From: Bacillota bacterium | Lineage (GTDB): Bacteria > Bacillota > Clostridia > Oscillospirales > Acutalibacteraceae | DNA: 64,000 nucleotides | NCBI GenBank assembly: GCA_021769885.1 | Contig: JAETSA010000009.1 | Location: 1 to 64,000, forward strand | Direction: 5' to 3' | Shown: positions 1 to 64,000 of the stretch, piece by piece | How positions within the stretch are numbered: position 1 is the stretch's first letter | Layout of the letters: the number at the start of each line of letters is the position of its first letter | Program-made: the position numbers and the translations under genes | Notes under the pieces: model-generated | The model's input: only the letters and a program-made list of their open reading frames with translations | Told to the model about the DNA's origin: nothing | Database searches by the model: none

Positions 1-15
1 GTGACGGAGGGAGAG

Positions 16-40
16 AAAAGCTTGATAAACTAAGCTTTTT
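16..40 (+). terminator. Intrinsic terminator of a gene left of the window
   Basis: Arms AAAAGCTT and AAGCTTTT (8 bp) enclose an 8-base loop and end in a T run. No gene in the window precedes it, so it probably closes a transcript entering from the left. Confidence 0.6.
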
Positions 41-43
41 AAC

Positions 44-90
44 TACCCCTCAGTCGCGCTACGCGCGACAGCTCCCCTGACAAGGGGAGC
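44..90. repeat. Type C palindromic repeat, copy 1
   Basis: Two stacked hairpins, one with arms GTCGCGC/GCGCGAC and one with arms GCTCCCCT/AGGGGAGC. The same architecture with different but complementary arms recurs at 25166-25217, 52772-52822, 52964-53003 and 56729-56785. It is intergenic and non-coding. Confidence 0.6.
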
Positions 91-114
91 AAAATCCACT
101 TTTTCGACACGCTG

Positions 115-140
115 AGGCTTCCGACGAAAATCGGAAGCCT
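115..140 (+). terminator. Hairpin with U-rich tail
   Basis: A perfect 10-bp stem (AGGCTTCCGA/TCGGAAGCCT) with a 6-base loop is followed by GTTTTGTTTTG, as in an intrinsic terminator. It lies between the type C repeat and the uppP promoter. Confidence 0.5.
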
Positions 141-210
141 GTTTTGTTTTGCACGGCGGAATAAAAAATGCAAAAAATTTGCAATTTCGGTTCCCTTTCC
201 GCGTAAACTT

Positions 211-219
211 TGTTATACT
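211..219 (+). promoter_or_regulatory. Extended -10 promoter of uppP
   Basis: TGTTATACT is an extended -10 element (TGn plus TATACT); no good -35 is visible. The predicted leader begins near AAGCTGA at 226, which resembles the outer end of the MITE-like element at 17923-18198. The leader also carries a GCCGAA...TTCGGC hairpin before the GGAGG ribosome site. Confidence 0.45.
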
Positions 220-296
220 TATTTTAAGCTGAAGAGAGCCGAACACACATTCGGCATTTTGCGGCGAAGAAAGGCTTTCCTTGGAGGATACGGAGT

Positions 297-1130
297 ATGC
301 TTGAAATTTTAAAAGCAATCATCTTAGGCATTGTAGAGGGCATCACGGAATGGCTGCCCATCAGCAGTACGGGGCATATGATTTTGGTAGACGAATTTCT
401 GCACCTGAATGTCGAACCCGAATTCAAAAGTATGTTTTTGGTCGTCATTCAGCTCGGTGCGATTTTGGCGGTTGTCCTGCTGTTTTGGAAAAAGCTGTGG
501 CCGTTCGGTATACAGGACAAGAAATTACTCATTAAAAAGCCCATTTTTACAATGTGGTTCAAGGTCGTTGTTTCCTGCGTGCCTGCGGCAATCGTAGGGC
601 TTTTGTTTGACGACAAGTTAGAGGAACTGTTCTACAACTGGCAGACGGTTTCTGTTATGCTGATTCTTGTCGGTATTTGCTTTATTGTGATTGAAAACAT
701 CAACAAAAAGAAAACGCCGAAAATCCATTCGATTGCGGAAATCACCTACCCCGTGGCGTTTTATATCGGACTTTTCCAGCTGATTGCCGCCGTGTTCCCC
801 GGCACCTCGCGTTCGGGTGCAACCATTCTCGGCGCACTGCTGTTGGGCGTTTCGCGCACCGTTGCGGCGGAGTACACCTTCTTCCTCGCCGTACCCGTGA
901 TGTTCGGCGCGAGTGCACTGAAGCTCGTGAAATACGGTTTGGATTACAGCGGTATGGAAATCGCGATTCTTGCGGTCGGTATGGTCGTGGCATTCGCGGT
1001 GTCGGTCGTGATTATCAAATTCCTGATGAATTACATCAAAAAACACGATTTCAAGGTATTCGGCTGGTACAGAATTGTTTTGGGCGCGGTCGTCATTGCC
1101 TATTTCGCGATTCGCGCGGCGATGGCGTAA
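297..1130 (+). CDS. uppP: Undecaprenyl-diphosphatase UppP (BacA)
   Basis: Integral membrane phosphatase that removes one phosphate from undecaprenyl diphosphate, recycling the lipid carrier for peptidoglycan and teichoic acid synthesis; high levels give bacitracin resistance. The 277 residues match the family length. Both signature motifs are present: GIVEGITEWLP followed by SSTGH near residues 11-27, carrying the catalytic Glu and His, and PGTSRSG near residue 166, carrying the catalytic Arg. About seven to eight hydrophobic segments follow the known fold. The ATG sits after GGAGG with good spacing. It probably leads the transcript continuing to 5047. No oddities seen. Confidence 0.95.
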   Translation: MLEILKAIILGIVEGITEWLPISSTGHMILVDEFLHLNVEPEFKSMFLVVIQLGAILAVVLLFWKKLWPFGIQDKKLLIKKPIFTMWFKVVVSCVPAAIVGLLFDDKLEELFYNWQTVSVMLILVGICFIVIENINKKKTPKIHSIAEITYPVAFYIGLFQLIAAVFPGTSRSGATILGALLLGVSRTVAAEYTFFLAVPVMFGASALKLVKYGLDYSGMEIAILAVGMVVAFAVSVVIIKFLMNYIKKHDFKVFGWYRIVLGAVVIAYFAIRAAMA

Positions 1131-1158
1131 AAGCCCATTTTTTTGGGGGGACGTGAAA

Positions 1159-2013
1159 ATGAAATACTTCAAATTCTTTTTAAAGCACACTACGCTGTAT
1201 TATGTGCTTTGGACGGTTCTGCTGATTGTGCTAAGCTGTCTGCCGATTTTTCTGTTTCCGCCGTCCGATGCGCTGCGAAAGGTGTTTTCCTATGTGATTC
1301 TGTGCATCGGCCTGTGCGCAATGCAGCTGCCGATTGCCAGGCAATTACAGCAAATGAATCAATCGCTGACAGAGCAAAACAATCCGATTCTGTATTTACA
1401 GCAAACAGATTTTTTGTTCAGTGGTATGGATTTGCCCGCCGTGCTCGGGCGTGCGGGCGCAGGCGGAACATATTGCCGTGTACTGATGCTCAATCGCGTA
1501 AAAGCCTTTTGCGACCTGCATCAGTTTGAAGATGCGCTCTCTGTTTTTCGGTTTTTGCAAAACAACGCAAAGCATATGATGCCTATGCATATGGCAGTTA
1601 TTTATCATAATTTGGCGTTTATCTATACACAATATAACGATTTTTCTTTGGCGGAATATTATTTTGAACAGGAGCGTGCGGCGTGGCAGACCGTGAATCC
1701 CATCTCAAAGCAAAGAAAAATCCGGGTGCAGATGTTGCTGGCGGACACGGAAGCCAATTTGGCGAGCAGACAAGGGGATTTTGCCCGCGCAGAACCGCTG
1801 TATCGGCAGGTTGAGGCACAAATGCAAGGTCAAAAGCGTTTACAACCCGCGCAAAAAGCAGGAATCGCTTATGAGATTGGGGAAATGTACTTCCGTATGG
1901 GCAATTTCCCGGAGGCTTTGCCGCGTTTGCAGTTCGCCGCGCAGTACGGCGGGATGACCTATTGCCGTGCAGAGGCAGAACGGTTGCTTTCACAAATACA
2001 AATGGGGCGATGA
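1159..2013 (+). CDS. Membrane-anchored TPR-like protein, copy 1
   Basis: Unknown function. The ATG at 1159 follows a G-rich ribosome site (GGGGGG, 8 bases upstream) and gives 284 residues; the longer in-frame reading overlaps uppP and lacks a ribosome site. Two hydrophobic segments near residues 14-34 and 43-62 form a hairpin in the membrane. The rest is a run of amphipathic helices with TPR character (for example HNLAFIYTQYNDFSLAEYYF and YEIGEMYFRMGNFPEALPRL), probably cytoplasmic. It shares size, topology and helical repeats with the next gene (2291-3172), so the two look like diverged tandem duplicates. A scaffolding or partner-binding role is inference only. Confidence 0.75.
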   Translation: MKYFKFFLKHTTLYYVLWTVLLIVLSCLPIFLFPPSDALRKVFSYVILCIGLCAMQLPIARQLQQMNQSLTEQNNPILYLQQTDFLFSGMDLPAVLGRAGAGGTYCRVLMLNRVKAFCDLHQFEDALSVFRFLQNNAKHMMPMHMAVIYHNLAFIYTQYNDFSLAEYYFEQERAAWQTVNPISKQRKIRVQMLLADTEANLASRQGDFARAEPLYRQVEAQMQGQKRLQPAQKAGIAYEIGEMYFRMGNFPEALPRLQFAAQYGGMTYCRAEAERLLSQIQMGR

Positions 2014-2017
2014 GTTT

Positions 2018-2275
2018 GTAGGGGGAAGCCCCACGGAACGACACAGAGGTCGTTCCCTACGCCTGTAGGGGCGGCGTGCAATCCCGTAGGGGCGAACTGC
2101 GTTCGCCCGCAGAATTTTACTGAAACTTTGCGGGGCGCCGAGGTCGTCGCCCCCTACTCAACTTTGTAGGGGCGATTCACGAATCGCCCGAGCACGGTTG
2201 GATTTTGCCAAAACCAATGGCGATACACGACACGTAGGGGGGGCGTGCACTGCGCCTCTGTTTTCCGGATTTCGA
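2018..2275. repeat. Hairpin-word repeat array 1
   Basis: Gap between the two TPR genes. It holds several short palindromes on the minus reading: GGAACGAC.../GTCGTTCC, GGGGCGAAC/GTTCGCCC, GGGGCG...CGCCCC and GGGGCGATTC/GAATCGCCC, joined by linkers ending near GAGCACGGTTGGATTTTG. The same words recur in all other arrays of the window. No gene is supported here. Confidence 0.7.
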
Positions 2276-2290
2276 AGGAGAAAGAATACA

Positions 2291-3172
2291 ATGTATTCAC
2301 AAAATGAAGCAAAATTCAAGCGTTACAAATGGGTTTTACAGCATCCGATTTGGGATCGGGTTCTTCTGTGTCTGCTGCTCGCGGCCTATTTTATATTCGG
2401 GGTCGTTCCGCTTACACTCGGCTACACCATTCACAAAACCGCTCTGAATATTTGTGTATTTGTGCCCATCGCACTTATATTCGCAGGGGAGTTTTTCCTC
2501 GAATGGCAGGTGAATAAGGTCTTAAAGCAGTTGGATTTGCAGGAAACCCCTGTGCGGGAGCGTCTGCAAATTTACGAAACACTCTATGCGGACATCGACT
2601 TTTCCAAACGGCGTTATGCTGACGCATACTGCAATTATGTACTTGCTGTTGCACCGCTGTATATGTTCATCGGCGAATTTGACCGCGCAATCGAGCTGTA
2701 TCAAAATCTACTGTCCGCAAAGTATAAAAAGGCGGTTCCGAAAGGTATGCGCCCCGTGATTTTAGGCGATTTGGCAGATTGCTTCGCGGAAAAAGGCGAT
2801 GCGGATGCCGCACGCAATACGATGCGCGAGATTGACGAAGCGATACACAAGGTCATTCGGCATAACCGAAAAAAGCAGAAGCTTATTGAAGAAAATATGA
2901 ATGCATGCACACGTGCAAAATTAGAACTCCGAAACGGCAATCCCGCACCGATGGCGGCGATTTTGAAAGAACAGGCGCAGACAGAAACTGCAAACGACCC
3001 GTTCAAGCGCATCGTGATAGAACGGTTACGCGGATGGGTGGCGTATCTGTCGGGTGACTATTCGGAAGCAAAGCGCGCATATGCATACGTATCCGAACAC
3101 GGCAAAGGTACATTTTACGAACAGGAAGCCAAATATTATTTAGATAAAATAAGGGAACAAAATGCAAACTGA
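2291..3172 (+). CDS. Membrane-anchored TPR-like protein, copy 2
   Basis: Unknown function; 293 residues from the ATG at 2291, which follows AAGGAG with standard spacing. The longer in-frame reading runs back into the repeat array and is rejected. Two membrane segments near residues 20-42 and 52-72 are followed by TPR-like helices (YNYVLAVAPLY, FDRAIELYQNLL, GDLADCFAEKGDADAARNTM, YLSGDYSEAKRAYAYV). Topology and length mirror the gene at 1159-2013, suggesting duplication. Its last bases overlap the start of sua5 by 11 bases, so the two are probably translationally coupled. Confidence 0.8.
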   Translation: MYSQNEAKFKRYKWVLQHPIWDRVLLCLLLAAYFIFGVVPLTLGYTIHKTALNICVFVPIALIFAGEFFLEWQVNKVLKQLDLQETPVRERLQIYETLYADIDFSKRRYADAYCNYVLAVAPLYMFIGEFDRAIELYQNLLSAKYKKAVPKGMRPVILGDLADCFAEKGDADAARNTMREIDEAIHKVIRHNRKKQKLIEENMNACTRAKLELRNGNPAPMAAILKEQAQTETANDPFKRIVIERLRGWVAYLSGDYSEAKRAYAYVSEHGKGTFYEQEAKYYLDKIREQNAN

Positions 3173-4208
3173 AATTCTGCCCGCGTTTTCGGGCAACAAT
3201 GAACTGAATACGGAATCTATCGACCGCGCGGCGGCGCTTTTGCGTGCGGGCGAGGTGGTTGGGATTCCGACCGAAACGGTGTACGGATTGGCAGCGAACG
3301 CCTTTGACGCAACGGCGGTCGCAAAAATTTTCAAAGCCAAGGGCAGACCGCAGGACAATCCGCTGATTGTGCACATCTCCGCCTTCGAAGAAATTCGGGA
3401 GTTGGTATCCGCTGTACCCGAGGCGGCAAAAAAATTGGCAGACGCATTTTGGCCGGGGCCGCTGACGATGATATTACCCAAAAGCGACAAAATCCCTGAT
3501 GCGGTGTCGGCGGGATTGCCGTCCGTCGCCGTTCGGATGCCGTCGCATCCTGTGGCGCGGGCGGTGATTCGAAAAGCGGGCGTGCCGCTTGCCGCGCCGA
3601 GTGCAAATCTTTCGGGCAGTCCCAGCCCTACAAACGCAAAATATGTATATGACGATATGCAAGGGCGCATTCCGCTGATTTTGGACGGCGGAAGCTGCCG
3701 AGTCGGCGTGGAATCCACCGTCATTACGCTGTGCACCGAAGTGCCGCGCGTCCTGCGCCCGGGAGGGGTAACCGTGGAACAGCTTCGCGCCGTTTTGGGC
3801 GAAGTCGAGGTGGACGACGCGGTTTTGCATCAGCTGAAAGCGGGCGAAAAGGCCGCCTCCCCCGGGATGAAATACAAGCATTATGCCCCGCGTGCCGACA
3901 TTACGATTGTGCGCGGCACATTGGCGCAATTCCGCAGTTTTGTTGCGAAAAAAGCGCAAGATGCATTTGTGCTGTGCTTTGCAGGCGAGGAAGTATATTT
4001 CCCGCACACGGTAACCTACGGTGCGGCGGAAAACGACAGCGAACAAGCGAACCGTCTGTTCGACGCGCTTCGGGAATTAGACGAGCAAGGGGCAAAAACC
4101 GTCTATGCGCGCTGTCCGTCGCTCGACGGCGTAGGCTTGGCGGTGTATAACCGCCTTATCCGCGCGGCAGGCTTCCATTTAATCGATTTGACAGAGGATA
4201 GACTATGA
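3162..4208 (+). CDS. sua5: L-threonylcarbamoyladenylate synthase (Sua5 type)
   Basis: Uses threonine, bicarbonate and ATP to make threonylcarbamoyl-AMP, the precursor of t6A at position 37 of ANN-decoding tRNAs; TsaB/D/E act afterwards. The 348 residues are the long Sua5 form. An N-terminal YrdC domain occupies about residues 15-205, with the KGRPxxxPL motif near 60-70 and TETVYGLAANAF near 38. A smaller C-terminal Sua5 domain (about 235-345) follows the linker containing ASPGMKYKHYAP. The ATG overlaps the upstream TPR gene by 11 bases and its stop overlaps the nfo start (ATGA), so this is a tightly packed operon. Confidence 0.95.
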   Translation: MQTEILPAFSGNNELNTESIDRAAALLRAGEVVGIPTETVYGLAANAFDATAVAKIFKAKGRPQDNPLIVHISAFEEIRELVSAVPEAAKKLADAFWPGPLTMILPKSDKIPDAVSAGLPSVAVRMPSHPVARAVIRKAGVPLAAPSANLSGSPSPTNAKYVYDDMQGRIPLILDGGSCRVGVESTVITLCTEVPRVLRPGGVTVEQLRAVLGEVEVDDAVLHQLKAGEKAASPGMKYKHYAPRADITIVRGTLAQFRSFVAKKAQDAFVLCFAGEEVYFPHTVTYGAAENDSEQANRLFDALRELDEQGAKTVYARCPSLDGVGLAVYNRLIRAAGFHLIDLTEDRL

Positions 4209-5047
4209 ACGAAAAGCTATTTTTAGGCGCGCACCTATCCTGTGCCAAAGGCTTTCACAAAATGGGCGAGGAAGCACTTGCGGCGCAGATGAACACGATG
4301 CAGTTTTTTCTGCGCAATCCGCGGGGTGCCGCGGCAAAAGCACTTGACCCCGAGGATATGTCGGCGTTTTACGCGCTTCTCAGGGACAACGGCTTTGCGC
4401 CTGTAATTGCACACGCACCGTATACGCTCAACCCCTGTTCGCCCGACGAACGCATTCGCGCGCTTGCCGAAGAGATGTTTGCGGACGATTTGCAGAGAAT
4501 GGAGCATATCCCTAACAATCTCTATAATTTCCATCCCGGTTCACGGCTGAAACAGCCGCTCGAAACGGCGGTCACGGAGATTTCCGATATGCTGAACCGT
4601 CTGATTACGCCTGAACTGCACACAACCATTCTGCTGGAAACGATGTCGGGCAAGGGCAGTGAGGTCGGGCGCGATTTTCACGAGCTGCGCGCGATTTTAG
4701 ACCGTGTGAAAATGCCCGAAAAGGTCGGCGTGTGTCTCGACACCTGCCACGTATGGGATGCGGGCTACGATATACAAAACGATTTGGACGGCGTTCTGAC
4801 GGAATTTGACCATGTTATCGGACTGGATAGGCTTAAAGCCATCCATTTAAACGACAGCTTGAACCCCAGCGGCAGTCACAAGGACAGACACGCTTTGATT
4901 GGACAGGGCGAAATCGGCTTTGATGCGCTTTCGCGCGTCGTCATCCACCCCGCGCTTCGCGGATTGCCGTTTACGTTGGAAACCCCGACCGACACCGCGG
5001 GGCACGCGCAGGAAATCGCCGCCCTGCGAAAATCCGCCGACGCATAA
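4205..5047 (+). CDS. nfo: Deoxyribonuclease IV / AP endonuclease (Nfo)
   Basis: Metal-dependent endonuclease that cuts 5' of abasic sites in base excision repair. The 280 residues match the family. A TIM-barrel order of metal ligands is visible: IAHAPY (His near 75), NFHPGS (His near 115), LLETMSG (Glu), CLDTCHVWDAGYD (Asp/His), IHLNDS (Asp), HKDRH, and the closing LETPTD (Glu). The ATGA overlap with sua5 gives translational coupling. A strong terminator follows at 5073. It is the last gene of the uppP-nfo run. Confidence 0.95.
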   Translation: MNEKLFLGAHLSCAKGFHKMGEEALAAQMNTMQFFLRNPRGAAAKALDPEDMSAFYALLRDNGFAPVIAHAPYTLNPCSPDERIRALAEEMFADDLQRMEHIPNNLYNFHPGSRLKQPLETAVTEISDMLNRLITPELHTTILLETMSGKGSEVGRDFHELRAILDRVKMPEKVGVCLDTCHVWDAGYDIQNDLDGVLTEFDHVIGLDRLKAIHLNDSLNPSGSHKDRHALIGQGEIGFDALSRVVIHPALRGLPFTLETPTDTAGHAQEIAALRKSADA

Positions 5048-5072
5048 GCGGTTCGCAATATAAAGATAAAAG

Positions 5073-5106
5073 AAAAAGGAGCACACGAAAAATGTGTTCC
5101 TTTTTT
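5073..5106 (+). terminator. Terminator of the uppP-nfo operon
   Basis: A stem of about 13 bp (AAAAAGGAGCACA with TGTGTTCCTTTTT, one G-U pair) with a 7-base loop ends in a T run. Confidence 0.85.
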
Positions 5107-5111
5107 GTTTC

Positions 5112-5800
5112 GTAGGGAACGACCTTAGTGTCGTTCCGCAGGATTTCATCTGATTTTAACGGGTGCGCAATGCACGCCCCTACGGGGTGGTGCATCATCG
5201 TTGGGGTTGTGTGAAATCTAACCTTGCTCGGGCGGGCGTGGAAACCCGCCCCTACAGTTGATGCGATGCGAATTGGATTTACGCGTAGGGACGGACATCC
5301 TTGTCCGTCCGCGGGCGAACACAGTTCGCCCCTACGGGGTTGCGTTTCGCTGTTCGGTTTGTGCAATTTCGAGCCGTGCTCGGGGCGCCGAGTCGTCGCC
5401 CCCCTACGGGTTGCGGTTCACCGTTTCGTTTGCGCAAATTTGCAACCGCGCTCGGGCGATTCGTGAATCGCCCCTACACGATTGGTGCGTTGTTATGCAC
5501 ACTGTAAGGACAGCCCTTGCGGCTGTCCGTTTCGGGCGAACGCAGTTCGCCCCTACGGGGTTGCGTTTCGCCGTTAGGTTTTTGCAGAATCCGACTGTGC
5601 TCGGGCGGATGAGGGCATCCGCCCCTACGGGGTTGCGTTTCGCCGTTGGGATTGTGCGAAATCCAACCGTGCTCGGGTGCTTCGTGAAGCGCCCCTACGA
5701 ATTGTGTATCACCGTTAGGTTTGTGCAATTTCGAGCCGTGCTCGGGGCGCCGAGTCGTCGCCCCCTACGGATTGCGGTTCACCGTTTCGTTTGCAAATAC
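5112..5800. repeat. Hairpin-word repeat array 2 (largest uniform array)
   Basis: About 690 bases without a gene. Units of roughly 80 bases alternate a short palindrome with a linker resembling GGTTGCGTTTCGCCGTT, then a stretch ending in CGTGCTC. In order the palindromes include GGGAACGA/TCGTTCC, GGGCGGG/CCCGCCC, GGGACGGAC/GTCCGTCC, GGGCGAAC/GTTCGCCC, GGGGCG/CGCCCC, GGGCGATTC/GAATCGCCC, GGACAGCC/GGCTGTCC, GGGCGGATG/CATCCGCCC and GGGTGCTTC/GAAGCGCCC. Most words appear again elsewhere. Long open frames cross the array but are by-products of its repeat length, not genes. Confidence 0.8.
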
Positions 5801-5804
5801 TTTT

Positions 5805-6653
5805 TTATTTTTTCATCTGCTTTGCCGCGGTGACGGTGTTTTTCAAGAGGGTGGCGATGGTCATCGGGCCGACGCCGCCGGGGACGGGGGTGATGTACGA
5901 TGCTTTCGGCTCGACGGCGGCAAAATCCACGTCACCGCAAAGCTTGCCGTTTTCGTCGCGGTCCATACCGACATCGACGACAACTGCGCCGTCTTTGACC
6001 ATATCGGCTTTGACGAAATGCGGAATGCCGACTGCCGCAACCAAAATGTCCGCGCGTCGGGTAACCTCTGCGAGATTTTGGGTCTTGGAATGGCAAATGG
6101 TGACCGTGCCGTTTTGCTGAAGCAGCAGCATCGCCATCGGCTTACCGACGATGTTACTGCGCCCAATCACCACGCACTCCTTGCCCGCAATCGGGATGTT
6201 GTAATATTTGAGCATTTCCATAATCCCCGCAGGGGTGCAGGGCAGAAAGCTGTAATCGCCAATCATAATATGCCCAACATTGCCGACACTGAATGCGTCC
6301 ACATCTTTTTCGGGCGCGATTGCCGCAATTACTGCTTTCTCGTCCAAGCCCTCGGGCAGGGGCAGCTGACAGAGAATACCGTGGATGCTGTCCTTATGAT
6401 TCAATTCGTCAATGAGCGCGAGCAGTTCCTCCATCGTCGTGCTTGCGGGGAGCGCGTATTCTTCGGAATGAATACCCGCTTCGGCGCAGGCTTTCTTTTT
6501 GTTGTTGACATAGGTACGCGACGCGGGATTGTCGCCGACAATAATGACCGCGAGTCCTACCTGCAAGCCGTTTTCGCGCAGGACTTCGACCTCCGCGCGA
6601 ACCTCCTGTTTTACTGCGGCGGAAACCGCCTTACCGTCAAGAATCGTTGCCAT
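5805..6653 (-). CDS. folD: Bifunctional methylenetetrahydrofolate dehydrogenase/cyclohydrolase FolD
   Basis: Cytosolic enzyme interconverting 5,10-methylene-, methenyl- and 10-formyl-tetrahydrofolate for purine and formyl-Met synthesis. The ATG at 6653 gives 282 residues beginning MATILDGKAV and follows an AAAGGAG site; an upstream in-frame start adds ten basic residues and is less likely. Visible motifs are YVNNKKKACAEAGI (catalytic Lys), the QLPLPEGLDEKAV segment, VVIGRSNIVGKPMA (NADP fold) and PVPGGVGPMT near the end. The start lies inside the 3' end of lgt (17-base overlap), so it is co-transcribed with lgt and the M16 genes. Confidence 0.95.
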   Translation of the reverse strand: MATILDGKAVSAAVKQEVRAEVEVLRENGLQVGLAVIIVGDNPASRTYVNNKKKACAEAGIHSEEYALPASTTMEELLALIDELNHKDSIHGILCQLPLPEGLDEKAVIAAIAPEKDVDAFSVGNVGHIMIGDYSFLPCTPAGIMEMLKYYNIPIAGKECVVIGRSNIVGKPMAMLLLQQNGTVTICHSKTQNLAEVTRRADILVAAVGIPHFVKADMVKDGAVVVDVGMDRDENGKLCGDVDFAAVEPKASYITPVPGGVGPMTIATLLKNTVTAAKQMKK

Positions 6654-7656
6654 TCTCTTCCATCTCCTTTTGCTGTTTTGCAATCATTTTTTCTTTTGCA
6701 CGCTTGCCGAGCTTCGCCTTGTTTTTGGCGGATTCCGTCTTTTCGGGCGGGGTTTCCACCGGCGAATACGGCACAGGGTGCTTTTTCAGCTTCACCAATT
6801 TATAAATCAGAATCGCCAAACACGCGACGACCAAAATCGCCGAAAGCAGCTGCGATACGCGCAGGGTGGTCGAGCCTATGTAGAGGCTGTCCGTGCGGAA
6901 GCCCTCTACAATGGTGCGTTCCGCGCCGTACAAAATGCCGTAGCCCAAAATCAGCTGTCCGCTGAATTTATAAGCCTTTCGGCAGATGAGATACAGCACG
7001 AAAAAGCTTAAAATGCACCAAACGGATTCATATAAAAAGGTCGGGTGCACAGGCAGATTCGGGTCCATTGCAATGCCCTTTTCGGCGAAGGTCGCCTGTT
7101 CGCGCAGGATGTATTCCGCCGTTTTGGCACTCTGCATCCCCCACGGCAAATCGGTATTCGTCCCGAACGCCTCTTGATTTGCGTAGTTGCCCCAACGCCC
7201 GATGCCCTGCCCGATAAGGAAGCTCATCCCCGCCATATCGAGCAATTTGAGGAAGTCCAATCCGTTATGGCGGCAGGTGAAGTATGCGGCGATGATGCCG
7301 CCGATGAGTCCACCGTAGATGGCGAGCCCGCCGTGCCAGATTTGCAGTATTTCGGCGGGGTGCGCACTGTAATACTGCCACTCGAACGCGACATAGTAAA
7401 GGCGTGCGCCCAAGATGCCGCCGATCGTGCCGTAAAGCAGAACATCCAGCATTTTGTTGAGGTCGATTTTCCATTTATACGCCGTTCTGCCGCCGAACAG
7501 CACCGCCAAAAGGAAGCCGAACGCGATAATCACGCCGTAAAATTTAATCGAAACCTCGTGCCCGAACAGCGTAAACTCGCAAAAGGTGGAATAGACGTTG
7601 AACACGTGGTCAAGCCCCGTAAAGCGTACCGCTGTGTAATCTGTGAAAAAGCGCAT
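6637..7656 (-). CDS. lgt: Prolipoprotein diacylglyceryl transferase Lgt
   Basis: Membrane enzyme that transfers diacylglycerol from phosphatidylglycerol to the lipobox cysteine of preprolipoproteins, the first step of lipoprotein maturation. Substrates in this window would include the lipoproteins at 21378 and 31194. The family signature GRWGNYANQEAFG lies near residues 152-165, with the HGGLAIYGG motif before it and about seven membrane segments. At 339 residues it is longer than the usual 270-290 because of a C-terminal tail of about 50 Lys/Glu-rich residues, probably cytoplasmic. The gene lies 3 bases after the M16 peptidase gene. Confidence 0.95.
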   Translation of the reverse strand: MRFFTDYTAVRFTGLDHVFNVYSTFCEFTLFGHEVSIKFYGVIIAFGFLLAVLFGGRTAYKWKIDLNKMLDVLLYGTIGGILGARLYYVAFEWQYYSAHPAEILQIWHGGLAIYGGLIGGIIAAYFTCRHNGLDFLKLLDMAGMSFLIGQGIGRWGNYANQEAFGTNTDLPWGMQSAKTAEYILREQATFAEKGIAMDPNLPVHPTFLYESVWCILSFFVLYLICRKAYKFSGQLILGYGILYGAERTIVEGFRTDSLYIGSTTLRVSQLLSAILVVACLAILIYKLVKLKKHPVPYSPVETPPEKTESAKNKAKLGKRAKEKMIAKQQKEMEENGNDS

Positions 7657-7659
7657 CGC

Positions 7660-8931
7660 TTACTCCTTTCCGCGAATGACCGCAAGCGAGCGGCAATTTG
7701 TGTCGATAGCCGAACGCAAGCGCGCATTGACTTCTTCGAGTGTCAGGTTTTCCAAAATCTCGGCATCGTCAAAAATGCTCTCCCCGCGGAAATGCGAAGC
7801 GACCATCCCGTTCGCGATGGATTCGATATCGTTAAACTGCATCACGGTTCTGCCGTACAGCTTTTTGCGAATACGCAGGAAATCCTTTTCGGCAATGCCC
7901 GACTCTTGCAAATCGCGGATGCGCGCGACAAGCTTTTCTTCCATTTTGCGGGCATCGGGCGTTTCGCCTGTGAAAATCCACGCGGCGTAACCGTAGCCGT
8001 AAAAATATTCGCAGTCAAATGAGGTGTTGGAAAGTCCCGACTCCAAAAGCTCCGTATAAAACGGCGTGGTTTTGCCGCAGACTGCCTCCAAAATCACATT
8101 GCTGATAATCAGTTCCTTTAAACTGCGCTCGGGCGTTTCGACCGCCTCTTTAAAGCCAAGGCTGAAAATCGGCGCGGCGACTGCCAAACGCTCCTCTACG
8201 AAAGCCGCTTTCACCTCGCGCGGCTCTTCGTGGAATTTCCGCTCGATTTCGACGGGTGCCTGTGCCTTCAATACCTTGTCGGCGACCTCTAAAACCTCGT
8301 CGGGATTGACTTTGCCCGCCACGCAAAGCACCATATTGGAAAGATTATAAAACGTGTTGTAGCAGGTATACAAAAGGTCGGCGGTGATGTCGGCAATCGA
8401 CTCCACCGTGCCCGCAATATCAATACGCACGGGGTGCAGATGATACATCGCGCGCAAAAGCGCAAACAGTGATTCCCAGCCCGCTTCGTCACGGCACATT
8501 TGAATTTCCTGCCCGATAATGCCCTGCTCTTTTTGTACGGTGGCTTCGGTAAAGTAGGGGTGCGTCACGAAATCTAAGAGGATTTCCAAGGAAGCCTCGA
8601 AATTGTCGGTACAGCTGAACAGATAGCAGGTACGGTCAAACGAGGTGTAGGCGTTTGCACTCGCGCCCGTTTTCGCGTACCGCTCAAAGGCGTCCAGCTC
8701 CTCACTTTCGAACAGCTTGTGCTCCAAAAAGTGGGCGATACCTTCGGGTACGCTTGTAAAGTGTTCCTCGCCCTGCAAGCGGAAGTCCGTATCAATCGAG
8801 CCGTAGCGCGTGCCGAACATCGCGTAGGTCGAGGCATAGTTTTCTTTCGGATACACAAGAATTTTCAGCCCCGACTTGTGGTCGATTTCATAATACCGCT
8901 CGCCGAGCCGTTCATTTTTGATTTCACGCAT
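7660..8931 (-). CDS. M16 zinc peptidase, active-type subunit (YfmH-like)
   Basis: Insulinase/pitrilysin-family protein of 423 residues. The inverted zinc motif HFLEH is intact at residues 67-71, and a downstream EQGIIGQEI segment supplies the expected third Glu ligand, so this copy should bind zinc. The C-terminal half is the inactive partner-like domain of the clan. It overlaps the next upstream gene by 8 bases. In Firmicutes such pairs (YfmH/YfmF) are common, and the pair is thought to form one clamshell peptidase; the exact substrate is not known to me. The ATG lacks an ideal ribosome site and probably relies on coupling. Confidence 0.85.
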   Translation of the reverse strand: MREIKNERLGERYYEIDHKSGLKILVYPKENYASTYAMFGTRYGSIDTDFRLQGEEHFTSVPEGIAHFLEHKLFESEELDAFERYAKTGASANAYTSFDRTCYLFSCTDNFEASLEILLDFVTHPYFTEATVQKEQGIIGQEIQMCRDEAGWESLFALLRAMYHLHPVRIDIAGTVESIADITADLLYTCYNTFYNLSNMVLCVAGKVNPDEVLEVADKVLKAQAPVEIERKFHEEPREVKAAFVEERLAVAAPIFSLGFKEAVETPERSLKELIISNVILEAVCGKTTPFYTELLESGLSNTSFDCEYFYGYGYAAWIFTGETPDARKMEEKLVARIRDLQESGIAEKDFLRIRKKLYGRTVMQFNDIESIANGMVASHFRGESIFDDAEILENLTLEEVNARLRSAIDTNCRSLAVIRGKE

Positions 8932-10198
8932 TTTCTTCGCCGCCTTTCAGGAAATATACCGTGTCGAGCGTCAGCCGCTTTGCCGCCGCCACGACTGCCG
9001 CGCGGTCAACCGCCCCGATGCCCTCTGCAATTTCTTCGGGCGTTTGCGGCTTAGTATCTACAAACTGCGCATAATACGCATCCACCGATTCGGGGGTGTC
9101 GTTCACACCGCGGTATGCGTCGCACAGCGCCGCTTTGGAGGCGGAAAGCTCCTCATCCGTAAATTCGCCGTTTTGCATCACGGACAGCTGTTTTAAAATC
9201 TCATCGAGTGCCGCCTGCTTGTTTTTCGCTTCAATGCCGCTTTGCACGACCATAATACCCTTGCGGCGGTCGAGCCGCGCAGAGCAGTAATAGCAAAGGC
9301 TCAGCTTTTCTCGCACGTGCATAAACAGCCGCGAATACGGTCCGCCGCCGAACACATCCGCCATCACGCGCATAGAGAAGAAATCGTCATCGGCATTTTG
9401 CATACCGCAGCGGAAGCCCAAAACCAGCTTGCTTTGGTTTAATTCCATTTCCTCGGTATATTCAGAAAACTCCTCCGCCGCTTCGACAAACACGGTTTCC
9501 ACCGCGCGCGGGGCACGGGAAAGTGCACCGAACCGTGTGCGAAGCATACCCTCAAGCGGGGCGAAATCCACATCGCCCACCACCTGCACGGAAATTGCCG
9601 CCGTAGACAAAAGCGTTTGCCACGCCTCGTAAAGGCTTTCGGGGGTAACGGACTTTACGCCCTCTAACAGCTCTGCCTTGGAAAGACCGTAAGGCTCTTC
9701 CGCGCACATATGCTCGACCATTTGCGAAAGGGCATAGGCGCGCTTGTCATTTAATTCGCTTTCAATATCTTGTGCGCAAAGACGAATTTCCGTTTCCAGC
9801 TGATGTGCGTCAAATGCACCGTTTTCACAAAGCGGCTCGAACAGCAAATCGAGCAGCAGACGAAGCGCGTCCGCGCTGATTTGCTCGCCGTCGAGACACA
9901 GTGCATCATTGATGCAGGTCACCGACAAGCGCAGGCGATAGCCCTCGCCGAGCTTCGAAACATCGCTCGAAAACGCCGCGCCGTACAGCTCCTCCAACTG
10001 CTCGTTTACGCGGGCGAGTGTCGGATATTTTTTGGCACTGTGCGCCAAGAACGACGCGAGCACCGTGTTTTCCGCCGTGTTTTCGCAAAGCGGCGTTAAA
10101 AGGATTAAGGAAATACAAGTTGTTTTTGTGTTTTCGGTTTTCACGTGCAACAGCCGCACCGCGTCGCCGATTTCATATACCTGCGGGGTCACAGACAT
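8924..10198 (-). CDS. M16 peptidase homologue, catalytically silent subunit (YfmF-like)
   Basis: The 424 residues start at the ATG at 10198, which follows AAAGGAG; a longer in-frame reading runs over that ribosome site. The fold matches M16 proteins, but the HxxEH zinc motif is absent: the corresponding region reads ASFLAHSAKKYP. It therefore looks like the non-catalytic half of a heterodimer with the product of 7660-8931. The C-terminal domain keeps the conserved FGGGPYSRLFMHVREKLSLCYY segment that contacts substrate in M16 enzymes. First gene of the M16-M16-lgt-folD operon; an extended -10 (TGCTACAAT, minus strand near 10253-10258) lies upstream. Confidence 0.85.
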   Translation of the reverse strand: MSVTPQVYEIGDAVRLLHVKTENTKTTCISLILLTPLCENTAENTVLASFLAHSAKKYPTLARVNEQLEELYGAAFSSDVSKLGEGYRLRLSVTCINDALCLDGEQISADALRLLLDLLFEPLCENGAFDAHQLETEIRLCAQDIESELNDKRAYALSQMVEHMCAEEPYGLSKAELLEGVKSVTPESLYEAWQTLLSTAAISVQVVGDVDFAPLEGMLRTRFGALSRAPRAVETVFVEAAEEFSEYTEEMELNQSKLVLGFRCGMQNADDDFFSMRVMADVFGGGPYSRLFMHVREKLSLCYYCSARLDRRKGIMVVQSGIEAKNKQAALDEILKQLSVMQNGEFTDEELSASKAALCDAYRGVNDTPESVDAYYAQFVDTKPQTPEEIAEGIGAVDRAAVVAAAKRLTLDTVYFLKGGEENA

Positions 10199-10326
10199 TT
10201 TGACAACTCCTTTATAAAAAGGCAAAACCGCCTAAATTTTTTGTGTTTTATTATTGTAGCATATTTTAAAAGGAAATACCATAATATACCAAGGAAAAAA
10301 TCATTCCTGCTCACATTCCGTTTCTA

Positions 10327-10355
10327 TTGACAAAATCCTCACTTGCGTATATAAT
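10327..10355 (+). promoter_or_regulatory. Consensus promoter of the antitoxin RNA
   Basis: TTGACA at 10327-10332 and TATAAT at 10350-10355 with a 17-base spacer: a perfect housekeeping promoter. No reading frame follows it; it drives the RNA at about 10362-10450. Confidence 0.85.
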
Positions 10356-10361
10356 GAAATC

Positions 10362-10450
10362 AAACAAGAAGCTATCCGAATAGACGGTTAGCCCGCAATA
10401 GAACTAAAAAATTAGTCGCATGTTGCTAGCAGGGCGGCTAATTTTTTATT
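10362..10450 (+). ncRNA. Putative type I antitoxin RNA
   Basis: Inferred transcript of about 85 nucleotides between the consensus promoter at 10327-10355 and the hairpin terminator at 10406-10447. It has no ribosome site or open frame. It runs convergent to the toxin gene at 10438-10503 and would be complementary to the toxin mRNA across its 3' end, as in txpA/RatA and bsrG/SR4 of Bacillus. I recognise the overall layout but cannot assign a named RNA family. Confidence 0.7.
10406..10447. terminator. Bidirectional terminator shared by toxin and antitoxin
   Basis: Arms AAAAAATTAGTCGC (10406-10419) and GCGGCTAATTTTTT (10434-10447) pair over 14 bp with one G-U, loop 14 bases. The A run before and the T run after make it a terminator on both strands, ending the RNA from the left and the toxin mRNA from the right. 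The toxin stop codon lies inside the stem. Confidence 0.85.
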
Positions 10451-10503
10451 ATGAGAATGAGTGCAATAATAAGTACCAAAGTAATTATCGTGGCATATTC
10501 CAT
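10438..10503 (-). CDS. Type I toxin-like hydrophobic peptide (21 residues)
   Basis: Too short for ordinary gene callers. The ATG at 10503 follows a strong AAAGGAGGG site. The product begins MEYATIITLV and ends LIIKN: one acidic residue, a central stretch of about 16 aliphatic residues and a single Lys near the end, as in membrane-inserting type I toxins and 'holin-like' peptides. Its mRNA has its own promoter (10624-10652), a GAGAGGG/CCCTCTC hairpin just upstream of the ribosome site that could hide it, and the shared terminator. The stop codon TAG falls inside the terminator stem. The toxin role is inference from the layout; membrane insertion is the expected mode. Confidence 0.7.
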   Translation of the reverse strand: MEYATIITLVLIIALILIIKN

Positions 10504-10596
10504 AATACATCCCTCCTTTGATTGCTCTCGAGAGGGATTTACCCTCTCGGAAAATGAAGAGGGCGAACCGCCTATCCGTTTTTTCTGGATAACTCC

Positions 10597-10621
10597 TTGC
10601 CGGGCACAATGTGCCCGGCAA
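10597..10621. promoter_or_regulatory. Perfect palindrome at the toxin mRNA start
   Basis: Arms TTGCCGGGCACA and TGTGCCCGGCAA (12 bp) around a single central base. It covers the predicted transcription start of the toxin mRNA (about 10617, minus strand). It is either an operator or a 5' stem that stabilises or sequesters the leader; the sequence does not decide between these. Confidence 0.6.
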
Positions 10622-10623
10622 GT

Positions 10624-10652
10624 ATTATACACTGCTTTCTGTGAAAAGTAAA
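10624..10652 (-). promoter_or_regulatory. Promoter of the toxin mRNA
   Basis: On the minus strand TTTACT (10652-10647) and TATAAT (10629-10624) are separated by 17 bases. The -35 lies only 3 bases beyond the stop codon of the large synthase gene. Confidence 0.75.
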
Positions 10653-10655
10653 GCA

Positions 10656-13600
10656 CTACAGCAACTGAATCACGTGGTCTTTCCCGTCGGGCGTAAAGCG
10701 TTCGGCGGGATTTTTGTCAATTTCCATACCGCCTGTGCGGACTTTGGGAACTTCCACTTGAATTTTTGCCCCCGAAAGATACATCGTAAACCGAAAATCG
10801 CCCCAGCTTTCGGGCGGATTCGGGGAAAAGGTATATGCTCCGTTTTGCTTTCGGATGCCCAATATCTCCTCCGCGACAAGCGCGTAAAAATGCCCTGCCG
10901 AGCCGGAATACAGACTCCAGCCGCCGCGCCCCTCTGCGCCCTTTGCGGCGTACACATCGCCGCAGAGGTAGTAGGGTTCTGTTAAATATTTTTCGGCAGT
11001 ATCTGCATTTTCATATTTTTCCAAAGGATTTAACAGGCGAAGCACCGCCGCAGCTTTATCCTTTTCACCGTTTCTAAACAGCGCGCGGCAAAACCACACC
11101 GCTGCGTGCGTGTACTGCCCGCCGTTTTCACGAATCCCCGCAGGGTACGCCGCCACATAGCCCGCCTTTTTATTTTTACCCGAAAACGCAGGTGCAAACA
11201 GGCGAACCACGCCGCTTTCGGTATCCAAAAGTGCCCCGTACGCCGTTTGCAGGGCGCGCGTGCGCCGCTCGCGGTTCAGATTCGAAAACACCGCGAAGCT
11301 TTGGGTCAGACTGTCGATTTTGCATTCTTCCGAATCGGGCGAGCCCATTTCTTCCCCGTCGTCATAATAGGCGCGCAGATAGCGGTCGCCTGCCCACGCG
11401 TACGATTCCACCGCAGTGCGCAAACGGGCGGCGGTTTCAAAATAAAAGGTGCTGTCCTTGCCGATAAACCGCAGCATTTCACCGAAGGACTCCAATACCA
11501 TCACGGCAAATTGCGAGAGCCAAACGCTTTCGCCCCTGCCCTTTGCACCGACGCCCGTAAAGCTATCGTTCCAATCGCCCGCGCCCATCAGCAGAAGTCC
11601 GTGCGCGCCGAACCGAAGTGCGCGGTGCACGGCACGTACGGCGTGCGTTTCTACACTGCCCTTTTCCTTGCCGCGCGGTACGTCAAAATAACGCTCTTTT
11701 TCGTGTTCGCCGAGCTCCTCCGCAGTGAGATATGCAATCTGCACATTTAAAATCGCCGTATCTCCCGTTGCGAGCACATATTTCGCGAGGGCAAACGGCA
11801 GCCATAACAGGTCGTCGCTGTACCGCGTGCGTACACCGTTAATTGTACCGTTTCGGTCAAGGGTCGGATGCCACCAGTGCAGGACGTCGCCCGCTTCAAA
11901 CTGCGCCGCACAGCATCGGAAAATCTGCCGCCGCAGAAATTCGGAATCGGCAACCAGCAAGCAGGCGGCATCTTGTAATTGGTCGCGGAAGCCGTATGCC
12001 CCGCCCGACTGGTAAAACCCCGTTCGGGCAAAAATTCTGCCGTTGATGATTTGATTGGGCAAAAATGCGTTGAACAGCGTGTTGAGATTCTTGTCAGGAG
12101 ACTCTAATACAATACGGTTTTCCGTCGGGAAGCGGCACGGTGGCAAGCTGAGCCCGCGCAAGGCGCGCACGCTTCGTTCCGTGTGCCCGAAGGACAGGAA
12201 AAAGTGCACGGTTTGCGCTTCGTGCGGGGAGAGCGAGACACGGCGGGTCAGGGCGGCACAGGGATTGCCGTTCGGAAGCGCACCGCCGCTGTCCCAAAGC
12301 CCCGCCCGAAAATCTGCGCGCGAAACCGTATAAAACACCTGTGCACCGCTGTCGGATTCCAATCGGAAAACGCCGGGAATTGCGGTATTGCAGGGATTTC
12401 GAACTTCAATGCCGCCGTCAAAAAACTGCGTATGCAAATAGACAGACGGCTTACCGTCCTCGGAAAGTGTGGGAACGGTAAAACAGCAAACCTCTGCCTG
12501 ACGGGGTGACTGCGTACACAGCGAAACGGCAATTTGCTTTTGCATGCCGCGTCGGGGCACGGTCACAGCGACTGAGATTTCGATATCTTCTACAGACGCC
12601 GTGTATTGCGCGCGCTCTTCCCCGAAACGAACGGTTGCATTTTTCAAGACGTCATAGACTTTGCCGTCTAAACGCAGAAACAGCCGTTCGCCGTCGTTGT
12701 CGAAAACCGTGTCGTTGGAAAACACCGTCAGCTTATTGAGCCGCGAATTGATTGCGTGGCTCACGCCGAGGGTGCTGTCGCCCGCAAGCGTCGAAAACGA
12801 CGGGTTTGCGAGGGCGTACACCCACGGCACACGGGGTTTCTTCTGAATTACATAGTCGGCGTACTCAATTTGATTGCTGCCGTTTTGCGGTACGTTTACA
12901 GGCAAAATCGACACAGCGTCCGCCGCATTTTCAGGCGGGAGCGGCGCGCTCGGCGTCTGCACCTCGGCGTTCGCCATAAGCGTGCGAAGCGCTGTATCTG
13001 TAAGTGTATCGGCGCAAAGATAATAAATACTGCCGAAGTGCGATTCATTTTGCGGACGGCTTTCTTTTTGAAGCAAAGCCTCCGCTGACGCACGTATAGA
13101 TGCAGTCCCCGCTTCGCCGCCTGCGCACAAAAGCACCAAATCGCAGGCAATCCCCGCCGCACGAAGCGTCGTGTAAAAACGCAAAATCGGCAGGAGCGTA
13201 TCAGAATCGGCAGTCACGCAGACGGAAACAAGCCACACGGGGCGGTCACCCGAAATCCCGAATTGCCACAGTGCCGTGCGCGGTGCTGTGTTTTCCCGCA
13301 GCGCCGAAAGCCGCTCCTTTGTAAGCGGCAACAGCCCGAACAGCGGCGGCAGTACCGATGCAATCGGCAATTCCGTATCCGAGAACAGACGCGGTGCGCC
13401 CGCAGGCAAAACCTCCGCCGTATCCATTTGCAACAGGGACATTCGTGTTTCCAAGGTATCGCGGTCACGCGCACAGCACAGGTAAACTGTCACGTCCTTT
13501 GTGCCGCCTTTCGGCAAATCCAACGGAATTTCCGCCAAAAAGCAGGTATCCGCAACAGCGGTTTGGTCACTTTCCCCGCAATCGGTTTTCCCGAGCGCAT

Positions 13601-16600
13601 ACACGCCCGAAAGCCTCGGGAGTGCCCTTGTGCGCGACAGCACGCAGGTATACGGCTGTTCGCCCGCAACGCCGCATCCCAAAAGCAGAGGTGTTTCCCC
13701 CGCCGCCGTGCGCCGTGTGAACACCGCGCCGCCGAATTTTGTGCGTTCGGCGGTCACGAACAGCTTCTGATAGGTTTTATGCGCCGTTTCGGCACGGGCG
13801 TCCGCAAGCGACGGCTCGAGATAGACCGTCAGCACGGCGCGGGTATTTTTCCCGCTTCGGTTTTCCACCGAAATGCGGTGCAGTTCGGCGGGGAGCTGAT
13901 TGTGCACAAGCACCGTCTGCGACAGCGTATAGTTTTCACTGCGCGCCCCGAAATGCACGCTGTTTTCCGAAAATGTGCAGGAAAATGATGTGTGTGCATC
14001 CGTTTGCAGAGCACGACAGCCGGGAAAGTATGCTCCGTTCGCACGCAATACGGCAAACACACCCAACGGATGTGTCCCGAGTTCGCGGCTCTCCCGCGTC
14101 AAATGCACGCCGCCGTACAGGCTGTGCGAAGTGCCGCAGTCCGAAACCACCGTGCTCCAAGTACCGTTTGAATACAACTGTACCTGCGGGGCAGTGCGGT
14201 TCGGCTCGTGCGGGATTTCAGCCGCGCACCGCATTTGTTCGGGACGGTCAGGCAGAATCTCCTGCATTTTGCGTTTGAATACAATCGGAACGGTCGGCAC
14301 GCGCTCCTCCAAAAGGGACGCGCCCGCACGCATACGCGCATTTCTCAAAAATCGTTTTTGCATAATTCCTCCAAGCAAAACATTGTCCACGGACAGCAGG
14401 CTCATTCCGATATGATGCGCCATAAAGCTGCGCACCACGCGGGGCGTTTTACCGTCCCGAAAATCCAGTGCTTCAAAAAATCCGTATTCGCCCGTGGCGT
14501 GCAGGCTTTCCAACGCTTCTAAATTGTGCAGGGCGGTTTTCGGCAGGAACGGCAATACCAAAAATGTGGAATACGGTGAAATCACAGTTTCATCCCACAC
14601 GCTTCGGCGCAGTGCCAGACGCGGCACACCGTGCGCACGGTATTGATAATTGCCCTCGGCATCAAAACGGTAGTAGCCGCTTTCCGACACGCCGAACGGC
14701 ACGCCGCGCCGATGCGCGAACACGCGCTGACAGTGCACGCAATAGCGCAATGCCTCGTAGGTAAGCGTGTTTTCACGGCTTTCCAAAAACAGATACGGCA
14801 TAAAATATTCAAACATCGTACCCGACCACGAAAGTGCGCCCGCATAGCCGTCGCACCCCGACAGCACGCGTGAAAGCGCGCTCCAATGGCTTTTCGGGAC
14901 TTGCCGCGCGGCACAGGCGAAATAGCTCATCATACGCGATTCGCTCATTAACAGGTCATAGTGCGCGGGCGTAAACGCTTGCTTTTCCAAATCGTAGCCG
15001 ATATAAAACAGGTCGCGGCGGCGGTCGTAAAGTGCACAAAGCTCCGCATTTTTCAGCTCACGGTCGATTTTTTCAATCACATTTTGTAAATCGGGGCGTT
15101 CGGGCAGATATTCCGAAACACCCTCGCGTAATGCACTCAGACAGCACAGGAAATTACCGCTGTCTACGGAGGACACGTATTGCGGTGCAAGGGGCAAAAG
15201 GGATTCGGTGTCGTACCAATTGTATAAATTGCCGTGCCAATGCGGGAGCGTTTCGACCGTCGAGAGCGTGCGCAGTAAAAAGTCACACAGCATTTTCGGC
15301 GTGATCAGGTAAAGGTCGCACGCCGCAAGTGCAGAACAAAGGCAAAGTCCGATGTTGGTCGGCGAAGTGCGGTGCGCCACACGTCCGACGGGTGCAGTCT
15401 GCACATTGTCGGGCGGCAAAAAATGATTTTGTGCGTTGCACTGCTCGGCATAGTATTTCCACATCGACGCACCATAGGAAATCAGCTTTTCCCGCTGTAC
15501 CCCGCGCACTTCGCGGCTTTTGTCCGAATACGGAAGCTCGGAAACCCACGAAAAAATCGGCTCTGCAAGAAAGAACAGCGCCAAAAGCCGCGGGAACGCC
15601 GAGCCGAACAGCAAAAGCCAAACCGCAGACAGCAAAGACGGCAAAGCAGAAAGGACTCTGCCGAGTACAGTCCCCGCGCGTTCGCTGTCGGCGGCGGTGA
15701 CCCATTCGAGCATATTGCGGTGTGTCAGGAATCTGCGCACAAAGCCCAATATAAGAGCACGCAGATTTGTATATGCCGTCACGGGCAGCAACAGTACCGA
15801 CACGGCACCGTCCGCAATCTGCCGCACCGCATCGGGTGCGGTCTTGCCGTAAAACCGCGTTTGCAGTGCGGAAATTCCGCCCCGAAACAGCACGGATAAA
15901 AACGAGAGCAGCTGCTCGCTCACAAGCGACAGAACAGCGATACACAGCATACTGCGTGCGGCCTCAGGCGAAAAAAACGGACTGCTTAAAATCAGTATCC
16001 AGGAAAAAATCGGGGTTGCCGCGCGGCGCAAATTGTCGAACAGCTTATATTTTGCCGTAAAGGAAAACGGATTTTTGCGCACGCCGTGCGACGTGTGCAA
16101 ATTTCTTCCCAACAACGCCGCATTTTGCATATCCCCGCGCACCCAGCGCCCCTGACGGGCAAAATAGGCGCGCGCACTTGACGGTACACCGTCGGATACC
16201 TGCACATCGGAAACAAATGCCGTGCGCAAAAGCTCCCCCTCGGGAATGTCATGGCTCAGAACTGTTTCTGCTTCGAATGCATCGGGTAACAGCTCCAAAT
16301 AGGCATCGATATGGATAAGCCCCTTGCCCGTGAACAACCCTGCGCCGAACAAATCCTGCCAACGCTCCGACACGCGCATATCATAGCCCGACACGCCGCC
16401 CGCACCCGCCATAATGCGCGAAAACCGCGTTTTATAAACGGAGTCCAGCGTGTTTTCGACGCGCGGCGCAAAAATGCCGTAGCCTTTTTGAACACAGCCT
16501 CGTTCGGTGTCGATTTGCGGGGCGTTTTCGGGATGCTCGGCAACGCACAGAAGCGTATACAGACAGTCGAGCGTTAAGCGCGTATCGCTGTCTAAGCAGA

Positions 16601-17882
16601 ACAGGTATTTTGCCGTCGGCAAAAGCGTGCACGCACCGTGCTGTACCGAAAACGGCGCGGTGTCGCCCGTACGCAGATACTTTACAAAATCGTTGATTGC
16701 ACCGCGTTTCCGCTCCCTGCCTGTAAAAATACGCCCCGTCGGCGACCACGTGCGTTCGCGCACAAACAAGGAAAACACATTCGGGCATTCTGCATTCAGC
16801 TCGTCAATCATCGCCTTTGCCGCCGCGAGGTCGGCACTGTCCTCCGGGCAGACGACGCTGTTCGCGCCCTTGAGGTCCGCCAACAGGCAAACCGAGATAC
16901 TCCCCTCGCCTGCGCGCAGATAGGTGTCGAGCAGACGGGCTTTTGTATCTGCCAGCTGTTTTGCACGCGGCAATAAGGCGGATACTGTAATGACGGTATG
17001 CGCCGAAGCGGGAATCTTGCCGCGCAAATCGGCGGCGGGCAGGACAAACGGCGGTACGCCGCACAAGAACAGGCGTTCTAAAATACTGCGGAACACCGCC
17101 CACAACGGGAAATACGACAAAACCGCAGGTAAAAAATCACCTTGCAGGAAGCCCAAAGCGACCGCACCGACAAGCGGCAGCAGTATTTCACAACAAAGCA
17201 AGATGCGTCCGCACACCCGATAGGACGGCAAAAGCAAGTCATACAGAGTGGTGTTTTTTCGCCGTGCTTCCTCCAACAGAAAATAGATTGCGGATTCTTC
17301 GGGGATATTTGCCTTTTGGGCATAGCTTGCCAGCCGACTGCGGTACAGCGCGCGCGTCGGGGCATCTGCGCAGGCAAAGCCCCTGTCGCGGCAAAGCAAC
17401 GCTTCTGTTTCACTGCATACGGAAAACAGCTCCTGAAACGGCAAATCCGAAAGTGTGAAAAGCGACTGTACCGCGTTTGACAGCAAGGTTTGCGACCGCG
17501 TATGAATCGCATTTGCCGCCGCCGACAGAAACACCGTTTTCAAAAGCAGTTCTGTGAGCGTCAGCTCCGCGATGGTGAATTTTGCCTCCTGACACGCCGT
17601 ACAAACCGCGGCAAACGACGGCAGTGTACCGTCCGTACAAAGCGCCGCGAGCACGCTGTACGCACGCGGAAAACCATCCGTGCCGCTCGGCAGATTCGGC
17701 GCATGCCGCACCGCGTCAAGTGCCGCACGCCCCTCCGTTTCCAAGCGAAAATAGGCTGACGTCAGCGTGTCGGCAAATTCTTCGCCGTGCACCCCCGACA
17801 AATGCCGATATGCGCGCTCCGCCGTTTTTAAATCTGCCTGCAGCTCCCGCTTCCATTTTTTTACTGCCGCGTTCTGCATCAT
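10656..17882 (-). CDS. Cyclic beta-1,2-glucan synthase-like protein (GT84-GH94, NdvB type)
   Basis: Giant membrane protein of 2408 residues from the ATG at 17882, which follows GAGGTG; a GTG seven codons earlier lies before that site. Order: an N-terminal helical region with membrane segments near 230-280; a GT84-type glycosyltransferase with DSDTRL near 431, then a DIPEGELLRTAF segment and RQGRWVRGD; further membrane segments; a central glucoamylase-like region (near 840-1100); two beta-sandwich regions; and a C-terminal GH94 phosphorylase barrel with GAGDWNDSF near 2100, holding the general-acid Asp. The known family polymerises UDP-glucose into a beta-1,2 chain, trims it by phosphorolysis and cyclises it for export. 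Product identity here is inference. No export or modification genes are adjacent. Confidence 0.85.
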   Translation of the reverse strand: MMQNAAVKKWKRELQADLKTAERAYRHLSGVHGEEFADTLTSAYFRLETEGRAALDAVRHAPNLPSGTDGFPRAYSVLAALCTDGTLPSFAAVCTACQEAKFTIAELTLTELLLKTVFLSAAANAIHTRSQTLLSNAVQSLFTLSDLPFQELFSVCSETEALLCRDRGFACADAPTRALYRSRLASYAQKANIPEESAIYFLLEEARRKNTTLYDLLLPSYRVCGRILLCCEILLPLVGAVALGFLQGDFLPAVLSYFPLWAVFRSILERLFLCGVPPFVLPAADLRGKIPASAHTVITVSALLPRAKQLADTKARLLDTYLRAGEGSISVCLLADLKGANSVVCPEDSADLAAAKAMIDELNAECPNVFSLFVRERTWSPTGRIFTGRERKRGAINDFVKYLRTGDTAPFSVQHGACTLLPTAKYLFCLDSDTRLTLDCLYTLLCVAEHPENAPQIDTERGCVQKGYGIFAPRVENTLDSVYKTRFSRIMAGAGGVSGYDMRVSERWQDLFGAGLFTGKGLIHIDAYLELLPDAFEAETVLSHDIPEGELLRTAFVSDVQVSDGVPSSARAYFARQGRWVRGDMQNAALLGRNLHTSHGVRKNPFSFTAKYKLFDNLRRAATPIFSWILILSSPFFSPEAARSMLCIAVLSLVSEQLLSFLSVLFRGGISALQTRFYGKTAPDAVRQIADGAVSVLLLPVTAYTNLRALILGFVRRFLTHRNMLEWVTAADSERAGTVLGRVLSALPSLLSAVWLLLFGSAFPRLLALFFLAEPIFSWVSELPYSDKSREVRGVQREKLISYGASMWKYYAEQCNAQNHFLPPDNVQTAPVGRVAHRTSPTNIGLCLCSALAACDLYLITPKMLCDFLLRTLSTVETLPHWHGNLYNWYDTESLLPLAPQYVSSVDSGNFLCCLSALREGVSEYLPERPDLQNVIEKIDRELKNAELCALYDRRRDLFYIGYDLEKQAFTPAHYDLLMSESRMMSYFACAARQVPKSHWSALSRVLSGCDGYAGALSWSGTMFEYFMPYLFLESRENTLTYEALRYCVHCQRVFAHRRGVPFGVSESGYYRFDAEGNYQYRAHGVPRLALRRSVWDETVISPYSTFLVLPFLPKTALHNLEALESLHATGEYGFFEALDFRDGKTPRVVRSFMAHHIGMSLLSVDNVLLGGIMQKRFLRNARMRAGASLLEERVPTVPIVFKRKMQEILPDRPEQMRCAAEIPHEPNRTAPQVQLYSNGTWSTVVSDCGTSHSLYGGVHLTRESRELGTHPLGVFAVLRANGAYFPGCRALQTDAHTSFSCTFSENSVHFGARSENYTLSQTVLVHNQLPAELHRISVENRSGKNTRAVLTVYLEPSLADARAETAHKTYQKLFVTAERTKFGGAVFTRRTAAGETPLLLGCGVAGEQPYTCVLSRTRALPRLSGVYALGKTDCGESDQTAVADTCFLAEIPLDLPKGGTKDVTVYLCCARDRDTLETRMSLLQMDTAEVLPAGAPRLFSDTELPIASVLPPLFGLLPLTKERLSALRENTAPRTALWQFGISGDRPVWLVSVCVTADSDTLLPILRFYTTLRAAGIACDLVLLCAGGEAGTASIRASAEALLQKESRPQNESHFGSIYYLCADTLTDTALRTLMANAEVQTPSAPLPPENAADAVSILPVNVPQNGSNQIEYADYVIQKKPRVPWVYALANPSFSTLAGDSTLGVSHAINSRLNKLTVFSNDTVFDNDGERLFLRLDGKVYDVLKNATVRFGEERAQYTASVEDIEISVAVTVPRRGMQKQIAVSLCTQSPRQAEVCCFTVPTLSEDGKPSVYLHTQFFDGGIEVRNPCNTAIPGVFRLESDSGAQVFYTVSRADFRAGLWDSGGALPNGNPCAALTRRVSLSPHEAQTVHFFLSFGHTERSVRALRGLSLPPCRFPTENRIVLESPDKNLNTLFNAFLPNQIINGRIFARTGFYQSGGAYGFRDQLQDAACLLVADSEFLRRQIFRCCAAQFEAGDVLHWWHPTLDRNGTINGVRTRYSDDLLWLPFALAKYVLATGDTAILNVQIAYLTAEELGEHEKERYFDVPRGKEKGSVETHAVRAVHRALRFGAHGLLLMGAGDWNDSFTGVGAKGRGESVWLSQFAVMVLESFGEMLRFIGKDSTFYFETAARLRTAVESYAWAGDRYLRAYYDDGEEMGSPDSEECKIDSLTQSFAVFSNLNRERRTRALQTAYGALLDTESGVVRLFAPAFSGKNKKAGYVAAYPAGIRENGGQYTHAAVWFCRALFRNGEKDKAAAVLRLLNPLEKYENADTAEKYLTEPYYLCGDVYAAKGAEGRGGWSLYSGSAGHFYALVAEEILGIRKQNGAYTFSPNPPESWGDFRFTMYLSGAKIQVEVPKVRTGGMEIDKNPAERFTPDGKDHVIQLL

Positions 17883-17922
17883 TTTTTTCACCTCAAAAAA
17901 CACTTGTGCTTTATTTTTCCCG

Positions 17923-18198
17923 AAGCTGAGGGGAGTTAAACCCGATATGGTTTAAAATGCCCTATTTTCGCTGAAACTGCGTTAAAAATCTCGGCATACG
18001 GCAGTATGCCGTCGATTTTATGCCTTGTTTCAACAAAAATATGTCTATTTTAAACTGCGAAGCACCGAAAACGCAGGAGTTGCGGATGAATTTTTGCGTT
18101 TGAGGCGGAAGGAAGGCCGACGCCTTCCGACGGTGAAAACGTGAAAAGTCGCCGTAAGAACAAGTTTTCGGCATATTGTGTTCAACTCTCCTCAGCTT
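17923..18198. mobile_element. MITE-like element with 27-bp inverted ends
   Basis: The gap 17904-18368 holds a non-coding block bounded by imperfect 27-base inverted repeats (17923-17949 and 18172-18198, 23 of 27 matching). The outer part of both ends reads AAGCTGAGG on the outward-in strand. Inside are palindromes such as GGCATACGGCAGTATGCC and GGAAGG...CCTTCC. No transposase is encoded and no clear target duplication was found. A related end sequence stands alone at 225-247 upstream of uppP. Confidence 0.55.
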
Positions 18199-18304
18199 AT
18201 AGAATAATTCTGCCATTTTTCGCGAAAAGTATTCTATGACTGGGCTTTCGGAAAAAAACATCTGTTTTAAGTAAAAATTTATACAAAAATCAACATTGTG
18301 TTTA

Positions 18305-18333
18305 TTTACAAATGCCGAAATTCGTGGTATGAT
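18305..18333 (+). promoter_or_regulatory. Promoter of the radical SAM gene
   Basis: TTTACA (18305-18310), 17 bases, TATGAT (18328-18333). The block TTTATTTACAAATGCCG (18301-18317) occurs identically at the same distance from the -10 in the promoter of the 50-residue peptide gene at 30704. Confidence 0.75.
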
Positions 18334-18368
18334 AATATCTTAAAAAGAAAGAGAACAGGAGATCTCAA

Positions 18369-19859
18369 ATGCCGAAATCATATAAGCTTCAGCGTGCGGC
18401 GATTGAAGTTGCACTGGACAAAACCCTGAAATACATCTACAAAGACCCTTACCCGAATCTGCAAAAGATGGCGGCAAGCGTCGGCAAAATCTTCGGCGGG
18501 CTTTTCCCTGCGGAAAATTTCAAGAAATTTCAAGCGGCGGCGGCCGACCCCGAAAATGTTTGGACACAATACGCTTTAAATATTCTGCGGGACACAGACC
18601 CGCGTGTCGTCAAGCAAATGCTGATGTCTCTCGGCGTGGATGCGGGGCTGTACGGCACGAAAACCGTCCGTGCGCTTCGTGAAGAACTGCACTGCAACGT
18701 GCCGTTTATTATTCTGTTTGACCCGACCAGTGCCTGCAACCTGAAGTGCAAGGGCTGCTGGGCGGCGGAATACGGTCACCGCCAAAGCCTTTCGAACGAG
18801 GAAATGGATTCTATCGTGACACAGGGTAAGGAGATGGGCACGCATTTTTATATGCTCACAGGCGGCGAACCGCTGATTCGCAAGGAGGACATCGTCTCGC
18901 TTGCGCACAAGCATCAGGACTGCGCATTTGTCATTTATACAAACGCGACGCTGGTCGATCAAAAATTCTGCGACGATATGAATGCGGTCGGCAACATCAG
19001 TTTGGCGCTGAGCTTAGAGGGCACGGAAGAATCCAACGACTGGCGGCGCGGCGACGGTGCTTACCGCAAAACGCTCGATGCGATGGAGCTTCTGCAGAAA
19101 AACAAGTGCCTGTTCGGTGTTTCGGTCTGCTACACGCGCAAAAATCTCGAGTACGTCACGAGTGACGATTTCATCGATATGATTCTCGAAAAAGGTGCAA
19201 AATACGCACTTTGCTTTAACTATATGCCTGTCGGACACGGCGCGGACAAGGAGCTGATTCCCACCCCCGCACAGCGCGAATTTATGTATCAGTGGCTTCG
19301 AAAGATGCGCAACTCCAAAACCGGCAAGCCGCTGTTCGTCATGGATTTCCAAAACGATGCGGAATACGTCGGCGGCTGTATTGCAGGCGGCAGAAACTAT
19401 TTCCACATCAATTCTGCGGGCGACATCGAGCCATGCGTATTCATCCATTATTCCGACACGAACATCCGTACGCATACGCTCAAAGAGGCGTTGAAAAGCC
19501 CGCTGTTTATGCAGTATTATAAAAATCAGCCTTTCAACGACAATCATCTGCGTCCCTGCCCGATGCTGGAGAATCCCGAATACTTACGCGAAATGGTCAA
19601 GCAGAGCGGTGCACACTCCTCGGACTTACTGTATACAGAGGATGTGGATACGCTGTGTGACAAATGTGTGGATTTTGCCGCCGCTTGGGCGCCCGAAGCC
19701 GAACGCATTTGGACCTCGACCCCGCACCGTGACACACACACCCAATATTACCGCGACACCGCCGAGGGCAAAGCGGAATTTGGCTGTGCGGCGTGTGCTA
19801 ATTGTGCGGCGTGCGCGGCACCTGCCGACGGGGCAGACGAGAACCCGAAAATCATATAA
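18369..19859 (+). CDS. Radical SAM protein with C-terminal Cys-rich tail
   Basis: The 496 residues contain the radical SAM cluster motif CNLKCKGC (Cys 124, 128, 131), the TGGEPL glycine-rich segment that binds AdoMet, and a later Cys-containing region (EPCVFIHY, RPCPMLEN, LCDKC) like SPASM-type auxiliary cluster domains. The extreme C-terminus carries four cysteines in a CX2CX2CX2C pattern (CAACANCAAC), a possible further Fe-S site. A helical N-terminal extension of about 110 residues precedes the barrel. The reaction and substrate are unknown; related SPASM proteins modify peptides or other macromolecules. It has its own promoter and terminator, so it is monocistronic. Confidence 0.8.
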   Translation: MPKSYKLQRAAIEVALDKTLKYIYKDPYPNLQKMAASVGKIFGGLFPAENFKKFQAAAADPENVWTQYALNILRDTDPRVVKQMLMSLGVDAGLYGTKTVRALREELHCNVPFIILFDPTSACNLKCKGCWAAEYGHRQSLSNEEMDSIVTQGKEMGTHFYMLTGGEPLIRKEDIVSLAHKHQDCAFVIYTNATLVDQKFCDDMNAVGNISLALSLEGTEESNDWRRGDGAYRKTLDAMELLQKNKCLFGVSVCYTRKNLEYVTSDDFIDMILEKGAKYALCFNYMPVGHGADKELIPTPAQREFMYQWLRKMRNSKTGKPLFVMDFQNDAEYVGGCIAGGRNYFHINSAGDIEPCVFIHYSDTNIRTHTLKEALKSPLFMQYYKNQPFNDNHLRPCPMLENPEYLREMVKQSGAHSSDLLYTEDVDTLCDKCVDFAAAWAPEAERIWTSTPHRDTHTQYYRDTAEGKAEFGCAACANCAACAAPADGADENPKII

Positions 19860-19882
19860 TGCAAGTGCAATATGATTTTGTA

Positions 19883-19915
19883 AACCCCCACCGCATCTGC
19901 GGCGGGGGTTTTTGC
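19883..19915 (+). terminator. Terminator of the radical SAM gene
   Basis: Arms AACCCCCACCGC and GCGGCGGGGGTT pair over 12 positions with one mismatch around ATCT, followed by TTT. Confidence 0.85.
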
Positions 19916-19986
19916 AAAAAACTTTTTCAAAATCCGTTCACCAAACCGCTGTTACAGGTGTATTACAAGTGAAAGGGATGAAAACC

Positions 19987-20484
19987 ATGCAGGAAAACGA
20001 TAGGCAAAAAGAACCCGTTTCGGCGGACGCGCGCGAAGCGGTAGAGCGGTACGGAGATATGCTGTTTCGGCTGTGCTTCGTTCTGCTTCGGAACCGTCAG
20101 GACGCAGAGGATGCCGTGCAGGACTGTTTTATGCGGTATTTAAGCAAGGCGCCGCATTTCGAAAGCGGCGAACACGAAAAGGCATGGCTGCTTCGTGTGG
20201 CATCCAACCACTGCAAAAACGTACTGCGGTTTCGGTATGCGCATCCGTCTGTATCCATAGAGGAAATTCAGCCCTTTTCGGAAACGGAATCCGACAGGGA
20301 AATCTTAACCGTACTGCTGGCGTTGCCCTGCAATTATAAAACCGTTTTACAACTGTATTATATAGAGGGCTATAAAACCGCTGAAATTGCCTCTGTCTTG
20401 CATCTTTCCCTTTCTACTGTAAAAAAACGTCTGGAAAAAGGCAGAAAGCTTTTAAAAGAAAAGTATGATTTGGAGGATATGTGA
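19987..20484 (+). CDS. ECF-type RNA polymerase sigma factor
   Basis: The 165 residues start at the ATG at 19987, 9 bases after AAAGGG; an ATG at 19978 abuts that site and is less likely. Region 2 (YGDMLFRLCFVLLRNRQDAEDAVQDCFMRY) and region 4 (LPCNYKTVLQLYYIEGYKTAEIASVLHLSLSTVKKRLEKGRKLL; helix-turn-helix) are clear, with no region 1 or 3, the ECF layout. It would direct polymerase to a small regulon released by the partner anti-sigma protein encoded immediately downstream (stop and start overlap, TGATG). The target promoters are not identifiable from this window alone. Confidence 0.9.
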   Translation: MQENDRQKEPVSADAREAVERYGDMLFRLCFVLLRNRQDAEDAVQDCFMRYLSKAPHFESGEHEKAWLLRVASNHCKNVLRFRYAHPSVSIEEIQPFSETESDREILTVLLALPCNYKTVLQLYYIEGYKTAEIASVLHLSLSTVKKRLEKGRKLLKEKYDLEDM

Positions 20485-21299
20485 TGAAACGTCTGATTGA
20501 CAGTGTACAAAAAATTCACCAAAGCGAAGAAAGCAAAGCGGCGCTTTTAGATACACTCGAAAAAGCACAGCACACGCGGCACGGAAAAGAACACGCGGTG
20601 CGGTGGGTCGCGGTTGCGGCATGCCTTGTTTTGACGGCGGTTGTCGCCGCGGTCGGCATTTCCGAAAATAAAACGCCGACAGAAAAGCTCCCTGTGCGCT
20701 CTTCCGAAAGCACGGAAAGCCGCATCGAGCTTCGTTTGGAATCCTACCGTGCTGGCGGACCTGCACAAGCGATGGTTTTGGGCGAAAAGCAAGCCGCGCC
20801 CGCAGACACATCTGCGGACGACCGCATTGCCTACTATGCTTTCCGCGCCCTGAATACGTCCGCGTATGACCGCATATACATCGGCTTGCGGCACACGACG
20901 GCGACGGAGGAATTGCCTGCAAGCCTGTTTTTCGGTATGGAGGACGGCAATTCCGGTGTATATGTGGCGCAGAAGATTACGGAATCCGACCCGAACCACC
21001 TCTTCAAAACGAGCGGGCATATGATGATTTATTCAAAATCCTTGGAATCCGATGAGGCTGTTTCTGAATCCGTGGAACGGGTTTTTCGCTTGGGATGCCC
21101 GAAGGACGGTACGGCGACATACGGTATTGTTGCCGAAAACGACACGGAAAATTCCCGAACCCTTTTAGAGGTGGAGCTTACGGAAAAAGACGGCACGGTG
21201 ACCGCCGAGCTCCTGTCCCAAAGCATTTCGGAGCTGGACGGCAACGCCGAGTTCCCCTCAGTTCCGTCTAAGGAAGCTATTGAAGTCACCGCACCGTAA
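20484..21299 (+). CDS. Putative membrane anti-sigma factor
   Basis: The 271 residues begin at the ATG at 20484, overlapping the sigma gene stop, a standard sigma/anti-sigma arrangement. A short cytoplasmic N-terminus (about 35 residues, with the HQSEESKAALLDTLEKA helix likely contacting sigma) precedes one membrane segment near residues 43-62 (WVAVAACLVLTAVVAAVGI). The remaining 200 or so residues are predicted outside the cell and rich in acidic and Thr/Ser residues. I do not recognise a named sensory domain. The anti-sigma call rests on position, topology and length rather than a clear motif. Confidence 0.65.
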   Translation: MKRLIDSVQKIHQSEESKAALLDTLEKAQHTRHGKEHAVRWVAVAACLVLTAVVAAVGISENKTPTEKLPVRSSESTESRIELRLESYRAGGPAQAMVLGEKQAAPADTSADDRIAYYAFRALNTSAYDRIYIGLRHTTATEELPASLFFGMEDGNSGVYVAQKITESDPNHLFKTSGHMMIYSKSLESDEAVSESVERVFRLGCPKDGTATYGIVAENDTENSRTLLEVELTEKDGTVTAELLSQSISELDGNAEFPSVPSKEAIEVTAP

Positions 21300-21322
21300 G
21301 GTTAAAATCTGCAATAGGCAAA

Positions 21323-21355
21323 GGGGCTGTAAAAAAATGCGCTTTTTACAGCCCC
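21323..21355 (+). terminator. Hairpin between anti-sigma and lipoprotein genes
   Basis: Perfect 13-bp stem GGGGCTGTAAAAA/TTTTTACAGCCCC with a 7-base loop. No T run follows, so it may be a weak terminator, an mRNA processing or stability stem, or an attenuator ahead of the lipoprotein cassette. Confidence 0.55.
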
Positions 21356-21377
21356 GCCGTACAAGGAGATTTTTATA

Positions 21378-22079
21378 ATGGCTCGAAAAAAATTCATGTC
21401 ATTTGTCATATGCTGCCTTGCTGTATCTCTTTTCGTATTTTGCTGTTTCGGATGCACAAAAGACGATGTGCAGGGTGAAATGCAGAAAATTATTGGGAGC
21501 GCCAGTCAGAACAATGGTGCGTCTTTAAAATCCGGCGGTATTGTTACCGACGCTCCGCCCAATGCACAAAACACGCATTTTTTCGGAGATTCGGTTCTCT
21601 TAGAAACGGTTACGGGAAATGAGGAGTACACCATCCGTAAAATGACGGTTTTAAATTCTCTTGCGTCCGAAAATTTTTCTTTTCCCGAACATCCGATAGA
21701 AAACGCTTGGGTTTCCGAAGACGGCGTCTTGAATCCCGATTATAGCTTTGTTCTTGTGGAGATGCGCGTAAAAAAAGCTGCAAAAGGCGAAGTGGAAAAG
21801 GAAGCAACGCTCGTCAATGTATTGAAATTGGTTTATAAAAGTGAAAACGGGGCAATTCTGCCGGCAGGCGAAATGGATTATTTTCAATTTGCCGAATCCG
21901 ATAATGCAAAACGTTCCACGCTACCCAACGAGTATTTAGGCGTGTATCTTGAAGCGGGAGCGTCCATAGATTGCCGCGTCGGTTATTTTGTACCAAAAAA
22001 CACTGTAAGCGATACCGGCAATTTGTTCTTCTCACTTGGAATCAATCCGGAAAAAACACAATATATCTATCCCCAATAA
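21378..22079 (+). CDS. Lipoprotein of an ABC cassette
   Basis: The 233 residues start at an ATG after AAGGAG. The N-terminus is a lipoprotein signal: MARKKF, a hydrophobic core, and a lipobox-like FCCFGC with the modified Cys near residue 26. The mature part is acidic with a beta-rich look (VLVEMRVKKAAKGEVEKEATL), reminiscent of small immunoglobulin-like exported domains. I do not recognise it with confidence; similarity in style to DUF5027-type lipoproteins is a guess. It heads five closely spaced genes (to 25045) that are AT-richer than the flanking genes and include an ABC transporter, suggesting a transferred export or immunity cassette. Confidence 0.7.
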   Translation: MARKKFMSFVICCLAVSLFVFCCFGCTKDDVQGEMQKIIGSASQNNGASLKSGGIVTDAPPNAQNTHFFGDSVLLETVTGNEEYTIRKMTVLNSLASENFSFPEHPIENAWVSEDGVLNPDYSFVLVEMRVKKAAKGEVEKEATLVNVLKLVYKSENGAILPAGEMDYFQFAESDNAKRSTLPNEYLGVYLEAGASIDCRVGYFVPKNTVSDTGNLFFSLGINPEKTQYIYPQ

Positions 22080-22092
22080 AGGAAGTGCTTTT

Positions 22093-22944
22093 ATGCGGTC
22101 GGTGCTGTTCATGGAAATAAAAAAGGCGTTTACAAACAAGCTATTCCTGTTATCTCTTCTGACTGCCGCGGCAATTGCCTTATATGCAGCGGTATTCAGT
22201 ATTTTGTCCTATTATAAATATACGGAAGCGGATTTGCTTTCTGCTTCCGTGTCAGGATTTTCGTTGAACCCTGAGCTTCCCGGCACCACGTTGTTTACAA
22301 GCTGGATTGGAGCGGATCATATTTCTCCTGCCGCCTCTTTATTCTATCTCTTACTGCCGCTGATTGCGGCTTTAGGCTACGGCTGGTCCTATTGCTCAGA
22401 ATGTAAAAGCGGCTACATTAAAAATGTTACCACAAGAACATCCAAAACAAATTATTTCCTTTCAAAATATATTGCCGTGTTCTTAGCAGGCGGTACGGTT
22501 GTTACCGTTCCTATATTATTGAATATCATGGCTGTTGCGGTCTTTATTCCCGCAATACAGCCGGATGTATTTTATGATGTGTATTACGCTGCACATCCGT
22601 GGTCAACACTGACACCTCTTTTTTATGCGCATCCTGTTGTATACATGCTTTTAAAAATCGTTACGACTTTCATTTTTGCAGGCCTTATTTCTGAAATATG
22701 CATCTGCATTTCTTTTTTAAGTAAAAATAAATTTGTATCCGTATTTACACCGTTATTTTTGTTGCTTTTTATCAATTATCTTTCAAACACCGTAAACAAC
22801 CTTCCGCAAATATCGCCGATTCAGTTTTTACACACAGGAAAGATATATGTTTCGCTTAGCGTTATCTGCCTTGAGGTCGTTCTTTTGTTTGCCGTAAGCT
22901 TTGCCGTAACTTTGGTAAGAGGAAAGAAAAATGACATTTTTTAA
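22093..22944 (+). CDS. ABC transporter permease-like membrane protein 1
   Basis: The 283 residues start at the ATG at 22093, after AGGAAG; upstream in-frame codons overlap the lipoprotein gene. About six hydrophobic segments are seen, beginning with LFLLSLLTAAAIALYAAVF, and a long extracytoplasmic loop lies between the first two. SECKSGYIKNVTTRTSKTNY looks like the cytoplasmic coupling loop seen in ABC-2-type permeases of the antibiotic/lantibiotic-immunity class. It overlaps the second membrane protein by 14 bases and would form a heteromeric permease with it, powered by the ATPase at 23784. Confidence 0.7.
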   Translation: MRSVLFMEIKKAFTNKLFLLSLLTAAAIALYAAVFSILSYYKYTEADLLSASVSGFSLNPELPGTTLFTSWIGADHISPAASLFYLLLPLIAALGYGWSYCSECKSGYIKNVTTRTSKTNYFLSKYIAVFLAGGTVVTVPILLNIMAVAVFIPAIQPDVFYDVYYAAHPWSTLTPLFYAHPVVYMLLKIVTTFIFAGLISEICICISFLSKNKFVSVFTPLFLLLFINYLSNTVNNLPQISPIQFLHTGKIYVSLSVICLEVVLLFAVSFAVTLVRGKKNDIF

Positions 22945-23776
22945 GCTATGTAAATATGATTTAAAAAGCGGTATGCGCAGAGAAAGTGTCAAGTATCTTG
23001 TTTGCGCCATCCTGTTTTTAGGCTTTTGCGTGGGATTTATATATACAAAAGGAAAGGGCTTAGAGGCACGCACATTCGGAGATTTTCTGTTTTTTATAAC
23101 TGCGGGTATGGAGGAATATATTCCGATGCCGGGGAATATTTTTATGGTTCCTGCACTTTGGGTCTTGATGATTTTGGCACCCTTATACATTACGCTCTAC
23201 TATCCCTTTTACGATTTGACGGCATACGGGAAAAATGTGCTGATAAATGCAAAAAGCCGCCTTGCTTGGTGGCTTTCCAAATGCTTTTGGGCAATAAGCT
23301 GTGTCTTTATATATTACCTTCTGCTATGGGGTGTTATCACTCTTTTCTGCGTATGCGGCGGCAAGCTGTCCTTGGATATTTCAAAGTCGCTTATCTTCAG
23401 ACTGATTCCCATGCCATCCGAGGACTTCTGTTTCACCGAAGGGGATTTTTTACAGGGAGAGAATTTTGCGTTTCAAATTCTTTTTATGCCTATTTTGATT
23501 GTTTCGGCGCTTTCTGTTATGCAGATGACAATATCTTTGATTATAAAACCGTTTTTCAGCTTTTGTATCAGTGCAGGCATACTTGTGCTGTCCGCATATT
23601 ATCTAAGCCCGTTTTTACTCGGCAATTATGCGATGTCGCAGAGAAGCGATTTATTGATTGACAACGGCGTTCATATGCAAACAGGCATTATCTTTTCACT
23701 TGCTCTGCTTACGCTGTCCTGTGTTGTCGGTCTGTGCATATTTATGCGTTATGATATTTTAAATAAGGAGGAGTGA
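22931..23776 (+). CDS. ABC transporter permease-like membrane protein 2
   Basis: The 281 residues start at an ATG after GAGGAAAG, inside the end of the preceding gene. About six membrane segments are seen. After the first, a long outside loop leads into PALWVLMILAPLYITLYYPFYDL and a coupling-type loop (GKNVLINAKSRLAWWLSKCF), as in ABC-2-like permeases. Codon use is AT-rich like its neighbours. The transported molecule is unknown; peptide or lantibiotic export/immunity is a reasonable guess from the architecture (two short permeases, one ATPase, accessory exported proteins). Confidence 0.7.
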   Translation: MTFFKLCKYDLKSGMRRESVKYLVCAILFLGFCVGFIYTKGKGLEARTFGDFLFFITAGMEEYIPMPGNIFMVPALWVLMILAPLYITLYYPFYDLTAYGKNVLINAKSRLAWWLSKCFWAISCVFIYYLLLWGVITLFCVCGGKLSLDISKSLIFRLIPMPSEDFCFTEGDFLQGENFAFQILFMPILIVSALSVMQMTISLIIKPFFSFCISAGILVLSAYYLSPFLLGNYAMSQRSDLLIDNGVHMQTGIIFSLALLTLSCVVGLCIFMRYDILNKEE

Positions 23777-23783
23777 TGCAGGC

Positions 23784-24437
23784 ATGATGCATATAATCGT
23801 CAGCCATGTTTCCAAAACAATCAAAAACAATCCTGTTATCCGAGATATTTCCATGGAACTGCACAGTGGCGTCGTATATGGCTTCAAGGGCATTAACGGC
23901 TCGGGAAAAACCATGCTGATGCGGCTGATATGCGGGCTTATCCGCCCAACGCAGGGTGAAATATCCATGAACGGAAAAATCCTCGGAAAGGATATATCCT
24001 TTCCCGAAAGCATTGGCATATTTTTGGAAAATCCTGCATTTTTGGATGCATATTCAGGCTTTCAGAACCTGAAATTGTTAGCTTCCATAAAATCCGTTGC
24101 ATCAGATGCGGACATTCGCAACACGCTTCTGCGCGTGGGCTTGGACCCCGACAGCCGAAAAAATTATAAAAAATATTCCCTCGGAATGAAACAACGGTTA
24201 GGTATAGCCGCGGCGGTTATGGAAAAGCCCGACATTGTCATTTTGGATGAACCGACAAACTCGCTGGATGAAGGCGGTGTAAATCTTGTGAAACGCATTG
24301 TACAGGATGAAAAAGAAAGAGGCGCCTTGGTCATTATTTCCTGTCATGATGCGGAAATTCTGAAAGGGTTGTCAGATGAAACCTTTTTGTTAGAGCAAGG
24401 ACGCTTGGTCGGACATATTACGGGGGGGAACATATGA
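23784..24437 (+). CDS. ABC transporter ATP-binding protein
   Basis: The 217 residues make a single nucleotide-binding domain: Walker A GINGSGKT near residues 37-44, Q-loop region before ENPAFLD, signature YSLGMKQRL (SLGMK variant of LSGGQ, usual in this class), Walker B IVILDEPTN and the H-loop ISCHD. Start at 23784, with a second ATG three bases on, after AAGGAGGAG. The stop overlaps the next gene (ATGA). The short length and the SLGMKQR signature are typical of BcrA/lantibiotic-immunity type ATPases. Confidence 0.9.
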   Translation: MMHIIVSHVSKTIKNNPVIRDISMELHSGVVYGFKGINGSGKTMLMRLICGLIRPTQGEISMNGKILGKDISFPESIGIFLENPAFLDAYSGFQNLKLLASIKSVASDADIRNTLLRVGLDPDSRKNYKKYSLGMKQRLGIAAAVMEKPDIVILDEPTNSLDEGGVNLVKRIVQDEKERGALVIISCHDAEILKGLSDETFLLEQGRLVGHITGGNI

Positions 24438-25045
24438 AAAAGAAAGCAGTCGTGATTTCCCTTTGCTCTGTTTGTTTTGCCGCTTGGATTTTCGGTGTGA
24501 TTTATACCAATGTTCGAGCAGAAAGACCTGTTGTCAAAACGTATTCTATAAACGAGCCTGTTCCCTATGAATCGGATTATTTCAGGCGTTCTGACAATAT
24601 CCTAAGAGGCTATACCGCAACCGTTCTCGGTTCGGAGATTCTCCCCTATGATGCATATGCAGAAAAATACAATATTGATTTACCTGAGGTTGGGACAGAC
24701 GAATTCGGGAATCCCGTATACAGACCGGAATATGTTTATGATATAGAGGTGAAATTTGCAAATACAGATAACGAAGACGGCGGCATCGATATGTTTGATA
24801 CGCTTTTAGTAAACGGCGATGCACTTATGCTGCGCGCGGATGAATATTTGTGGGATAAAATGTACCCGCAGCTTGCCGGCTCCTATTCATTCCGTCTGCG
24901 TCCGAATACAGAAAAGGTGTTTCACATTCCCTTTGTTGTTGAGTCTGTATACAGCAAACGATATCCTATTGAAAAGATTAAAAAACAAAAGATGGCTCTG
25001 GTTATTTCCCAATATCCTGTAAAAAAAATAATAGAAATCCCGTAA
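24434..25045 (+). CDS. Exported or membrane-anchored accessory protein of the ABC cassette
   Basis: The 203 residues are translationally coupled to the ATPase by an ATGA overlap. One N-terminal hydrophobic segment (residues 5-26, AVVISLCSVCFAAWIFGVIY) acts as anchor or uncleaved signal; no lipobox. The exported part has an Ig-like feel, with a YDIEVKFANTDNEDGGIDMFDTLL segment comparable in style to the lipoprotein at 21378, so both may be related outside-facing domains. Similarity to DUF5028-type proteins is a guess. The stop codon lies in the stem of the terminator that ends the operon. Confidence 0.65.
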   Translation: MKKKAVVISLCSVCFAAWIFGVIYTNVRAERPVVKTYSINEPVPYESDYFRRSDNILRGYTATVLGSEILPYDAYAEKYNIDLPEVGTDEFGNPVYRPEYVYDIEVKFANTDNEDGGIDMFDTLLVNGDALMLRADEYLWDKMYPQLAGSYSFRLRPNTEKVFHIPFVVESVYSKRYPIEKIKKQKMALVISQYPVKKIIEIP

Positions 25046-25080
25046 AAAGGGGACAGTCCCCTTTTTACGGGATTGTTTTT
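25035..25080 (+). terminator. Terminator of the ABC cassette with 19-bp perfect arms
   Basis: Arms 25035-25053 and 25055-25073 are perfectly complementary (core AAAAAGGGGAC/GTCCCCTTTTT) around one central base, followed by GTTTTTT. The stop codon of the preceding gene lies inside the left arm. Confidence 0.9.
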
Positions 25081-25165
25081 TAAGCGTTGCTGTAGAAGAA
25101 GAGTCGCACATCGCACGAAGTGAATTTGACTCGCGCGTAGGGATGCTATAATCTACAATCCGATT

Positions 25166-25217
25166 AACGCCCCCTCCCCTAGGGGGCTGGCACGCCGCAG
25201 GCGTGACTGGGGGAGTT
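25166..25217. repeat. Type C palindromic repeat, copy 2
   Basis: CCCCTCCCCTAGGGGG hairpin followed by a CACGCC/GGCGTG hairpin and CTGGGGGAG. Preceded by CTATAATCTACAATCCG, which also precedes the copies near 46050 and, inverted, 56787, so the repeat unit extends into that flank. Confidence 0.65.
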
Positions 25218-25218
25218 T

Positions 25219-25470
25219 TCCTTGTCCGTCCGCGGGCGCGCAATGCGCGCCCCTACGAGGTTGGCGCATCATCGTTGGGTTTGTGCAAAATCCGACCCGC
25301 AGAAGTCTGCAAAAAGCCCTACGGAACGACACTAAGGTCGTTCCCTACGCCCGCCCGAGCAAGTGAAAAATCTGCACAATCAAGCGACGAATCACCAACT
25401 CGTAGGGACAGCCCTCGCGGCTGTCCGTTTCGCGAGCGGTGCGCGCAATCGTCCCTAAGTATTCTGCGCG
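25219..25470. repeat. Hairpin-word repeat array 3
   Basis: Words GGGCGCGCA/TGCGCGCCC, GGAACGAC/GTCGTTCC and GGACAGCC/GGCTGTCC with the standard linkers. No gene is supported. Confidence 0.7.
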
Positions 25471-25472
25471 AA

Positions 25473-25736
25473 TTACCGCATCAGCAACACGGTGGCGACT
25501 GTGCCGACAGCGGCGACCGCCCCGCTGCCGAGTGCCCAATATAAAATACTTTTTATATACCGACGGCGTGTTTTCGGCAGACGGTCGGGGGTCTGCAATG
25601 CCTTTTCGGCCGCCTTTCGCAGTTTTTCCTCATCCGCAAAGGCAAACTCCGGCTTCACAAAAAAGAACGCCCGCTCAAAATACGGCGAGCCGGTTTCCCG
25701 AATTTCCAACACCTGCCGATTGATTCCCTTGACCAT
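25473..25736 (-). CDS. Small conserved-looking tail-anchored protein
   Basis: The 87 residues start at the ATG at 25736, after GGAGG; nine further in-frame codons lie upstream of the ribosome site. It begins MVKGINRQVLEI and carries an aromatic segment (SPYFERAFFFVKPEF), a charged helix (DEEKLRKAAEKAL), a basic stretch and a C-terminal membrane segment (residues about 66-86, ILYWALGSGAVAAVGTVATV). I recall similar small proteins in Clostridia without a known function. Its leader matches one end of the MITE-like element at 30903-31178. Confidence 0.65.
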   Translation of the reverse strand: MVKGINRQVLEIRETGSPYFERAFFFVKPEFAFADEEKLRKAAEKALQTPDRLPKTRRRYIKSILYWALGSGAVAAVGTVATVLLMR

Positions 25737-25779
25737 ATCTTCGCCTCCGTATTTGTTAACCATAGCGTACGTGTACGAA

Positions 25780-26250
25780 AGATTTCAGCTATAGTGTGGA
25801 TAAAATTCCAAAAATTATGCGTCAAAGACGAGGAATCGGGGACGAAAAAATTAGGCGAATTTTGTCAATATGGGATTTTCACCAAACTTATAAACGGAAA
25901 GGATTATACAAATAGTATATCTTTTAATGTTCAAAAATGTTCAAAACCCTGTTCAAAATGTTAAAAAGTGCGCTGGAAATGGCGTAAATACTCCCTCAAA
26001 CCCGAGTTTTGAACATATGTTTATAAACTTTGCGAAAGTTTTGCTGAAATACTATTTGTTTCGGACGCTTTACAAAATATACAGTTTGGAGCGGCGTGTA
26101 GTCAGATTCTAAGTTTTTTTCTTGTGCATTTTGCCATTGTGGATTTTGTACGGAATTTCCGAATTTTTTTGTGCGTTTTGAGCGTTTGTCGTGTATCCGC
26201 TTCGTCTACATACAATAATTATTAAGAAAATATTAATTATAACAAAGTAT
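25780..26250. other. AT-rich gene-free stretch with iterated TGTTCAAAA
   Basis: No gene is supported. Three direct copies of TGTTCAAAA begin at 25928, 25938 and 25950 (10 and 12 bases apart) and an inverted copy lies at 26007-26015. A single TGTGGATAA (DnaA-box-like) is at 25795-25803. Base composition is much more AT-rich than the surroundings. It may be a regulatory region for a DNA-binding protein; nothing else identifiable. Confidence 0.4.
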
Positions 26251-26251
26251 A

Positions 26252-26280
26252 TTGCATTGCAAGGTAGTGCGTGCTATACT
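26252..26280 (+). promoter_or_regulatory. Promoter of the padR operon
   Basis: TTGCAT (26252-26257), 17 bases, TATACT (26275-26280). The palindrome TTGCATTGCAA at 26252-26262 covers the -35 and could be the PadR operator (autoregulation is usual in this family; the site assignment is inference). Confidence 0.6.
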
Positions 26281-26357
26281 GTAGGCAGTGACAGGTACAG
26301 ACGCGGCGGATTTCGCCGAATCCGTCCTGCAAATCCCAAGAAGAAAGGAGCGCAGGT

Positions 26358-26675
26358 ATGAACACACAATTCAAAAAAGGCGTGTTAGAGCTATGCGTGC
26401 TCTCCCTTTTAAAACAGGGCGACAAATACGGCTACGAATTGGCGGATTCCGTCGGGAAACAAATTGATATTTCCGAGGGCTCGATTTATCCGCTGCTCAA
26501 GCGACTGCGAGCCGAGGGCTTCTTTGAGGTCTACTTGAAGGAATCTCCCTCAGGTCCCGCGCGTAAGTATTACCGTCTGACGCAAAAGGGTGCCGATATG
26601 CAAGTCCACCTTGAAAACGAATGGCGCGAATTTACTGCGAGCGTTTCCACTTTTATCGGAGGTGATTCTGAATGA
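26358..26675 (+). CDS. PadR family transcriptional regulator
   Basis: The 105 residues form a winged-helix DNA-binding domain with the PadR pattern: [27 protein letters not shown], then [17 protein letters not shown] (recognition helix and wing) and [10 protein letters not shown]. It lacks a long C-terminal dimerisation domain, so it is the short PadR-s2 type. The ATG follows AAAGGAG. It overlaps the HAAS-domain gene by 4 bases and leads the classic padR-HAAS-DUF4097-pspC cassette, in which PadR usually represses its own operon in response to envelope-related cues. Confidence 0.93.
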
Positions 26676-27229
26676 ACAAAACCGAATTTTTACAAGAGCT
26701 TTACAATCATCTTCTGCCGCTGTCCGCTGAGGAGCGCAGTGAGATCATAGCGGATTTCGAGGACCATTTCCGAGCAGGACTCGAACGCGGCAAAACTGAG
26801 GAGCAAATCTGTGCGGAATTGGGCAATCCGTATACGTGTGCACTGCAATTTCTGCGCACAAGCGATACGCAGCAGACCCCGCCCCCGCCGCCTCCGCAAT
26901 ACAATGCACCGCCCGCCGCACCGCCTGTGCCGCCGTACGGCAACCGCACACCGCAGTCGGTGAATGACCGACGCAACAAAACGCTTTGGGGCATTCTGTT
27001 TTTCATCGTACTTTTCTGCGCCATCGGCGTATACCCCGCAAGCATCGCTCTGATGCTGTGCCCGATTGCCATTCTGATTGCGGCAATCGTTGCGGTCGCC
27101 TTCGTGCCGACGGGGATAATGGTCGGTCTGATGATTTCGCTGTCGGTCTTTTTGTTCTCGCTCGGTCTGTTCGGCTTCCTTTTGACCACCTGGCTTTTGA
27201 AGCTGAGCTACCGCCGTGCGGGGTTTTAA
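26672..27229 (+). CDS. HAAS (DUF1700) domain membrane protein
   Basis: The 185 residues. Residues 1-60 form the HAAS signalling-type domain ([20 protein letters not shown], then an acidic helix and [11 protein letters not shown]). A Pro-rich linker ([20 protein letters not shown]) follows near 70-90, then three membrane segments. HAAS proteins are nearly always paired with PadR and are thought to sense or relay envelope state. ATGA overlap with padR. No oddities beyond the long Pro tract. Confidence 0.85.
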
Positions 27230-27235
27230 CGGGAG

Positions 27236-28150
27236 GTGAAAAAAATGAAAAAAGCACTTTGGATTACCGCAACCGTTGTCGTGATTTCCTTGCTCTGCAC
27301 CGTCTGCTTCAGCGTTGCCCTCGGGTCGCAGGGGGTACAAACAATTCTGTCGCAGGATTGGGAGCAGAAACTTGCGTATTGGTCACATAATATAAAAGCG
27401 ATTGACGATGCGTTAGATGCTGTGGATGATTTTGCCGACGCAAATACAGAAAATATGCCCAAGACGAACGAGCAAATCGCGGAATTGCCCTTGCGCGACG
27501 ACCTGTATGTCCGTATGGACTGCGGTGAGGTTGTCATACAACGCGGTACAGGGGATAAGATCATTACCAAATTAGAGCAGTTCTCCCGCGATATCCATGA
27601 AACACGAAATCTTGTCTTGACGATCACCAACGAGAATACGCTTTCGGTATCCTATCCGAACGACTGGAATCATATACAGGCGCGGCTGACCATTACGATT
27701 CCGCACAACATCACAACACTGGATATCCATGTCAGTGCGGGCAATTTAGACATAGAGGATATTACAGCAACAACGCTGTCTGCCGATGTGGATGCGGGGA
27801 ATATCTCGTTAGAGCGTGTCACCGCAAAAACCGCCACCGTACACACAGACCTCGGCGAAATTGAAATTGACGGCGATGTGCGTATGGAAGACAGCCTGAC
27901 CGTAACCAACGATTGCGGCGATGTTGAGTTCGACATCCCGAGAACCGCACCGTATGTGCTGGAATTTCAGGTCGACATGGGAAATATACAGATTGATGAA
28001 GAAACCGAACGTCTGCACTACGGGAAAATTCAACGTACCGGAACCGGTGGCGACGGGTATTTCCTGCGAAATGACGTCGGAAAAGATGTTCAATATCACA
28101 TTTCAGTCACTGTAAAATTAGGCAATTTAAAAATTGACGAAGCAGATTAA
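27236..28150 (+). CDS. DUF4097-type putative envelope protein
   Basis: The 304 residues with an N-terminal signal or anchor (residues 5-27) and a C-terminal right-handed beta-helix-like region of short repeats: LDIEDITATTLSADVDAGNI, LERVTAKTATVHTDLGEIEI, VTNDCGDVEF, QVDMGNIQI, VTVKLGNLKI. This repeat pattern is characteristic of the DUF4097/DUF4098 'putative adhesin' family, which accompanies PadR-HAAS operons. The ATG follows GGGAGGTG, 7 bases after the previous stop. The role is probably outside-facing and structural; adhesion itself is not established for the family. Confidence 0.8.
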   Translation: MKKMKKALWITATVVVISLLCTVCFSVALGSQGVQTILSQDWEQKLAYWSHNIKAIDDALDAVDDFADANTENMPKTNEQIAELPLRDDLYVRMDCGEVVIQRGTGDKIITKLEQFSRDIHETRNLVLTITNENTLSVSYPNDWNHIQARLTITIPHNITTLDIHVSAGNLDIEDITATTLSADVDAGNISLERVTAKTATVHTDLGEIEIDGDVRMEDSLTVTNDCGDVEFDIPRTAPYVLEFQVDMGNIQIDEETERLHYGKIQRTGTGGDGYFLRNDVGKDVQYHISVTVKLGNLKIDEAD

Positions 28151-28189
28151 AAATCCTATTACAATATTTTATAAAAAGGAGTCTTTCCA

Positions 28190-28396
28190 ATGAAAAAGAA
28201 ACTGTATAGAAGCAATCAGGACAAAATGCTTTGCGGCGTGCTCGGCGGTCTTGCAGAGTACATCGGCATCGATTCCACCCTCCTGCGCATCATATATGCG
28301 GCAGTTGCGGCGTTTACGGCGGTATTCCCGTGCCTTGTGCTCTACATCATCTGCGCCGTAATCATTCCCGAAGCACCGTTTGATGTGGAACAGTAA
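28190..28396 (+). CDS. PspC domain protein
   Basis: The 68 residues make a minimal PspC protein: KLYRSNQDKMLCGVLGGLAEYIGIDSTLLR followed by one or two membrane helices (IIYAAVAAFTAVFPCLVLYIICAVII). PspC domains are linked to membrane-stress responses. The start follows AAAAGGAG, and a good terminator follows 33 bases after the stop, making it the last gene of the padR operon. Confidence 0.92.
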   Translation: MKKKLYRSNQDKMLCGVLGGLAEYIGIDSTLLRIIYAAVAAFTAVFPCLVLYIICAVIIPEAPFDVEQ

Positions 28397-28428
28397 GTCT
28401 TACAACACGCAAGTCTATAAAAAAACAG

Positions 28429-28470
28429 CAACAACCGAGAGAGCATACAGCCCTTTCGGTTGTTGTTTTT
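28429..28470 (+). terminator. Terminator of the padR-pspC operon
   Basis: Arms CAACAACCGA and TCGGTTGTTG (10 bp), 17-base loop, followed by TTTTT. Confidence 0.85.
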
Positions 28471-28532
28471 CTGTATTTGGAGTATGCGGGAGTTTGTCGC
28501 GAGAGGGCGGATGTACACAAAATTGTCATTCT

Positions 28533-29210
28533 GCGGCGCGGGCAAGCCCGCGCCGCAGAATATCACACCGCACAGGGTAAATTTAATGATTTGTAGGGAA
28601 CGACCTCTGTGTCGTTCCACAAAATCTGCACAAAATAAATTTAATCCGCAAATCGTAGGGACAGCCCTCGCGGCTGTCCGTTTTTCCCACAGCACAAGGT
28701 TTAATGGATTCGCAAATCGTAGGGGTCGCTGTTCTCGCCTGCCGGCTCGGTCAGCGCTTCTAAGCTTCGCTTAGAGGTGTCCACTGGACACCCGCACTCT
28801 CAGCGACCCGCGGGCGAACACTGTGCGCGCCCCTACGGGGTTTGCGCATCACCGTCTTGTTGTACAGATTTCGGCGGGCGGATGAGGGCATCCGCCCCTA
28901 CGGGTTGCGGTTTACCGTTGGGTTTGTGTGAACTCTGACCGTGCTCGGGCGATTCGTGAATCGCCCCTACAGGCGTAGGGAACGACCTTAAGTGTCGTTC
29001 CGTAGGGTTTTTGCAAATCCGACCATGCTTGGGCGGGCGTGGAAACCCGCCCCTACGAGGTTGGTGTGTCCCCGTTGATTTGTTCTAATTTCGCAGGCGC
29101 GCAATGCGTGTCCCTACGGGTGGCGCATCACCGTTGGGATTGTGCGAAATTCGACCGTGCGCGGGGCGCCGAGGTCGTCGCCCCCTACGAGTTGTGTACC
29201 ACCATTTGGT
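28533..29210. repeat. Hairpin-word array 4 with a nested type A cassette
   Basis: About 680 bases without genes. Words include GCGGCGCGGG/CCCGCGCCGC, GGAACGAC, GGACAGCC, GGGCGGATG, GGGCGATTC, GGGCGGG and GGGGCG. At 28722-28810 an outer GGGTCGCTG/CAGCGACCC stem encloses a type A cassette with inner stems TCTAAGC/GCTTAGA and GGTGTCC/GGACACC. Confidence 0.75.
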
Positions 29211-29213
29211 TTT

Positions 29214-30368
29214 TTATTTTCCTCTCGTCAACAAACACACCGTTTCCACATGGGCAGTATGCGGGAACATATCAACGGGTTGGATTTTTTTGACGGTGTA
29301 ACCGTTTTTGCAAAGATAGAGCAAATCGCGCTGTTGGGTTTCGGGGTTGCAGGAGATATAGACAATCCTTTGCGGGGCAAGCGTGACGAGCGACGAAAGG
29401 AATGTGCGGTCACTGCCCGCACGGGGCGGGTCCATCAACACCACATCGGCGTGTTCGCCCGCATTTGCCGCCGCAAGCATAAATTCGCCCGCGTCCGCTT
29501 CGACAAACCGAATATTTTGAATCTGATTGATTTTGGCGTTTTCTTTTGCGTCCTTGACAGCGTCGCCGTTCAATTCCACGCCGATGACCTGCTTTGCGTG
29601 CGGGGCGGCGAAAATGCCGATCGTTCCCGTTCCGCAATAGGCATCAATGACAGTTTCCGTACCGCGCAGGTCGGCAAACTCCAGCGCCTTGCGATACAAA
29701 ACTTCCGTTTGCACGGGGTTGATTTGGTAAAACGCACGTGCCGAAATACGGAATGTCATATCGTCGAGCTGCTCCTCAATCTTGCCGTCGCCGAACAGGA
29801 CTATTTCCTCTTTGCCGAGCACCATACTCGTCCGACGCGGATTCACATTTTGCAACACGGTCGTGATTTCGGGATGCGCTTTTAAAAGGGCGTTTACAAA
29901 CGAGCGCTTTTTCGGAAACTCACGCGTGCCCGTCACCAAAACAACCATAATCTGTCCGCTTCGAAAGCCGCGTTTCACAAGCACGTGCCGCAAAAATCCG
30001 CGTTTTGTATCGGGGTCGTACGGCAGGAGCTTAAAGCTTTTTAGCAGCTTACGCACGGTGACGATAATTTCATCGGCTTTTTCGTCCTCAGTGCGGCAGT
30101 GTTCCACGGCGACTACCTTATGCGACGCCGCCTGATACACGCCCGAAATAATATTTTTATGCGCATCCAGCGCGAACGCCGCCTGCACCTTGTTGCGGTA
30201 ATGATAGGGATTTTGCATCCCGATAATCTCTTCCACGCGGCAGAAACGTCCGAGCAAGCGGATGCACAAAACCTGCTTATGCTTTAACTGCTGTGCGTAG
30301 GTCAGATTTTGCAGTTGACAACCGCCGCATTTTTTAGCATACGGACAGCCGTGTCGGGATCGCGCCAT
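29214..30368 (-). CDS. rlmD: 23S rRNA (uracil-C5)-methyltransferase, RlmD/TrmA family
   Basis: Methylates a uridine of 23S rRNA with AdoMet. The 384 residues start directly with the Fe-S motif CPYAKKCGGC (Cys 8, 14, 17), so the N-terminal TRAM domain of typical RlmD is missing; other TRAM-less members exist in this family. The Rossmann domain has DAYCGTGTIGIF and LMDPPRAG; YISCNPETQQRDL near residue 348 carries the catalytic Cys. The exact target uridine (747 or 1939 in E. coli numbering) cannot be told from sequence. It has its own promoter (30413-30441). Confidence 0.88.
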   Translation of the reverse strand: MARSRHGCPYAKKCGGCQLQNLTYAQQLKHKQVLCIRLLGRFCRVEEIIGMQNPYHYRNKVQAAFALDAHKNIISGVYQAASHKVVAVEHCRTEDEKADEIIVTVRKLLKSFKLLPYDPDTKRGFLRHVLVKRGFRSGQIMVVLVTGTREFPKKRSFVNALLKAHPEITTVLQNVNPRRTSMVLGKEEIVLFGDGKIEEQLDDMTFRISARAFYQINPVQTEVLYRKALEFADLRGTETVIDAYCGTGTIGIFAAPHAKQVIGVELNGDAVKDAKENAKINQIQNIRFVEADAGEFMLAAANAGEHADVVLMDPPRAGSDRTFLSSLVTLAPQRIVYISCNPETQQRDLLYLCKNGYTVKKIQPVDMFPHTAHVETVCLLTRGK

Positions 30369-30412
30369 CGGGAAATACCCCTTTCAGATAAAATTCGTTT
30401 CAATGTAACAGT

Positions 30413-30441
30413 ATCATAGCACGTTTTTGCTGTTTTGACAA
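30413..30441 (-). promoter_or_regulatory. Promoter of the rlmD gene
   Basis: On the minus strand TTGTCA, 17 bases, TATGAT; the start of transcription falls about 40 bases before the ATG. Confidence 0.75.
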
Positions 30442-30636
30442 TCCGTGCCGACGGATAGCCCGGCGGCGCAAAATCTGTCAATTTGTTTGGGCGGTTAAAA
30501 CCGGCTTCAGAGCTTCGGGAAGAAAACGTACAAAAACTGGGAATAATAGGGCTTGATATACAACACTTTCAAGCGTAAATGGCAATTTGCACAAATATTC
30601 GTTTTGGTTTTCGTGCAACATTTCGACTGATTTTTA

Positions 30637-30665
30637 TTTACAAATGCCGGTGGAAGTGCTATAGT
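30637..30665 (+). promoter_or_regulatory. Promoter of the 50-residue peptide gene
   Basis: TTTACA (30637-30642), 17 bases, TATAGT (30660-30665). It shares the 17-base block TTTATTTACAAATGCCG (30633-30649) with the radical SAM promoter at 18301-18333 in the same register. Confidence 0.75.
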
Positions 30666-30703
30666 AAAGATACAAAAAGATATTGTGAAAGGAGTGAAAA
30701 AGA

Positions 30704-30856
30704 ATGTTAGATCAGTTAGGTCAGGTTATCAATCAGTTGATGGAGGCGTTAACCAGCCTCGGTCTGCCGATGGATCAAATTACCGAATTTTTCGGCGGTC
30801 TCATGTCAAAGATTGCAGAAATCCTTGGGCCGATTATCGGTGGTATCGGCGGCTAA
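30704..30856 (+). CDS. Free-standing 50-residue amphipathic peptide
   Basis: Too short for usual gene calling but well supported: AAAGGAG 8 bases before the ATG, a promoter 39 bases upstream and a terminator 17 bases after the stop. The peptide begins MLDQLGQVIN and ends GPIIGGIGG. It has no Cys, few aromatics (two Phe), a net negative charge, heptad-like spacing of Leu/Ile/Met and a flexible Gly-rich tail. There is no signal peptide or double-Gly leader. The size and amphipathicity recall leaderless bacteriocins or phenol-soluble-modulin-like peptides, but most of those are cationic, so the function is open. Confidence 0.7.
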   Translation: MLDQLGQVINQLMEALTSLGLPMDQITEFFGGLMSKIAEILGPIIGGIGG

Positions 30857-30872
30857 TCAATTGGTCAGTCGG

Positions 30873-30901
30873 ACGGCGGCGTATTTTCGCCGCCGTTTTC
30901 T
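30873..30901 (+). terminator. Terminator of the peptide gene
   Basis: Perfect 9-bp stem ACGGCGGCG/CGCCGCCGT, loop TATTTT, followed by TTTCTTT. Confidence 0.9.
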
Positions 30902-30902
30902 T

Positions 30903-31178
30903 TAACCATAGCACACGCGTACGAACACGCCCAAAAGGCCTGCCTTGCGGGCACTTTTAAACTTATCGCCCTCGCAAGGCGTCAGCCTTGCTTCGCGCTC
31001 TGCGTCCAAAATTGCACCGCAATCCGTGCCTTTTGGGTCGCAGAATTTTCGAGTGCAGAATTTTTGACTCTGCGCGGCACAAAACGCAGTCAATCCTTTC
31101 GGATTGACGAGGATTTTAACAAAGCAGAGGCGGAAAGGCTGCCGCGAAAATCGTGTTCGGACGCGTGCGCTATGGTTA
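30903..31178. mobile_element. MITE-like element with 27-bp inverted ends
   Basis: Inverted ends 30903-30929 and 31152-31178 match at 25 of 27 positions; each begins TAACCATAGC and contains ACGCGT then CGAACACG. The 222-base interior has short palindromes (TCAATCC/GGATTGA, GCAAGG/CCTTGC) and no gene. The right end abuts the ribosome site of the lipoprotein gene at 31194. A related single end lies at 25757-25779, just upstream of the small protein at 25473-25736. No transposase or clear target duplication seen. Confidence 0.55.
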
Positions 31179-31193
31179 TACAGAGGACTCTAT

Positions 31194-31760
31194 ATGAAAA
31201 AAATTTTGAATAAAGGCTTGCTGTGCATCGGGGTCTGCCTGTTGCTTTTATGTCTGTGCAGCTGCCGAGGTGAAAAGACAGATGACCCGAGCAGCACTGC
31301 AGCGCCCTTCACGGTAGAAACACCACCAAGCACGACCGCGCCCGAAAGTACAGCCCCGCAAACGGCTGCGCCTGCCGCGCCTACGGAATCCACGACCGCC
31401 GCACCGCAGAAAAAAGGCGATATGATATTCACCGAGGACGCGAACGACCCGTTTATGCAGGCAATCGTGCAGAAATATAATGTTGACCCTGCACGGTTGG
31501 CGGGAATTTATATGTCCCCCGCAAGCGACAGCAATTATTTTTGGGAGTTTGACGGCACGACCGATGCCAACGGAAAGCTTGTGCGCAATGCGGACACCTT
31601 GAAATACGTCTACACTGTGACAGCAGACAGAAGCAAGATTTGCCGCACAGGCGGCCTTACCGGTAATGACGGGCTGACTGCCGCGCAAGGGTATGTGGTC
31701 TTTGAAACCAACAAACAGCTGATGGTGCCGAAATTTGAAGCCCGGCTTGCAGGGAATTGA
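31194..31760 (+). CDS. Small lipoprotein with Thr/Ala/Pro-rich linker
   Basis: The 188 residues start at the ATG at 31194, after AGAGGA; a longer frame runs into the MITE-like element. Signal peptide KKILNKGLLCIGVCLLLLCL with lipobox LCSC (Cys near residue 23). A low-complexity Thr/Ala/Ser/Pro linker (about residues 30-75) holds the C-terminal domain away from the membrane. That domain (residues 80-188) ends with a beta-rich segment (GYVVFETNKQLMVPKFEARL). I do not recognise it. The gene stands alone, followed by a repeat array. Confidence 0.8.
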   Translation: MKKILNKGLLCIGVCLLLLCLCSCRGEKTDDPSSTAAPFTVETPPSTTAPESTAPQTAAPAAPTESTTAAPQKKGDMIFTEDANDPFMQAIVQKYNVDPARLAGIYMSPASDSNYFWEFDGTTDANGKLVRNADTLKYVYTVTADRSKICRTGGLTGNDGLTAAQGYVVFETNKQLMVPKFEARLAGN

Positions 31761-31794
31761 ATACAGACGGAGGGAAAGACACGTAAGAGCAGAC

Positions 31795-32030
31795 TTTTTG
31801 GGCGATTTGTGAATCGCCCTACAAATGGTGTGCAAAATTTTGTCATTCCGAGCCGTCAGGCGAAGAATCTCCTTTTGTAGAGGCTTGTTCTGACAGATAT
31901 CCTTCGCTTTGCCCAGGATGACAGTGCGGGCTACGTGCAATCGCCCCTACGGGTTGCGGTTCACCGTTTCGTTTGTGTAAATTTGCAAGGTCGCTCGGGC
32001 GCTTCGTGAAGCGCCCCTACGGATTACGCC
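31795..32030. repeat. Hairpin-word repeat array 5
   Basis: Contains GGGCGATT/AATCGCCC and GGGCGCTTC/GAAGCGCCC words. Around 31845-31925 the sequence TGTCATTCCGAGCCGTCAGGCGAAGAATCT is another dispersed motif (its GAGC...GCGAAGAATCT part recurs at 36458 and 49167). Confidence 0.65.
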
Positions 32031-32076
32031 CCCCGAATTTTTTCAGGAAAAGAAAAAATAAACTTTTAATCAACGT

Positions 32077-32117
32077 AAAAACCCGCTCTCTCATTTTTTG
32101 AGGGAGCGGGGTTTTTG
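32077..32117. terminator. Bidirectional terminator after the ABC exporter operon
   Basis: AAAAACCCGCTC...GAGCGGGGTTTTT stem with T runs on both strands; it would end the minus-strand operon that stops at 32162. Confidence 0.85.
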
Positions 32118-32161
32118 TATGCTTTTTTCGTGTTTTTTACGCCTTTCGTGTCTTTTCCGTC

Positions 32162-34060
32162 TTACGACAATTCAAACTGTCCTGTATACAGCTGATAATA
32201 TTTGCCTTTTTGGGCAATCAAATCGTCGTGGTCGCCGCGTTCAATGATTTCACCGTGCTCCAGCACCATAATCGCATCCGCATTGCGAACGGTGGAAAGT
32301 CTGTGTGCAATGACAAATGTGGTTCTGCCCTGCATCAGCTTATCCATACCCTGTTCAATCAAATGCTCCGTGCGCGTGTCGATAGAGCTGGTTGCTTCGT
32401 CCAAAATCAGCACGGGCGGGTCGGCAACGGCGGCACGGGCAATCGCGAGCAGCTGGCGCTGTCCCTGGCTCAGGTTTGCGCCGTCACCGGTAATGACAGT
32501 GTCATAGCCGTTCGGAAGCCGCGTGATAAATTCGTGCGCGTTGGCAAGCTTTGCCGCCTCTACGATTTGTTCATCGGTCGCCTCCAAATTGCCGTAACGA
32601 ATATTTTCTGCGACCGTGCCTGTAAACAAGTGCGTATCCTGCAAAACCATTGCGAGGGAACGGCGCAAATCCGCTTTTTTGATTTTCTGAATATTAATGC
32701 CGTCATAGCGGATTTTACCCGACTGAATCTCATAGAATCGGTTCAAAAGATTGGTAATCGTGGTTTTGCCTGCGCCCGTAGAGCCGACAAACGCAATCTT
32801 CTGCCCGGGCTTTGCGTACAGGGAGATGTCGTTAAGCACGGTCTTTTTGCCGTCGTAGCTGAAAATCACATTTTCAAACTCCACATCGCCCTGCAGCCGC
32901 TGATAGGTGACAGACCCGTCGGCGGTGTGGGTGTGCTTCCAAGCCCAAACGCCTGTATGCTCAGCGCATTCGGTGAGTGTGCCGTCTGCATTCTCCCTCG
33001 CGTTGACAAGCTTGACATAGCCCGCATCGGTTTCCGGCTTTTGGTCAATAACGTCAAAAATGCGTTCCGCACCCGCGAGTGCAGATAAAATATTGTTAAA
33101 CTGCTGAGAAAGGTTGGTCAGCGGCTGCGTGAAGGAACGGCTGTACTGCAGGAACGAAAGCACCGTACCGACGGACATACTGCCGCCGATAGTGAACGCG
33201 CCGCCGACTGCCGCAAGCACGGCATAGGTCACGTGGGAGAAGTTGCCCATAATCGGCATCAATGCACTCGCAAAGGTATTTGCCTGTGTTGCGGAATGCT
33301 GTAATTCATCATTCAGCGCCGCAAATTCCTCCATAACCTTTTGCTCGTGATTAAAGACCTTAACAACCTTCTGCCCCTCTACGGTTTCTTCAATATACCC
33401 GTTTGCCGCACCGAGCGCGGTTTGCTGACGGCGGAAATATTTTGAGCTCTTCGAGCCCATTTTCTTAATAATCAACAGCATCACGGCGATGAACACAAGC
33501 ATAATTGCCGTTAGGCGGAGGCTCAGCACACACATCATCGCAAACGTACCGACAACGGATACAAGTGAGGAAATGGTCTGCACAAAGCCCTGGCTTAAAA
33601 AGTTGCGGACGGTATCCACATCGTTTGTGTAGCGGCTCATCAGCTCGCCGTGGGTATGGGTATCGAAATACGAAATCGGCAAATCCTGCATCGCGTCAAA
33701 CAAATCCTTGCGGATGGTGTTGACCGTGGACTGCGACAGCGTCAGCATAATGCGCGCATAGCCGTAAGACGCCAGTGCGCTGACCAGAAACAGACCGCCC
33801 ATTTTGGCAAGCATCACAATCAGCGGACCGAAATCCGCATTTTCTGCACCTGCGGCAATCATCGGCGTTAAGAAATCGTCGGTCAAAATCTTAATAAAGT
33901 AGGACGCGGAAAGCATACCCGCCGTACTTAAGAGAACCAACAGAACGACCAAAATCAAAAGCCATTTACGCCGCGCAAGATACCCCATTAAGCGGGATAC
34001 GGTCTTGCCTGTGTTTTTCGGCTTTTGGAACTTCATATTTTTTGCATGCGGTCCCGGCAT
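32162..34060 (-). CDS. ABC exporter subunit B (catalytic-Glu half)
   Basis: Fused membrane and ATPase domains, 632 residues. Six membrane helices in residues 30-330; an insertion of about 40 residues with TGVWAWKHTHTADGS links to the ATPase. Walker A VGSTGAGKTTI, signature NLSQGQRQLL (Gln in place of the second Gly) and Walker B VLILDEATSSID with the catalytic Glu. Its degenerate signature pairs with the Asp-bearing site of subunit A, so the consensus site is formed by this Walker motifs plus the LSGGQ-like motif of A, as in heterodimeric exporters such as BmrCD and LmrCD. TGATG overlap with subunit A. Probably a drug or lipid exporter. Confidence 0.92.
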   Translation of the reverse strand: MPGPHAKNMKFQKPKNTGKTVSRLMGYLARRKWLLILVVLLVLLSTAGMLSASYFIKILTDDFLTPMIAAGAENADFGPLIVMLAKMGGLFLVSALASYGYARIMLTLSQSTVNTIRKDLFDAMQDLPISYFDTHTHGELMSRYTNDVDTVRNFLSQGFVQTISSLVSVVGTFAMMCVLSLRLTAIMLVFIAVMLLIIKKMGSKSSKYFRRQQTALGAANGYIEETVEGQKVVKVFNHEQKVMEEFAALNDELQHSATQANTFASALMPIMGNFSHVTYAVLAAVGGAFTIGGSMSVGTVLSFLQYSRSFTQPLTNLSQQFNNILSALAGAERIFDVIDQKPETDAGYVKLVNARENADGTLTECAEHTGVWAWKHTHTADGSVTYQRLQGDVEFENVIFSYDGKKTVLNDISLYAKPGQKIAFVGSTGAGKTTITNLLNRFYEIQSGKIRYDGINIQKIKKADLRRSLAMVLQDTHLFTGTVAENIRYGNLEATDEQIVEAAKLANAHEFITRLPNGYDTVITGDGANLSQGQRQLLAIARAAVADPPVLILDEATSSIDTRTEHLIEQGMDKLMQGRTTFVIAHRLSTVRNADAIMVLEHGEIIERGDHDDLIAQKGKYYQLYTGQFELS

Positions 34061-35802
34061 CAGTGCTCGCCTCCTTCTGAAACAGATCCCTTTTGCTGGG
34101 AGTAGTAAACCTCGCTGTAAATCGGACTGCGCTCGAGCAGTTCCTCGTGCGTGCCCATATCGGCGATTTTGCCGTTATCGAGCACGATGATTTTATCTGC
34201 ATCCTCCACAGAACTGATACGCTGGGCAATAATAATTTTCGTGGTATTCGGGATGTCGTTCTTGAACGCTTCGCGGATTTTGCTGTCGGTGAAGGTATCC
34301 ACCGCGCTGGTGGAATCGTCCAAAATCAGGATTTTCGGTTTCTTTAAAAGTGCGCGTGCAATGCAAAGACGCTGTTTTTGCCCGCCCGAAACATTCACGC
34401 CGCCCTGCCCGAGGTCGGTGTTGTAGCCGTCAGGGAAGGTGGAAATGAAATCGTGCGCCTGTGCGGATTTGCACGCGGCAACCAATTCCTCGTCGGTGGC
34501 GTTTTCATCGCCCCAACGCAGGTTTTCGGCAATCGTACCCGAAAACAGAACGTTATTTTGCAGAACCATACTCACCGATTCGCGCAGTTCTTCAATCGTA
34601 TAGTTTTTGACGTTGTGCCCGCTCACGAGCACTTCGCCCTCGGTTACGTCGTAAAGACGCGGAATGAGACTGACAAGCGTGGTTTTCGCACTGCCCGTAC
34701 CGCCGATGATGCCGATCGTTTCGCCCGAACGAATAGTGAAATCGGCGTGATCCACCACATTCTTTTCGCCGTCCTTATTATATTTAAAGGAAACATCGCG
34801 GAATACGATTTCGCCGTTTTTGACCTTTAATGCGGGGTCGGCAAGGTCGTCGTTGATGTCAGGGGTTTCATCCAGCACTTCCTGAATACGCGAAGCAGAC
34901 GCGCGCGACATCACGTACATCACAAACATCATCGCAACCATAACGACGGACATCAAAATCTGCATAATGTACTGCAAAATAGTTGCGAACGCGCCGATTT
35001 CCATTTCACCTGCCACAATGTAGGTGGAAGAAATATAAGAAATCGCAAGAATCGTGCCGAACATCGCAATCATCATCAGCGGCTGTGCGGTGACCATCAG
35101 CTTTTCTGCGGAAACCGCCGCCTGCATCAGTCGGTCGTTGGCATCTTTAAACTTTTTCTTCTCGTGGTCGCCGCGCACAAACGCCTTAACCACGCGAATG
35201 GCAATCAGATTTTCCTGCACGGATGCATTTAAACCGTCAAACATTTCAAACATTTTCTTGAAACGCTTCATCGCAATCGGTCCAAAGATAACCAAGGTCA
35301 CAAGAATCAGCGGAATCACGTACAAAAACACCTTGGAAACGCGTGCACTGATAGAAAAGCTCATAAACATCGCGCAAATAAATTGCAGCGGTGCACGGAA
35401 GAACATCCGCAGCATCATTTGGTACATATTCTGCACGGTGGTCACGTCGGTCGTCATACGTGTGACAAGCGAAGCGGTGCTGAATTTGTCAATATTGGCA
35501 AAGGAAAAGGTTTGTATATTTTTATACATCGCCTCGCGCACGCGCGCGCCCAAGCCCATACTTGCGACTGCCGCCAAGCGTGCCGCCAGCGCGCCGCACA
35601 ACAGCGACAGCCCTGCGAACATCACCATTTTGCCGCCCGTGACGAGCACATAGTGCATATCGCCGCCCGAAATGCCGATGTCAACAATCTTTCCCATATA
35701 CAGCGGAATCAGCAGTTCCAGTACGACTTCGCCGACCATTAAAAGCGGACAAATCACGGACTGAATCCAATAGGGCTTTGCGTATTTAATCAGTTTTCCC
35801 AT
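34060..35802 (-). CDS. ABC exporter subunit A (degenerate-site half)
   Basis: The 580 residues start at the ATG at 35802, after AGGAGGTGA; a GTG 12 bases earlier lies inside that site. Six membrane helices, then an ATPase with Walker A GGTGSAKTTL (Ala for the usual Gly), canonical signature VSGGQKQRL and Walker B ILILDDSTSAVD, where Asp replaces the catalytic Glu. It forms a heterodimer with the product of 32162-34060. The start overlaps the MarR gene by 17 bases. Confidence 0.92.
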   Translation of the reverse strand: MGKLIKYAKPYWIQSVICPLLMVGEVVLELLIPLYMGKIVDIGISGGDMHYVLVTGGKMVMFAGLSLLCGALAARLAAVASMGLGARVREAMYKNIQTFSFANIDKFSTASLVTRMTTDVTTVQNMYQMMLRMFFRAPLQFICAMFMSFSISARVSKVFLYVIPLILVTLVIFGPIAMKRFKKMFEMFDGLNASVQENLIAIRVVKAFVRGDHEKKKFKDANDRLMQAAVSAEKLMVTAQPLMMIAMFGTILAISYISSTYIVAGEMEIGAFATILQYIMQILMSVVMVAMMFVMYVMSRASASRIQEVLDETPDINDDLADPALKVKNGEIVFRDVSFKYNKDGEKNVVDHADFTIRSGETIGIIGGTGSAKTTLVSLIPRLYDVTEGEVLVSGHNVKNYTIEELRESVSMVLQNNVLFSGTIAENLRWGDENATDEELVAACKSAQAHDFISTFPDGYNTDLGQGGVNVSGGQKQRLCIARALLKKPKILILDDSTSAVDTFTDSKIREAFKNDIPNTTKIIIAQRISSVEDADKIIVLDNGKIADMGTHEELLERSPIYSEVYYSQQKGSVSEGGEH

Positions 35803-36295
35803 AACAAGGGTCACCTCCTGTACAAAATTCTTCTTTCATCATTTCTGTAAGCTCCTGCGCCTGCGGCAAATCCGCCGCGAGATTCCCGCAAAGGCGGGCA
35901 AGCATACTTTGCAGTGTTTCAAGCTCTGCCGTGGTAAAGCCTGCATAGAGCTTACGGTCAATTTCTTCAAAGCATTGGTGAATATAATCGCGCTGTGCCT
36001 TGCCTTTTTCGGTCAGCCGCACAAAATTACGCCGCAAATCCTCTGCGTCCGCCTCTTTTTCAATCAAACCGCTTTTCTGCATTCGCCGCAGGGATACGGC
36101 AACCGAAGCGGGCGAAACATTCAGCGTTTTGGCAAGCTCGTTTTGTGTGCAGACACCACGGTCTGCCAGTACGTCTAAAATCGGCGGCTGTCCGAAATAT
36201 ACCTCGCTGTCGCGCAGCGCGCGGTGCACGGTCAAGTGCCGTTCCCATTCCAGGTCGTGCAAAAGCTTCGAAAGCGTATGATATTGCTCTGTCAT
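35786..36295 (-). CDS. MarR family transcriptional regulator
   Basis: The 169 residues start at the ATG at 36295, 8 bases after AAGGGG. Winged helix: GVCTQNELAKTLNVSPASVAVSLRRMQKSGLIEKEADAEDLRRNFVRLTEKG, with flanking dimerisation helices. As first gene of the exporter operon it is expected to repress its own promoter and be released by a toxic ligand, as for MarR-controlled ABC drug exporters. A TTAACC/GATTAA element lies between the promoter and the start. Confidence 0.92.
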   Translation of the reverse strand: MTEQYHTLSKLLHDLEWERHLTVHRALRDSEVYFGQPPILDVLADRGVCTQNELAKTLNVSPASVAVSLRRMQKSGLIEKEADAEDLRRNFVRLTEKGKAQRDYIHQCFEEIDRKLYAGFTTAELETLQSMLARLCGNLAADLPQAQELTEMMKEEFCTGGDPCYGKTD

Positions 36296-36334
36296 TCCAA
36301 CGCCCCTTTCCACTTGATTCTTAAAAATAAATAT

Positions 36335-36382
36335 TTAACCGATTAACGAAGTAATTTTACGCGATTATTTTTTTATTGTCAA
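36335..36382 (-). promoter_or_regulatory. Promoter and candidate operator of the MarR/ABC operon
   Basis: On the minus strand TTGACA, 17 bases, TAAAAT (-10 at 36354-36359, -35 at 36377-36382). An imperfect palindrome TTAACCGATTAA at 36335-36346 lies just downstream of the -10 and is a candidate MarR site. Confidence 0.7.
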
Positions 36383-36483
36383 CAAAAAAGTTGTGAAATT
36401 TTTGTGAATGTTGTTAGAGGATTTTGTGGTGCCCTGGTGGGGTGCGCATAAGCCTGTCATTCTGAGCGAAGCGAAGAATCTCC

Positions 36484-36812
36484 ATCAGAGCAATGTAAAT
36501 TTGATTCGCAAATTGTAGGGGTCGCTGTTCTCGCCGCAGATTTGTGCAAAATCCAACTGCGCTCGGGCGATTCGTGAATCGCCCCTACAGGTGTAGGGAA
36601 CGACCGAAGACGCGTTCCGCGAGGGTTTTGCAAAATCCAGCCGTGCTCGGGCGGGCACGGAGACCCGCCCCTACGAAGTTTGCGCACCGCCGTTTGGGTT
36701 TGTGCGAAATCCGACTGTGCTCGGGCGGATGAGGTTACGGCTTCGCCATTACCCTTTTGTCTGCTTCGCAGACATTTCCCCTATTAGGGGAATCTTCATC
36801 CGCCCCTACGGT
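36484..36812. repeat. Hairpin-word array 6 with a nested type B cassette
   Basis: Words GGGCGATTC, GGAACGACC/GCGTTCC, GGGCGGGC and GGGCGGATG. The last word is split: GGGCGGATGA at 36723-36732 and TTCATCCGCCC at 36795-36805 enclose about 62 bases of type B cassette with stems TGTCTGC/GCAGACA and TCCCCTA/TAGGGGA. No gene in it. Confidence 0.75.
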
Positions 36813-36960
36813 GCCGATTTTTTGAAAAATTTTGAGATAATCAACATTTTCTTCCAAAGTGTTGCACGATATTGCGTGAAATCCCTGCCGCTTCAAACTA
36901 TTGGTGAAAGGCGCTTTCGAAACGGAGTCGTGCCGAGTCGTGCGATTCCGTGCATCAAAG

Positions 36961-36985
36961 GTATCTGTTCTTTTAAAACAGATAC
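36961..36985 (+). promoter_or_regulatory. Hairpin in the leader of the phage head operon
   Basis: Arms GTATCTGTT and AACAGATAC (9 bp) around CTTTTAA, ending 10 bases before the AAAAGGAG site of the first terminase gene. It may be an operator or leader stem. No clear promoter was found between the repeat array and this point. Confidence 0.4.
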
Positions 36986-37007
36986 GAAACAAAAAGGAGA
37001 TGTTTTT

Positions 37008-37496
37008 ATGAAAACCACGCTATCCCAAAAAGAAACGGCGTTTTGCCGTGCGTTTGTCCGCACCCGCAACGGGCGCGAGGCGGCGGCATCGGCGGGATTT
37101 TTGCTGTTTCCCGAAAAGGCGGCGCAAAAAATGCTTGCACAGACGGCGGTGCAGGAAAAAATTGCCGCGCTGGAAACAAAAGAAAATGCCACGCGTGCCG
37201 AGCTGCTCGCAGGCTATCGCCGATTGGCATTCGGCTCGGTTGCCGATGCGGTGCGTTTACTGCTCGCCGCTGAGACGGGCGAAGCACTCGACCCCGAAAC
37301 GCTGGATTTATTCTCGGTTTCGGAAATCAAGCGTCCGAAAGGCGGCGGGCTTGAAATCAAATTTTTCGACCGCCAAAAAGCCCTTGACAGGCTTGCGATG
37401 TTAGAGAGCGAAACTGCGGACGGCGCACTGCCGTTTTACCGCGCATTGGAGCGTTCTGCGGCGGCGATAACCGAGAGCGGGGGCGCGATTGGATGA
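37008..37496 (+). CDS. Phage terminase small subunit
   Basis: The 162 residues start at the ATG at 37008, after AAAAGGAG; the longer frame runs into the repeat array. The N-terminal helix-turn-helix (LSQKETAFCRAFVRTRNGREAAASAGF) and following helices (KAAQKMLAQTAVQEKIAALE) are the DNA-binding pattern of Terminase_2-type small subunits, which recognise the packaging site and load the large subunit. The C-terminal part has KRPKGGGLEIKFFDRQKALDRLAMLE, the usual oligomerisation/TerL-binding tail. ATGA overlap with terL. Confidence 0.85.
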   Translation: MKTTLSQKETAFCRAFVRTRNGREAAASAGFLLFPEKAAQKMLAQTAVQEKIAALETKENATRAELLAGYRRLAFGSVADAVRLLLAAETGEALDPETLDLFSVSEIKRPKGGGLEIKFFDRQKALDRLAMLESETADGALPFYRALERSAAAITESGGAIG

Positions 37497-38755
37497 AAGC
37501 TTCTGCCTTTAAACAGTTTTCTCAAAAGCAATTAGAGCTTTTGACCTGGTGGTGTGACGAAAGCCCCTTTCACGACTTTGACGCCATCATCTGCGACGGC
37601 GCAGTGCGCAGCGGCAAAACCGTCTGTATGTCGCTTTCCTTTGTATTTTGGGCGTTTTACCGATTCTCCGACCAAAGCTTCGCGCTGTGCGGCAAAACCG
37701 TAACGGGCTTACGGCGCAATGTGGTCACGCCGCTTCTGTCGCTTCTTCGGGAGCTGGGCTTTGCCTGTCACGAGCAGACGTCCAAAAATCTGTTGGAAAT
37801 TGAAAAGGGCGGGCGCAAGAACCGATTCTATTTCTTCGGCGGCAAGGATGAATCCTCTGCCGCGCTCATTCAGGGTATGACGCTTGCGGGCGTGATGCTC
37901 GATGAGGCGGCACTGATGCCCCGCTCCTTTTGCGAACAAGCGATTGCGCGCTGTTCGGTCGAGGGCTCGCGGCTGTGGTTCAACTGCAATCCCGAGCATC
38001 CCGCGCACTGGTTTTACAAGGAGTGGATTTTGAAGCGGGCGGAAAAAAACTGCCTGTATCTCCACTTTAGAATGCAGGACAACCCCTCTTTGTCCCCCGC
38101 CATGCTCGAACGCTACCGTTCGCTTTACAGCGGTGCGTTTTACGAGCGGTTTGTCGAGGGCAAATGGGTCGCGTGCGACGGTCTTGTGTATCCGTTTTTT
38201 GACGGCAGTTATCTTTACGACGTGCCGCGCAGCTTTACGCGCTTTATTGTCTCGTGTGACTACGGAACAGTCAACCCCACCTCGATGGGGCTTTGGGGGC
38301 AAAGCGACGGCGCGTGGTACCGCATTGACGAGTTCTACCACAGCTCCAAGCGAGAAGGCTTTCAGATGACCGATGAGGAATATTACCGTTCGCTTTGCAC
38401 CCTCATCGGCGACAGAACCGTAGACTGTGTTTTGGTAGACCCGTCGGCGGCGTCGTTTATCGAATGCATCCGCCGTCACGGAGAGTTCGCCGTCCGCCGT
38501 GCAGATAACGATGTGCTCGGCGGGATTCGCAAGACCTCGGACGCACTCAAAAAACGGGAAATCCGCATTTGCAGGTGCTGTCCCGACATCATTCGGGAAT
38601 TTTCTTTATACCGCTGGGATGAAAATGCGCGGTACGATGCCGTCAAAAAGGAAAACGACCACGCGATGGACGATATGCGCTACTTTGTCAGCAGTATCTT
38701 GCACGACGAGCCCGACAGCTTCTTTGCCGTCGCCTGTAAAAGGGAGGTGATATGA
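37493..38755 (+). CDS. Phage terminase large subunit (PBSX type)
   Basis: The 420 residues form the packaging motor: Walker A GAVRSGKT near residues 41-48, Walker B with catalytic Glu in GVMLDEAALM, and a C-terminal RNase H-like nuclease with three acidic positions (VSCDYGTVNP, LVDPSAAS, NDHAMDDMRYF). All catalytic residues look intact and the length is normal, so the motor is not obviously broken. ATGA overlap with both neighbours. Confidence 0.93.
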   Translation: MKASAFKQFSQKQLELLTWWCDESPFHDFDAIICDGAVRSGKTVCMSLSFVFWAFYRFSDQSFALCGKTVTGLRRNVVTPLLSLLRELGFACHEQTSKNLLEIEKGGRKNRFYFFGGKDESSAALIQGMTLAGVMLDEAALMPRSFCEQAIARCSVEGSRLWFNCNPEHPAHWFYKEWILKRAEKNCLYLHFRMQDNPSLSPAMLERYRSLYSGAFYERFVEGKWVACDGLVYPFFDGSYLYDVPRSFTRFIVSCDYGTVNPTSMGLWGQSDGAWYRIDEFYHSSKREGFQMTDEEYYRSLCTLIGDRTVDCVLVDPSAASFIECIRRHGEFAVRRADNDVLGGIRKTSDALKKREIRICRCCPDIIREFSLYRWDENARYDAVKKENDHAMDDMRYFVSSILHDEPDSFFAVACKREVI

Positions 38756-39897
38756 TGGCAAAATCCCGAAAAAAACAAGATGCAGTCCCCGAAAATCCGC
38801 CCGTATTGGCAAGCGGCGGCGCGCCGTTTCGAGAGCCGTTCGGCGCACTCGGCACATACAGCGTTCCGCCTGCGCTTTGCGGGGATTTATACCGCACCCT
38901 GCGCGAGGCGATTCCCGTCATCAACGCGGGCATTTACAAGCTGATTCGCCTGACAGGCGGCTTTCAGGCGGTCTGCGCCGACAAGCGTTTTCAGCCGATT
39001 TTGGATGACTTCTGTCAAAACGTGCCCGCCGACAGCGGCAGTGTGTCCCTGCAAGGGTTTATTGACTGCTTTTTTGAACAGCTTTTGACCTACGGCACAG
39101 CGGTTGCGGAAATGGTGCCCGACAGCACGGGCAAAATCCGATACCTATACAACGCGCCGCACACGGCATACCGCCTGCGCCGCAGTAAATCTGACTTTCG
39201 CCGTCCCGAGGTACTGCCCGCCGACGATTTGACGGACACGCCCCTGCCGCATCAGGATAGGCTGGTTGTGTGCACCTTGGGTGCACAGCCCGGCGAGGTG
39301 TACGGGACTTCGCTTCTCAGCGGCTTACCGTTTGTAAGCTCGGTGCTTACAAAAATCTACAACGCCGTCGGGCAAAACTGGGAACGCGTGGGCAATGTGC
39401 GCTTCGCCGTAACCTATAAGCCGGGTGACGATATGGGCGGCAAGGCCTACGCCAAGGAACGTGCGATGCAGATTGCCTCTCAATGGAGCGAGGCGATGCG
39501 CAGTCGCGAAGTACGCGATTTTGTGGCGGTAGGCGATGTGGATATCAAGGTCATCGGTGCGGACAACCAAATCCTGGACAGCGAAGTGCCCGTGCGCCAA
39601 ATGCTCGAACAAATTGTTGCGAAGCTGTCGCTCCCACCGTATATGCTTGGGCTTTCGTGGTCCACAACCGAGCGTATGGCATCGGAGCAGGCGGACATTT
39701 TAACGACGGAATTGGAGCATTACCGCCGCGTGCTGACGCCTGTACTCGAAACGATTTGCCGCACGCATCTGCGTGCCTACGGCTATACGGGCAAAACCGA
39801 AATCGTGTGGGACGACATTCTCCTGCGCGACACGGTTGAGGATGCGACCGCCCGCCATTTGGACGCACAGACGCAAGAGATTCTTGAAAATTTATAA
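38752..39897 (+). CDS. Phage portal protein
   Basis: The 381 residues, coupled to terL. The start may be either of two adjacent ATGs (38752 or 38755) after AGGGAGGTGA. The PYMLGLSWSTTERMASEQADIL segment and the following helix with TICRTHLRAYG match the conserved C-terminal part of portal proteins, which form the dodecameric ring at the capsid vertex. The central region (YGTSLLSGLPFVSSVLTKIYNAV) fits the stem. Complete in length. Confidence 0.88.
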   Translation: MMAKSRKKQDAVPENPPVLASGGAPFREPFGALGTYSVPPALCGDLYRTLREAIPVINAGIYKLIRLTGGFQAVCADKRFQPILDDFCQNVPADSGSVSLQGFIDCFFEQLLTYGTAVAEMVPDSTGKIRYLYNAPHTAYRLRRSKSDFRRPEVLPADDLTDTPLPHQDRLVVCTLGAQPGEVYGTSLLSGLPFVSSVLTKIYNAVGQNWERVGNVRFAVTYKPGDDMGGKAYAKERAMQIASQWSEAMRSREVRDFVAVGDVDIKVIGADNQILDSEVPVRQMLEQIVAKLSLPPYMLGLSWSTTERMASEQADILTTELEHYRRVLTPVLETICRTHLRAYGYTGKTEIVWDDILLRDTVEDATARHLDAQTQEILENL

Positions 39898-39936
39898 TCA
39901 TTCAATCTTATACTCCACCCGAAAGGAGGAAACAAA

Positions 39937-40899
39937 ATGCAAAAACAGTTCAAAACCCAACCCGAATGCGGCACGGTTTCCGACAAAACCTTGGAGAAAA
40001 TCAACCGATTTACAAAGAAAAAGCTGTCTGCCGACGAGGTATATGTATTTTCCGCTGTGCTTTGCGACAACGAAATCGACCGCGACGGCGAACGCTTTTC
40101 GGTAGCGGCACTGTATGCGCTCGCACCGCTGTTCGAGGGCAAAACCGCGATTCTGAACCACAGTATGGACGCCGCCGACCAAAGTGCGCGTACCTTTGAA
40201 ACACAGGTTGTGGTCGATTCTACGCGCAAGACCGCGTGCGGTGAGGATTATACCTATTTGCTCGCGCGCAGTTACCTGCCGCGCATTGCAAAGAACGAAA
40301 CGCTGATTGCCGAGATTGACGCGGGCATCAAAAAAGAGGTGTCCGTCGGCTGTGCCGTTGCGAAACGCATTTGTTCGGTCTGCGGTGCGGATGAGCGTCA
40401 AAGCCCCTGCGGTCACCGCCGTGGCAAGGTGTATGACGGCAAAACCTGCCATTACATTCTGGACGAACCGACCGACGCTTACGAATGGTCGTTTGTCGCC
40501 GTACCTGCGCAGAAAAACGCGGGCGTGACAAAAGCCTTCCGTGATGCGGACGCGCTTTGCAAGGCAATTCGTGAAAAGCAATCGGACGCCCTGACCCTTT
40601 CCCGCGCGGAGCTGACGGCACTCGCCGACAAGCTTGACGCCTTGGAAAAATCGGCGGCAGACGGTGCGATGTACCGTGACACTTTGCGCGCCCGCGCCGT
40701 CAAAGGCTTTGCAAGAACACTGCCCGCGCTCGACAATACGCTTGCCGAGGCACTCGTCTCGACACTTTCTGCGGCACAGTTAAAATCGCTCACTACCGCG
40801 CTCGACGAAACCGCCGGGAAGTCGTTCCCCGCTGTGCCGATGCTTGCAAACGGTGAAAGAGCGAGCACCGCACAGCCGAATACGGCGTTCAAGTTTTAG
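39937..40899 (+). CDS. Putative prohead maturation protease with scaffold tail
   Basis: The 320 residues. Residues 25-205 resemble clostridial prohead serine proteases: DNEIDRDGERFS, ILNHSMD (candidate catalytic His), KKEVSVGCAV (candidate Ser) and TDAYEWSFVAVPAQ. A Cys/His cluster (ICSVCGADERQSPCGHRRGK) may bind metal. Residues 205-320 are helical and acidic (ELTALADKLDALEKSA), like a scaffold domain removed during maturation. Start after AAAGGAGG. It sits just upstream of the capsid gene, as expected, but about 500 bases of repeat DNA separate them. Confidence 0.72.
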   Translation: MQKQFKTQPECGTVSDKTLEKINRFTKKKLSADEVYVFSAVLCDNEIDRDGERFSVAALYALAPLFEGKTAILNHSMDAADQSARTFETQVVVDSTRKTACGEDYTYLLARSYLPRIAKNETLIAEIDAGIKKEVSVGCAVAKRICSVCGADERQSPCGHRRGKVYDGKTCHYILDEPTDAYEWSFVAVPAQKNAGVTKAFRDADALCKAIREKQSDALTLSRAELTALADKLDALEKSAADGAMYRDTLRARAVKGFARTLPALDNTLAEALVSTLSAAQLKSLTTALDETAGKSFPAVPMLANGERASTAQPNTAFKF

Positions 40900-40926
40900 G
40901 CGGTTGCGTGAAGCTGTGATTCTGAG

Positions 40927-41325
40927 TAGGGAACGACCTTAAGTGTCGTTTCCTAGGGTTTCAGCAAGTTTCGGCGTAACGCGTAGGGACGGACATCCTT
41001 GTCCGTCCGCGGGCGAACACAGTTCGCCCCTACGGTTTGTGCATCGCCATCGGGGTTGCGCAAATTTGCAAGGTTGCTCGGGCGGGCGTGGAAGCCCGCC
41101 CCTACGGAGGTTGCGATTCGCCGTTGGATTTTTGTAAAATCCAGCAGTGCTCGGGGCGCCGAGGTGCGGGTGTCCAGTGGACACCTCTAAGCGAAGCTTA
41201 GAAGCACCGACCGAGCCGGCAGGCGAGAACGTCGCCCCCTACGGGGTTTTCGATTCACCGTTGGGTTTGTGCGAAATCCAGCCGTGGCTCGGGCGCAACG
41301 CGCAAGCGCCCCTACGGGGGTGGGC
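40927..41325. repeat. Hairpin-word array 7 inside the phage head operon, with type A cassette
   Basis: About 400 bases between the protease and capsid genes. Words: GGAACGAC/GTCGTTTCC, GGGACGGAC, GGGCGAAC, GGGCGGGC and GGGGCG. A type A cassette (inverted) occupies 41163-41229 inside GGGGCG...CGTCGCCCC, with stems GGTGTCC/GGACACC and TCTAAGC/GCTTAGA. Linkers are present as elsewhere. No gene. Confidence 0.75.
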
Positions 41326-41398
41326 AAACCCATTACGGCAAAGCAGCAAAACGATTTGTTTTATCAAAAAGCACGAAATAAAAAGGAGAGAAAAAATT

Positions 41399-42400
41399 AT
41401 GGCGAATTTTGAAACCATCAAACTGGATAAAGGGCTTTACACCGCCCGCGAGGGATTTACGGCTTCTTTGGAAGCGGTTGACCCGTCCGAAAACTACAAG
41501 GGCACGGCATTGGAAGGCTTGGATGCATTTGAGCGTCAGCTCAAGCGTTTTGACATTAAACTGCACGGCGCGGCGAGCGACTGTGTGGAAAAATTCTTCC
41601 AAACCACCGACAGCGCGGCACTGTTTCCCGAATACATTGCCCGTGCCGTGCGCAAGGGCTTGGAGGAAGCGGATTTACTGCCCTCTATTGTCGCTACCAA
41701 AACGGAAATCAACGGCTTGGATTACCGCACCATCACTTCCGTACCGACCGAGGCGGAAAAGGAACTGAAAATCACCGCCGAAGGTACAGCGATTCCCGAA
41801 ACTGCGGTGCATACGCAGGAAAATCTTGTCAAGCTCAAAAAGCGTGGTAGAATGCTTGTCGCGTCTTACGAGGCACTGCGTTTCCAGCGTTTGGATTTGT
41901 TCACCGTTACCCTGCGCCAAATCGGTGCGTACATTGCGCGCACACAGCTTAAAGACGCAGTGGATGTGCTCATAAACGGTGACGGGAACGATAATGCCGC
42001 GCCGACCGTGTCTCTCGGCGGCAAGGCGATTACCTATGCGAGCCTTGTCGATTTTTGGAACACCTTTGACCCGTATGCGATGAATACACTCATTGCCGCA
42101 CCCGATATGACGGCTTCGATTCTGAAATTGCAGGAGATGCGCGACGCGGCAGCAGGTCTTACCTTCCACGGCGACGGCAAACAGGTGACGCCCCTCGGTG
42201 CAACGCTCTTAAAGAGCAGTGCCGTTCCCGCAGGCAAGCTCATCGGTTTGGACAAAACCTGCGCGCTTGAACAGGTTTCGGCAGGCGGGATTCTGACGGA
42301 ATACGACAAGCTGATTGACCGTCAATTGGAACGCGCCGCAATCTCGCAGATTTCGGGCTTTGCAAAGATTTATGCCGATGCCGCACGGGTGCTCGCCTGA
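41399..42400 (+). CDS. Phage major capsid protein
   Basis: The 333 residues start at the ATG at 41399, after AAAAGGAG; upstream in-frame sequence is repeat DNA. The protein has the course of an HK97-fold coat protein: an N-terminal helical arm, LEEADLLPSIVATKTEINGLDYRTITSV, KKRGRMLVASYEALRFQRLDLFTVTLRQIGAYIARTQL and AAPDMTASILKLQEMRDAA. The length suits a coat without a large added domain. The operon position after portal and protease supports the call. No internal stop or shift. Confidence 0.85.
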   Translation: MANFETIKLDKGLYTAREGFTASLEAVDPSENYKGTALEGLDAFERQLKRFDIKLHGAASDCVEKFFQTTDSAALFPEYIARAVRKGLEEADLLPSIVATKTEINGLDYRTITSVPTEAEKELKITAEGTAIPETAVHTQENLVKLKKRGRMLVASYEALRFQRLDLFTVTLRQIGAYIARTQLKDAVDVLINGDGNDNAAPTVSLGGKAITYASLVDFWNTFDPYAMNTLIAAPDMTASILKLQEMRDAAAGLTFHGDGKQVTPLGATLLKSSAVPAGKLIGLDKTCALEQVSAGGILTEYDKLIDRQLERAAISQISGFAKIYADAARVLA

Positions 42401-42423
42401 CCGTCAAAAAGGGAGGCTGGAAA

Positions 42424-42786
42424 ATGATCGATGTAATCGCGGTTACTGAACTCCTGCGCCGATTTTCGATGCTGGAGGAAAGTGCCTTGGCCGACGCTCT
42501 GCCGACGGTCGCCGTCACCTGTGCGGAATGCACGGAAAAACTGCGTGACGGGGCATTCGCGGAAAACCCCGCCGTGTTAGAGGCGACAGCGGCACTGTGT
42601 AATTACCGTTTACTGCTGCGCAGTGATACCTTGCGTGACGGCACAACCGCCTTTAAGGCAGGAGATGTTTCCCTGGCGGTCAGTCCTGCGGCACTTTTGG
42701 AAACCGCCGTGCGTCTGCGCGACGAAACCTATGCAGCGGCGGCACGGTATTTTAACGATACAGATTTCTTATTTCGGCAGGTGTAA
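42424..42786 (+). CDS. Putative head completion/connector protein
   Basis: The 120 residues, helical (LLRRFSMLEESALADALPTV; EATAALCNYRLLLRSDTL). I do not recognise it by motif. Its size and position right after the capsid gene are those of head-tail connector or adaptor proteins. It starts after GGGAGG and ends 3 bases before the next gene. Confidence 0.6.
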   Translation: MIDVIAVTELLRRFSMLEESALADALPTVAVTCAECTEKLRDGAFAENPAVLEATAALCNYRLLLRSDTLRDGTTAFKAGDVSLAVSPAALLETAVRLRDETYAAAARYFNDTDFLFRQV

Positions 42787-42789
42787 AGT

Positions 42790-43128
42790 ATGGAGCTCGG
42801 ATTTCAAAAATACGGCAGAAGCGTGCGTCTGACGGACGGTGCGGGCTGGGTTTCTTCGGAATACAAGGCATTTTTACAGCCGCTTCGCTACAAAAATAAA
42901 ATGTATTTGGAGGGCACATATACGCCCATCGGCAAAGACCAAAACGATTTGTATTTGTATATCGGACCGAAAGGACACGATATCACACGCCTTCCGAAAA
43001 ACGCCCGCCTGTTGGACAGCGACGCGCGCGAATACATTTTACAGAGAACCGAAAAGGTCTGCCGGGGGGATGTCCCGTTTTATTTCTGGGGAATCTTAAA
43101 GGCAGTGAGCGAGGTGAAAAAAGTATGA
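42790..43128 (+). CDS. Small phage-module protein (possible head closure)
   Basis: The 112 residues have a small beta-rich fold (YKAFLQPLRYKNKMYLEGTYTPIG, DLYLYIGPKGHDITRLP) typical in style of head-closure or neck proteins of siphophages. No firm family recognition. It overlaps the following gene by 4 bases. Confidence 0.55.
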   Translation: MELGFQKYGRSVRLTDGAGWVSSEYKAFLQPLRYKNKMYLEGTYTPIGKDQNDLYLYIGPKGHDITRLPKNARLLDSDAREYILQRTEKVCRGDVPFYFWGILKAVSEVKKV

Positions 43129-43556
43129 ACTCAGCACCGATTTTCATAAAAAACATCATAAAAACGCTTAAGATAAATCCGCTCTTCGAAAATATAGAGT
43201 TGGTTGCGGCATACGAAAATGAAATCAAGCCCTACCCTGTGACCCATCCGATTTTGGCGTTTGCCGTGCAGTCAGAAACCGTGAGTGACCGCTTAATCGA
43301 CATTGCCACAGACGGTTCGCAAACGCAGTCTAATCGGCGCAAGGTCGAAACGGTGTTCAAGGTGAGTGTTTTTGTGCCGTACGAAAGCGGTACGGTAGAG
43401 GCATACCGTATGGCGGACTACCTGTATTCCACATTGCTGTTTCAGACGACGCTTCCGATTGTCGGCTGTAAATATGCAGACTGCAATTATGTACGCGACT
43501 GCGGTGCGCTGGTGTTGGATACAACATTTACAATGTGTACGGAAGTCAGTGAATAA
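43125..43556 (+). CDS. Small phage-module protein (possible tail completion/minor protein)
   Basis: The 143 residues, with a mixed alpha/beta pattern (NPLFENIELVAAYENEIKPYPVTHPILAFAV, RRKVETVFKVSVFVPYESGT). In many siphophages a protein of this size follows the head-closure protein and joins the tail tube. It is the last gene of the module; a strong terminator follows after 30 bases, and no tail gene is found. Confidence 0.55.
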   Translation: MNSAPIFIKNIIKTLKINPLFENIELVAAYENEIKPYPVTHPILAFAVQSETVSDRLIDIATDGSQTQSNRRKVETVFKVSVFVPYESGTVEAYRMADYLYSTLLFQTTLPIVGCKYADCNYVRDCGALVLDTTFTMCTEVSE

Positions 43557-43585
43557 CCGCAAAAACAGCACGGGATAAAATCGAA

Positions 43586-43625
43586 AACGGGCAGAACACA
43601 AAATTGTGTTCTGCCCGTTGTTTTT
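43586..43625 (+). terminator. Terminator closing the phage head module
   Basis: Perfect 16-bp stem (AACGGGCAGAACACAA/TTGTGTTCTGCCCGTT) with a 2-base loop, then GTTTTTG. Confidence 0.92.
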
Positions 43626-43659
43626 GTGCGGATTTTTCATTGTTTGAATGGATACGATG

Positions 43660-43762
43660 CGTAGGGAACAACCGATGACGCGTTCCGTGAAGTTGCATCA
43701 AACTTCAGCGGGTGCTGGGTGCACGCCCCTACGGGTTGCGGTTCACCGTTAGGTTTGTGCGA
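43660..43762. repeat. Short hairpin-word array 8
   Basis: Words GGAACAACC/GCGTTCC-like and GGGTGC/GCACGCCC with one linker, lying between the phage module and the next gene. Confidence 0.6.
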
Positions 43763-43765
43763 AAT

Positions 43766-45856
43766 TCAGAATACTTCCACACAGTGCACTCTGCCTGCGA
43801 AATCGGCGGTATAGTACGCCGAGTCGGTCACGGCGGTTTTGCCGAAAATCGGTGCACCTAAGGGTACACTGCCGAGCACACTGCCGTCCGCTTTCGAAAC
43901 ACGGTACAGCTTGCCGTCGGACGCACCGAACAACAGTGTGTCGCCGCAATCGACAGGCGTGGATTCCACCGTCTGCGTCTCGCCGTTTGTATACGGTGCG
44001 GTGTAGACAAGTGCTTTGCCGACCGCGCATTCCCACAAAATTTCTTTTGTATTGAGGTTGAAGGCAACGATACCGCGATTTGCTGTGGGGATGTACGCAA
44101 CGCCGCCGTCCACAACAGGCTGTGCGCTTACGTTGAATTTATAATCTGCAAGTTCGCTTTTGTGCGTAATTTTGCCCGTGTTCGCGTCTACAAGCATAAT
44201 TGCATCGTCATCTGCAACTAAAATCGTGTTTTCATCGACGGGCTTCGGTGTGGAACTGCGGAAACGGATATCGCCGTCCTTATTCTCCCAAAGCTGTTTG
44301 CCCGTGGATTTGTCGAGCGCGACGAGGGCGTCCCAATGCGAAGAAACAAGCAGCTTGTCGCCCATCACAACAAATTCGGCGGCAGAGGCTTCGCCGTGAT
44401 TGCGGATATTCTCCCAAAGGACCTTGCCTGTCTGCAAGTCGAGCGCGGTTACGCCTGCCGCGCCGCCCGCGAACACAACGCCGTCGGAAACACACGGGGC
44501 AGTGCTTGTGCTCAGCGCATTGCCGAGGGAAACGGAAGTCTGCCAAATCACAGAGCCGTCCGTTTTGTTGAGACAGTACACATTGCCTGCGCAATCCTGT
44601 GCAATCAGCTTATCACCGGCAAGTATAACGTTATTTTTTACAGAGTTTTTGGTCTTGAACGTCCAAACGACTGCGCCGTCCGCCGCGTTCAGACAATACA
44701 CACCGCAATTATGCGGGTAGTCGTCATCCACCGTCGCGGTATAAATGAGATTGCCGTCCGCAACCGTGTCGCAGAACAGGACGTTGCCTGAAAGCTTCGC
44801 TGTCCATCGTGTATGCGCCGATGCAGTGGGTTCGGTGAAATCATAGTAAAACAGCTTTGTCGTGATACTGCCGTCCTCGGCTACCGAAATCATACGCGTG
44901 CCGCTCGGGGAGGAATCAATACCGCCGCAGTCGGGGCGGGCGGTGCTGATATTCAGTACGCCGTCCTGCTCTTCAATATAGCTGTAATGATAATGCCCGA
45001 ATACCCACGCAATGAGGTTGTGCTGTTTCAAATCCAGTTCCTTGCGGTCAAAGGACAGCACGTAATTCTCCGACGGGCAAAGGGTATGATTGAACATCAC
45101 GACCTTCATTTCGGGGTCGGTATTTTTCAAATCGTTCTCAAGCCAACGCCAGCGGTCATTGAGATTGTACCCTGACTTTTTGTCAGAGCCTCTGCCGAAC
45201 GGCGTGACAACATAATGCACATTGCCGACTTCAAAGGAATACCACGTCGGACCGTAAATGCTTTCAAACAGCTCCTCGCCGTATTTGCCGTCCACATAGT
45301 CGTGATTGCCGATGATGTAACGCACAGGCAGACCCATGGTGTCGGTATTCATATCGGGGTAGTGCGCTTTTAAGCCCGCTTCGTAGCAGATATCGCCCGT
45401 GTGAATCAAAAACGCGGGCTTTTGCTCGTCGGCAATCGCTTTGACCGCATTCAGCCATTCGCCCGTGCCTTTTTCGCCGATTTCGGTGTCGGAAATCTGC
45501 AAAAAGCTGTGCGCCGCCCCTGCGGGAACCGATGATTCGGACAGAGTAAAGTCATAGCTTTCGGTCTTTTTGTCGGTGCGGATGTAGTATTGCTCCGTGG
45601 TGTAGCCTGCGGACGCGGTCACGGTGATGAACCGCGTTTTGCGGTAGCCTTTCAAAGAAAACGCACCGTTTTCATCGGTCTTGACAACATTTCTGCCGTC
45701 CGAAACGCTGACATTTGCCATCGGCGTGCCGTCGGACGCTTTCGTCACCGTGCCGACATACGGTTCGCCGCTGCCCAAAACAAGGCAAAGCGTGACCCCT
45801 GCCGCCAACAGCAAGATTCCTGCGGCAATCAAAATGCCAATCCATTTTTTAGACAT
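43766..45856 (-). CDS. Exported metallophosphoesterase fused to a PQQ-type beta-propeller
   Basis: The 696 residues. An N-terminal anchor (residues 5-27) is followed by a carboxypeptidase-regulatory-like domain (YVGTVTKASDGTPMANVSVSD, to about 105). A calcineurin-like phosphoesterase (about 112-340) has metal ligands in QISDTEIG, HTGDICYEAG, IGNHDYVDG, MFNHTLC and FGHYHYS. A C-terminal propeller follows with repeated blades of the form GxVYCLNKTDGSVIWQT, ALDLQTGKVLWEN, ALDKSTGKQLWEN and VDANTGKITHK. The enzyme should act outside the membrane; the substrate is unknown. The start follows AAAGGGGG. The gene stands alone. Confidence 0.88.
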   Translation of the reverse strand: MSKKWIGILIAAGILLLAAGVTLCLVLGSGEPYVGTVTKASDGTPMANVSVSDGRNVVKTDENGAFSLKGYRKTRFITVTASAGYTTEQYYIRTDKKTESYDFTLSESSVPAGAAHSFLQISDTEIGEKGTGEWLNAVKAIADEQKPAFLIHTGDICYEAGLKAHYPDMNTDTMGLPVRYIIGNHDYVDGKYGEELFESIYGPTWYSFEVGNVHYVVTPFGRGSDKKSGYNLNDRWRWLENDLKNTDPEMKVVMFNHTLCPSENYVLSFDRKELDLKQHNLIAWVFGHYHYSYIEEQDGVLNISTARPDCGGIDSSPSGTRMISVAEDGSITTKLFYYDFTEPTASAHTRWTAKLSGNVLFCDTVADGNLIYTATVDDDYPHNCGVYCLNAADGAVVWTFKTKNSVKNNVILAGDKLIAQDCAGNVYCLNKTDGSVIWQTSVSLGNALSTSTAPCVSDGVVFAGGAAGVTALDLQTGKVLWENIRNHGEASAAEFVVMGDKLLVSSHWDALVALDKSTGKQLWENKDGDIRFRSSTPKPVDENTILVADDDAIMLVDANTGKITHKSELADYKFNVSAQPVVDGGVAYIPTANRGIVAFNLNTKEILWECAVGKALVYTAPYTNGETQTVESTPVDCGDTLLFGASDGKLYRVSKADGSVLGSVPLGAPIFGKTAVTDSAYYTADFAGRVHCVEVF

Positions 45857-45949
45857 ACGGATTCCCCCTTTAAATTACGGAAGTCTGTTTTTTTCAGTGT
45901 AGCAAACTCAGCAGAAAAAGTCAAATAAAACCCCGTGCTCTGTTGGGGT

Positions 45950-46190
45950 TCAGTGGGCGATGCAAAGCCGTAGGGACGGAGTGTAGGGAACAACCTCTGT
46001 GTTGTTCCGTAAATTTTGCACAATGTAAATTGGATTCGCGCGTAGGGACGCTATAATCTACAAACCATATAATCCTTCCTCCGAGAGGGAGGAAATGCGC
46101 GCCCCTACGGGTTGTGCACCGCCGTTAGGTTGTGCAGAATCCAACCGTGGGCGGGTCGTCGAGGACGCCGACCCCTACGGGTTGCGGATT
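45950..46190. repeat. Hairpin-word array 9 with a reduced type C element
   Basis: Words GGAACAACC/GTTGTTCC (a G-C to A-T paired change relative to GGAACGACC/GTCGTTCC) and GGGTCG/CGACCC. The segment near 46065-46096 (CCTTCCTCCGAGAGGGAGG) resembles a shortened type C element. Confidence 0.65.
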
Positions 46191-46193
46191 AAT

Positions 46194-47036
46194 CTATACT
46201 AAATTTTGAATCTGCTCGAGCACTTTTTTGCAGTCGCGCATTCCTTCGTAATAGCAATGCTCTAATTTTTCGGTATCCGTGCCGAATTTGTCTATTGGGA
46301 GCGGGTATTCGGGCGCAATCACAACCGCTCTGCCCTCTTTTTCGAGCTGATAGCACAAATCGAGCGAGGCGTTGTAGCGCATATGCCGTTCGTCTAAGGT
46401 GCGAATCATATTCGGATACGCTTTGAGCGCGCGTGTATAGGCGGCGCGCATGGCCTCGGGCTTTTTGCGGAAGCCGTGCGGACGGGTCAGCACAATCACC
46501 AGACGGTCACAGCCGTCCTGCAAAGCGCGTTCAACGGGGATGGAATCCGCCGCGCCGCCGTCAAAATATTTTCTGCCCTCAAATTCCACGGGCGGGGTAA
46601 ACATCGGCAGTGCCGCCGACGCTTTGAGCACCGTAAAATCCTTGCCGACGATTTTTTCCTTGCCGAAATAGACCGCTTCGCCCGTTTCGGCGTCGGTCAC
46701 AACGGTCACAAATTCGCTTTTGTCCGCGTGGAATGCGTCGTAATCAAACGGGTCTAATTCCTGCGGAATGATATCATAAATAAAATCCAGCCCGAACACG
46801 GATTTTTTATGCAGAATCGGGTCTAAACCGATATACCGCTTGTCGTGCACATAGGCTATATCCACACGGAAGCCGCGCCCGCGCTGATTCGAAATATACG
46901 ACGCGCCGTTGCCCGCGCCCGCAGAAACACCAATGACATAATCAAAGCGGATATTTTCATCCATAAACACGTCGAGCGCACCCACGGTGTAGATGCCGCG
47001 CATCCCGCCGCCCTCTAAAACCAAGCCTGTTTTCAT
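46194..47036 (-). CDS. Patatin-like phospholipase
   Basis: The 280 residues have the Ser-Asp dyad architecture: oxyanion loop GLVLEGGGMRGIYT near residue 5, nucleophile elbow GVSAGAGN (Ser near 39) and catalytic DGGAADSIPV (Asp near 175). The family cleaves acyl esters of phospholipids or similar lipids; it has no signal peptide, so it probably acts in the cytosol or on the inner membrane face. ATGA overlap with maf; last gene of the nudix-maf-patatin operon. Confidence 0.9.
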   Translation of the reverse strand: MKTGLVLEGGGMRGIYTVGALDVFMDENIRFDYVIGVSAGAGNGASYISNQRGRGFRVDIAYVHDKRYIGLDPILHKKSVFGLDFIYDIIPQELDPFDYDAFHADKSEFVTVVTDAETGEAVYFGKEKIVGKDFTVLKASAALPMFTPPVEFEGRKYFDGGAADSIPVERALQDGCDRLVIVLTRPHGFRKKPEAMRAAYTRALKAYPNMIRTLDERHMRYNASLDLCYQLEKEGRAVVIAPEYPLPIDKFGTDTEKLEHCYYEGMRDCKKVLEQIQNLV

Positions 47037-47590
47037 ATGCCGAACACCTCTTTTAACTGTCTTGCCGTTTTTGCAAGCGGCAGACCGACCACGTTCAGAT
47101 AATCGCCGCTGATTTTTTCCACAAACAGCGCGCCGCGCCCCTGAATGCCGTATGCGCCTGCCTTATCCATCGGTTCGCCGCTGTCGATATATTGTCGGAT
47201 TTCCGCATCGGTCAGCGGGAAAAAAGTCACATCCGTCTTTTCGTGGAACAGACTTTGACGCGTGCCGTCTGTGAGGAAAACGCCTGTATACACACTGTGT
47301 GTGCGCCCCGACAGCATTCGAAGCATTCGCTCGGCGTGGGCTCGGTCAGCAGGCTTGCCTAAAATTTTACCGTCCAAGGCGACTACGGTGTCTGCGGACA
47401 GAATCACTTCCCCTGCACGCATCGGCACGGCTGTGCCCTTTTGCTTTGCCAGATATTCGACCGCCGCCGCAGGGGAAATGCCGTCGGGCAGGGTTTCATC
47501 GGCTTCGGATACGCGCTTTTCGAACGCAAAGCCGCCCTGTGCGAGAATCTCCGCACGGCGCGGCGAGCCGGATGCCAAAATCAGCTTCAT
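47033..47590 (-). CDS. maf: Maf family nucleoside triphosphate pyrophosphatase
   Basis: The 185 residues. N-terminal LILASGSPRRAEILAQGG is the Maf signature; ETLPDGIS, LSADTVVALDGKILGKP and MLRMLSGRTHSVYTGV follow in order. The family hydrolyses non-canonical or canonical NTPs (dTTP/UTP) to monophosphates, as housekeeping, and affects septum formation when overexpressed. Overlaps both neighbours by 4 bases. Confidence 0.95.
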   Translation of the reverse strand: MKLILASGSPRRAEILAQGGFAFEKRVSEADETLPDGISPAAAVEYLAKQKGTAVPMRAGEVILSADTVVALDGKILGKPADRAHAERMLRMLSGRTHSVYTGVFLTDGTRQSLFHEKTDVTFFPLTDAEIRQYIDSGEPMDKAGAYGIQGRGALFVEKISGDYLNVVGLPLAKTARQLKEVFGI

Positions 47591-48132
47591 TTCTCCGCCG
47601 CCTTTACATACTGATACACTTTTAAGATGCCGACCTGCGTTTTGCCGTCGCGAATCTCGTTGCGCATCACCATTTCGAAGGCTTCCTCCAAGGGGATACG
47701 CCGCACCTCTAAAAATTCGTCCGCATCTAAATTCTGCGCGGTAAAGGTCAAATTTTTGGCGAGATACATATGGATAATTTCGCCGCAGTAGCCGGGGGTC
47801 GGATAGAATTTGCCGAGGTCCTGATATTCCGCCGCCACCGCGCCCGTTTCCTCCTGCAATTCGCGTTTGCCCGCTTCGAACGGGTCTTCGCCGAACTCCA
47901 GCTTGCCCGCAGGCAGCTCCAAAACGAGCTCCATATACGGATAGCGGAATTGCTCCACAAACAGCAGCTCGTTTTGCGCGGTCAGTGCCGCAACGCAGAC
48001 TCCGCCGGGATGCTCCACGACCTCACGCGCGGCGTGCGTGCCGTTGGGCAGCTCCGCTTCGTCCACGCGCAGACGGACAATGCGCCCTTTAAAAATGTAT
48101 TCCTGCTTCACAGGCTTTTCGGTTAAATCCAT
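47587..48132 (-). CDS. NUDIX hydrolase (ADP-ribose pyrophosphatase type)
   Basis: The 181 residues contain a full Nudix box, GKLEFGEDPFEAGKRELQEETGA, split here as GKLEFGEDP then REL.EETG near residues 76-98. The N-terminal RVDEAELPNGTHAAREVVEHPGGV segment and the C-terminal dimer region match NudF-type ADP-ribose pyrophosphatases, which convert ADP-ribose to AMP and ribose 5-phosphate. First gene of the operon with maf and the patatin, divergent from the M14-like gene. Confidence 0.9.
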   Translation of the reverse strand: MDLTEKPVKQEYIFKGRIVRLRVDEAELPNGTHAAREVVEHPGGVCVAALTAQNELLFVEQFRYPYMELVLELPAGKLEFGEDPFEAGKRELQEETGAVAAEYQDLGKFYPTPGYCGEIIHMYLAKNLTFTAQNLDADEFLEVRRIPLEEAFEMVMRNEIRDGKTQVGILKVYQYVKAAEK

Positions 48133-48215
48133 ACTAAAAACACACTCCTTTGCATAGGTATAGTATAGGACAAGAATTTTAAGCTTATATTTTTCGAAAG
48201 GAGCATCCGCTCACG

Positions 48216-49121
48216 ATGGAGATTCCGTATGCACCCTTTACATATCAATATACAAAAACTCTTTTGCGTGGGCTCGCCGAAGCGCACCCCTGTGCAGAGC
48301 TCGCCGTCCTCGGCACGACAGTCACGAAACGGGGCATTTTTGCGCTCACCTTGGGAGAAGGCGAGGAAAACGTCCTGTTTTTGTCGGGACTTTGCGGAGA
48401 AGAAAACCCCCTGCCGCTTTTATTATACCGCTTTTTTGCGCGGCTTTGCGAAAGCTATGAAGCCGACGGGACGCTCGCGGGGGTAAAAATCCGCCGCACC
48501 TTACGCACACGGCGCATTACGGTCGTGCCGGCTCTTGTGCCCGACGCATTTGAAATCCGACGGTTCGGGGCAATCGGCGCGGGGTGCTACGCGGGCTTAG
48601 TATCCCGCGCGGCGGGACAGAATTTCAAAAACTGGCGTGCGAATGCGCGGGGTGTGAATGTCGCGCACAATTTTGACTGCCGTTTTCGCCCGATTCTGTT
48701 AGACGCCGAAACGCACGCTGACGGACAGCCGTCACCGTTCTCGTATGCAGGTCCTGCGCCCGAAAGCGAAGCGGAAACCGCCGCTCTACGAAGGCTTTGC
48801 ACCCGAAAACAGTTTCGCCACAGCCTTATTTTGTCGGGCTTCGGGCGGCGCGTATTTTGGAACGCCCCGCCGCAAAGTGACGGGAAAGCCAACGACGTGC
48901 CGATGACCGCGAAGATTCTCGCGGCGGCAGGCAATTACACGCTTTCCGAAAAAGAACCCCTGCTGCAGTGCGGCACATTCCCCGCGTGGTTCGCCGAAAG
49001 CTGCGGCGCACCCGCCTATGAAATTGCACCGGGCAAAAGGGTGCGTATTTCCTCTGCAGCGGAATTGGATGCGCTGTATAAAGATGTGGAAGAGATGCTG
49101 GTGTTGGCGGCGATTGTGTGA
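48216..49121 (+). CDS. Degenerate M14 carboxypeptidase-like protein
   Basis: The 301 residues follow the order of bacterial M14 (gamma-D-Glu-mDAP peptidase-like) enzymes: YAPFTYQYTKTLLRGLAE, then VLFLSGLCGEENPLPLLL where active enzymes have HxxE, then WRANARGVNVAHNFDC (active form NxxGVDLNRNF), then SLILSGFGRRVFWN where active enzymes have YHsQGe. The first His ligand is replaced by Cys and the second His ligand is lost; the Glu of the first motif and a late Glu (YEIAPG) remain. Classic zinc-dependent catalysis is therefore unlikely. It has no signal peptide. Start after AAAGGAG. Possibly a binding or regulatory protein. Confidence 0.65.
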   Translation: MEIPYAPFTYQYTKTLLRGLAEAHPCAELAVLGTTVTKRGIFALTLGEGEENVLFLSGLCGEENPLPLLLYRFFARLCESYEADGTLAGVKIRRTLRTRRITVVPALVPDAFEIRRFGAIGAGCYAGLVSRAAGQNFKNWRANARGVNVAHNFDCRFRPILLDAETHADGQPSPFSYAGPAPESEAETAALRRLCTRKQFRHSLILSGFGRRVFWNAPPQSDGKANDVPMTAKILAAAGNYTLSEKEPLLQCGTFPAWFAESCGAPAYEIAPGKRVRISSAAELDALYKDVEEMLVLAAIV

Positions 49122-49139
49122 GGTTTTCGGAATTTGCGG

Positions 49140-49437
49140 CGCGAGCGCGCCCTACAAGTTTCTACAAACTTGTCATTCTGAGCCGTAGGCGAAGAATCTC
49201 ACATCGCACAAAGTGAATTTGATAGATGCGTAGGGAACGACCGAAGACGCGTTCCGTAAAGTTTTATCTAACTTCGGCGGGACGCCGAGTCGTCGCCCCC
49301 TACGGATTGTGCGCTACCGTTAGGTTTGTGGAAAAATCCAACCATGCTCGGGTCGTCGAGGACGCCGACCCCTACAGGGTGCGCATCACCATTTGGTTTG
49401 TGCAAATTTCTGCGGGCGAACGCAGTTCGCCCCTACT
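49140..49437. repeat. Hairpin-word array 10
   Basis: Words GGAACGACCGAAGACGCGTTCC (GGAACG/CGTTCC), GGGACG/CGTCGCCCC, GGGTCG/CGACCC and GGGCGAAC/GTTCGCCC with linkers. The flank 49167-49215 shares text with 36458-36500 (TGTCATTCTGAGC...GAAGAATCTC). Confidence 0.7.
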
Positions 49438-50346
49438 TCACCCGTAATATTTTTCGTAATACGCTTGCAATTCGGGTTCGGTGACGTAGGCGGAAAGCGC
49501 GCCGACGGCGGTGACGGCCTTACCGCCTGTGATGTTGCCGTAGGCGATGCACTGCCGAAGCTCGCAATCGTGCATTAAACCGTATACGAAGCCCGCTAAG
49601 AACGCGTCGCCCGCGCCTGTGGAATCGACATTTTGAAACTCGTCTATGCTCGGCACAAAAAACATTTTACTGCCGTCCATACCGATACAGCCGTCCTTAT
49701 CGACTTTCACAACCACTTGGTCAAAATAGACGCGCAGCCGCTCCGCCGCCGTTTCAGGCGTGGACGCGCCCGTAATCTGCATCGCTTCCTTGCGGTTCGG
49801 GGTATAGTAATCGGCGAGCTCCAAATATTCGCCGTATTTCGAAAAAGACAGCTCCTCATCCCAGCCCGTATCGAGAACGAGCTTTGTGCCCTCCGCCTTC
49901 AATCGGCGGTACACGGGCAGAAATCCGCCCGGATGCATCAGCACGACCTTTGCGCCTGTTGCCATTTCGTAAAACGCTTCCTTTGCCGACGCCGACGGGT
50001 CGATGCTTCCCTTGCCGTAGGTAAAAAAGGTTCTGTCCTCCGGCAGGATAATCGCCGAGGTGATGTTCAGCGGGATTTTGTCACCGTCATACAAATTGAC
50101 AGGCTCTACGCCGTTTTCTTGGAACTTGGATTTTGCAAATTCCGAAAACATATCCTGCCCCAGCTCCGTTGCGATTCGTGCCGAAACGCCAAGCCGCCCG
50201 AGATTGATAAGCGTGGCGGGCAGTCCGCCGCCGAGCTGTAACGAAAATTCGTCGCAGTACAGCTCCTCGCCCAATTTCGGCAGTCTCTCGAAGCCCTTAT
50301 ACAATAAATCCACATTGGTCGAGCCTGCGCCTGCACAAAATACCAT
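49438..50346 (-). CDS. PfkB family carbohydrate kinase
   Basis: The 302 residues start at the ATG at 50346, which overlaps the preceding stop (TAATG) and follows AAGGGTGG. Ribokinase-family features: N-terminal LQLGGGLPATLINLGRLG and the C-terminal ATP/catalytic motif DSTGAGDAFLAG near residues 243-254, with the base Asp. It phosphorylates a sugar or a similar small molecule with ATP. Being in an operon with a GH4 glycosidase and a 2-hydroxyacid dehydrogenase, it probably handles the product of glycoside breakdown. Confidence 0.9.
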   Translation of the reverse strand: MVFCAGAGSTNVDLLYKGFERLPKLGEELYCDEFSLQLGGGLPATLINLGRLGVSARIATELGQDMFSEFAKSKFQENGVEPVNLYDGDKIPLNITSAIILPEDRTFFTYGKGSIDPSASAKEAFYEMATGAKVVLMHPGGFLPVYRRLKAEGTKLVLDTGWDEELSFSKYGEYLELADYYTPNRKEAMQITGASTPETAAERLRVYFDQVVVKVDKDGCIGMDGSKMFFVPSIDEFQNVDSTGAGDAFLAGFVYGLMHDCELRQCIAYGNITGGKAVTAVGALSAYVTEPELQAYYEKYYG

Positions 50347-51710
50347 TATGCCCACCCTTTCGTATAATCCTGATTCAAATCCAAATATTCCGCAATCAGC
50401 TTTTGCGCCAAAGAATAGCTGTTCACAAGCGGATGCAGTGTGAGTGCCTCGACCGCCGCCTGCACGCTCTTTTCGCGAATCGCCTGAGACGCCAGCCGCT
50501 CATACATCTTCACGCGGCGAATCATTTCCAAATTCTGTGCATCCACCGCGCCGAAAGGATGCGGTACCGCACCGTTTTCTGTGATGTCGCAGGTGATTTC
50601 CACAATATCGGTCGGTAAAAGACCGTCAATCGCATCGCCGTTCGGCACACAGAGAATCATACTGCCGCGTGTTTTGGTCTGCTCCAATTCGATATATCGG
50701 AGTGCCACGCCCGCATAGCCGCCGTCATCCTTGCCGAAGATGTCAAAATGCCACGGCGTTTCGCGGCGCACGCCCGTTTCCGCCGCCATATAATTGTTTT
50801 CGCGTTCGCCGTAATACTGCTCGAAAATCTCTAAAGCACGGTCAAAATCCTTTTCAATGTCAACGGCATCCAACGCATCGGTCATACGGCGGTTGATATC
50901 GGCAATCTGCTCACCGCGCGTTTGCGGTGCTTTCAAAATATTTTCCACTGCCTGCTCGCGGTAGTAGAAATAATAGAGATACTCATTCAAAATCGCGCGA
51001 CGGCTCTTTAAAAGGTCGGGCGAAAAATAGCACATATCGGTTTCCTTGTATGCGCGCGGATTGTCCATCAGTTCCTCGAGGACTTCTTTGCCATTCACGG
51101 TGACGGACGAAAAATAGGACAGGTGATTTAAGCCGTAGACCTCACCTGCCGCACTGCCCTCAGGCGCACCGTACAGCTTTTCGAAGCTGCGGAGCATACC
51201 CGACGGCGCATCGCAGATGCCGTAGGTGAAATCGTAGCCCATATCGCGAAGTGTCTGGCTGACCACGCCCGCAGGATTGGTGAAATTGAAGATTTTGCAG
51301 GCGGGCTTTGCATAGGCTTTCACAAGCTCGCAGTATTCGCGCAGTGCCGACACGGAACGCATCGCGAACGAAAGCCCCGCCGCGCCTGTAGTCTCCTGCC
51401 CCAAAACACCGTGGGAGAGGGCGATGCGCTCGTCGCGCACGCGCATATCATCGCCGCCGACGCGGATGGTCGTAATCACATAGTCGGCATCGGTGATTGC
51501 CGCTTCGGCATCTTCCGTTAAAATGAAATTTAAGTCGGGGTCAATGCGTTTTGCGGTTTCTTTGGCGAGTGTGCCGTAAATACGCAGTTTTCGGAGGTCA
51601 TTATCCATAAATACAAGCTCGGAAATCCCCAGTCGCTTTGCGCGTGAGGCAATGCTCCGCGCCAAAAACAGGGAGCGCACACCGCCCCCGCCGATTACGG
51701 TCAATTTCAT
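50346..51710 (-). CDS. Family 4 glycoside hydrolase (6-phospho-beta-glucosidase-like)
   Basis: The 454 residues start at the ATG at 51710, after GAGGTGA. The N-terminal Rossmann fold KLTVIGGGGVRSLFLA binds NAD+, used in the redox elimination mechanism of GH4; VFMDNDLRKL follows. Metal/substrate motifs include FNFTNPAGV, GICDAPSG (Cys ligand), and GLNHLSYF (His ligand). The GLNHLS form is that of 6-phospho-beta-glucosidases. This implies a phosphorylated disaccharide as substrate, though no PTS component is in the window. Confidence 0.88.
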   Translation of the reverse strand: MKLTVIGGGGVRSLFLARSIASRAKRLGISELVFMDNDLRKLRIYGTLAKETAKRIDPDLNFILTEDAEAAITDADYVITTIRVGGDDMRVRDERIALSHGVLGQETTGAAGLSFAMRSVSALREYCELVKAYAKPACKIFNFTNPAGVVSQTLRDMGYDFTYGICDAPSGMLRSFEKLYGAPEGSAAGEVYGLNHLSYFSSVTVNGKEVLEELMDNPRAYKETDMCYFSPDLLKSRRAILNEYLYYFYYREQAVENILKAPQTRGEQIADINRRMTDALDAVDIEKDFDRALEIFEQYYGERENNYMAAETGVRRETPWHFDIFGKDDGGYAGVALRYIELEQTKTRGSMILCVPNGDAIDGLLPTDIVEITCDITENGAVPHPFGAVDAQNLEMIRRVKMYERLASQAIREKSVQAAVEALTLHPLVNSYSLAQKLIAEYLDLNQDYTKGWA

Positions 51711-51722
51711 AGCAGTCACCTC

Positions 51723-52679
51723 TTAATTTACAACGTGTATCGGTTCGCCGCGGAAAAAGGCGGCAAAATTCTCTTTCAAAATTGACATCAGCCTTGCGCG
51801 CGTTTCAAAGCCCGCCCACGCGACGTGCGGCGTAATCAGGCAGTTTTTCGCGTGCAGTAACGGGTCGTCCGCACGCGGCGGCTCGACACACAAAACGTCC
51901 AAGCCCGCGCCTGCAATTTGCCCGCTGTTCAGTGCGTCGGCAAGTGCCTGCCCGTCCACCACGGGACCGCGCGAGGTATTGATGAGAACCGCCGTTTTTT
52001 TGCATTTCGACAGAAATTCGGCGTTGACAAGCCCCTCGGTCGCCGCAGTCAGCGGGCAGTGGAGCGTGATAAAGTCGGATTCGCGCGCCAGGGTATCCAT
52101 ATCGACCCATCGGAAATTTTTGCGCGCGGTTTGGTCGGTTTCGTGCCCCGATACCGCCAAAATGCGCATATCGAAGGCGGCGGCGATATCCGCGACCTTT
52201 TGCCCGATTTTGCCGAAGCCTACCACGCCGAGCGTTTTGCCCTGCAGCTCCGCAAGCGGGGTTTTCCAAAAACAGAAATCGGGACAAGCTGCCCATTCGC
52301 CGTCGTGTACTGCGTCAGAATGCAGTGCCACGGCATTTGTAAACGCCATAATAAACGAAAACACCAGCTGTGCCACGGCGTTTGTGGAATATGCGGGGAT
52401 ATTGCAAAGCGGGATTCCCTTTTCGCGCAAATATGCCCCGTCCGCAATATTGTAGCCCGTGGACAGGAGTGCGACGAAGCGCAAGTGCGGCATCCCGTCA
52501 ATTTCGGTGCGCGTCAATGGGGTTTTGTTGGTAATTACAATTTCCGCATCCTTACAGCGCGGGATAATTTCCTCTTTTTTCGTGCGGTCATAGACCGTAA
52601 GCTCGCCGTATTCCCGAAGCCAATCCCACGAAAGGTCGCCGGGATTGGTCGTAAAACCGTCCAAAATCACAATTTTCAT
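51723..52679 (-). CDS. D-2-hydroxyacid dehydrogenase (NAD-dependent)
   Basis: The 318 residues start at the ATG at 52679, after AAGGAG; a GTG six bases earlier is too close to that site. Rossmann motif VVGFGKIGQKVADIAAAFDM near 145, catalytic Arg in NTSRGPVVD, Glu, and His in TPHVAWAGFE. Similar enzymes reduce hydroxypyruvate or glyoxylate or other 2-keto acids. It heads the operon with GH4 and PfkB; its role there (product re-oxidation or handling of a sugar acid) is inference. Confidence 0.88.
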   Translation of the reverse strand: MKIVILDGFTTNPGDLSWDWLREYGELTVYDRTKKEEIIPRCKDAEIVITNKTPLTRTEIDGMPHLRFVALLSTGYNIADGAYLREKGIPLCNIPAYSTNAVAQLVFSFIMAFTNAVALHSDAVHDGEWAACPDFCFWKTPLAELQGKTLGVVGFGKIGQKVADIAAAFDMRILAVSGHETDQTARKNFRWVDMDTLARESDFITLHCPLTAATEGLVNAEFLSKCKKTAVLINTSRGPVVDGQALADALNSGQIAGAGLDVLCVEPPRADDPLLHAKNCLITPHVAWAGFETRARLMSILKENFAAFFRGEPIHVVN

Positions 52680-52714
52680 ACGCACGCTCCTTTAGAAGGG
52701 AAGATATATACAGT

Positions 52715-52744
52715 ATTGTAGCACAAACGGGGGCGCGGTGGCAA
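52715..52744 (-). promoter_or_regulatory. Promoter of the 2HADH-GH4-PfkB operon
   Basis: On the minus strand TTGCCA, 18 bases, TACAAT, the latter with a TG-rich lead (TGTGCTACAAT). Confidence 0.7.
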
Positions 52745-52764
52745 GAGCATATAATATATAATAA

Positions 52765-53005
52765 TCCTTATTAACGCCCCCTCCCCGAGGGGGCTGGCGA
52801 GCGAAGCAAGACTGGGGGAGTGTGTTCCCACAGAATAGTGTAAATTTGATTCACGCGTAGGGACGGACGAGGATTTCCCTTGTAGGAAAAATGTCTGCAG
52901 AGCAGACAAAAGGGTAATGGCGAAGCCGTAACCCCGTCCGTCTGCGGGCGAGGAATCCCTCCACCGCTGACGCGGTCCCCCTCCCTTTCACAAGGGAGGC
53001 ATTAC
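52765..53005. repeat. Array 11: two type C elements around a type B cassette
   Basis: Type C at 52772-52822 (CCCCTCCCCGAGGGGG plus a weaker GAGCGAAGC hairpin), type B at 52872-52932 with stems TTTCC/GGAAA and TGTCTGC/GCAGACA inside a GGACGGAC...GTCCGTCTG word, and a further type C form at 52964-53003 (ACCGC/GCGGT, CTCCCTT/AAGGGAG). No gene. Confidence 0.7.
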
Positions 53006-53034
53006 AGTTTGCCCCTACGCCTTATTCATCAAAA

Positions 53035-53069
53035 ACCACCCCGCACAGGTTTTCCCTGTGCGGGGTGGT
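53035..53069 (-). terminator. Terminator of proS
   Basis: Perfect 15-bp stem ACCACCCCGCACAGG/CCTGTGCGGGGTGGT with a 5-base loop; on the minus strand it ends in TTTTTG. Confidence 0.9.
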
Positions 53070-53086
53070 CGTTTGTCTTTACTAAT

Positions 53087-54523
53087 TTAATACGCTTTGC
53101 CCCAATAGAGCATTTTGGTTGCGGGTTTACCGCAGCAGACACACGTATCGCCGATATGCTCCTGCTCGAACGGGATACAGCGCGAGGTCACGCCTGCTTC
53201 CTCTTTCAGCTTATCTTCGCAAGCGCGGTCGCCGCACCACATCGCCTTAATAAAGCCGGGCTTATTGTCGGCAATATCCTTCAGCTCGTCAAAGGTCGAT
53301 GCGGCATAGGTCATATTCGCACGTCTTGCGAGCGCGGCGTCATACAGGCCTTGCTGAACCGCATCCAAAGCCTTCGGAATTTCAGTCTCCAAATCGTCTA
53401 AGGAAACAAAAATCTTTTCGCGGTTGTCGCGGCGTACCAAGACGCACTGGTTCTTTTCGATGTCTTTCGGACCGATTTCTAAACGGAGCGGTACGCCCTT
53501 CATTTCATACTGCGCGAACTTCCAGCCGGGGGAGTTGTCGGTCGTGTCGATGCCCGCACGGCAGAATACTTTCAGTCTTGCGCAGACTTCTTCTGCCTTT
53601 TCGATGACACCTGCCTTGTGCGCCGCAATCGGAATCACCATAACCTGTGTCGGGGCGATTTTCGGCGGCAAAATCAAGCCGCTGTCATCGCCGTGGGTCA
53701 TAATGATTGCACCAATCAAACGGGTCGTTACACCCCAAGAGGTCTGATAAGGGTATTTCAGCTGATTGTCCTTATCGGTAAACTGAATGTCAAACGCGCG
53801 TGCAAAGCCGTCGCCGAAATAATGCGATGTGCCGCTTTGCAGTGCCTTGCCGTCGTGCATCAGTGCTTCGATGGTGTATGTATCCTCTGCGCCTGCAAAA
53901 CGCTCTTTTGCGGTCTTTACGCCCTTGATAACGGGCATCGCGAGATAGTTTTCGCAGAAGTCGGCATACACATTCAGCATCTGCACGGTTTCCGCCTGTG
54001 CTTCCTCGGCAGTGGCGTGAATGGTGTGCCCCTCCTGCCAAAGAAATTCGCGGGAACGAAGAAAAGGACGCGTGGTCTTTTCCCAGCGCACAACAGATAC
54101 CCATTGGTTATAGAGCTTCGGCAAATCACGGTAAGACTGCACGATTGCCTTATAATGCTCGCAGAACAGGGTTTCCGAGGTCGGGCGCACGCAAAGGCGC
54201 TCCTCTAATTTTTCACTGCCGCCGTGGGTGACCCAGGCGACTTCCGGCGCAAAGCCTTCGACGTGATCCTTTTCCTTATTCAAAAGACTTTCGGGGATAA
54301 ACATCGGCATACAGACGTTTTCGTGCCCCAAATCCTTAAACATTTTGTCCAGCTGTTTCTGGATGTTTTCCCAAATTGCGTAGCCGTAGGGGCGAATGAC
54401 CATACACCCTTTTACGCTGGTATACTCAATCAGCTCCGCTTTGCGGCAGACGTCGGTATACCATTTTGCGAAATCCTCCTCCATAGAGGTGATTTCCGCC
54501 ACCATTTTTTTCTGATCAGCCAT
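53087..54523 (-). CDS. proS: Prolyl-tRNA synthetase, eukaryotic/archaeal-type
   Basis: Charges tRNA-Pro with proline. The 478 residues are the short form lacking the bacterial editing insertion (about 570). Class II core: motif 1 region with [10 protein letters not shown], motif 2 [16 protein letters not shown], motif 3 near [24 protein letters not shown], then an anticodon-binding domain and a C-terminal domain with paired Cys ([23 protein letters not shown]) that binds zinc, ending in Tyr. It ends with a terminator; acp lies 51 bases upstream. Confidence 0.95.
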
Positions 54524-54574
54524 TTTTCATTCCTTCCCGAAGAAGCAGGCGTGTTTGCCGTCCGCAAATCGGAC

Positions 54575-54799
54575 TTAGTGTTCTTCGATATATTTTACAA
54601 TGTCGCCGACGGTTTTGATGTTCTCAATCTCTTCGTCGGGTACTTCGATTTGAAATTCGTCCTCAAACGACATCACGAGATCGACCAAATCCAAGCTGTC
54701 CGCTTCCAAATCGTCCTCTAAAAGCGTGTCGGCAGTGACATTTTCTTCGTCTAAATCAAACTGTTCGCAAATAATTTTTCTGACCTTTTCAAAAATCAT
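54575..54799 (-). CDS. acpP: Acyl carrier protein
   Basis: The 74 residues start at the ATG at 54799, after GGAGG. The phosphopantetheine site EADSLDLVDL has Ser35; the rest is acidic and helical (MIFEKVRKIICEQFDL, FEDEFQIEVPDEEIENIKTV), as in fatty-acid ACPs. It holds the acyl chain in type II fatty acid synthesis. No other fatty acid genes are near. It has its own promoter. Confidence 0.95.
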   Translation of the reverse strand: MIFEKVRKIICEQFDLDEENVTADTLLEDDLEADSLDLVDLVMSFEDEFQIEVPDEEIENIKTVGDIVKYIEEH

Positions 54800-54843
54800 A
54801 TGCACACCTCCGCGTGTGAAAAAGAAATTCTATATACTACATT

Positions 54844-54871
54844 ATTGTATGAAATAAAAGCGATTTGTCAA
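54844..54871 (-). promoter_or_regulatory. Promoter of acpP
   Basis: On the minus strand TTGACA, 16 bases, TACAAT. Confidence 0.7.
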
Positions 54872-54873
54872 TA

Positions 54874-56409
54874 TTATTTTGCAAAATCTTCTGAAAATTG
54901 TTGGAGCGGCGCAAGATTCAGCCCGTCCGCGCCCGAAAGCCAGCTGTAAAGCATCTTTGCCATTTTGCGGTTGCCGCCTTTTACGGCGGATTCAAAGTTA
55001 ATCGGGATAATCGGGTCGTGCACGCTCAGGCGGAAGATGAAAAATCCGTCTGTTTCAGGGTCTGTAAAGATGATTTTCGTTCCCTCACAGCTGTCATCCG
55101 CAATCTGCACGCCTGCACACGCTGCCGCCCGGGATTCGACAAGCGCAATCATCTCGGCACCGTAAGCTTTAAAATCGGGGGCGGTAATCCCGAGGCGCAC
55201 CTCTTTTTCTTCGGCAGGCTCTTCCAAATCGGCAATCAAATCGCCGAGGTCGCCGCCCGCGCGCTTCAAAAGGCACAGCTTGATGATGATACGCGTGACG
55301 AGATAGGCGCCGTCATCGAGGAAATAATTCTCACGGAATGCCGCGTGCCCCGATGTTTCGATGGCGAGCGGCGCATTTTCGCCCTCTGCACAGCGTCGTG
55401 CCGCCTCATCAATGACATTTTTGTAGCCGCGTTTAAAGCGAATGTGCTTGCCGCCGAGCGTTTTGTTGATAAATTTGGTCAGCCCTGCCGAGGTGACAGA
55501 GTCTGTGACAACGGATGCGCCCGCATTGTCTTCCAAAGCAATTGCCGCCGCCACAGCGACCAATCGGTTGCGGTTCAGCTCTTCGCCGTCGGCAGTGACT
55601 GCGCCGCCGCGATCCACGTCTGTATCAAAGATAACGCCGAGGTCTGCGCCGGATTCCAAGGTCGCTTCACGCGCACTTTCCATTGCCGCCGCATTTTCGG
55701 GATTCGGTACGTGATTCGGAAAACGTCCGTCGGGGTCTAAGTAACGGCTGCCCGATGTGTCCGCACCCAAGGGCGCAAGCACCTTTTGGGCGTAAAAGCC
55801 GCCGACACCGTTGCCCGCGTCAACGATGATTTTCAAGCCCGTCAGCGGTTTTTCGAAGTTATCCGCATCATTTACACACTTGCGAATCATCGTTTTTAAT
55901 TGTTCGCAATAAATCGAAAGATAGTCGAGCGGAACAGCAGAAATTTTTGTATCCGCAGTGGATTTCGGCGCGGTATTTTCCGCGTCGGCAAGAATCGATT
56001 GCAGTTCGCTACCCGAAAGTCCGCCCGCGCGGGTGAAGAATTTCAAGCCGTTTCTGTCCCACGGGTGATGGCTGGCGGTGATTTGCACTGCGCCGTCGCA
56101 GTTTTCGGTCTGCGTGGTCATAAACATCGCGGGGGTGGAGCAAAGGGCGCAGTCGAGTGCGCAGATGCCGTTTGCCGTCAGTTCCCGAAGCACCGCCGCT
56201 TGAATGCGGTCGGCGGAAAGGCGGGAATCGTGCCCGACCGAAATTTTGAGCTCCGTTTGCGGTTTTCCCGTTTTGACGGCTAAAAACCGAACGAATCCAC
56301 CGACGATGCGGGTGACAACCTCGTCCGTCAAGTCAATCTGCGCGGGATTTTCAGGGTTTAAAGCCGTGCCGCGCACATCCGTGCCGCTTTTTAAATGTTG
56401 TAATTGCAT
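54874..56409 (-). CDS. Phosphohexomutase (phosphomannomutase/phosphoglucomutase family)
   Basis: The 511 residues. The phosphoserine loop reads ITASHHPWDRNG near residue 113 (usual TASHNP; His for Asn). The metal loop is FDTDVDRGG, the sugar-binding loop ETSGHAAFREN, and the last domain ends with DPETDGFFIFRLSVHDP. It interconverts hexose 1- and 6-phosphates via the bis-phosphate. The N-terminus starts with GTDVRGTA, like bacterial PMM/PGMs. Substrate preference is not determinable here. Confidence 0.88.
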   Translation of the reverse strand: MQLQHLKSGTDVRGTALNPENPAQIDLTDEVVTRIVGGFVRFLAVKTGKPQTELKISVGHDSRLSADRIQAAVLRELTANGICALDCALCSTPAMFMTTQTENCDGAVQITASHHPWDRNGLKFFTRAGGLSGSELQSILADAENTAPKSTADTKISAVPLDYLSIYCEQLKTMIRKCVNDADNFEKPLTGLKIIVDAGNGVGGFYAQKVLAPLGADTSGSRYLDPDGRFPNHVPNPENAAAMESAREATLESGADLGVIFDTDVDRGGAVTADGEELNRNRLVAVAAAIALEDNAGASVVTDSVTSAGLTKFINKTLGGKHIRFKRGYKNVIDEAARRCAEGENAPLAIETSGHAAFRENYFLDDGAYLVTRIIIKLCLLKRAGGDLGDLIADLEEPAEEKEVRLGITAPDFKAYGAEMIALVESRAAACAGVQIADDSCEGTKIIFTDPETDGFFIFRLSVHDPIIPINFESAVKGGNRKMAKMLYSWLSGADGLNLAPLQQFSEDFAK

Positions 56410-56434
56410 AATGCCTCCTGTAAAGGGAAAAGGA

Positions 56435-56790
56435 TTTTAATTGTAGGGGCGGGTCTCTGCGCCCGCCCGAGCAAGATTGAATTTTGCATAAACCTAACGG
56501 CGAAACGCAAACCGTAGGGGCGGATGCCCTCATTCGCCCGCGAAATTCGCGCACAACCCGTAGGGGCGATTCACGAATCGCCCGAGCACGGTTAGATTTT
56601 CGCACAACCCTATGGCGGGCGTGGAAGCCCGCCACTACGCGTGAGTCAATTTTATATTGTATAAATTTTACGGAACGCGTCTTCGGTCGTTCCCTACGTA
56701 TATATCCAATTCACATTCTGCTATGGGCGCAAACTCCCCCAGTCACGGCTTCGCCGTGACAGCCCCCTCGAGGAGGGGGCGTTAAGCGGA
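56435..56790. repeat. Array 12: hairpin words plus type C element
   Basis: Words GGGCGGG/CCCGCCC, GGGCGGATG, GGGCGATTC, GGCGGGC and GGAACG, then a type C element at 56729-56785 (CACGGC/GCCGTG; CCCCCTC/GAGGGGG), inverted relative to the copy at 25166. No gene. Confidence 0.75.
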
Positions 56791-56797
56791 TTGTAGA

Positions 56798-58075
56798 TTA
56801 TAACAACCCGCGGTTTTCCATTTCCTGTGCGGCGAGCAAAACGCCCAATTTGCCGCTGTGGAAGTTTAAGCCGCCCTGCATCCAAACGGCGAACGGCTCT
56901 CGGAGCGGCGCGTCGCCCGAAAGCTCTATCGAAGACCCTGCCGTAAACGTACCCGCCGCCATAATCACTTGGCTGTCGTAGCCGGGCATATCCCACGGCT
57001 CGGGCGTGACATAGGCATCCACGGGTGCGCCCTTTTGCAGACCCTGACAGAACGCGATCAGCCGTTCTGCGTCGCGCAGGCAAATCGCCTGAATAATGTC
57101 GTGCCGCGTTTCGTCGGGCGCAGGTGTGACCGCATAGCCGAAGTCCCCGAATAACGCGGCGGCAAAAACGGCGGTTTTGAGTGCCTCACCCACCACGTGG
57201 GGTGCATGGAACAGTCCCATAAACAGACTGCGGTTCTGCCCTAAAGTTGCGCCGACTTCTGCGCCGAGCCCCGGTGTGGTCAAACGGCAGGCGCAAAGCT
57301 CTACTAAATCCTTGCGTCCTGCAATATAGCCGCCTGACGGTGCGACACCGCCGCCTGCGTTCTTAATCAGAGAACCCGCCATCAAATCTGCGCCGACCTC
57401 GGTCGGTTCTTTTTCTTCGGTAAACTCGCCGTAGCAGTTATCGACCATCACCACGGCGTTTTTATTGACGCGGTGTACGATTTCGCATACACGCCCGATT
57501 TCCGCAACGGAAATGCTGTGGCGCAAAGAATACCCGCGCGAACGTTGTATGTAGACCATCCGCACATCGGACTTTGCAGCTTCCGTTTCGATTTTTTCGT
57601 AATCCAATTCGTCGCTTTCGGTCAAATCGACTTGGCGGTACAGGACGCCGAAGTCCATAAGCGTACCTTTGCCGCGGCTCTTTTCGCCATCGATGCCGAT
57701 GGTCGAATGAATGGTATCGTAGGGAAGCCCCGTGACAGAAAGCATCACATCGTTCGGGCGCAGAACGCCGTACAGACAGACCGACAGCGTGTGCGTGCCG
57801 CAAGCAAGCGCGCCCGCGCGAATCAGGGCGCTTTCTGCGCCGAAAATATCGGCAGTGAGCGCGTCCAGCTTTTCGCGCCCGCAGTCGTTGTAGCCGTAGC
57901 CCGTAGTCGTGCCGAAATCCGCTTCGTTCACACGGTGCCTGATAAACGCGGCGAGCACCTTTTGCTGATTGTATTCCGTCAGCGCGTCAGTGCTTGCAAA
58001 CTGCGCACTTGCGGTTTGCAGTGCCTTTGCGGCGGCTTGTTCAATGTTTTCGGAAAATTGAAAGAATGTACTCAT
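56798..58075 (-). CDS. YnbB/aluminium-resistance type PLP enzyme (methionine gamma-lyase-like)
   Basis: The 425 residues from the ATG at 58075; a longer reading of the same frame covers the GNAT gene. PLP-dependent fold-type I enzyme of the family long annotated 'aluminium resistance protein', also called methionine gamma-lyase-like. Features: FGTTTGYGYNDCGREKLD, SALIRAGALACGTHTL, VVMVDNCYGEFTE (Asp to pyridine N) and LIKNAGGGVAPSGGYIAG (PLP Lys). Common in Firmicutes; true substrate uncertain. It is coupled to the GNAT gene by an ATGA overlap. Confidence 0.88.
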   Translation of the reverse strand: MSTFFQFSENIEQAAAKALQTASAQFASTDALTEYNQQKVLAAFIRHRVNEADFGTTTGYGYNDCGREKLDALTADIFGAESALIRAGALACGTHTLSVCLYGVLRPNDVMLSVTGLPYDTIHSTIGIDGEKSRGKGTLMDFGVLYRQVDLTESDELDYEKIETEAAKSDVRMVYIQRSRGYSLRHSISVAEIGRVCEIVHRVNKNAVVMVDNCYGEFTEEKEPTEVGADLMAGSLIKNAGGGVAPSGGYIAGRKDLVELCACRLTTPGLGAEVGATLGQNRSLFMGLFHAPHVVGEALKTAVFAAALFGDFGYAVTPAPDETRHDIIQAICLRDAERLIAFCQGLQKGAPVDAYVTPEPWDMPGYDSQVIMAAGTFTAGSSIELSGDAPLREPFAVWMQGGLNFHSGKLGVLLAAQEMENRGLL

Positions 58076-58860
58076 CGTGTTAAAAATCCCATTTCCAAAT
58101 CGGCGCATTTTTGAAAGCCCGATTTTTGATAAAATAGTTCGTTGTTTGGTGCACAGCTTAAAAAGATGTGCGCAACACTGCCCCGTAAATCTCTGCACAG
58201 CGTGCGCACACAAGAAGATGCATATCCTTGCCGTCTGTATTCCGGGGCGCAGGCGACCTCGCGCAAATAGGCGAAATCCCCCAAAACATCTGCAAAGGCG
58301 GTTGCCGCTAAGATGTGTTCGTCCGTATATGCCGCCGTCACGCGTGTGAATCCGTTGAACACGCCCCGCGCTGTGCGCGAAAGCCATTCGTTATAAAGAT
58401 TTTCCTGCACGCTCACGGGGAACGTGTCGGGCGGTGTCGGGAGCGTGCGCACAACCAAATCGTAAAGCGGCCGAAAGCCGTCATAGACATAGGCTGCCGT
58501 GCGGGTGGGTTCGGTTTCGGTTTCGAGTGCCATCAGACTGCATTTCGTCTGCGGCAGGATGCCGAGTGCTTTGAGAATTGCATGGCTTGCCTGCAAAAGG
58601 CAATTCCCGAAGCTGTTTAGGAATGCACAAAGCTCCTCAAAATCTGCATTTTCTTTGGCGGCAATCCGCAGATATCCGCGCCGCGGCTTTGTGAGTATCG
58701 CTGTTGTGCGGTCTTTTTCGTCGGTCTGTATCCATACGCCGTCTAAGCTGTGCCTGTCTAACAGCGGCAAAAGCGCATAGACTGTATAGAAATCGGCAGA
58801 AAAACAGGACAGCAGCTCTGCCGCCGTGTCCTGCGCCGGATTTTCCGATAATTTCAACAT
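58072..58860 (-). CDS. GNAT family N-acetyltransferase
   Basis: The 262 residues. The acetyl-CoA motif A is REVACAPEYRRQGYASSCVRTLC near 195-217, followed by HIFLSCAPNNELFYQKSGFQK (motif B). The N-terminal half (about 150 residues) is unrecognised and helical, making it longer than simple GNATs and possibly a double-GNAT-like fold. Substrate unknown. It lies between the M42 pair and the PLP enzyme in one minus-strand run with gaps of 3 bases or overlaps. Confidence 0.82.
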   Translation of the reverse strand: MLKLSENPAQDTAAELLSCFSADFYTVYALLPLLDRHSLDGVWIQTDEKDRTTAILTKPRRGYLRIAAKENADFEELCAFLNSFGNCLLQASHAILKALGILPQTKCSLMALETETEPTRTAAYVYDGFRPLYDLVVRTLPTPPDTFPVSVQENLYNEWLSRTARGVFNGFTRVTAAYTDEHILAATAFADVLGDFAYLREVACAPEYRRQGYASSCVRTLCRDLRGSVAHIFLSCAPNNELFYQKSGFQKCADLEMGFLTR

Positions 58861-58863
58861 AGC

Positions 58864-59874
58864 TTACAGTGTGGCGAGGGTTTCCGAGAGCACGCGCGCA
58901 AGACGCGCGACGCTGTCGATATCCTCTTTTTTGGCAACGCACGAAGCGGAGTGAATATAGCGGCACGGCACGGAAACCGCGACCGTTTTCACGCCGCCCG
59001 CCGCCTTGTGAATCGCGGAGGCGTCGTTGCCGCCTGCGACCATCGTTTTGGTCTGACAGGGGATGTCGTTTTCTTTTGCCAAGCGGAAAGCCAAATCATA
59101 AAGCGATTTGTCATAAACCGTGCCGCGATCCATAAAGCCGACCACTGCACCGCCGCCTGTTTTGCAGACCTGACGGTAACCCGAAACATCGGGCAAATCC
59201 GACGCCGTGGTGCTTTCGAGTACAATTGCATAATCGGGCGCAACCGTGTCGGTGACTGCCGCCGCGCCGCGCGTGCCGATTTCCTCCTGCACGGTAAAGC
59301 AAAAGGTCATATCATAGGGTAAATCCGATTGCAGCATCTCGAGCATAATCAGATTGCCTGCACGGTCGTCAATCGCCTTGGATTTTATAAAGCCGTCACC
59401 GAACTCGATATATTCCGAATCAAAATAGGCGTTGTCACCGAGAGAAACAAGACTTTCGGCTTCGGCTTTTGTGCGTGCGCCGATGTCAATCAGCAAATCC
59501 TCCGCCTCGGGGACGGTATTTTTTTCATCCTTTGTCAGCTGGTGTACGGCTTTGCCGCCGATGACACCCGAAACACCCTGTTCGCCGACCTTGACCGCCT
59601 TGCCGAACAGCGCACGGGAATCGATGCCCCCTACGCACGCAAAGCGCAGGAAGCCGTCCTCGGTAATATAGGTAATGATTAAACCGACTTCATCCATATG
59701 CGAAGCCAGCATAACTTTATTTTTTGCGCGGTTTGCGCCCCGTTTTTCGACAATCAGATTGCCGAGCGCGTCCACGGTATAGGAAGCGTCCTTGGGCAGA
59801 TGCGCAATCAGAAATTCGCGCACAGCTTCTTCCCTGCCGGAGGTGCCGTTCAATTCGCATAAGGTTTTCAGCAT
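58864..59874 (-). CDS. M42 family metallo-aminopeptidase, copy 1
   Basis: The 336 residues from the ATG at 59874, after GAGGAGGG; upstream in-frame sequence is within the other M42 gene. Di-metal ligands: ASHMDEVGLI (His, Asp), KAIDDRAGN (Asp), VQEEIGTRGA (catalytic and ligand Glu), a further Asp in DYAIVLEST region, and the late HSASC His. The PDZ-like dimer insertion occupies about 70-160. These enzymes trim peptides as large cytosolic tetrahedral oligomers (TET/FrvX/YsdC type). It overlaps the next copy by 7 bases. Confidence 0.92.
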   Translation of the reverse strand: MLKTLCELNGTSGREEAVREFLIAHLPKDASYTVDALGNLIVEKRGANRAKNKVMLASHMDEVGLIITYITEDGFLRFACVGGIDSRALFGKAVKVGEQGVSGVIGGKAVHQLTKDEKNTVPEAEDLLIDIGARTKAEAESLVSLGDNAYFDSEYIEFGDGFIKSKAIDDRAGNLIMLEMLQSDLPYDMTFCFTVQEEIGTRGAAAVTDTVAPDYAIVLESTTASDLPDVSGYRQVCKTGGGAVVGFMDRGTVYDKSLYDLAFRLAKENDIPCQTKTMVAGGNDASAIHKAAGGVKTVAVSVPCRYIHSASCVAKKEDIDSVARLARVLSETLATL

Positions 59875-60881
59875 ACTGCGCCCTCCTCTAAAAGATATGC
59901 CGCCAAAAGACGTGCGGTATTTTCCACATCTTCTACGGAAACGACTTCGATTCCTGTGTGCATATAACGCTGGGGAATGGACAACAGCCCTGTCGCACAG
60001 CCGCCCGCCTCCATCGAGATGACGTCGGCGTTTGTGCCGCTTCTGCCGCCCATCACTTCGGTTTGATAGGGAATATTTTCGGCTTTTGCCGCAGCGCAAA
60101 GTCCTTTGGACACCGCGTGCGTGAGTGACGGCGCAAAGCCAATCATCACACCTTTGCCGAGCACGCCGCAGTCCTGCGGTTTTGCATCGGGTGTCATCGC
60201 AAAGCTTACATCCACCGCGATGCACAGGTCGGCTTTGGCATTGTATGCCGCCGATTTTGCACCGCCCTCGGTGGTTTCCTCGCGCGTCGAGAATACAACG
60301 GTGATGTCATCGGGACAGCCGTTTTGCTGTAGAATTTCCAAGGCTTCTAAAAGTACGCAAAGCCCCGCGCGGTCATCGAGTGCAGGTGCGCTGACGCAGT
60401 TGTTTTGTAAAATGCGGAACTGCGGACGCAAAAGCACACGGTCGCCTAAGTGCACAAGCGTTTCCGCGCGTTCTTTGGAAAGCCCGATATCGATTAAAAT
60501 GGTTTCGGGCAATGTGGGCGTGTCGCCGTCCTTTTGCAGATGCGGGGGCGTGCTTGTAACCACGCCGAACAGCTTTTCTTTGCCGCAGACGGTGACCTCC
60601 GCCCCCGTCAGCACGCGCTTGTCCGCGCCGCCGCACGGCGCACAGCGCAAAAAGCCCTCGGGCGTGATTTCCAAAACCGCAAGCCCGATTTGATCCATAT
60701 GCGCGTCCAAAAGCACGCGCCGACCGTTGCCCTTTTTGCGGCAGACCACATTGCCGATGCGGTCGCGTGTGACCTCGCCGAACGGCGTCAGCAATTCGGC
60801 GGCAACGTCGGCAATTTCCTGTTCATCCCCCGACACGCCTGCCGCAGCGGTCAGGGCTTTTAAAACGGATATTGTATCCAT
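59868..60881 (-). CDS. M42 family metallo-aminopeptidase, copy 2
   Basis: The 337 residues with the same motifs in different wording: LDAHMDQIGLAV, PALDDRAGLCV, FSTREETTEGGA and the late MHTGIEVVS His. It differs throughout from copy 1, so it is an old duplication. Mixed oligomers or distinct peptide preferences are possible. First gene of the run extending to the YnbB-type enzyme; the start follows AAGGAG. Confidence 0.92.
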   Translation of the reverse strand: MDTISVLKALTAAAGVSGDEQEIADVAAELLTPFGEVTRDRIGNVVCRKKGNGRRVLLDAHMDQIGLAVLEITPEGFLRCAPCGGADKRVLTGAEVTVCGKEKLFGVVTSTPPHLQKDGDTPTLPETILIDIGLSKERAETLVHLGDRVLLRPQFRILQNNCVSAPALDDRAGLCVLLEALEILQQNGCPDDITVVFSTREETTEGGAKSAAYNAKADLCIAVDVSFAMTPDAKPQDCGVLGKGVMIGFAPSLTHAVSKGLCAAAKAENIPYQTEVMGGRSGTNADVISMEAGGCATGLLSIPQRYMHTGIEVVSVEDVENTARLLAAYLLEEGAVC

Positions 60882-60899
60882 AAAAATCTCCTTGATAAA

Positions 60900-61340
60900 G
60901 GGGTGTAGGGAACAACCTCTGTGTTGTTCCGTAAATTTTACACCGTGTAAAATGGATTCACAAATTGTAGGGGACGGCGTCTCGACGACCCGTAGAAGGC
61001 TGATAAAATTGTAGGGGCGGGTCTCCGTGCCCGCCCGAGCATGGTTGGATTTTGCAAAAACCTACGGCGGGAGCAAGCCCCCGCCCTACGCTCGTAGGGA
61101 ACGACCTTTGTGTCGTTCCGTAAGGTTTTATCAGACTTTACGGGCGGACGTGGAAGTCCGCCCCTACGCGGTTCGTGTGCTGATTTACACACCGTAGGGC
61201 AAAGGCTGCGGCTGTCCGTTTTTCGGGCGCAGAATCCCTGCGGCGCGAGCAAAGTCTCGCCTGCCGGCTCGGTCGGCGCTTCTGCATACTTCTGTATGCA
61301 GAGGTCTCCACCGGAGACCCGCGCCCCGCGTCCTACGCAT
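60900..61340. repeat. Hairpin-word array 13 with type A cassette
   Basis: Words GGAACAACC/GTTGTTCC, GGGCGGG, GGGCGGGAG/CCCCCGCCC, GGAACGACC and GGGCGGACGTG/CGTCCGCCC, then a type A cassette at 61255-61320 with the alternative stems CTGCATAC/GTATGCAG and GGTCTCC/GGAGACC. No gene. Confidence 0.75.
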
Positions 61341-61352
61341 TACATTTCTCAA

Positions 61353-62633
61353 TTAAATCTCCGTGCCGCCGACGGGACGGATGGACAGCACATAGCACGC
61401 GCCCTCGCCGAAAATGCGTTCCATTTCGGATTTATACGTGTCTAAAAGCTCCAGCGGCACAAACGCCTGAATCGTGCCTGCAAAGCCGCCGCCGTGTACA
61501 CGCCACGCGCCCTTGCCCTTGAGCACGCGCTCGGAAACCGCCAACGCCAAAGATACAGGCTGTTCGGTGGGCTTTTTTACGGAAAATACGTTTTGATTGT
61601 ACATATACGAAGAGCTGCCGCTTTCGAGTATGTACTGCTTAAAGCTTTCGAAATCGCCTGCGCGGAGCGCCGCGACCTCTTTTTCGACGCGGGCGTTGTC
61701 GGCATAGAAATGCATCGCGCGCAAAACCGCACGGTCGCCGACTTTTTTACGGATTTCCGAAATTTCGCTGTAAAATTCCGCTTCGGAAACCTCACGCAGA
61801 ACGGATTTCCCGAAATACTGCGCGACGCTTTCCATTTCCGAACGGATAAAACCGTATTCGTCGGTCAAATCGGCGTGATTGCCTTTGGTATCTACAATGC
61901 AAAGCGCGTGACCGCACGAGGCAAAGTCGAATTTGACTTCTTCGATAATCGGTGCTTTGGGGTCTTCAAAATCAATGGTTACGAAAGAACCTACAGAGCA
62001 GGCGGTCTGATCCATCAGCCCGCAGGGCTTGCCGAAATATTCGTTTTCGGCGTACTGCGCAATTTTTGCAATCGTCACTGCGTCTACTTTGCCGTCGTTA
62101 TAAAGATAGTTGAGCATCGTGCCGACCAATACCTCGTATGCCGCCGAGGACGAAAGCCCCGAGCCCGACAGCACGCGCGAAGCGGTTGCCGCATCGAAGC
62201 CGCCGATTTTGTAGCCGTAATTGAGGAAGCCCTGGCACATTCCGCGCACGAGGGCCGGGGAATGCCCGATTTCGCTTTCCTGCACGGACAAATCCGACAG
62301 GTCTACGACGTCCATAGAATAGCCCGCGCTTTTCACGCGGACAATATTCTCGGAATTTACTGCCGCCGCCGCGACAGCATCCAAATCAATGCCTGCCGCC
62401 AATACCTTGCCGTGGTTGTGGTCGGTATGATTGCCGCCGACCTCGGTTCTGCCGGGGGCGGAAAACAAACGGATATCGCGCTCGCCCGCATACAGGCGGG
62501 CAAACTCATCCGCCAATGCGGCGTAACGGTCATATTGCGCGTGAACGGCTTCGTCTGTGACATATACGCGGCGGAGTCTGTCATCATAAGCACCTGCGTA
62601 CAGGGCTTCTTTTAAAGCGGATTGTGTAGGCAT
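61353..62633 (-). CDS. galK: Galactokinase
   Basis: The 426 residues of the GHMP kinase family. The galactokinase signature GRTEVGGNHTDHNHG is near residues 61-75, the ATP-binding GHMP motif LSGSGLSSSAAYEV near 155-168, and the third motif WRVHGGGFAGTIQAF near the end. It phosphorylates galactose at C1 in the Leloir pathway. galT and galE are not in the window. The start follows GGATG-type sequence (AAAGGATG); probably in one transcript with the TVP38 gene upstream. Confidence 0.95.
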   Translation of the reverse strand: MPTQSALKEALYAGAYDDRLRRVYVTDEAVHAQYDRYAALADEFARLYAGERDIRLFSAPGRTEVGGNHTDHNHGKVLAAGIDLDAVAAAAVNSENIVRVKSAGYSMDVVDLSDLSVQESEIGHSPALVRGMCQGFLNYGYKIGGFDAATASRVLSGSGLSSSAAYEVLVGTMLNYLYNDGKVDAVTIAKIAQYAENEYFGKPCGLMDQTACSVGSFVTIDFEDPKAPIIEEVKFDFASCGHALCIVDTKGNHADLTDEYGFIRSEMESVAQYFGKSVLREVSEAEFYSEISEIRKKVGDRAVLRAMHFYADNARVEKEVAALRAGDFESFKQYILESGSSSYMYNQNVFSVKKPTEQPVSLALAVSERVLKGKGAWRVHGGGFAGTIQAFVPLELLDTYKSEMERIFGEGACYVLSIRPVGGTEI

Positions 62634-62647
62634 ATGGAAACATCCTT

Positions 62648-63463
62648 TCAGCTCTTTTCGAGCGGTGTGTCTTTGTTTTTAAAATTGTTATTGTAAAATT
62701 CAATAAGCTTGTTGATGCCGAACAGGGAAAGTCCCGAAATGGTGAACAAAATCACGAACGGCAAAATGAATGCCATAGAGAACGGATTGAATACGTTGCG
62801 GCCAATGAAGCTGTAGGATACGATTTTCGGCATAAAGCCCAACAGCGAAAACAGCAGATACTGCCGAAAATCAAACCGCATCGCGCCGTACACTTGACTG
62901 ATGGTATTGACGGGGAAGCTCGGCACTAAGCGAAATGCAAACAAAAGCCCCGCCTTTGCCTTGTTGTCGGCTTTGTTGAGGATGCGCTCCACATCCTTAT
63001 TGCGCGTTAAAAATCGGTGTACGATGCCGCCGCCGAGGTATTTGCCCCAAAAATATTTCACGCCTAACAGAAGAAGCATTCCCGTAATATTGATTAAAAT
63101 CGCATAGGGCGTGGGAAATGCGATACCCGCTATGACGCAGACGGCGGAAATGGGCAGGGGAATGATGGATTTTGACAGATAAATGAGCAAAATCGCCACA
63201 ATGACCAGCCATTTATTCGGCAGAGCGGCAACCGCATATTCAAATTCTGCTAAGCGGGTCATCAAATCAGCGTAATGCTCTAAAAAGGTCGGGTCCTGGA
63301 ACAGCCAACCGACAATCAGCAGTACAGCCGCCAAAATAAGCAGTATTCCGCCCAAAAGATTCAAAAGCTTTTTTCGGTTCAGTTTCTTGTGCGCCAGCCG
63401 TACCACCGCCTTTCCGTGTGTATGGTATTTGTTATACAATTCTGCAATCAGGGCATACAACAC
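62648..63463 (-). CDS. TVP38/TMEM64 family (VTT domain) membrane protein
   Basis: The 271 residues, if counted from the GTG at 63463; the true start is uncertain since no good ribosome site precedes it and the first hydrophobic segment begins near residue 34. Segments: LLGGILLILAAVLLIVGWLF, a VTT domain with PISAVCVIAGIAFPTPYAILIN, GVKYFWGKYLGGG and RLVPSFPVNTISQVYGAM, the DedA/TVP38-like core. Relatives move or flip lipids; the role in bacteria is not settled. It lies 14 bases upstream of galK. Confidence 0.85.
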   Translation of the reverse strand: MLYALIAELYNKYHTHGKAVVRLAHKKLNRKKLLNLLGGILLILAAVLLIVGWLFQDPTFLEHYADLMTRLAEFEYAVAALPNKWLVIVAILLIYLSKSIIPLPISAVCVIAGIAFPTPYAILINITGMLLLLGVKYFWGKYLGGGIVHRFLTRNKDVERILNKADNKAKAGLLFAFRLVPSFPVNTISQVYGAMRFDFRQYLLFSLLGFMPKIVSYSFIGRNVFNPFSMAFILPFVILFTISGLSLFGINKLIEFYNNNFKNKDTPLEKS

Positions 63464-63554
63464 GAGTATATATATTTCTAATTTTATAACAAATTCCGCT
63501 TGCGGTCAATAAATTCGGGAAATAAATTTTTATTTCGCATAAACCCAAACAGCA

Positions 63555-63965
63555 AATCACAATTCGTAGGGGCGGATGAAGATTCCCCTATTAGGGGAAA
63601 TGTCACAAAGCAACAAAAGGGTAATGGCGTAGCCGTAACTTCATCCGCCCGCGAAATTCGACACCCCGTAGGGGCGAACTGTGTTCGCCCGTCAACTTCT
63701 GAAAAAACTTTTCGGGACGCTGAGGGGGCGGGTGTCTAGTGGACACCTCTAAGCGAAGCTTAGAAGCACCGACCGAGCCGGCAGGCGAGAACGTCGCCCC
63801 CTACGGGTTGGTGCGCTGATTTTACATATCGTGGGGGTAGCCCGGGCTCGCTGTCCGCTTTCGGGCGGGCGCGGAAGGTCTCGCCTGCCGGCTCGGTCAG
63901 TGCTTCTGCATACTTCCGTATGCAGAGGTCTCCACCGGAGACCCGCACCCCGCCCCTACAAGGGG
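63555..63965. repeat. Array 14: word, type B and two type A cassettes
   Basis: About 410 bases. Type B at 63580-63641 inside GGGGCGGATGA...TTCATCCGCCC, with the second stem decayed; word GGGGCGAAC/GTTCGCCC; type A (inverted) at 63730-63795 with GTGTCTA/TGGACAC and TCTAAGC/GCTTAGA stems inside a GGGGCG...CGCCCC-like word; type A (direct) at 63888-63950 with CTGCATAC/GTATGCAG and GGTCTCC/GGAGACC stems. No gene to the window end. Confidence 0.75.
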
Positions 63966-64000
63966 TAAAAGATAGGCAGGCGCAAAGAATAATTGATAAA

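Follow-up and report, generated by a model that had tools for sequence, protein, structure and literature searches.

What kind of sequence fills most intergenic gaps of the window analysed here (the whole stretch of DNA under study, 64,000 nucleotides in length), and what keeps the two arms of its hairpins complementary while their sequence differs from word to word? The initial annotation, made from the sequence alone, had described about fourteen gaps built from short palindromes that come from a small set of interchangeable words and are joined by a similar linker ending in GTGCTC, and had taken this to imply selection on the fold, a copying mechanism, or both. The words of the window were compared with those of a 442-kb sample of the same genome (the window and 20 further stretches), with other genomes of the genus, and with the genes of REP-associated tyrosine transposases (RAYTs).

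Tagged hairpins and their arrangement in the gaps

The gaps are filled with hairpin words, as claimed, and each word is directional, with a GTAG tag at one end, a feature that the initial annotation had missed. Using a finder that allows one mismatch only, 38 GTAG-tagged hairpins were detected in the window, all of them within 12 of the 14 listed gaps, which together comprise 4,467 bases; a looser finder gave 41 GTAG words, compared with 0-2 in 30 shuffles. The description as fourteen gaps holds for these 12, and in the other two (43660-43762 and 52840-53020) the finder returned no GTAG word and degenerate or interrupted copies were recognised by eye. In the 442-kb sample, a hairpin directly followed GTAG at 257 of 1658 GTAG sites, while five of six control 4-mers gave 1-7 hits in the same test and the sixth, GCTC, to which the common 3' tail GAGC is complementary, gave 58 out of 2829. 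GTAG was also by far the commonest 4-mer preceding hairpin arms (208 of 848 arm sides), and perfect hairpins (stem of at least 8) numbered 195, 97, 100, and 32 in four sampled contigs, as against 25, 18, 26, and 5 in a background of one Markov-1 shuffle per contig, an excess of about 4-8-fold. The repertoire is small, with 40 octamers in the sample and 36-38 copies of each of the top three, and the common words each have a characteristic loop. By a crude ORF model, 86 of 251 word centres in the sample fell within ORFs of at least 100 aa, which cover 83% of the bases. Three features of the GTAG REP superfamily were found, namely an unpaired GTAG abutting a short palindrome, a high copy number at mainly extragenic positions, and an association with RAYTs; the gaps hold GTAG-type REPs in BIME-like arrays, which are known in kind.

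In the array that begins at 5112, the tag (5112-5115) is followed by the word GGAACGAC-cttagt-GTCGTTCC at 5116-5137 (+ strand), and GGAACGAC also bounds the RAYT unit L010, described below, on either side. The word GGACGGACA-tcct-TGTCCGTCC at 5289-5310 (+), detected by the hairpin scan, has its counterpart in a GGACGGACG pair in the RAYT gene L222 on the same contig, and two bases from it, with the GTAG tags pointing outward, lies GGGCGAAC at 5313-5331 (-). Next come GGGCGATTC-ac-GAATCGCCC at 5454-5473 (-), present twice in the congener RAYT L067, and GGACAGCC with the degenerate tag GTAA at 5508-5528 (+), the same word as in the congener RAYT L066, followed by two words from the hairpin scan, GGGCGAAC at 5534-5552 (-) and GGGCGGATG at 5603-5624 (-). 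The array continues with GGGCGCTTC at 5675-5694 (-; one mismatch; hairpin scan) and GGGGCGACG at 5744-5765 (-), whose word GGGGCGACGA occurs twice in the RAYT L012 (C26:108104-108580); the stretches separating these head-to-tail words, 5625-5674 and 5695-5743 (both -), were recognised by linker/tail clustering as a shared linker, or tail. Elsewhere in the window, the hairpin scan placed GGGCGCTTC at 31997-32016 (-) and GGGCGATTC at 36565-36584 (-) and, together with the pair analysis, two head-to-tail GTAG words at 49350-49432 (-). Four GTAG words (GGAACGAC, GGGCGAAC, GGGGCGACGA, and GGGCGATTC) lie at 2035-2189, with strands mixed or not given, and further groups listed without strand comprise three words at 25234-25426, six and one split word (28723-28809) at 28597-29185, three at 40987-41101, two at 45987-46174, three at 56518-56634, and four at 60909-61163, the last including GGAACGAC and its variant GGAACAAC.

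The joining of words was analysed on 156 neighbour pairs from the sample that lie at most 150 bp apart, 71 being head-to-tail, 53 GTAG-outward (two of these are a single hairpin tagged at both ends), and 32 GTAG-inward. In a BIME, clustered REPs alternate in orientation and are joined by linkers; clusters are present here, but head-to-tail is the commonest of the three arrangements. Linkers of 35-65 nt were present in 42 head-to-tail pairs, and many of them resemble GAGCACGGTYGGATTTTGCACAAACCCAACGG...GTAG, the complement of the linker ending in GTGCTC, which bears out this part of the initial annotation. When the 46 bases behind 249 words were clustered, the largest cluster held 41 tails standing behind nine different octamers, a degree of similarity that random 46-mers hardly ever reached (4 of 31125 pairs). 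Words are exchangeable at a common linker, as had been proposed, yet linker and word are not fully independent, since tails were somewhat more alike behind equal words (3.7% of tail pairs at least 75% identical) than behind different ones (1.1%). Folded single-strand sites joined by spacers would also be found in an integron-like attC array, but head-to-tail spacers of mostly 35-65 nt are too short for genes, and the tag and the in-gene copies described below fit a RAYT; set aside on this anatomy, such an array has a practically negligible probability. The words could also have arisen by decay from a single family of DDE transposons or MITEs, as they are repeated, intergenic, and made of inverted repeats. 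However, no common full-length unit was seen, 40 octamer types share tag and fold, and the enzyme found with the same hairpins is a HUH transposase, so that this origin, too, was set aside on anatomy as barely plausible.

The paired base swap noted between GGAACGAC and GGAACAAC was recovered as 11 two-sided changes at pair 6, all of them paired. Among the near-copies of four intergenic words, 11, 23, 21, and 33 two-sided changes were paired and 0, 0, 9, and 1 unpaired, but the same near-copies also contained 20, 23, 29, and 28 one-sided breaks; the statement that arms differ but stay complementary holds for many changes and fails for these 20-29 breaks per word. In three of the four words the paired changes are concentrated at one or two positions, and the intergenic paired changes are probably a few founder variants. 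Owing to these founder variants and the one-sided breaks, the covariation argument rests on the words inside genes and not on the intergenic counts.

Some words are split by inserts. Two structured families, I1 (57-65 nt, 22 copies in the sample) and I2 (about 65-74 nt, 18 copies), occupy the loops of GTAG words whose stems are of several kinds, and in the window they lie at 28732-28800, 36732-36796, 41161-41229, 63579-63641, and 63723-63791. The first (+) is an I2 of 69 nt, whose final four bases may be part of the host loop, and it splits a GGGTCGCTG/CAGCGACCC word at the loop; the insert search also gave a GGGCGGATG word split by I1 at 36723-36805 (-) and, combined with the hairpin scan, another GGGCGGATG word with I1, then a GGGCGAAC word, at 63570-63690 (+). 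Around the insert, the arms still pair at no fewer than 7 of 9 positions in 19 of 22 copies of I1 and 13 of 18 copies of I2. Matches to I2 were present in 13 of 39 genus genomes (own genome included), where by eye they also lie in the loops of other hairpins, and in contig C33 of genome G007 they follow one another in tandem at steps of 63 bases.

At 31000-31180 lies a repeat, about 150-180 bp long, that includes GTCAATCC-tttc-GGATTGAC, with six copies in the sister genome G016 that are 80-95% alike and one at 80% in the sampled contigs of the own genome. Between words at 31830-31960, a stretch with GTCATTCCGAGCC...GAAGAATCTC resembles one in contig C21 near 139709 and is perhaps a further repeat family. 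Positions 10656-17903 hold an ORF of 2415 aa with glycosyl hydrolase 94 domains, and no tRNA genes were found in the window.

The arrays in related genomes

Two gaps, which contain 8 words (folD) and 6 words (second gap) in the window genome, were compared across the genus. A GG-type GTAG word was present in the 3' flank of folD in 9 of 29 other loci (28 of the flanks being at least 700 bp long), and none in the flank of the second gap in 29 other loci (24 flanks of at least 700 bp). The sister genome G016 had 21 tagged hairpins in 349 kb, as against 257 in 442 kb here. Given the few or absent words in congener gaps and in the sister, the arrays are much richer in this lineage and are probably recent in it. 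Only scattered short matches to G016 were found along 31000-50900 of the window, and no case of a word replaced by another at the same linker was seen in an orthologous gap, the sister having too few words.

These comparisons bear on the possibility that the words are RNA hairpins (terminators, attenuators, or mRNA stabilisers) kept for their fold, with mobility being secondary. The intergenic position of 38 out of 38 window words and the stems that are still paired in many copies would agree with it, but a one-sided GTAG tag is needless for terminators, the arrays are mixed, orthologous congener gaps have few or no words (9/29 and 0/29) where 8 and 6 are found here, and no Rfam family reached the gathering threshold within the window. 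We consider an RNA function of this kind quite improbable. Two Rfam matches to microRNA families at about 28525-28566 were far below gathering and were taken as chance.

Transposases and the words inside their genes

Four loci in the genome matched Pfam Y1_Tnp, and a search with an alignment of ten relatives gave nine matches, some of which are fragments. The NCBIfam model NF047646 'REP-associated tyrosine transposase' was the top family for 5/5 proteins tested, each below the cut-off, and phmmer yielded a match to 4er8 with an E-value of 8e-4. The predicted structure of the relative L124 (55-row alignment, pLDDT 85.8) had 4er8, the E. coli 'REP associates tyrosine transposase bound to a REP hairpin', as its best fold match in the PDB, and the proteins have the PxHxH motif and an IS200/IS605-type HUH fold; they are homologues of known RAYTs. 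Relatives with names came mostly from Clostridia and mostly from Bacillota, in a sampling that was thin for non-Bacillota RAYTs (four plasmid records plus the named loci L164 and L189). The contig that carries the window has three full-length RAYT matches: two of them share a 4.5-kb stretch with a remnant (C26:119443-123896), and the third is L012.

The ORFs of L009 and L012 each contain two copies of one GTAG word, in frame and mirrored, flanking the MPNHxH codons. A survey of 198 loci, taken from the own genome, the genus, the class, the phylum, and 80 named genome contigs, included 50 in which no intact frame was accepted, some of these being remnants or other Y1 transposases; 135 distinct genes were kept. 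A word was present at site 1 (5' of the HUH codons on the coding strand, mostly codons -40 to -47 from the motif) in 86 of 135 genes and at site 2 (3' of the HUH codons on the opposite strand, mostly codons +11 to +21) in 106 of 135, though the sample may lean to word-bearing genes, as the search alignment A1 was built after words had been seen in some of its ten rows. Both sites carried a word in 81 genes, one site only in 30, and neither in 24; words in the wrong orientation were found once at site 1 and twice at site 2, and synonymous-codon shuffles gave 1.1 genes (site 1) and 1.05 genes (site 2) with a word. If genes were picked by the tag alone, the hairpin was present in 86 of 94 at site 1 and in 106 of 114 at site 2. 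Among five plasmid RAYTs, one had in-gene words at both places and four had none inside the gene. The one with both is L372 of Monoglobus pectinilyticus; its words are GGGCGGAT, and its annotated CDS begins after the first of them. In the RAYT remnant L011 (G000 C26:121784-122331), the site 1 word GGGGCGATG/CATCGCCCC is broken by insert I2.

The two words of a gene vary in concert. Their arms were identical at both sites in 50 of 81 genes (49 by a stricter arm count), compared with a permuted mean of 2.9 and a maximum of 10 in 1000 permutations. As the two sites are read in opposite orientation, the same word encodes different peptides, and the word belongs to the gene rather than to the peptide. 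At pair 4 of the 22-nt words at site 1 (n = 53), A-T was found in 22, C-G in 16, G-C in 13, T-A in one, and an unpaired state in one, and because each base of this pair stands at the second position of its codon, loop residues 3 and 8 are replaced jointly (for example D..V, A..G, G..A, V..D). Site 2 likewise shows all four base pairs, and in a large class of words with a mismatch at pair 7 this mismatch is purine-purine in 71 of 71. Base-pair covariation within the ORF forces paired amino-acid changes.

Compensatory changes of this kind could also arise without selection, through template switching (quasipalindrome correction), with the in-gene copies, as inverted repeats about 170 bp apart, being homogenised in the same way. 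In the 32 genes that differ between sites by the stricter count, 26 pair differences were two-arm paired, 15 one-arm, and one other, and such an excess of two-arm over one-arm differences is expected if intermediates are short-lived. Template switching alone, however, leaves unexplained the GTAG tag and two results given below, the match between flank and in-gene words and the tracking of the RAYT tree by loop and mismatch type; we judge it an unlikely, though by no means trivial, explanation, and it is compatible with recognition of the words by RAYTs, so that both could hold.

Recognition by RAYTs was further examined in the flanks and phylogeny of the genes. In 22 of the 44 loci having both, a flank word was the same as the in-gene word (permuted mean 1.9, maximum 7), and in the other 22 loci no flank word equalled it. 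A flank word within 150 bp accompanied 20 of 24 genes without in-gene words and 17 of 77 genes with both (Fisher p 1e-7), and as an outside REP is common when in-gene words are absent, we read this as one inverted REP pair kept with the gene, either outside or inside. In loop and mismatch type, the words follow the RAYT tree: with the word-coded residues masked, word architecture required 20 changes on the tree compared with 62.8 after shuffling, a tree in which 44 of 132 inner branches were drawn open and on which near-copies alone would cluster the labels.

The RAYT genes and remnants of the own genome carry GGCGGGGG, GGGGCGAC, GGAACGAC, GGGCGCGC, GGACGGAC, GGGACGAT, and GGGCGAAC, and congener RAYTs carry GGGCGATT, GGACAGCC, and GGGTCGGC among others. 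Of the 257 sampled words (RAYT-internal copies included), 109 share an octamer with an own RAYT gene or remnant, and own and congener RAYT octamers together account for 162; the remaining 95 had no matching octamer among the RAYTs sampled. For GGGCGCTT (18 copies) and GGGCGGAT (15 copies), 33 words in total, no RAYT with either word was found in the genus sample.

The RAYT unit L010 (621 bp, C14:5792-6412) is bounded by two GGAACGAC words with GTAG outermost and is absent from the sister G016, which at this site beside ispG has 28 bp of other sequence, including CCCTAC, between the aligned blocks, so that the element may instead have been lost there. By tblastn, no RAYT was found beside ispG in 29 other congener loci (of 38 congeners with ispG), and the 3' flanks of these 29, all at least 700 bp long, had no GG-type words. 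The presence and absence of L010 is suggestive of one case of RAYT mobility. The RAYT downstream of gyrB was considered as an orthologue series, as a RAYT or remnant is also present in G040 and G003, but the G040 protein is only about 36% identical to L012 and the series was rejected.

Word and enzyme in the light of known REPs

In the reading we prefer, with a probability of roughly 0.78, the gaps are GTAG REPs in BIME-like arrays whose words are recognised by RAYTs, a word pair inside the gene is inherited with the enzyme, and new words spread. Each word would act as a single-stranded hairpin that a REP-associated HUH tyrosine transposase (RAYT/TnpA-REP) recognises by its 5' GTAG tag and its fold. 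Many RAYT lineages would exist in the genus, each with its own word, and the 'alphabet' of the window would be the sum of the words left by the present and past RAYTs of this genome. The inverted REP pair that elsewhere flanks the RAYT gene would here lie mostly inside it, in one loop before and one loop behind the HUH codons, whereby enzyme and substrate would be inherited together; a change of word would hit both arms and both sites, overriding the protein sequence, and the changed word would then spread between genes. Judging from sequence, the RAYTs of this genome may cleave these words, build the arrays, and exchange words at linkers that stay in place. The order of events sketched for a change of word is likewise putative, and the in-gene pair may be kept either for linkage or for autoregulation. 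The alternatives named at the outset (a selected fold, copying, or the two together) fit these data, as the covariation of stems extends to coding sequence and the genome has a family of enzymes likely to do the copying.

Somewhat more tentatively, at a little under even odds, the RAYT genes of this clade may carry a heritable coding REP pair, that is, one word placed twice and mirrored in two loops of the ORF as a master copy coupling enzyme and substrate. The word would be kept as DNA while the peptides differ between sites and genes, so that hairpin recognition would drive paired amino-acid change, and each orthoswitch would take place inside the ORF, seeding a new word family. With an in-gene word, the cognate word of a RAYT becomes predictable from sequence alone and can be compared with the repeat population of the genome, which bears on how REPs and domesticated transposases stay matched and on how a RAYT changes its word. 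DNA secondary structure here seems, in a clear example from nature, to impose coupled amino-acid changes on an ORF, and residues coupled by a hairpin in this way are a trap for protein coevolution analysis.

The initial annotation knew of no described family with this build, but REPs that carry a GTAG tag, have alternative complementary stems, and form dimers and clusters with conserved spacers have been described (Di Nocera et al. 2013, PMC3733652). It had also named two findings that would speak against its reading, membership in a known REP family, which holds, and arm changes that do not covary beyond chance, which does not. As far as the consulted part of PMC3733652 goes, its GTAG REPs and BIMEs are like the present words in having stems of about 8-10 bp with short loops and an unpaired GTAG at one end, complementary alternatives among the stem residues, dimers, clusters, conserved spacers, an intergenic place, and a link to RAYTs. 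In contrast, the phyla given there for GTAG repeats omit Bacillota, the home of most named relatives here, and the present arrays differ in having head-to-tail pairs as the commonest type (71/156), one linker common to words with different stems and loops, and structured inserts of 57-74 nt in the loops of several stems.

According to Quentin et al. (2018, PMC6006769), REPs occur in frame within genes of TnpA-REP subclass 2.4 (RAYT group 4), generally between HuH and Y and as peripheral loops. Site 2 (106/135) matches this placement, a likeness in REP position, and in-frame REPs as such are already published. Unlike in subclass 2.4 as described there, a second mirrored copy lies 5' of HuH, the two copies mostly agree in their word, and variation of this word comes with paired non-synonymous changes. 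Neither an identical second copy in mirror orientation nor paired replacement of amino acids was found mentioned in the passages of that paper covered here or in the portions of PMC3733652, PMC8266576, PMC2817692, PMC3686654, and PMC3116915 that were covered; the mirrored concerted pair is the part for which no mention was found in these sources.

With the E. coli TnpA-REP (4er8; Corneloup et al. 2021, PMC8266576, covered in part) the RAYTs here share the fold, the HUH motif, and the GTAG tag, and the conserved mismatches of E. coli REPs are comparable to the large word class with a conserved purine-purine mismatch at pair 7. Our finder gave no word in or next to rayT of E. coli K-12, a weak control as it misses the bulged E. 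coli REPs. The same paper, in the part covered, states that there is no evidence of tnpA-REP mobility. A related process is the orthoswitch, in which the REPs flanking orthologous RAYTs change (Nunvar et al. 2013, PMC3686654, likewise covered in part): in both cases REPs linked to a RAYT are altered and the altered form rises in copy number within the genome, but here the changing REPs lie within the reading frame, and the change is visible as a paired amino-acid replacement.
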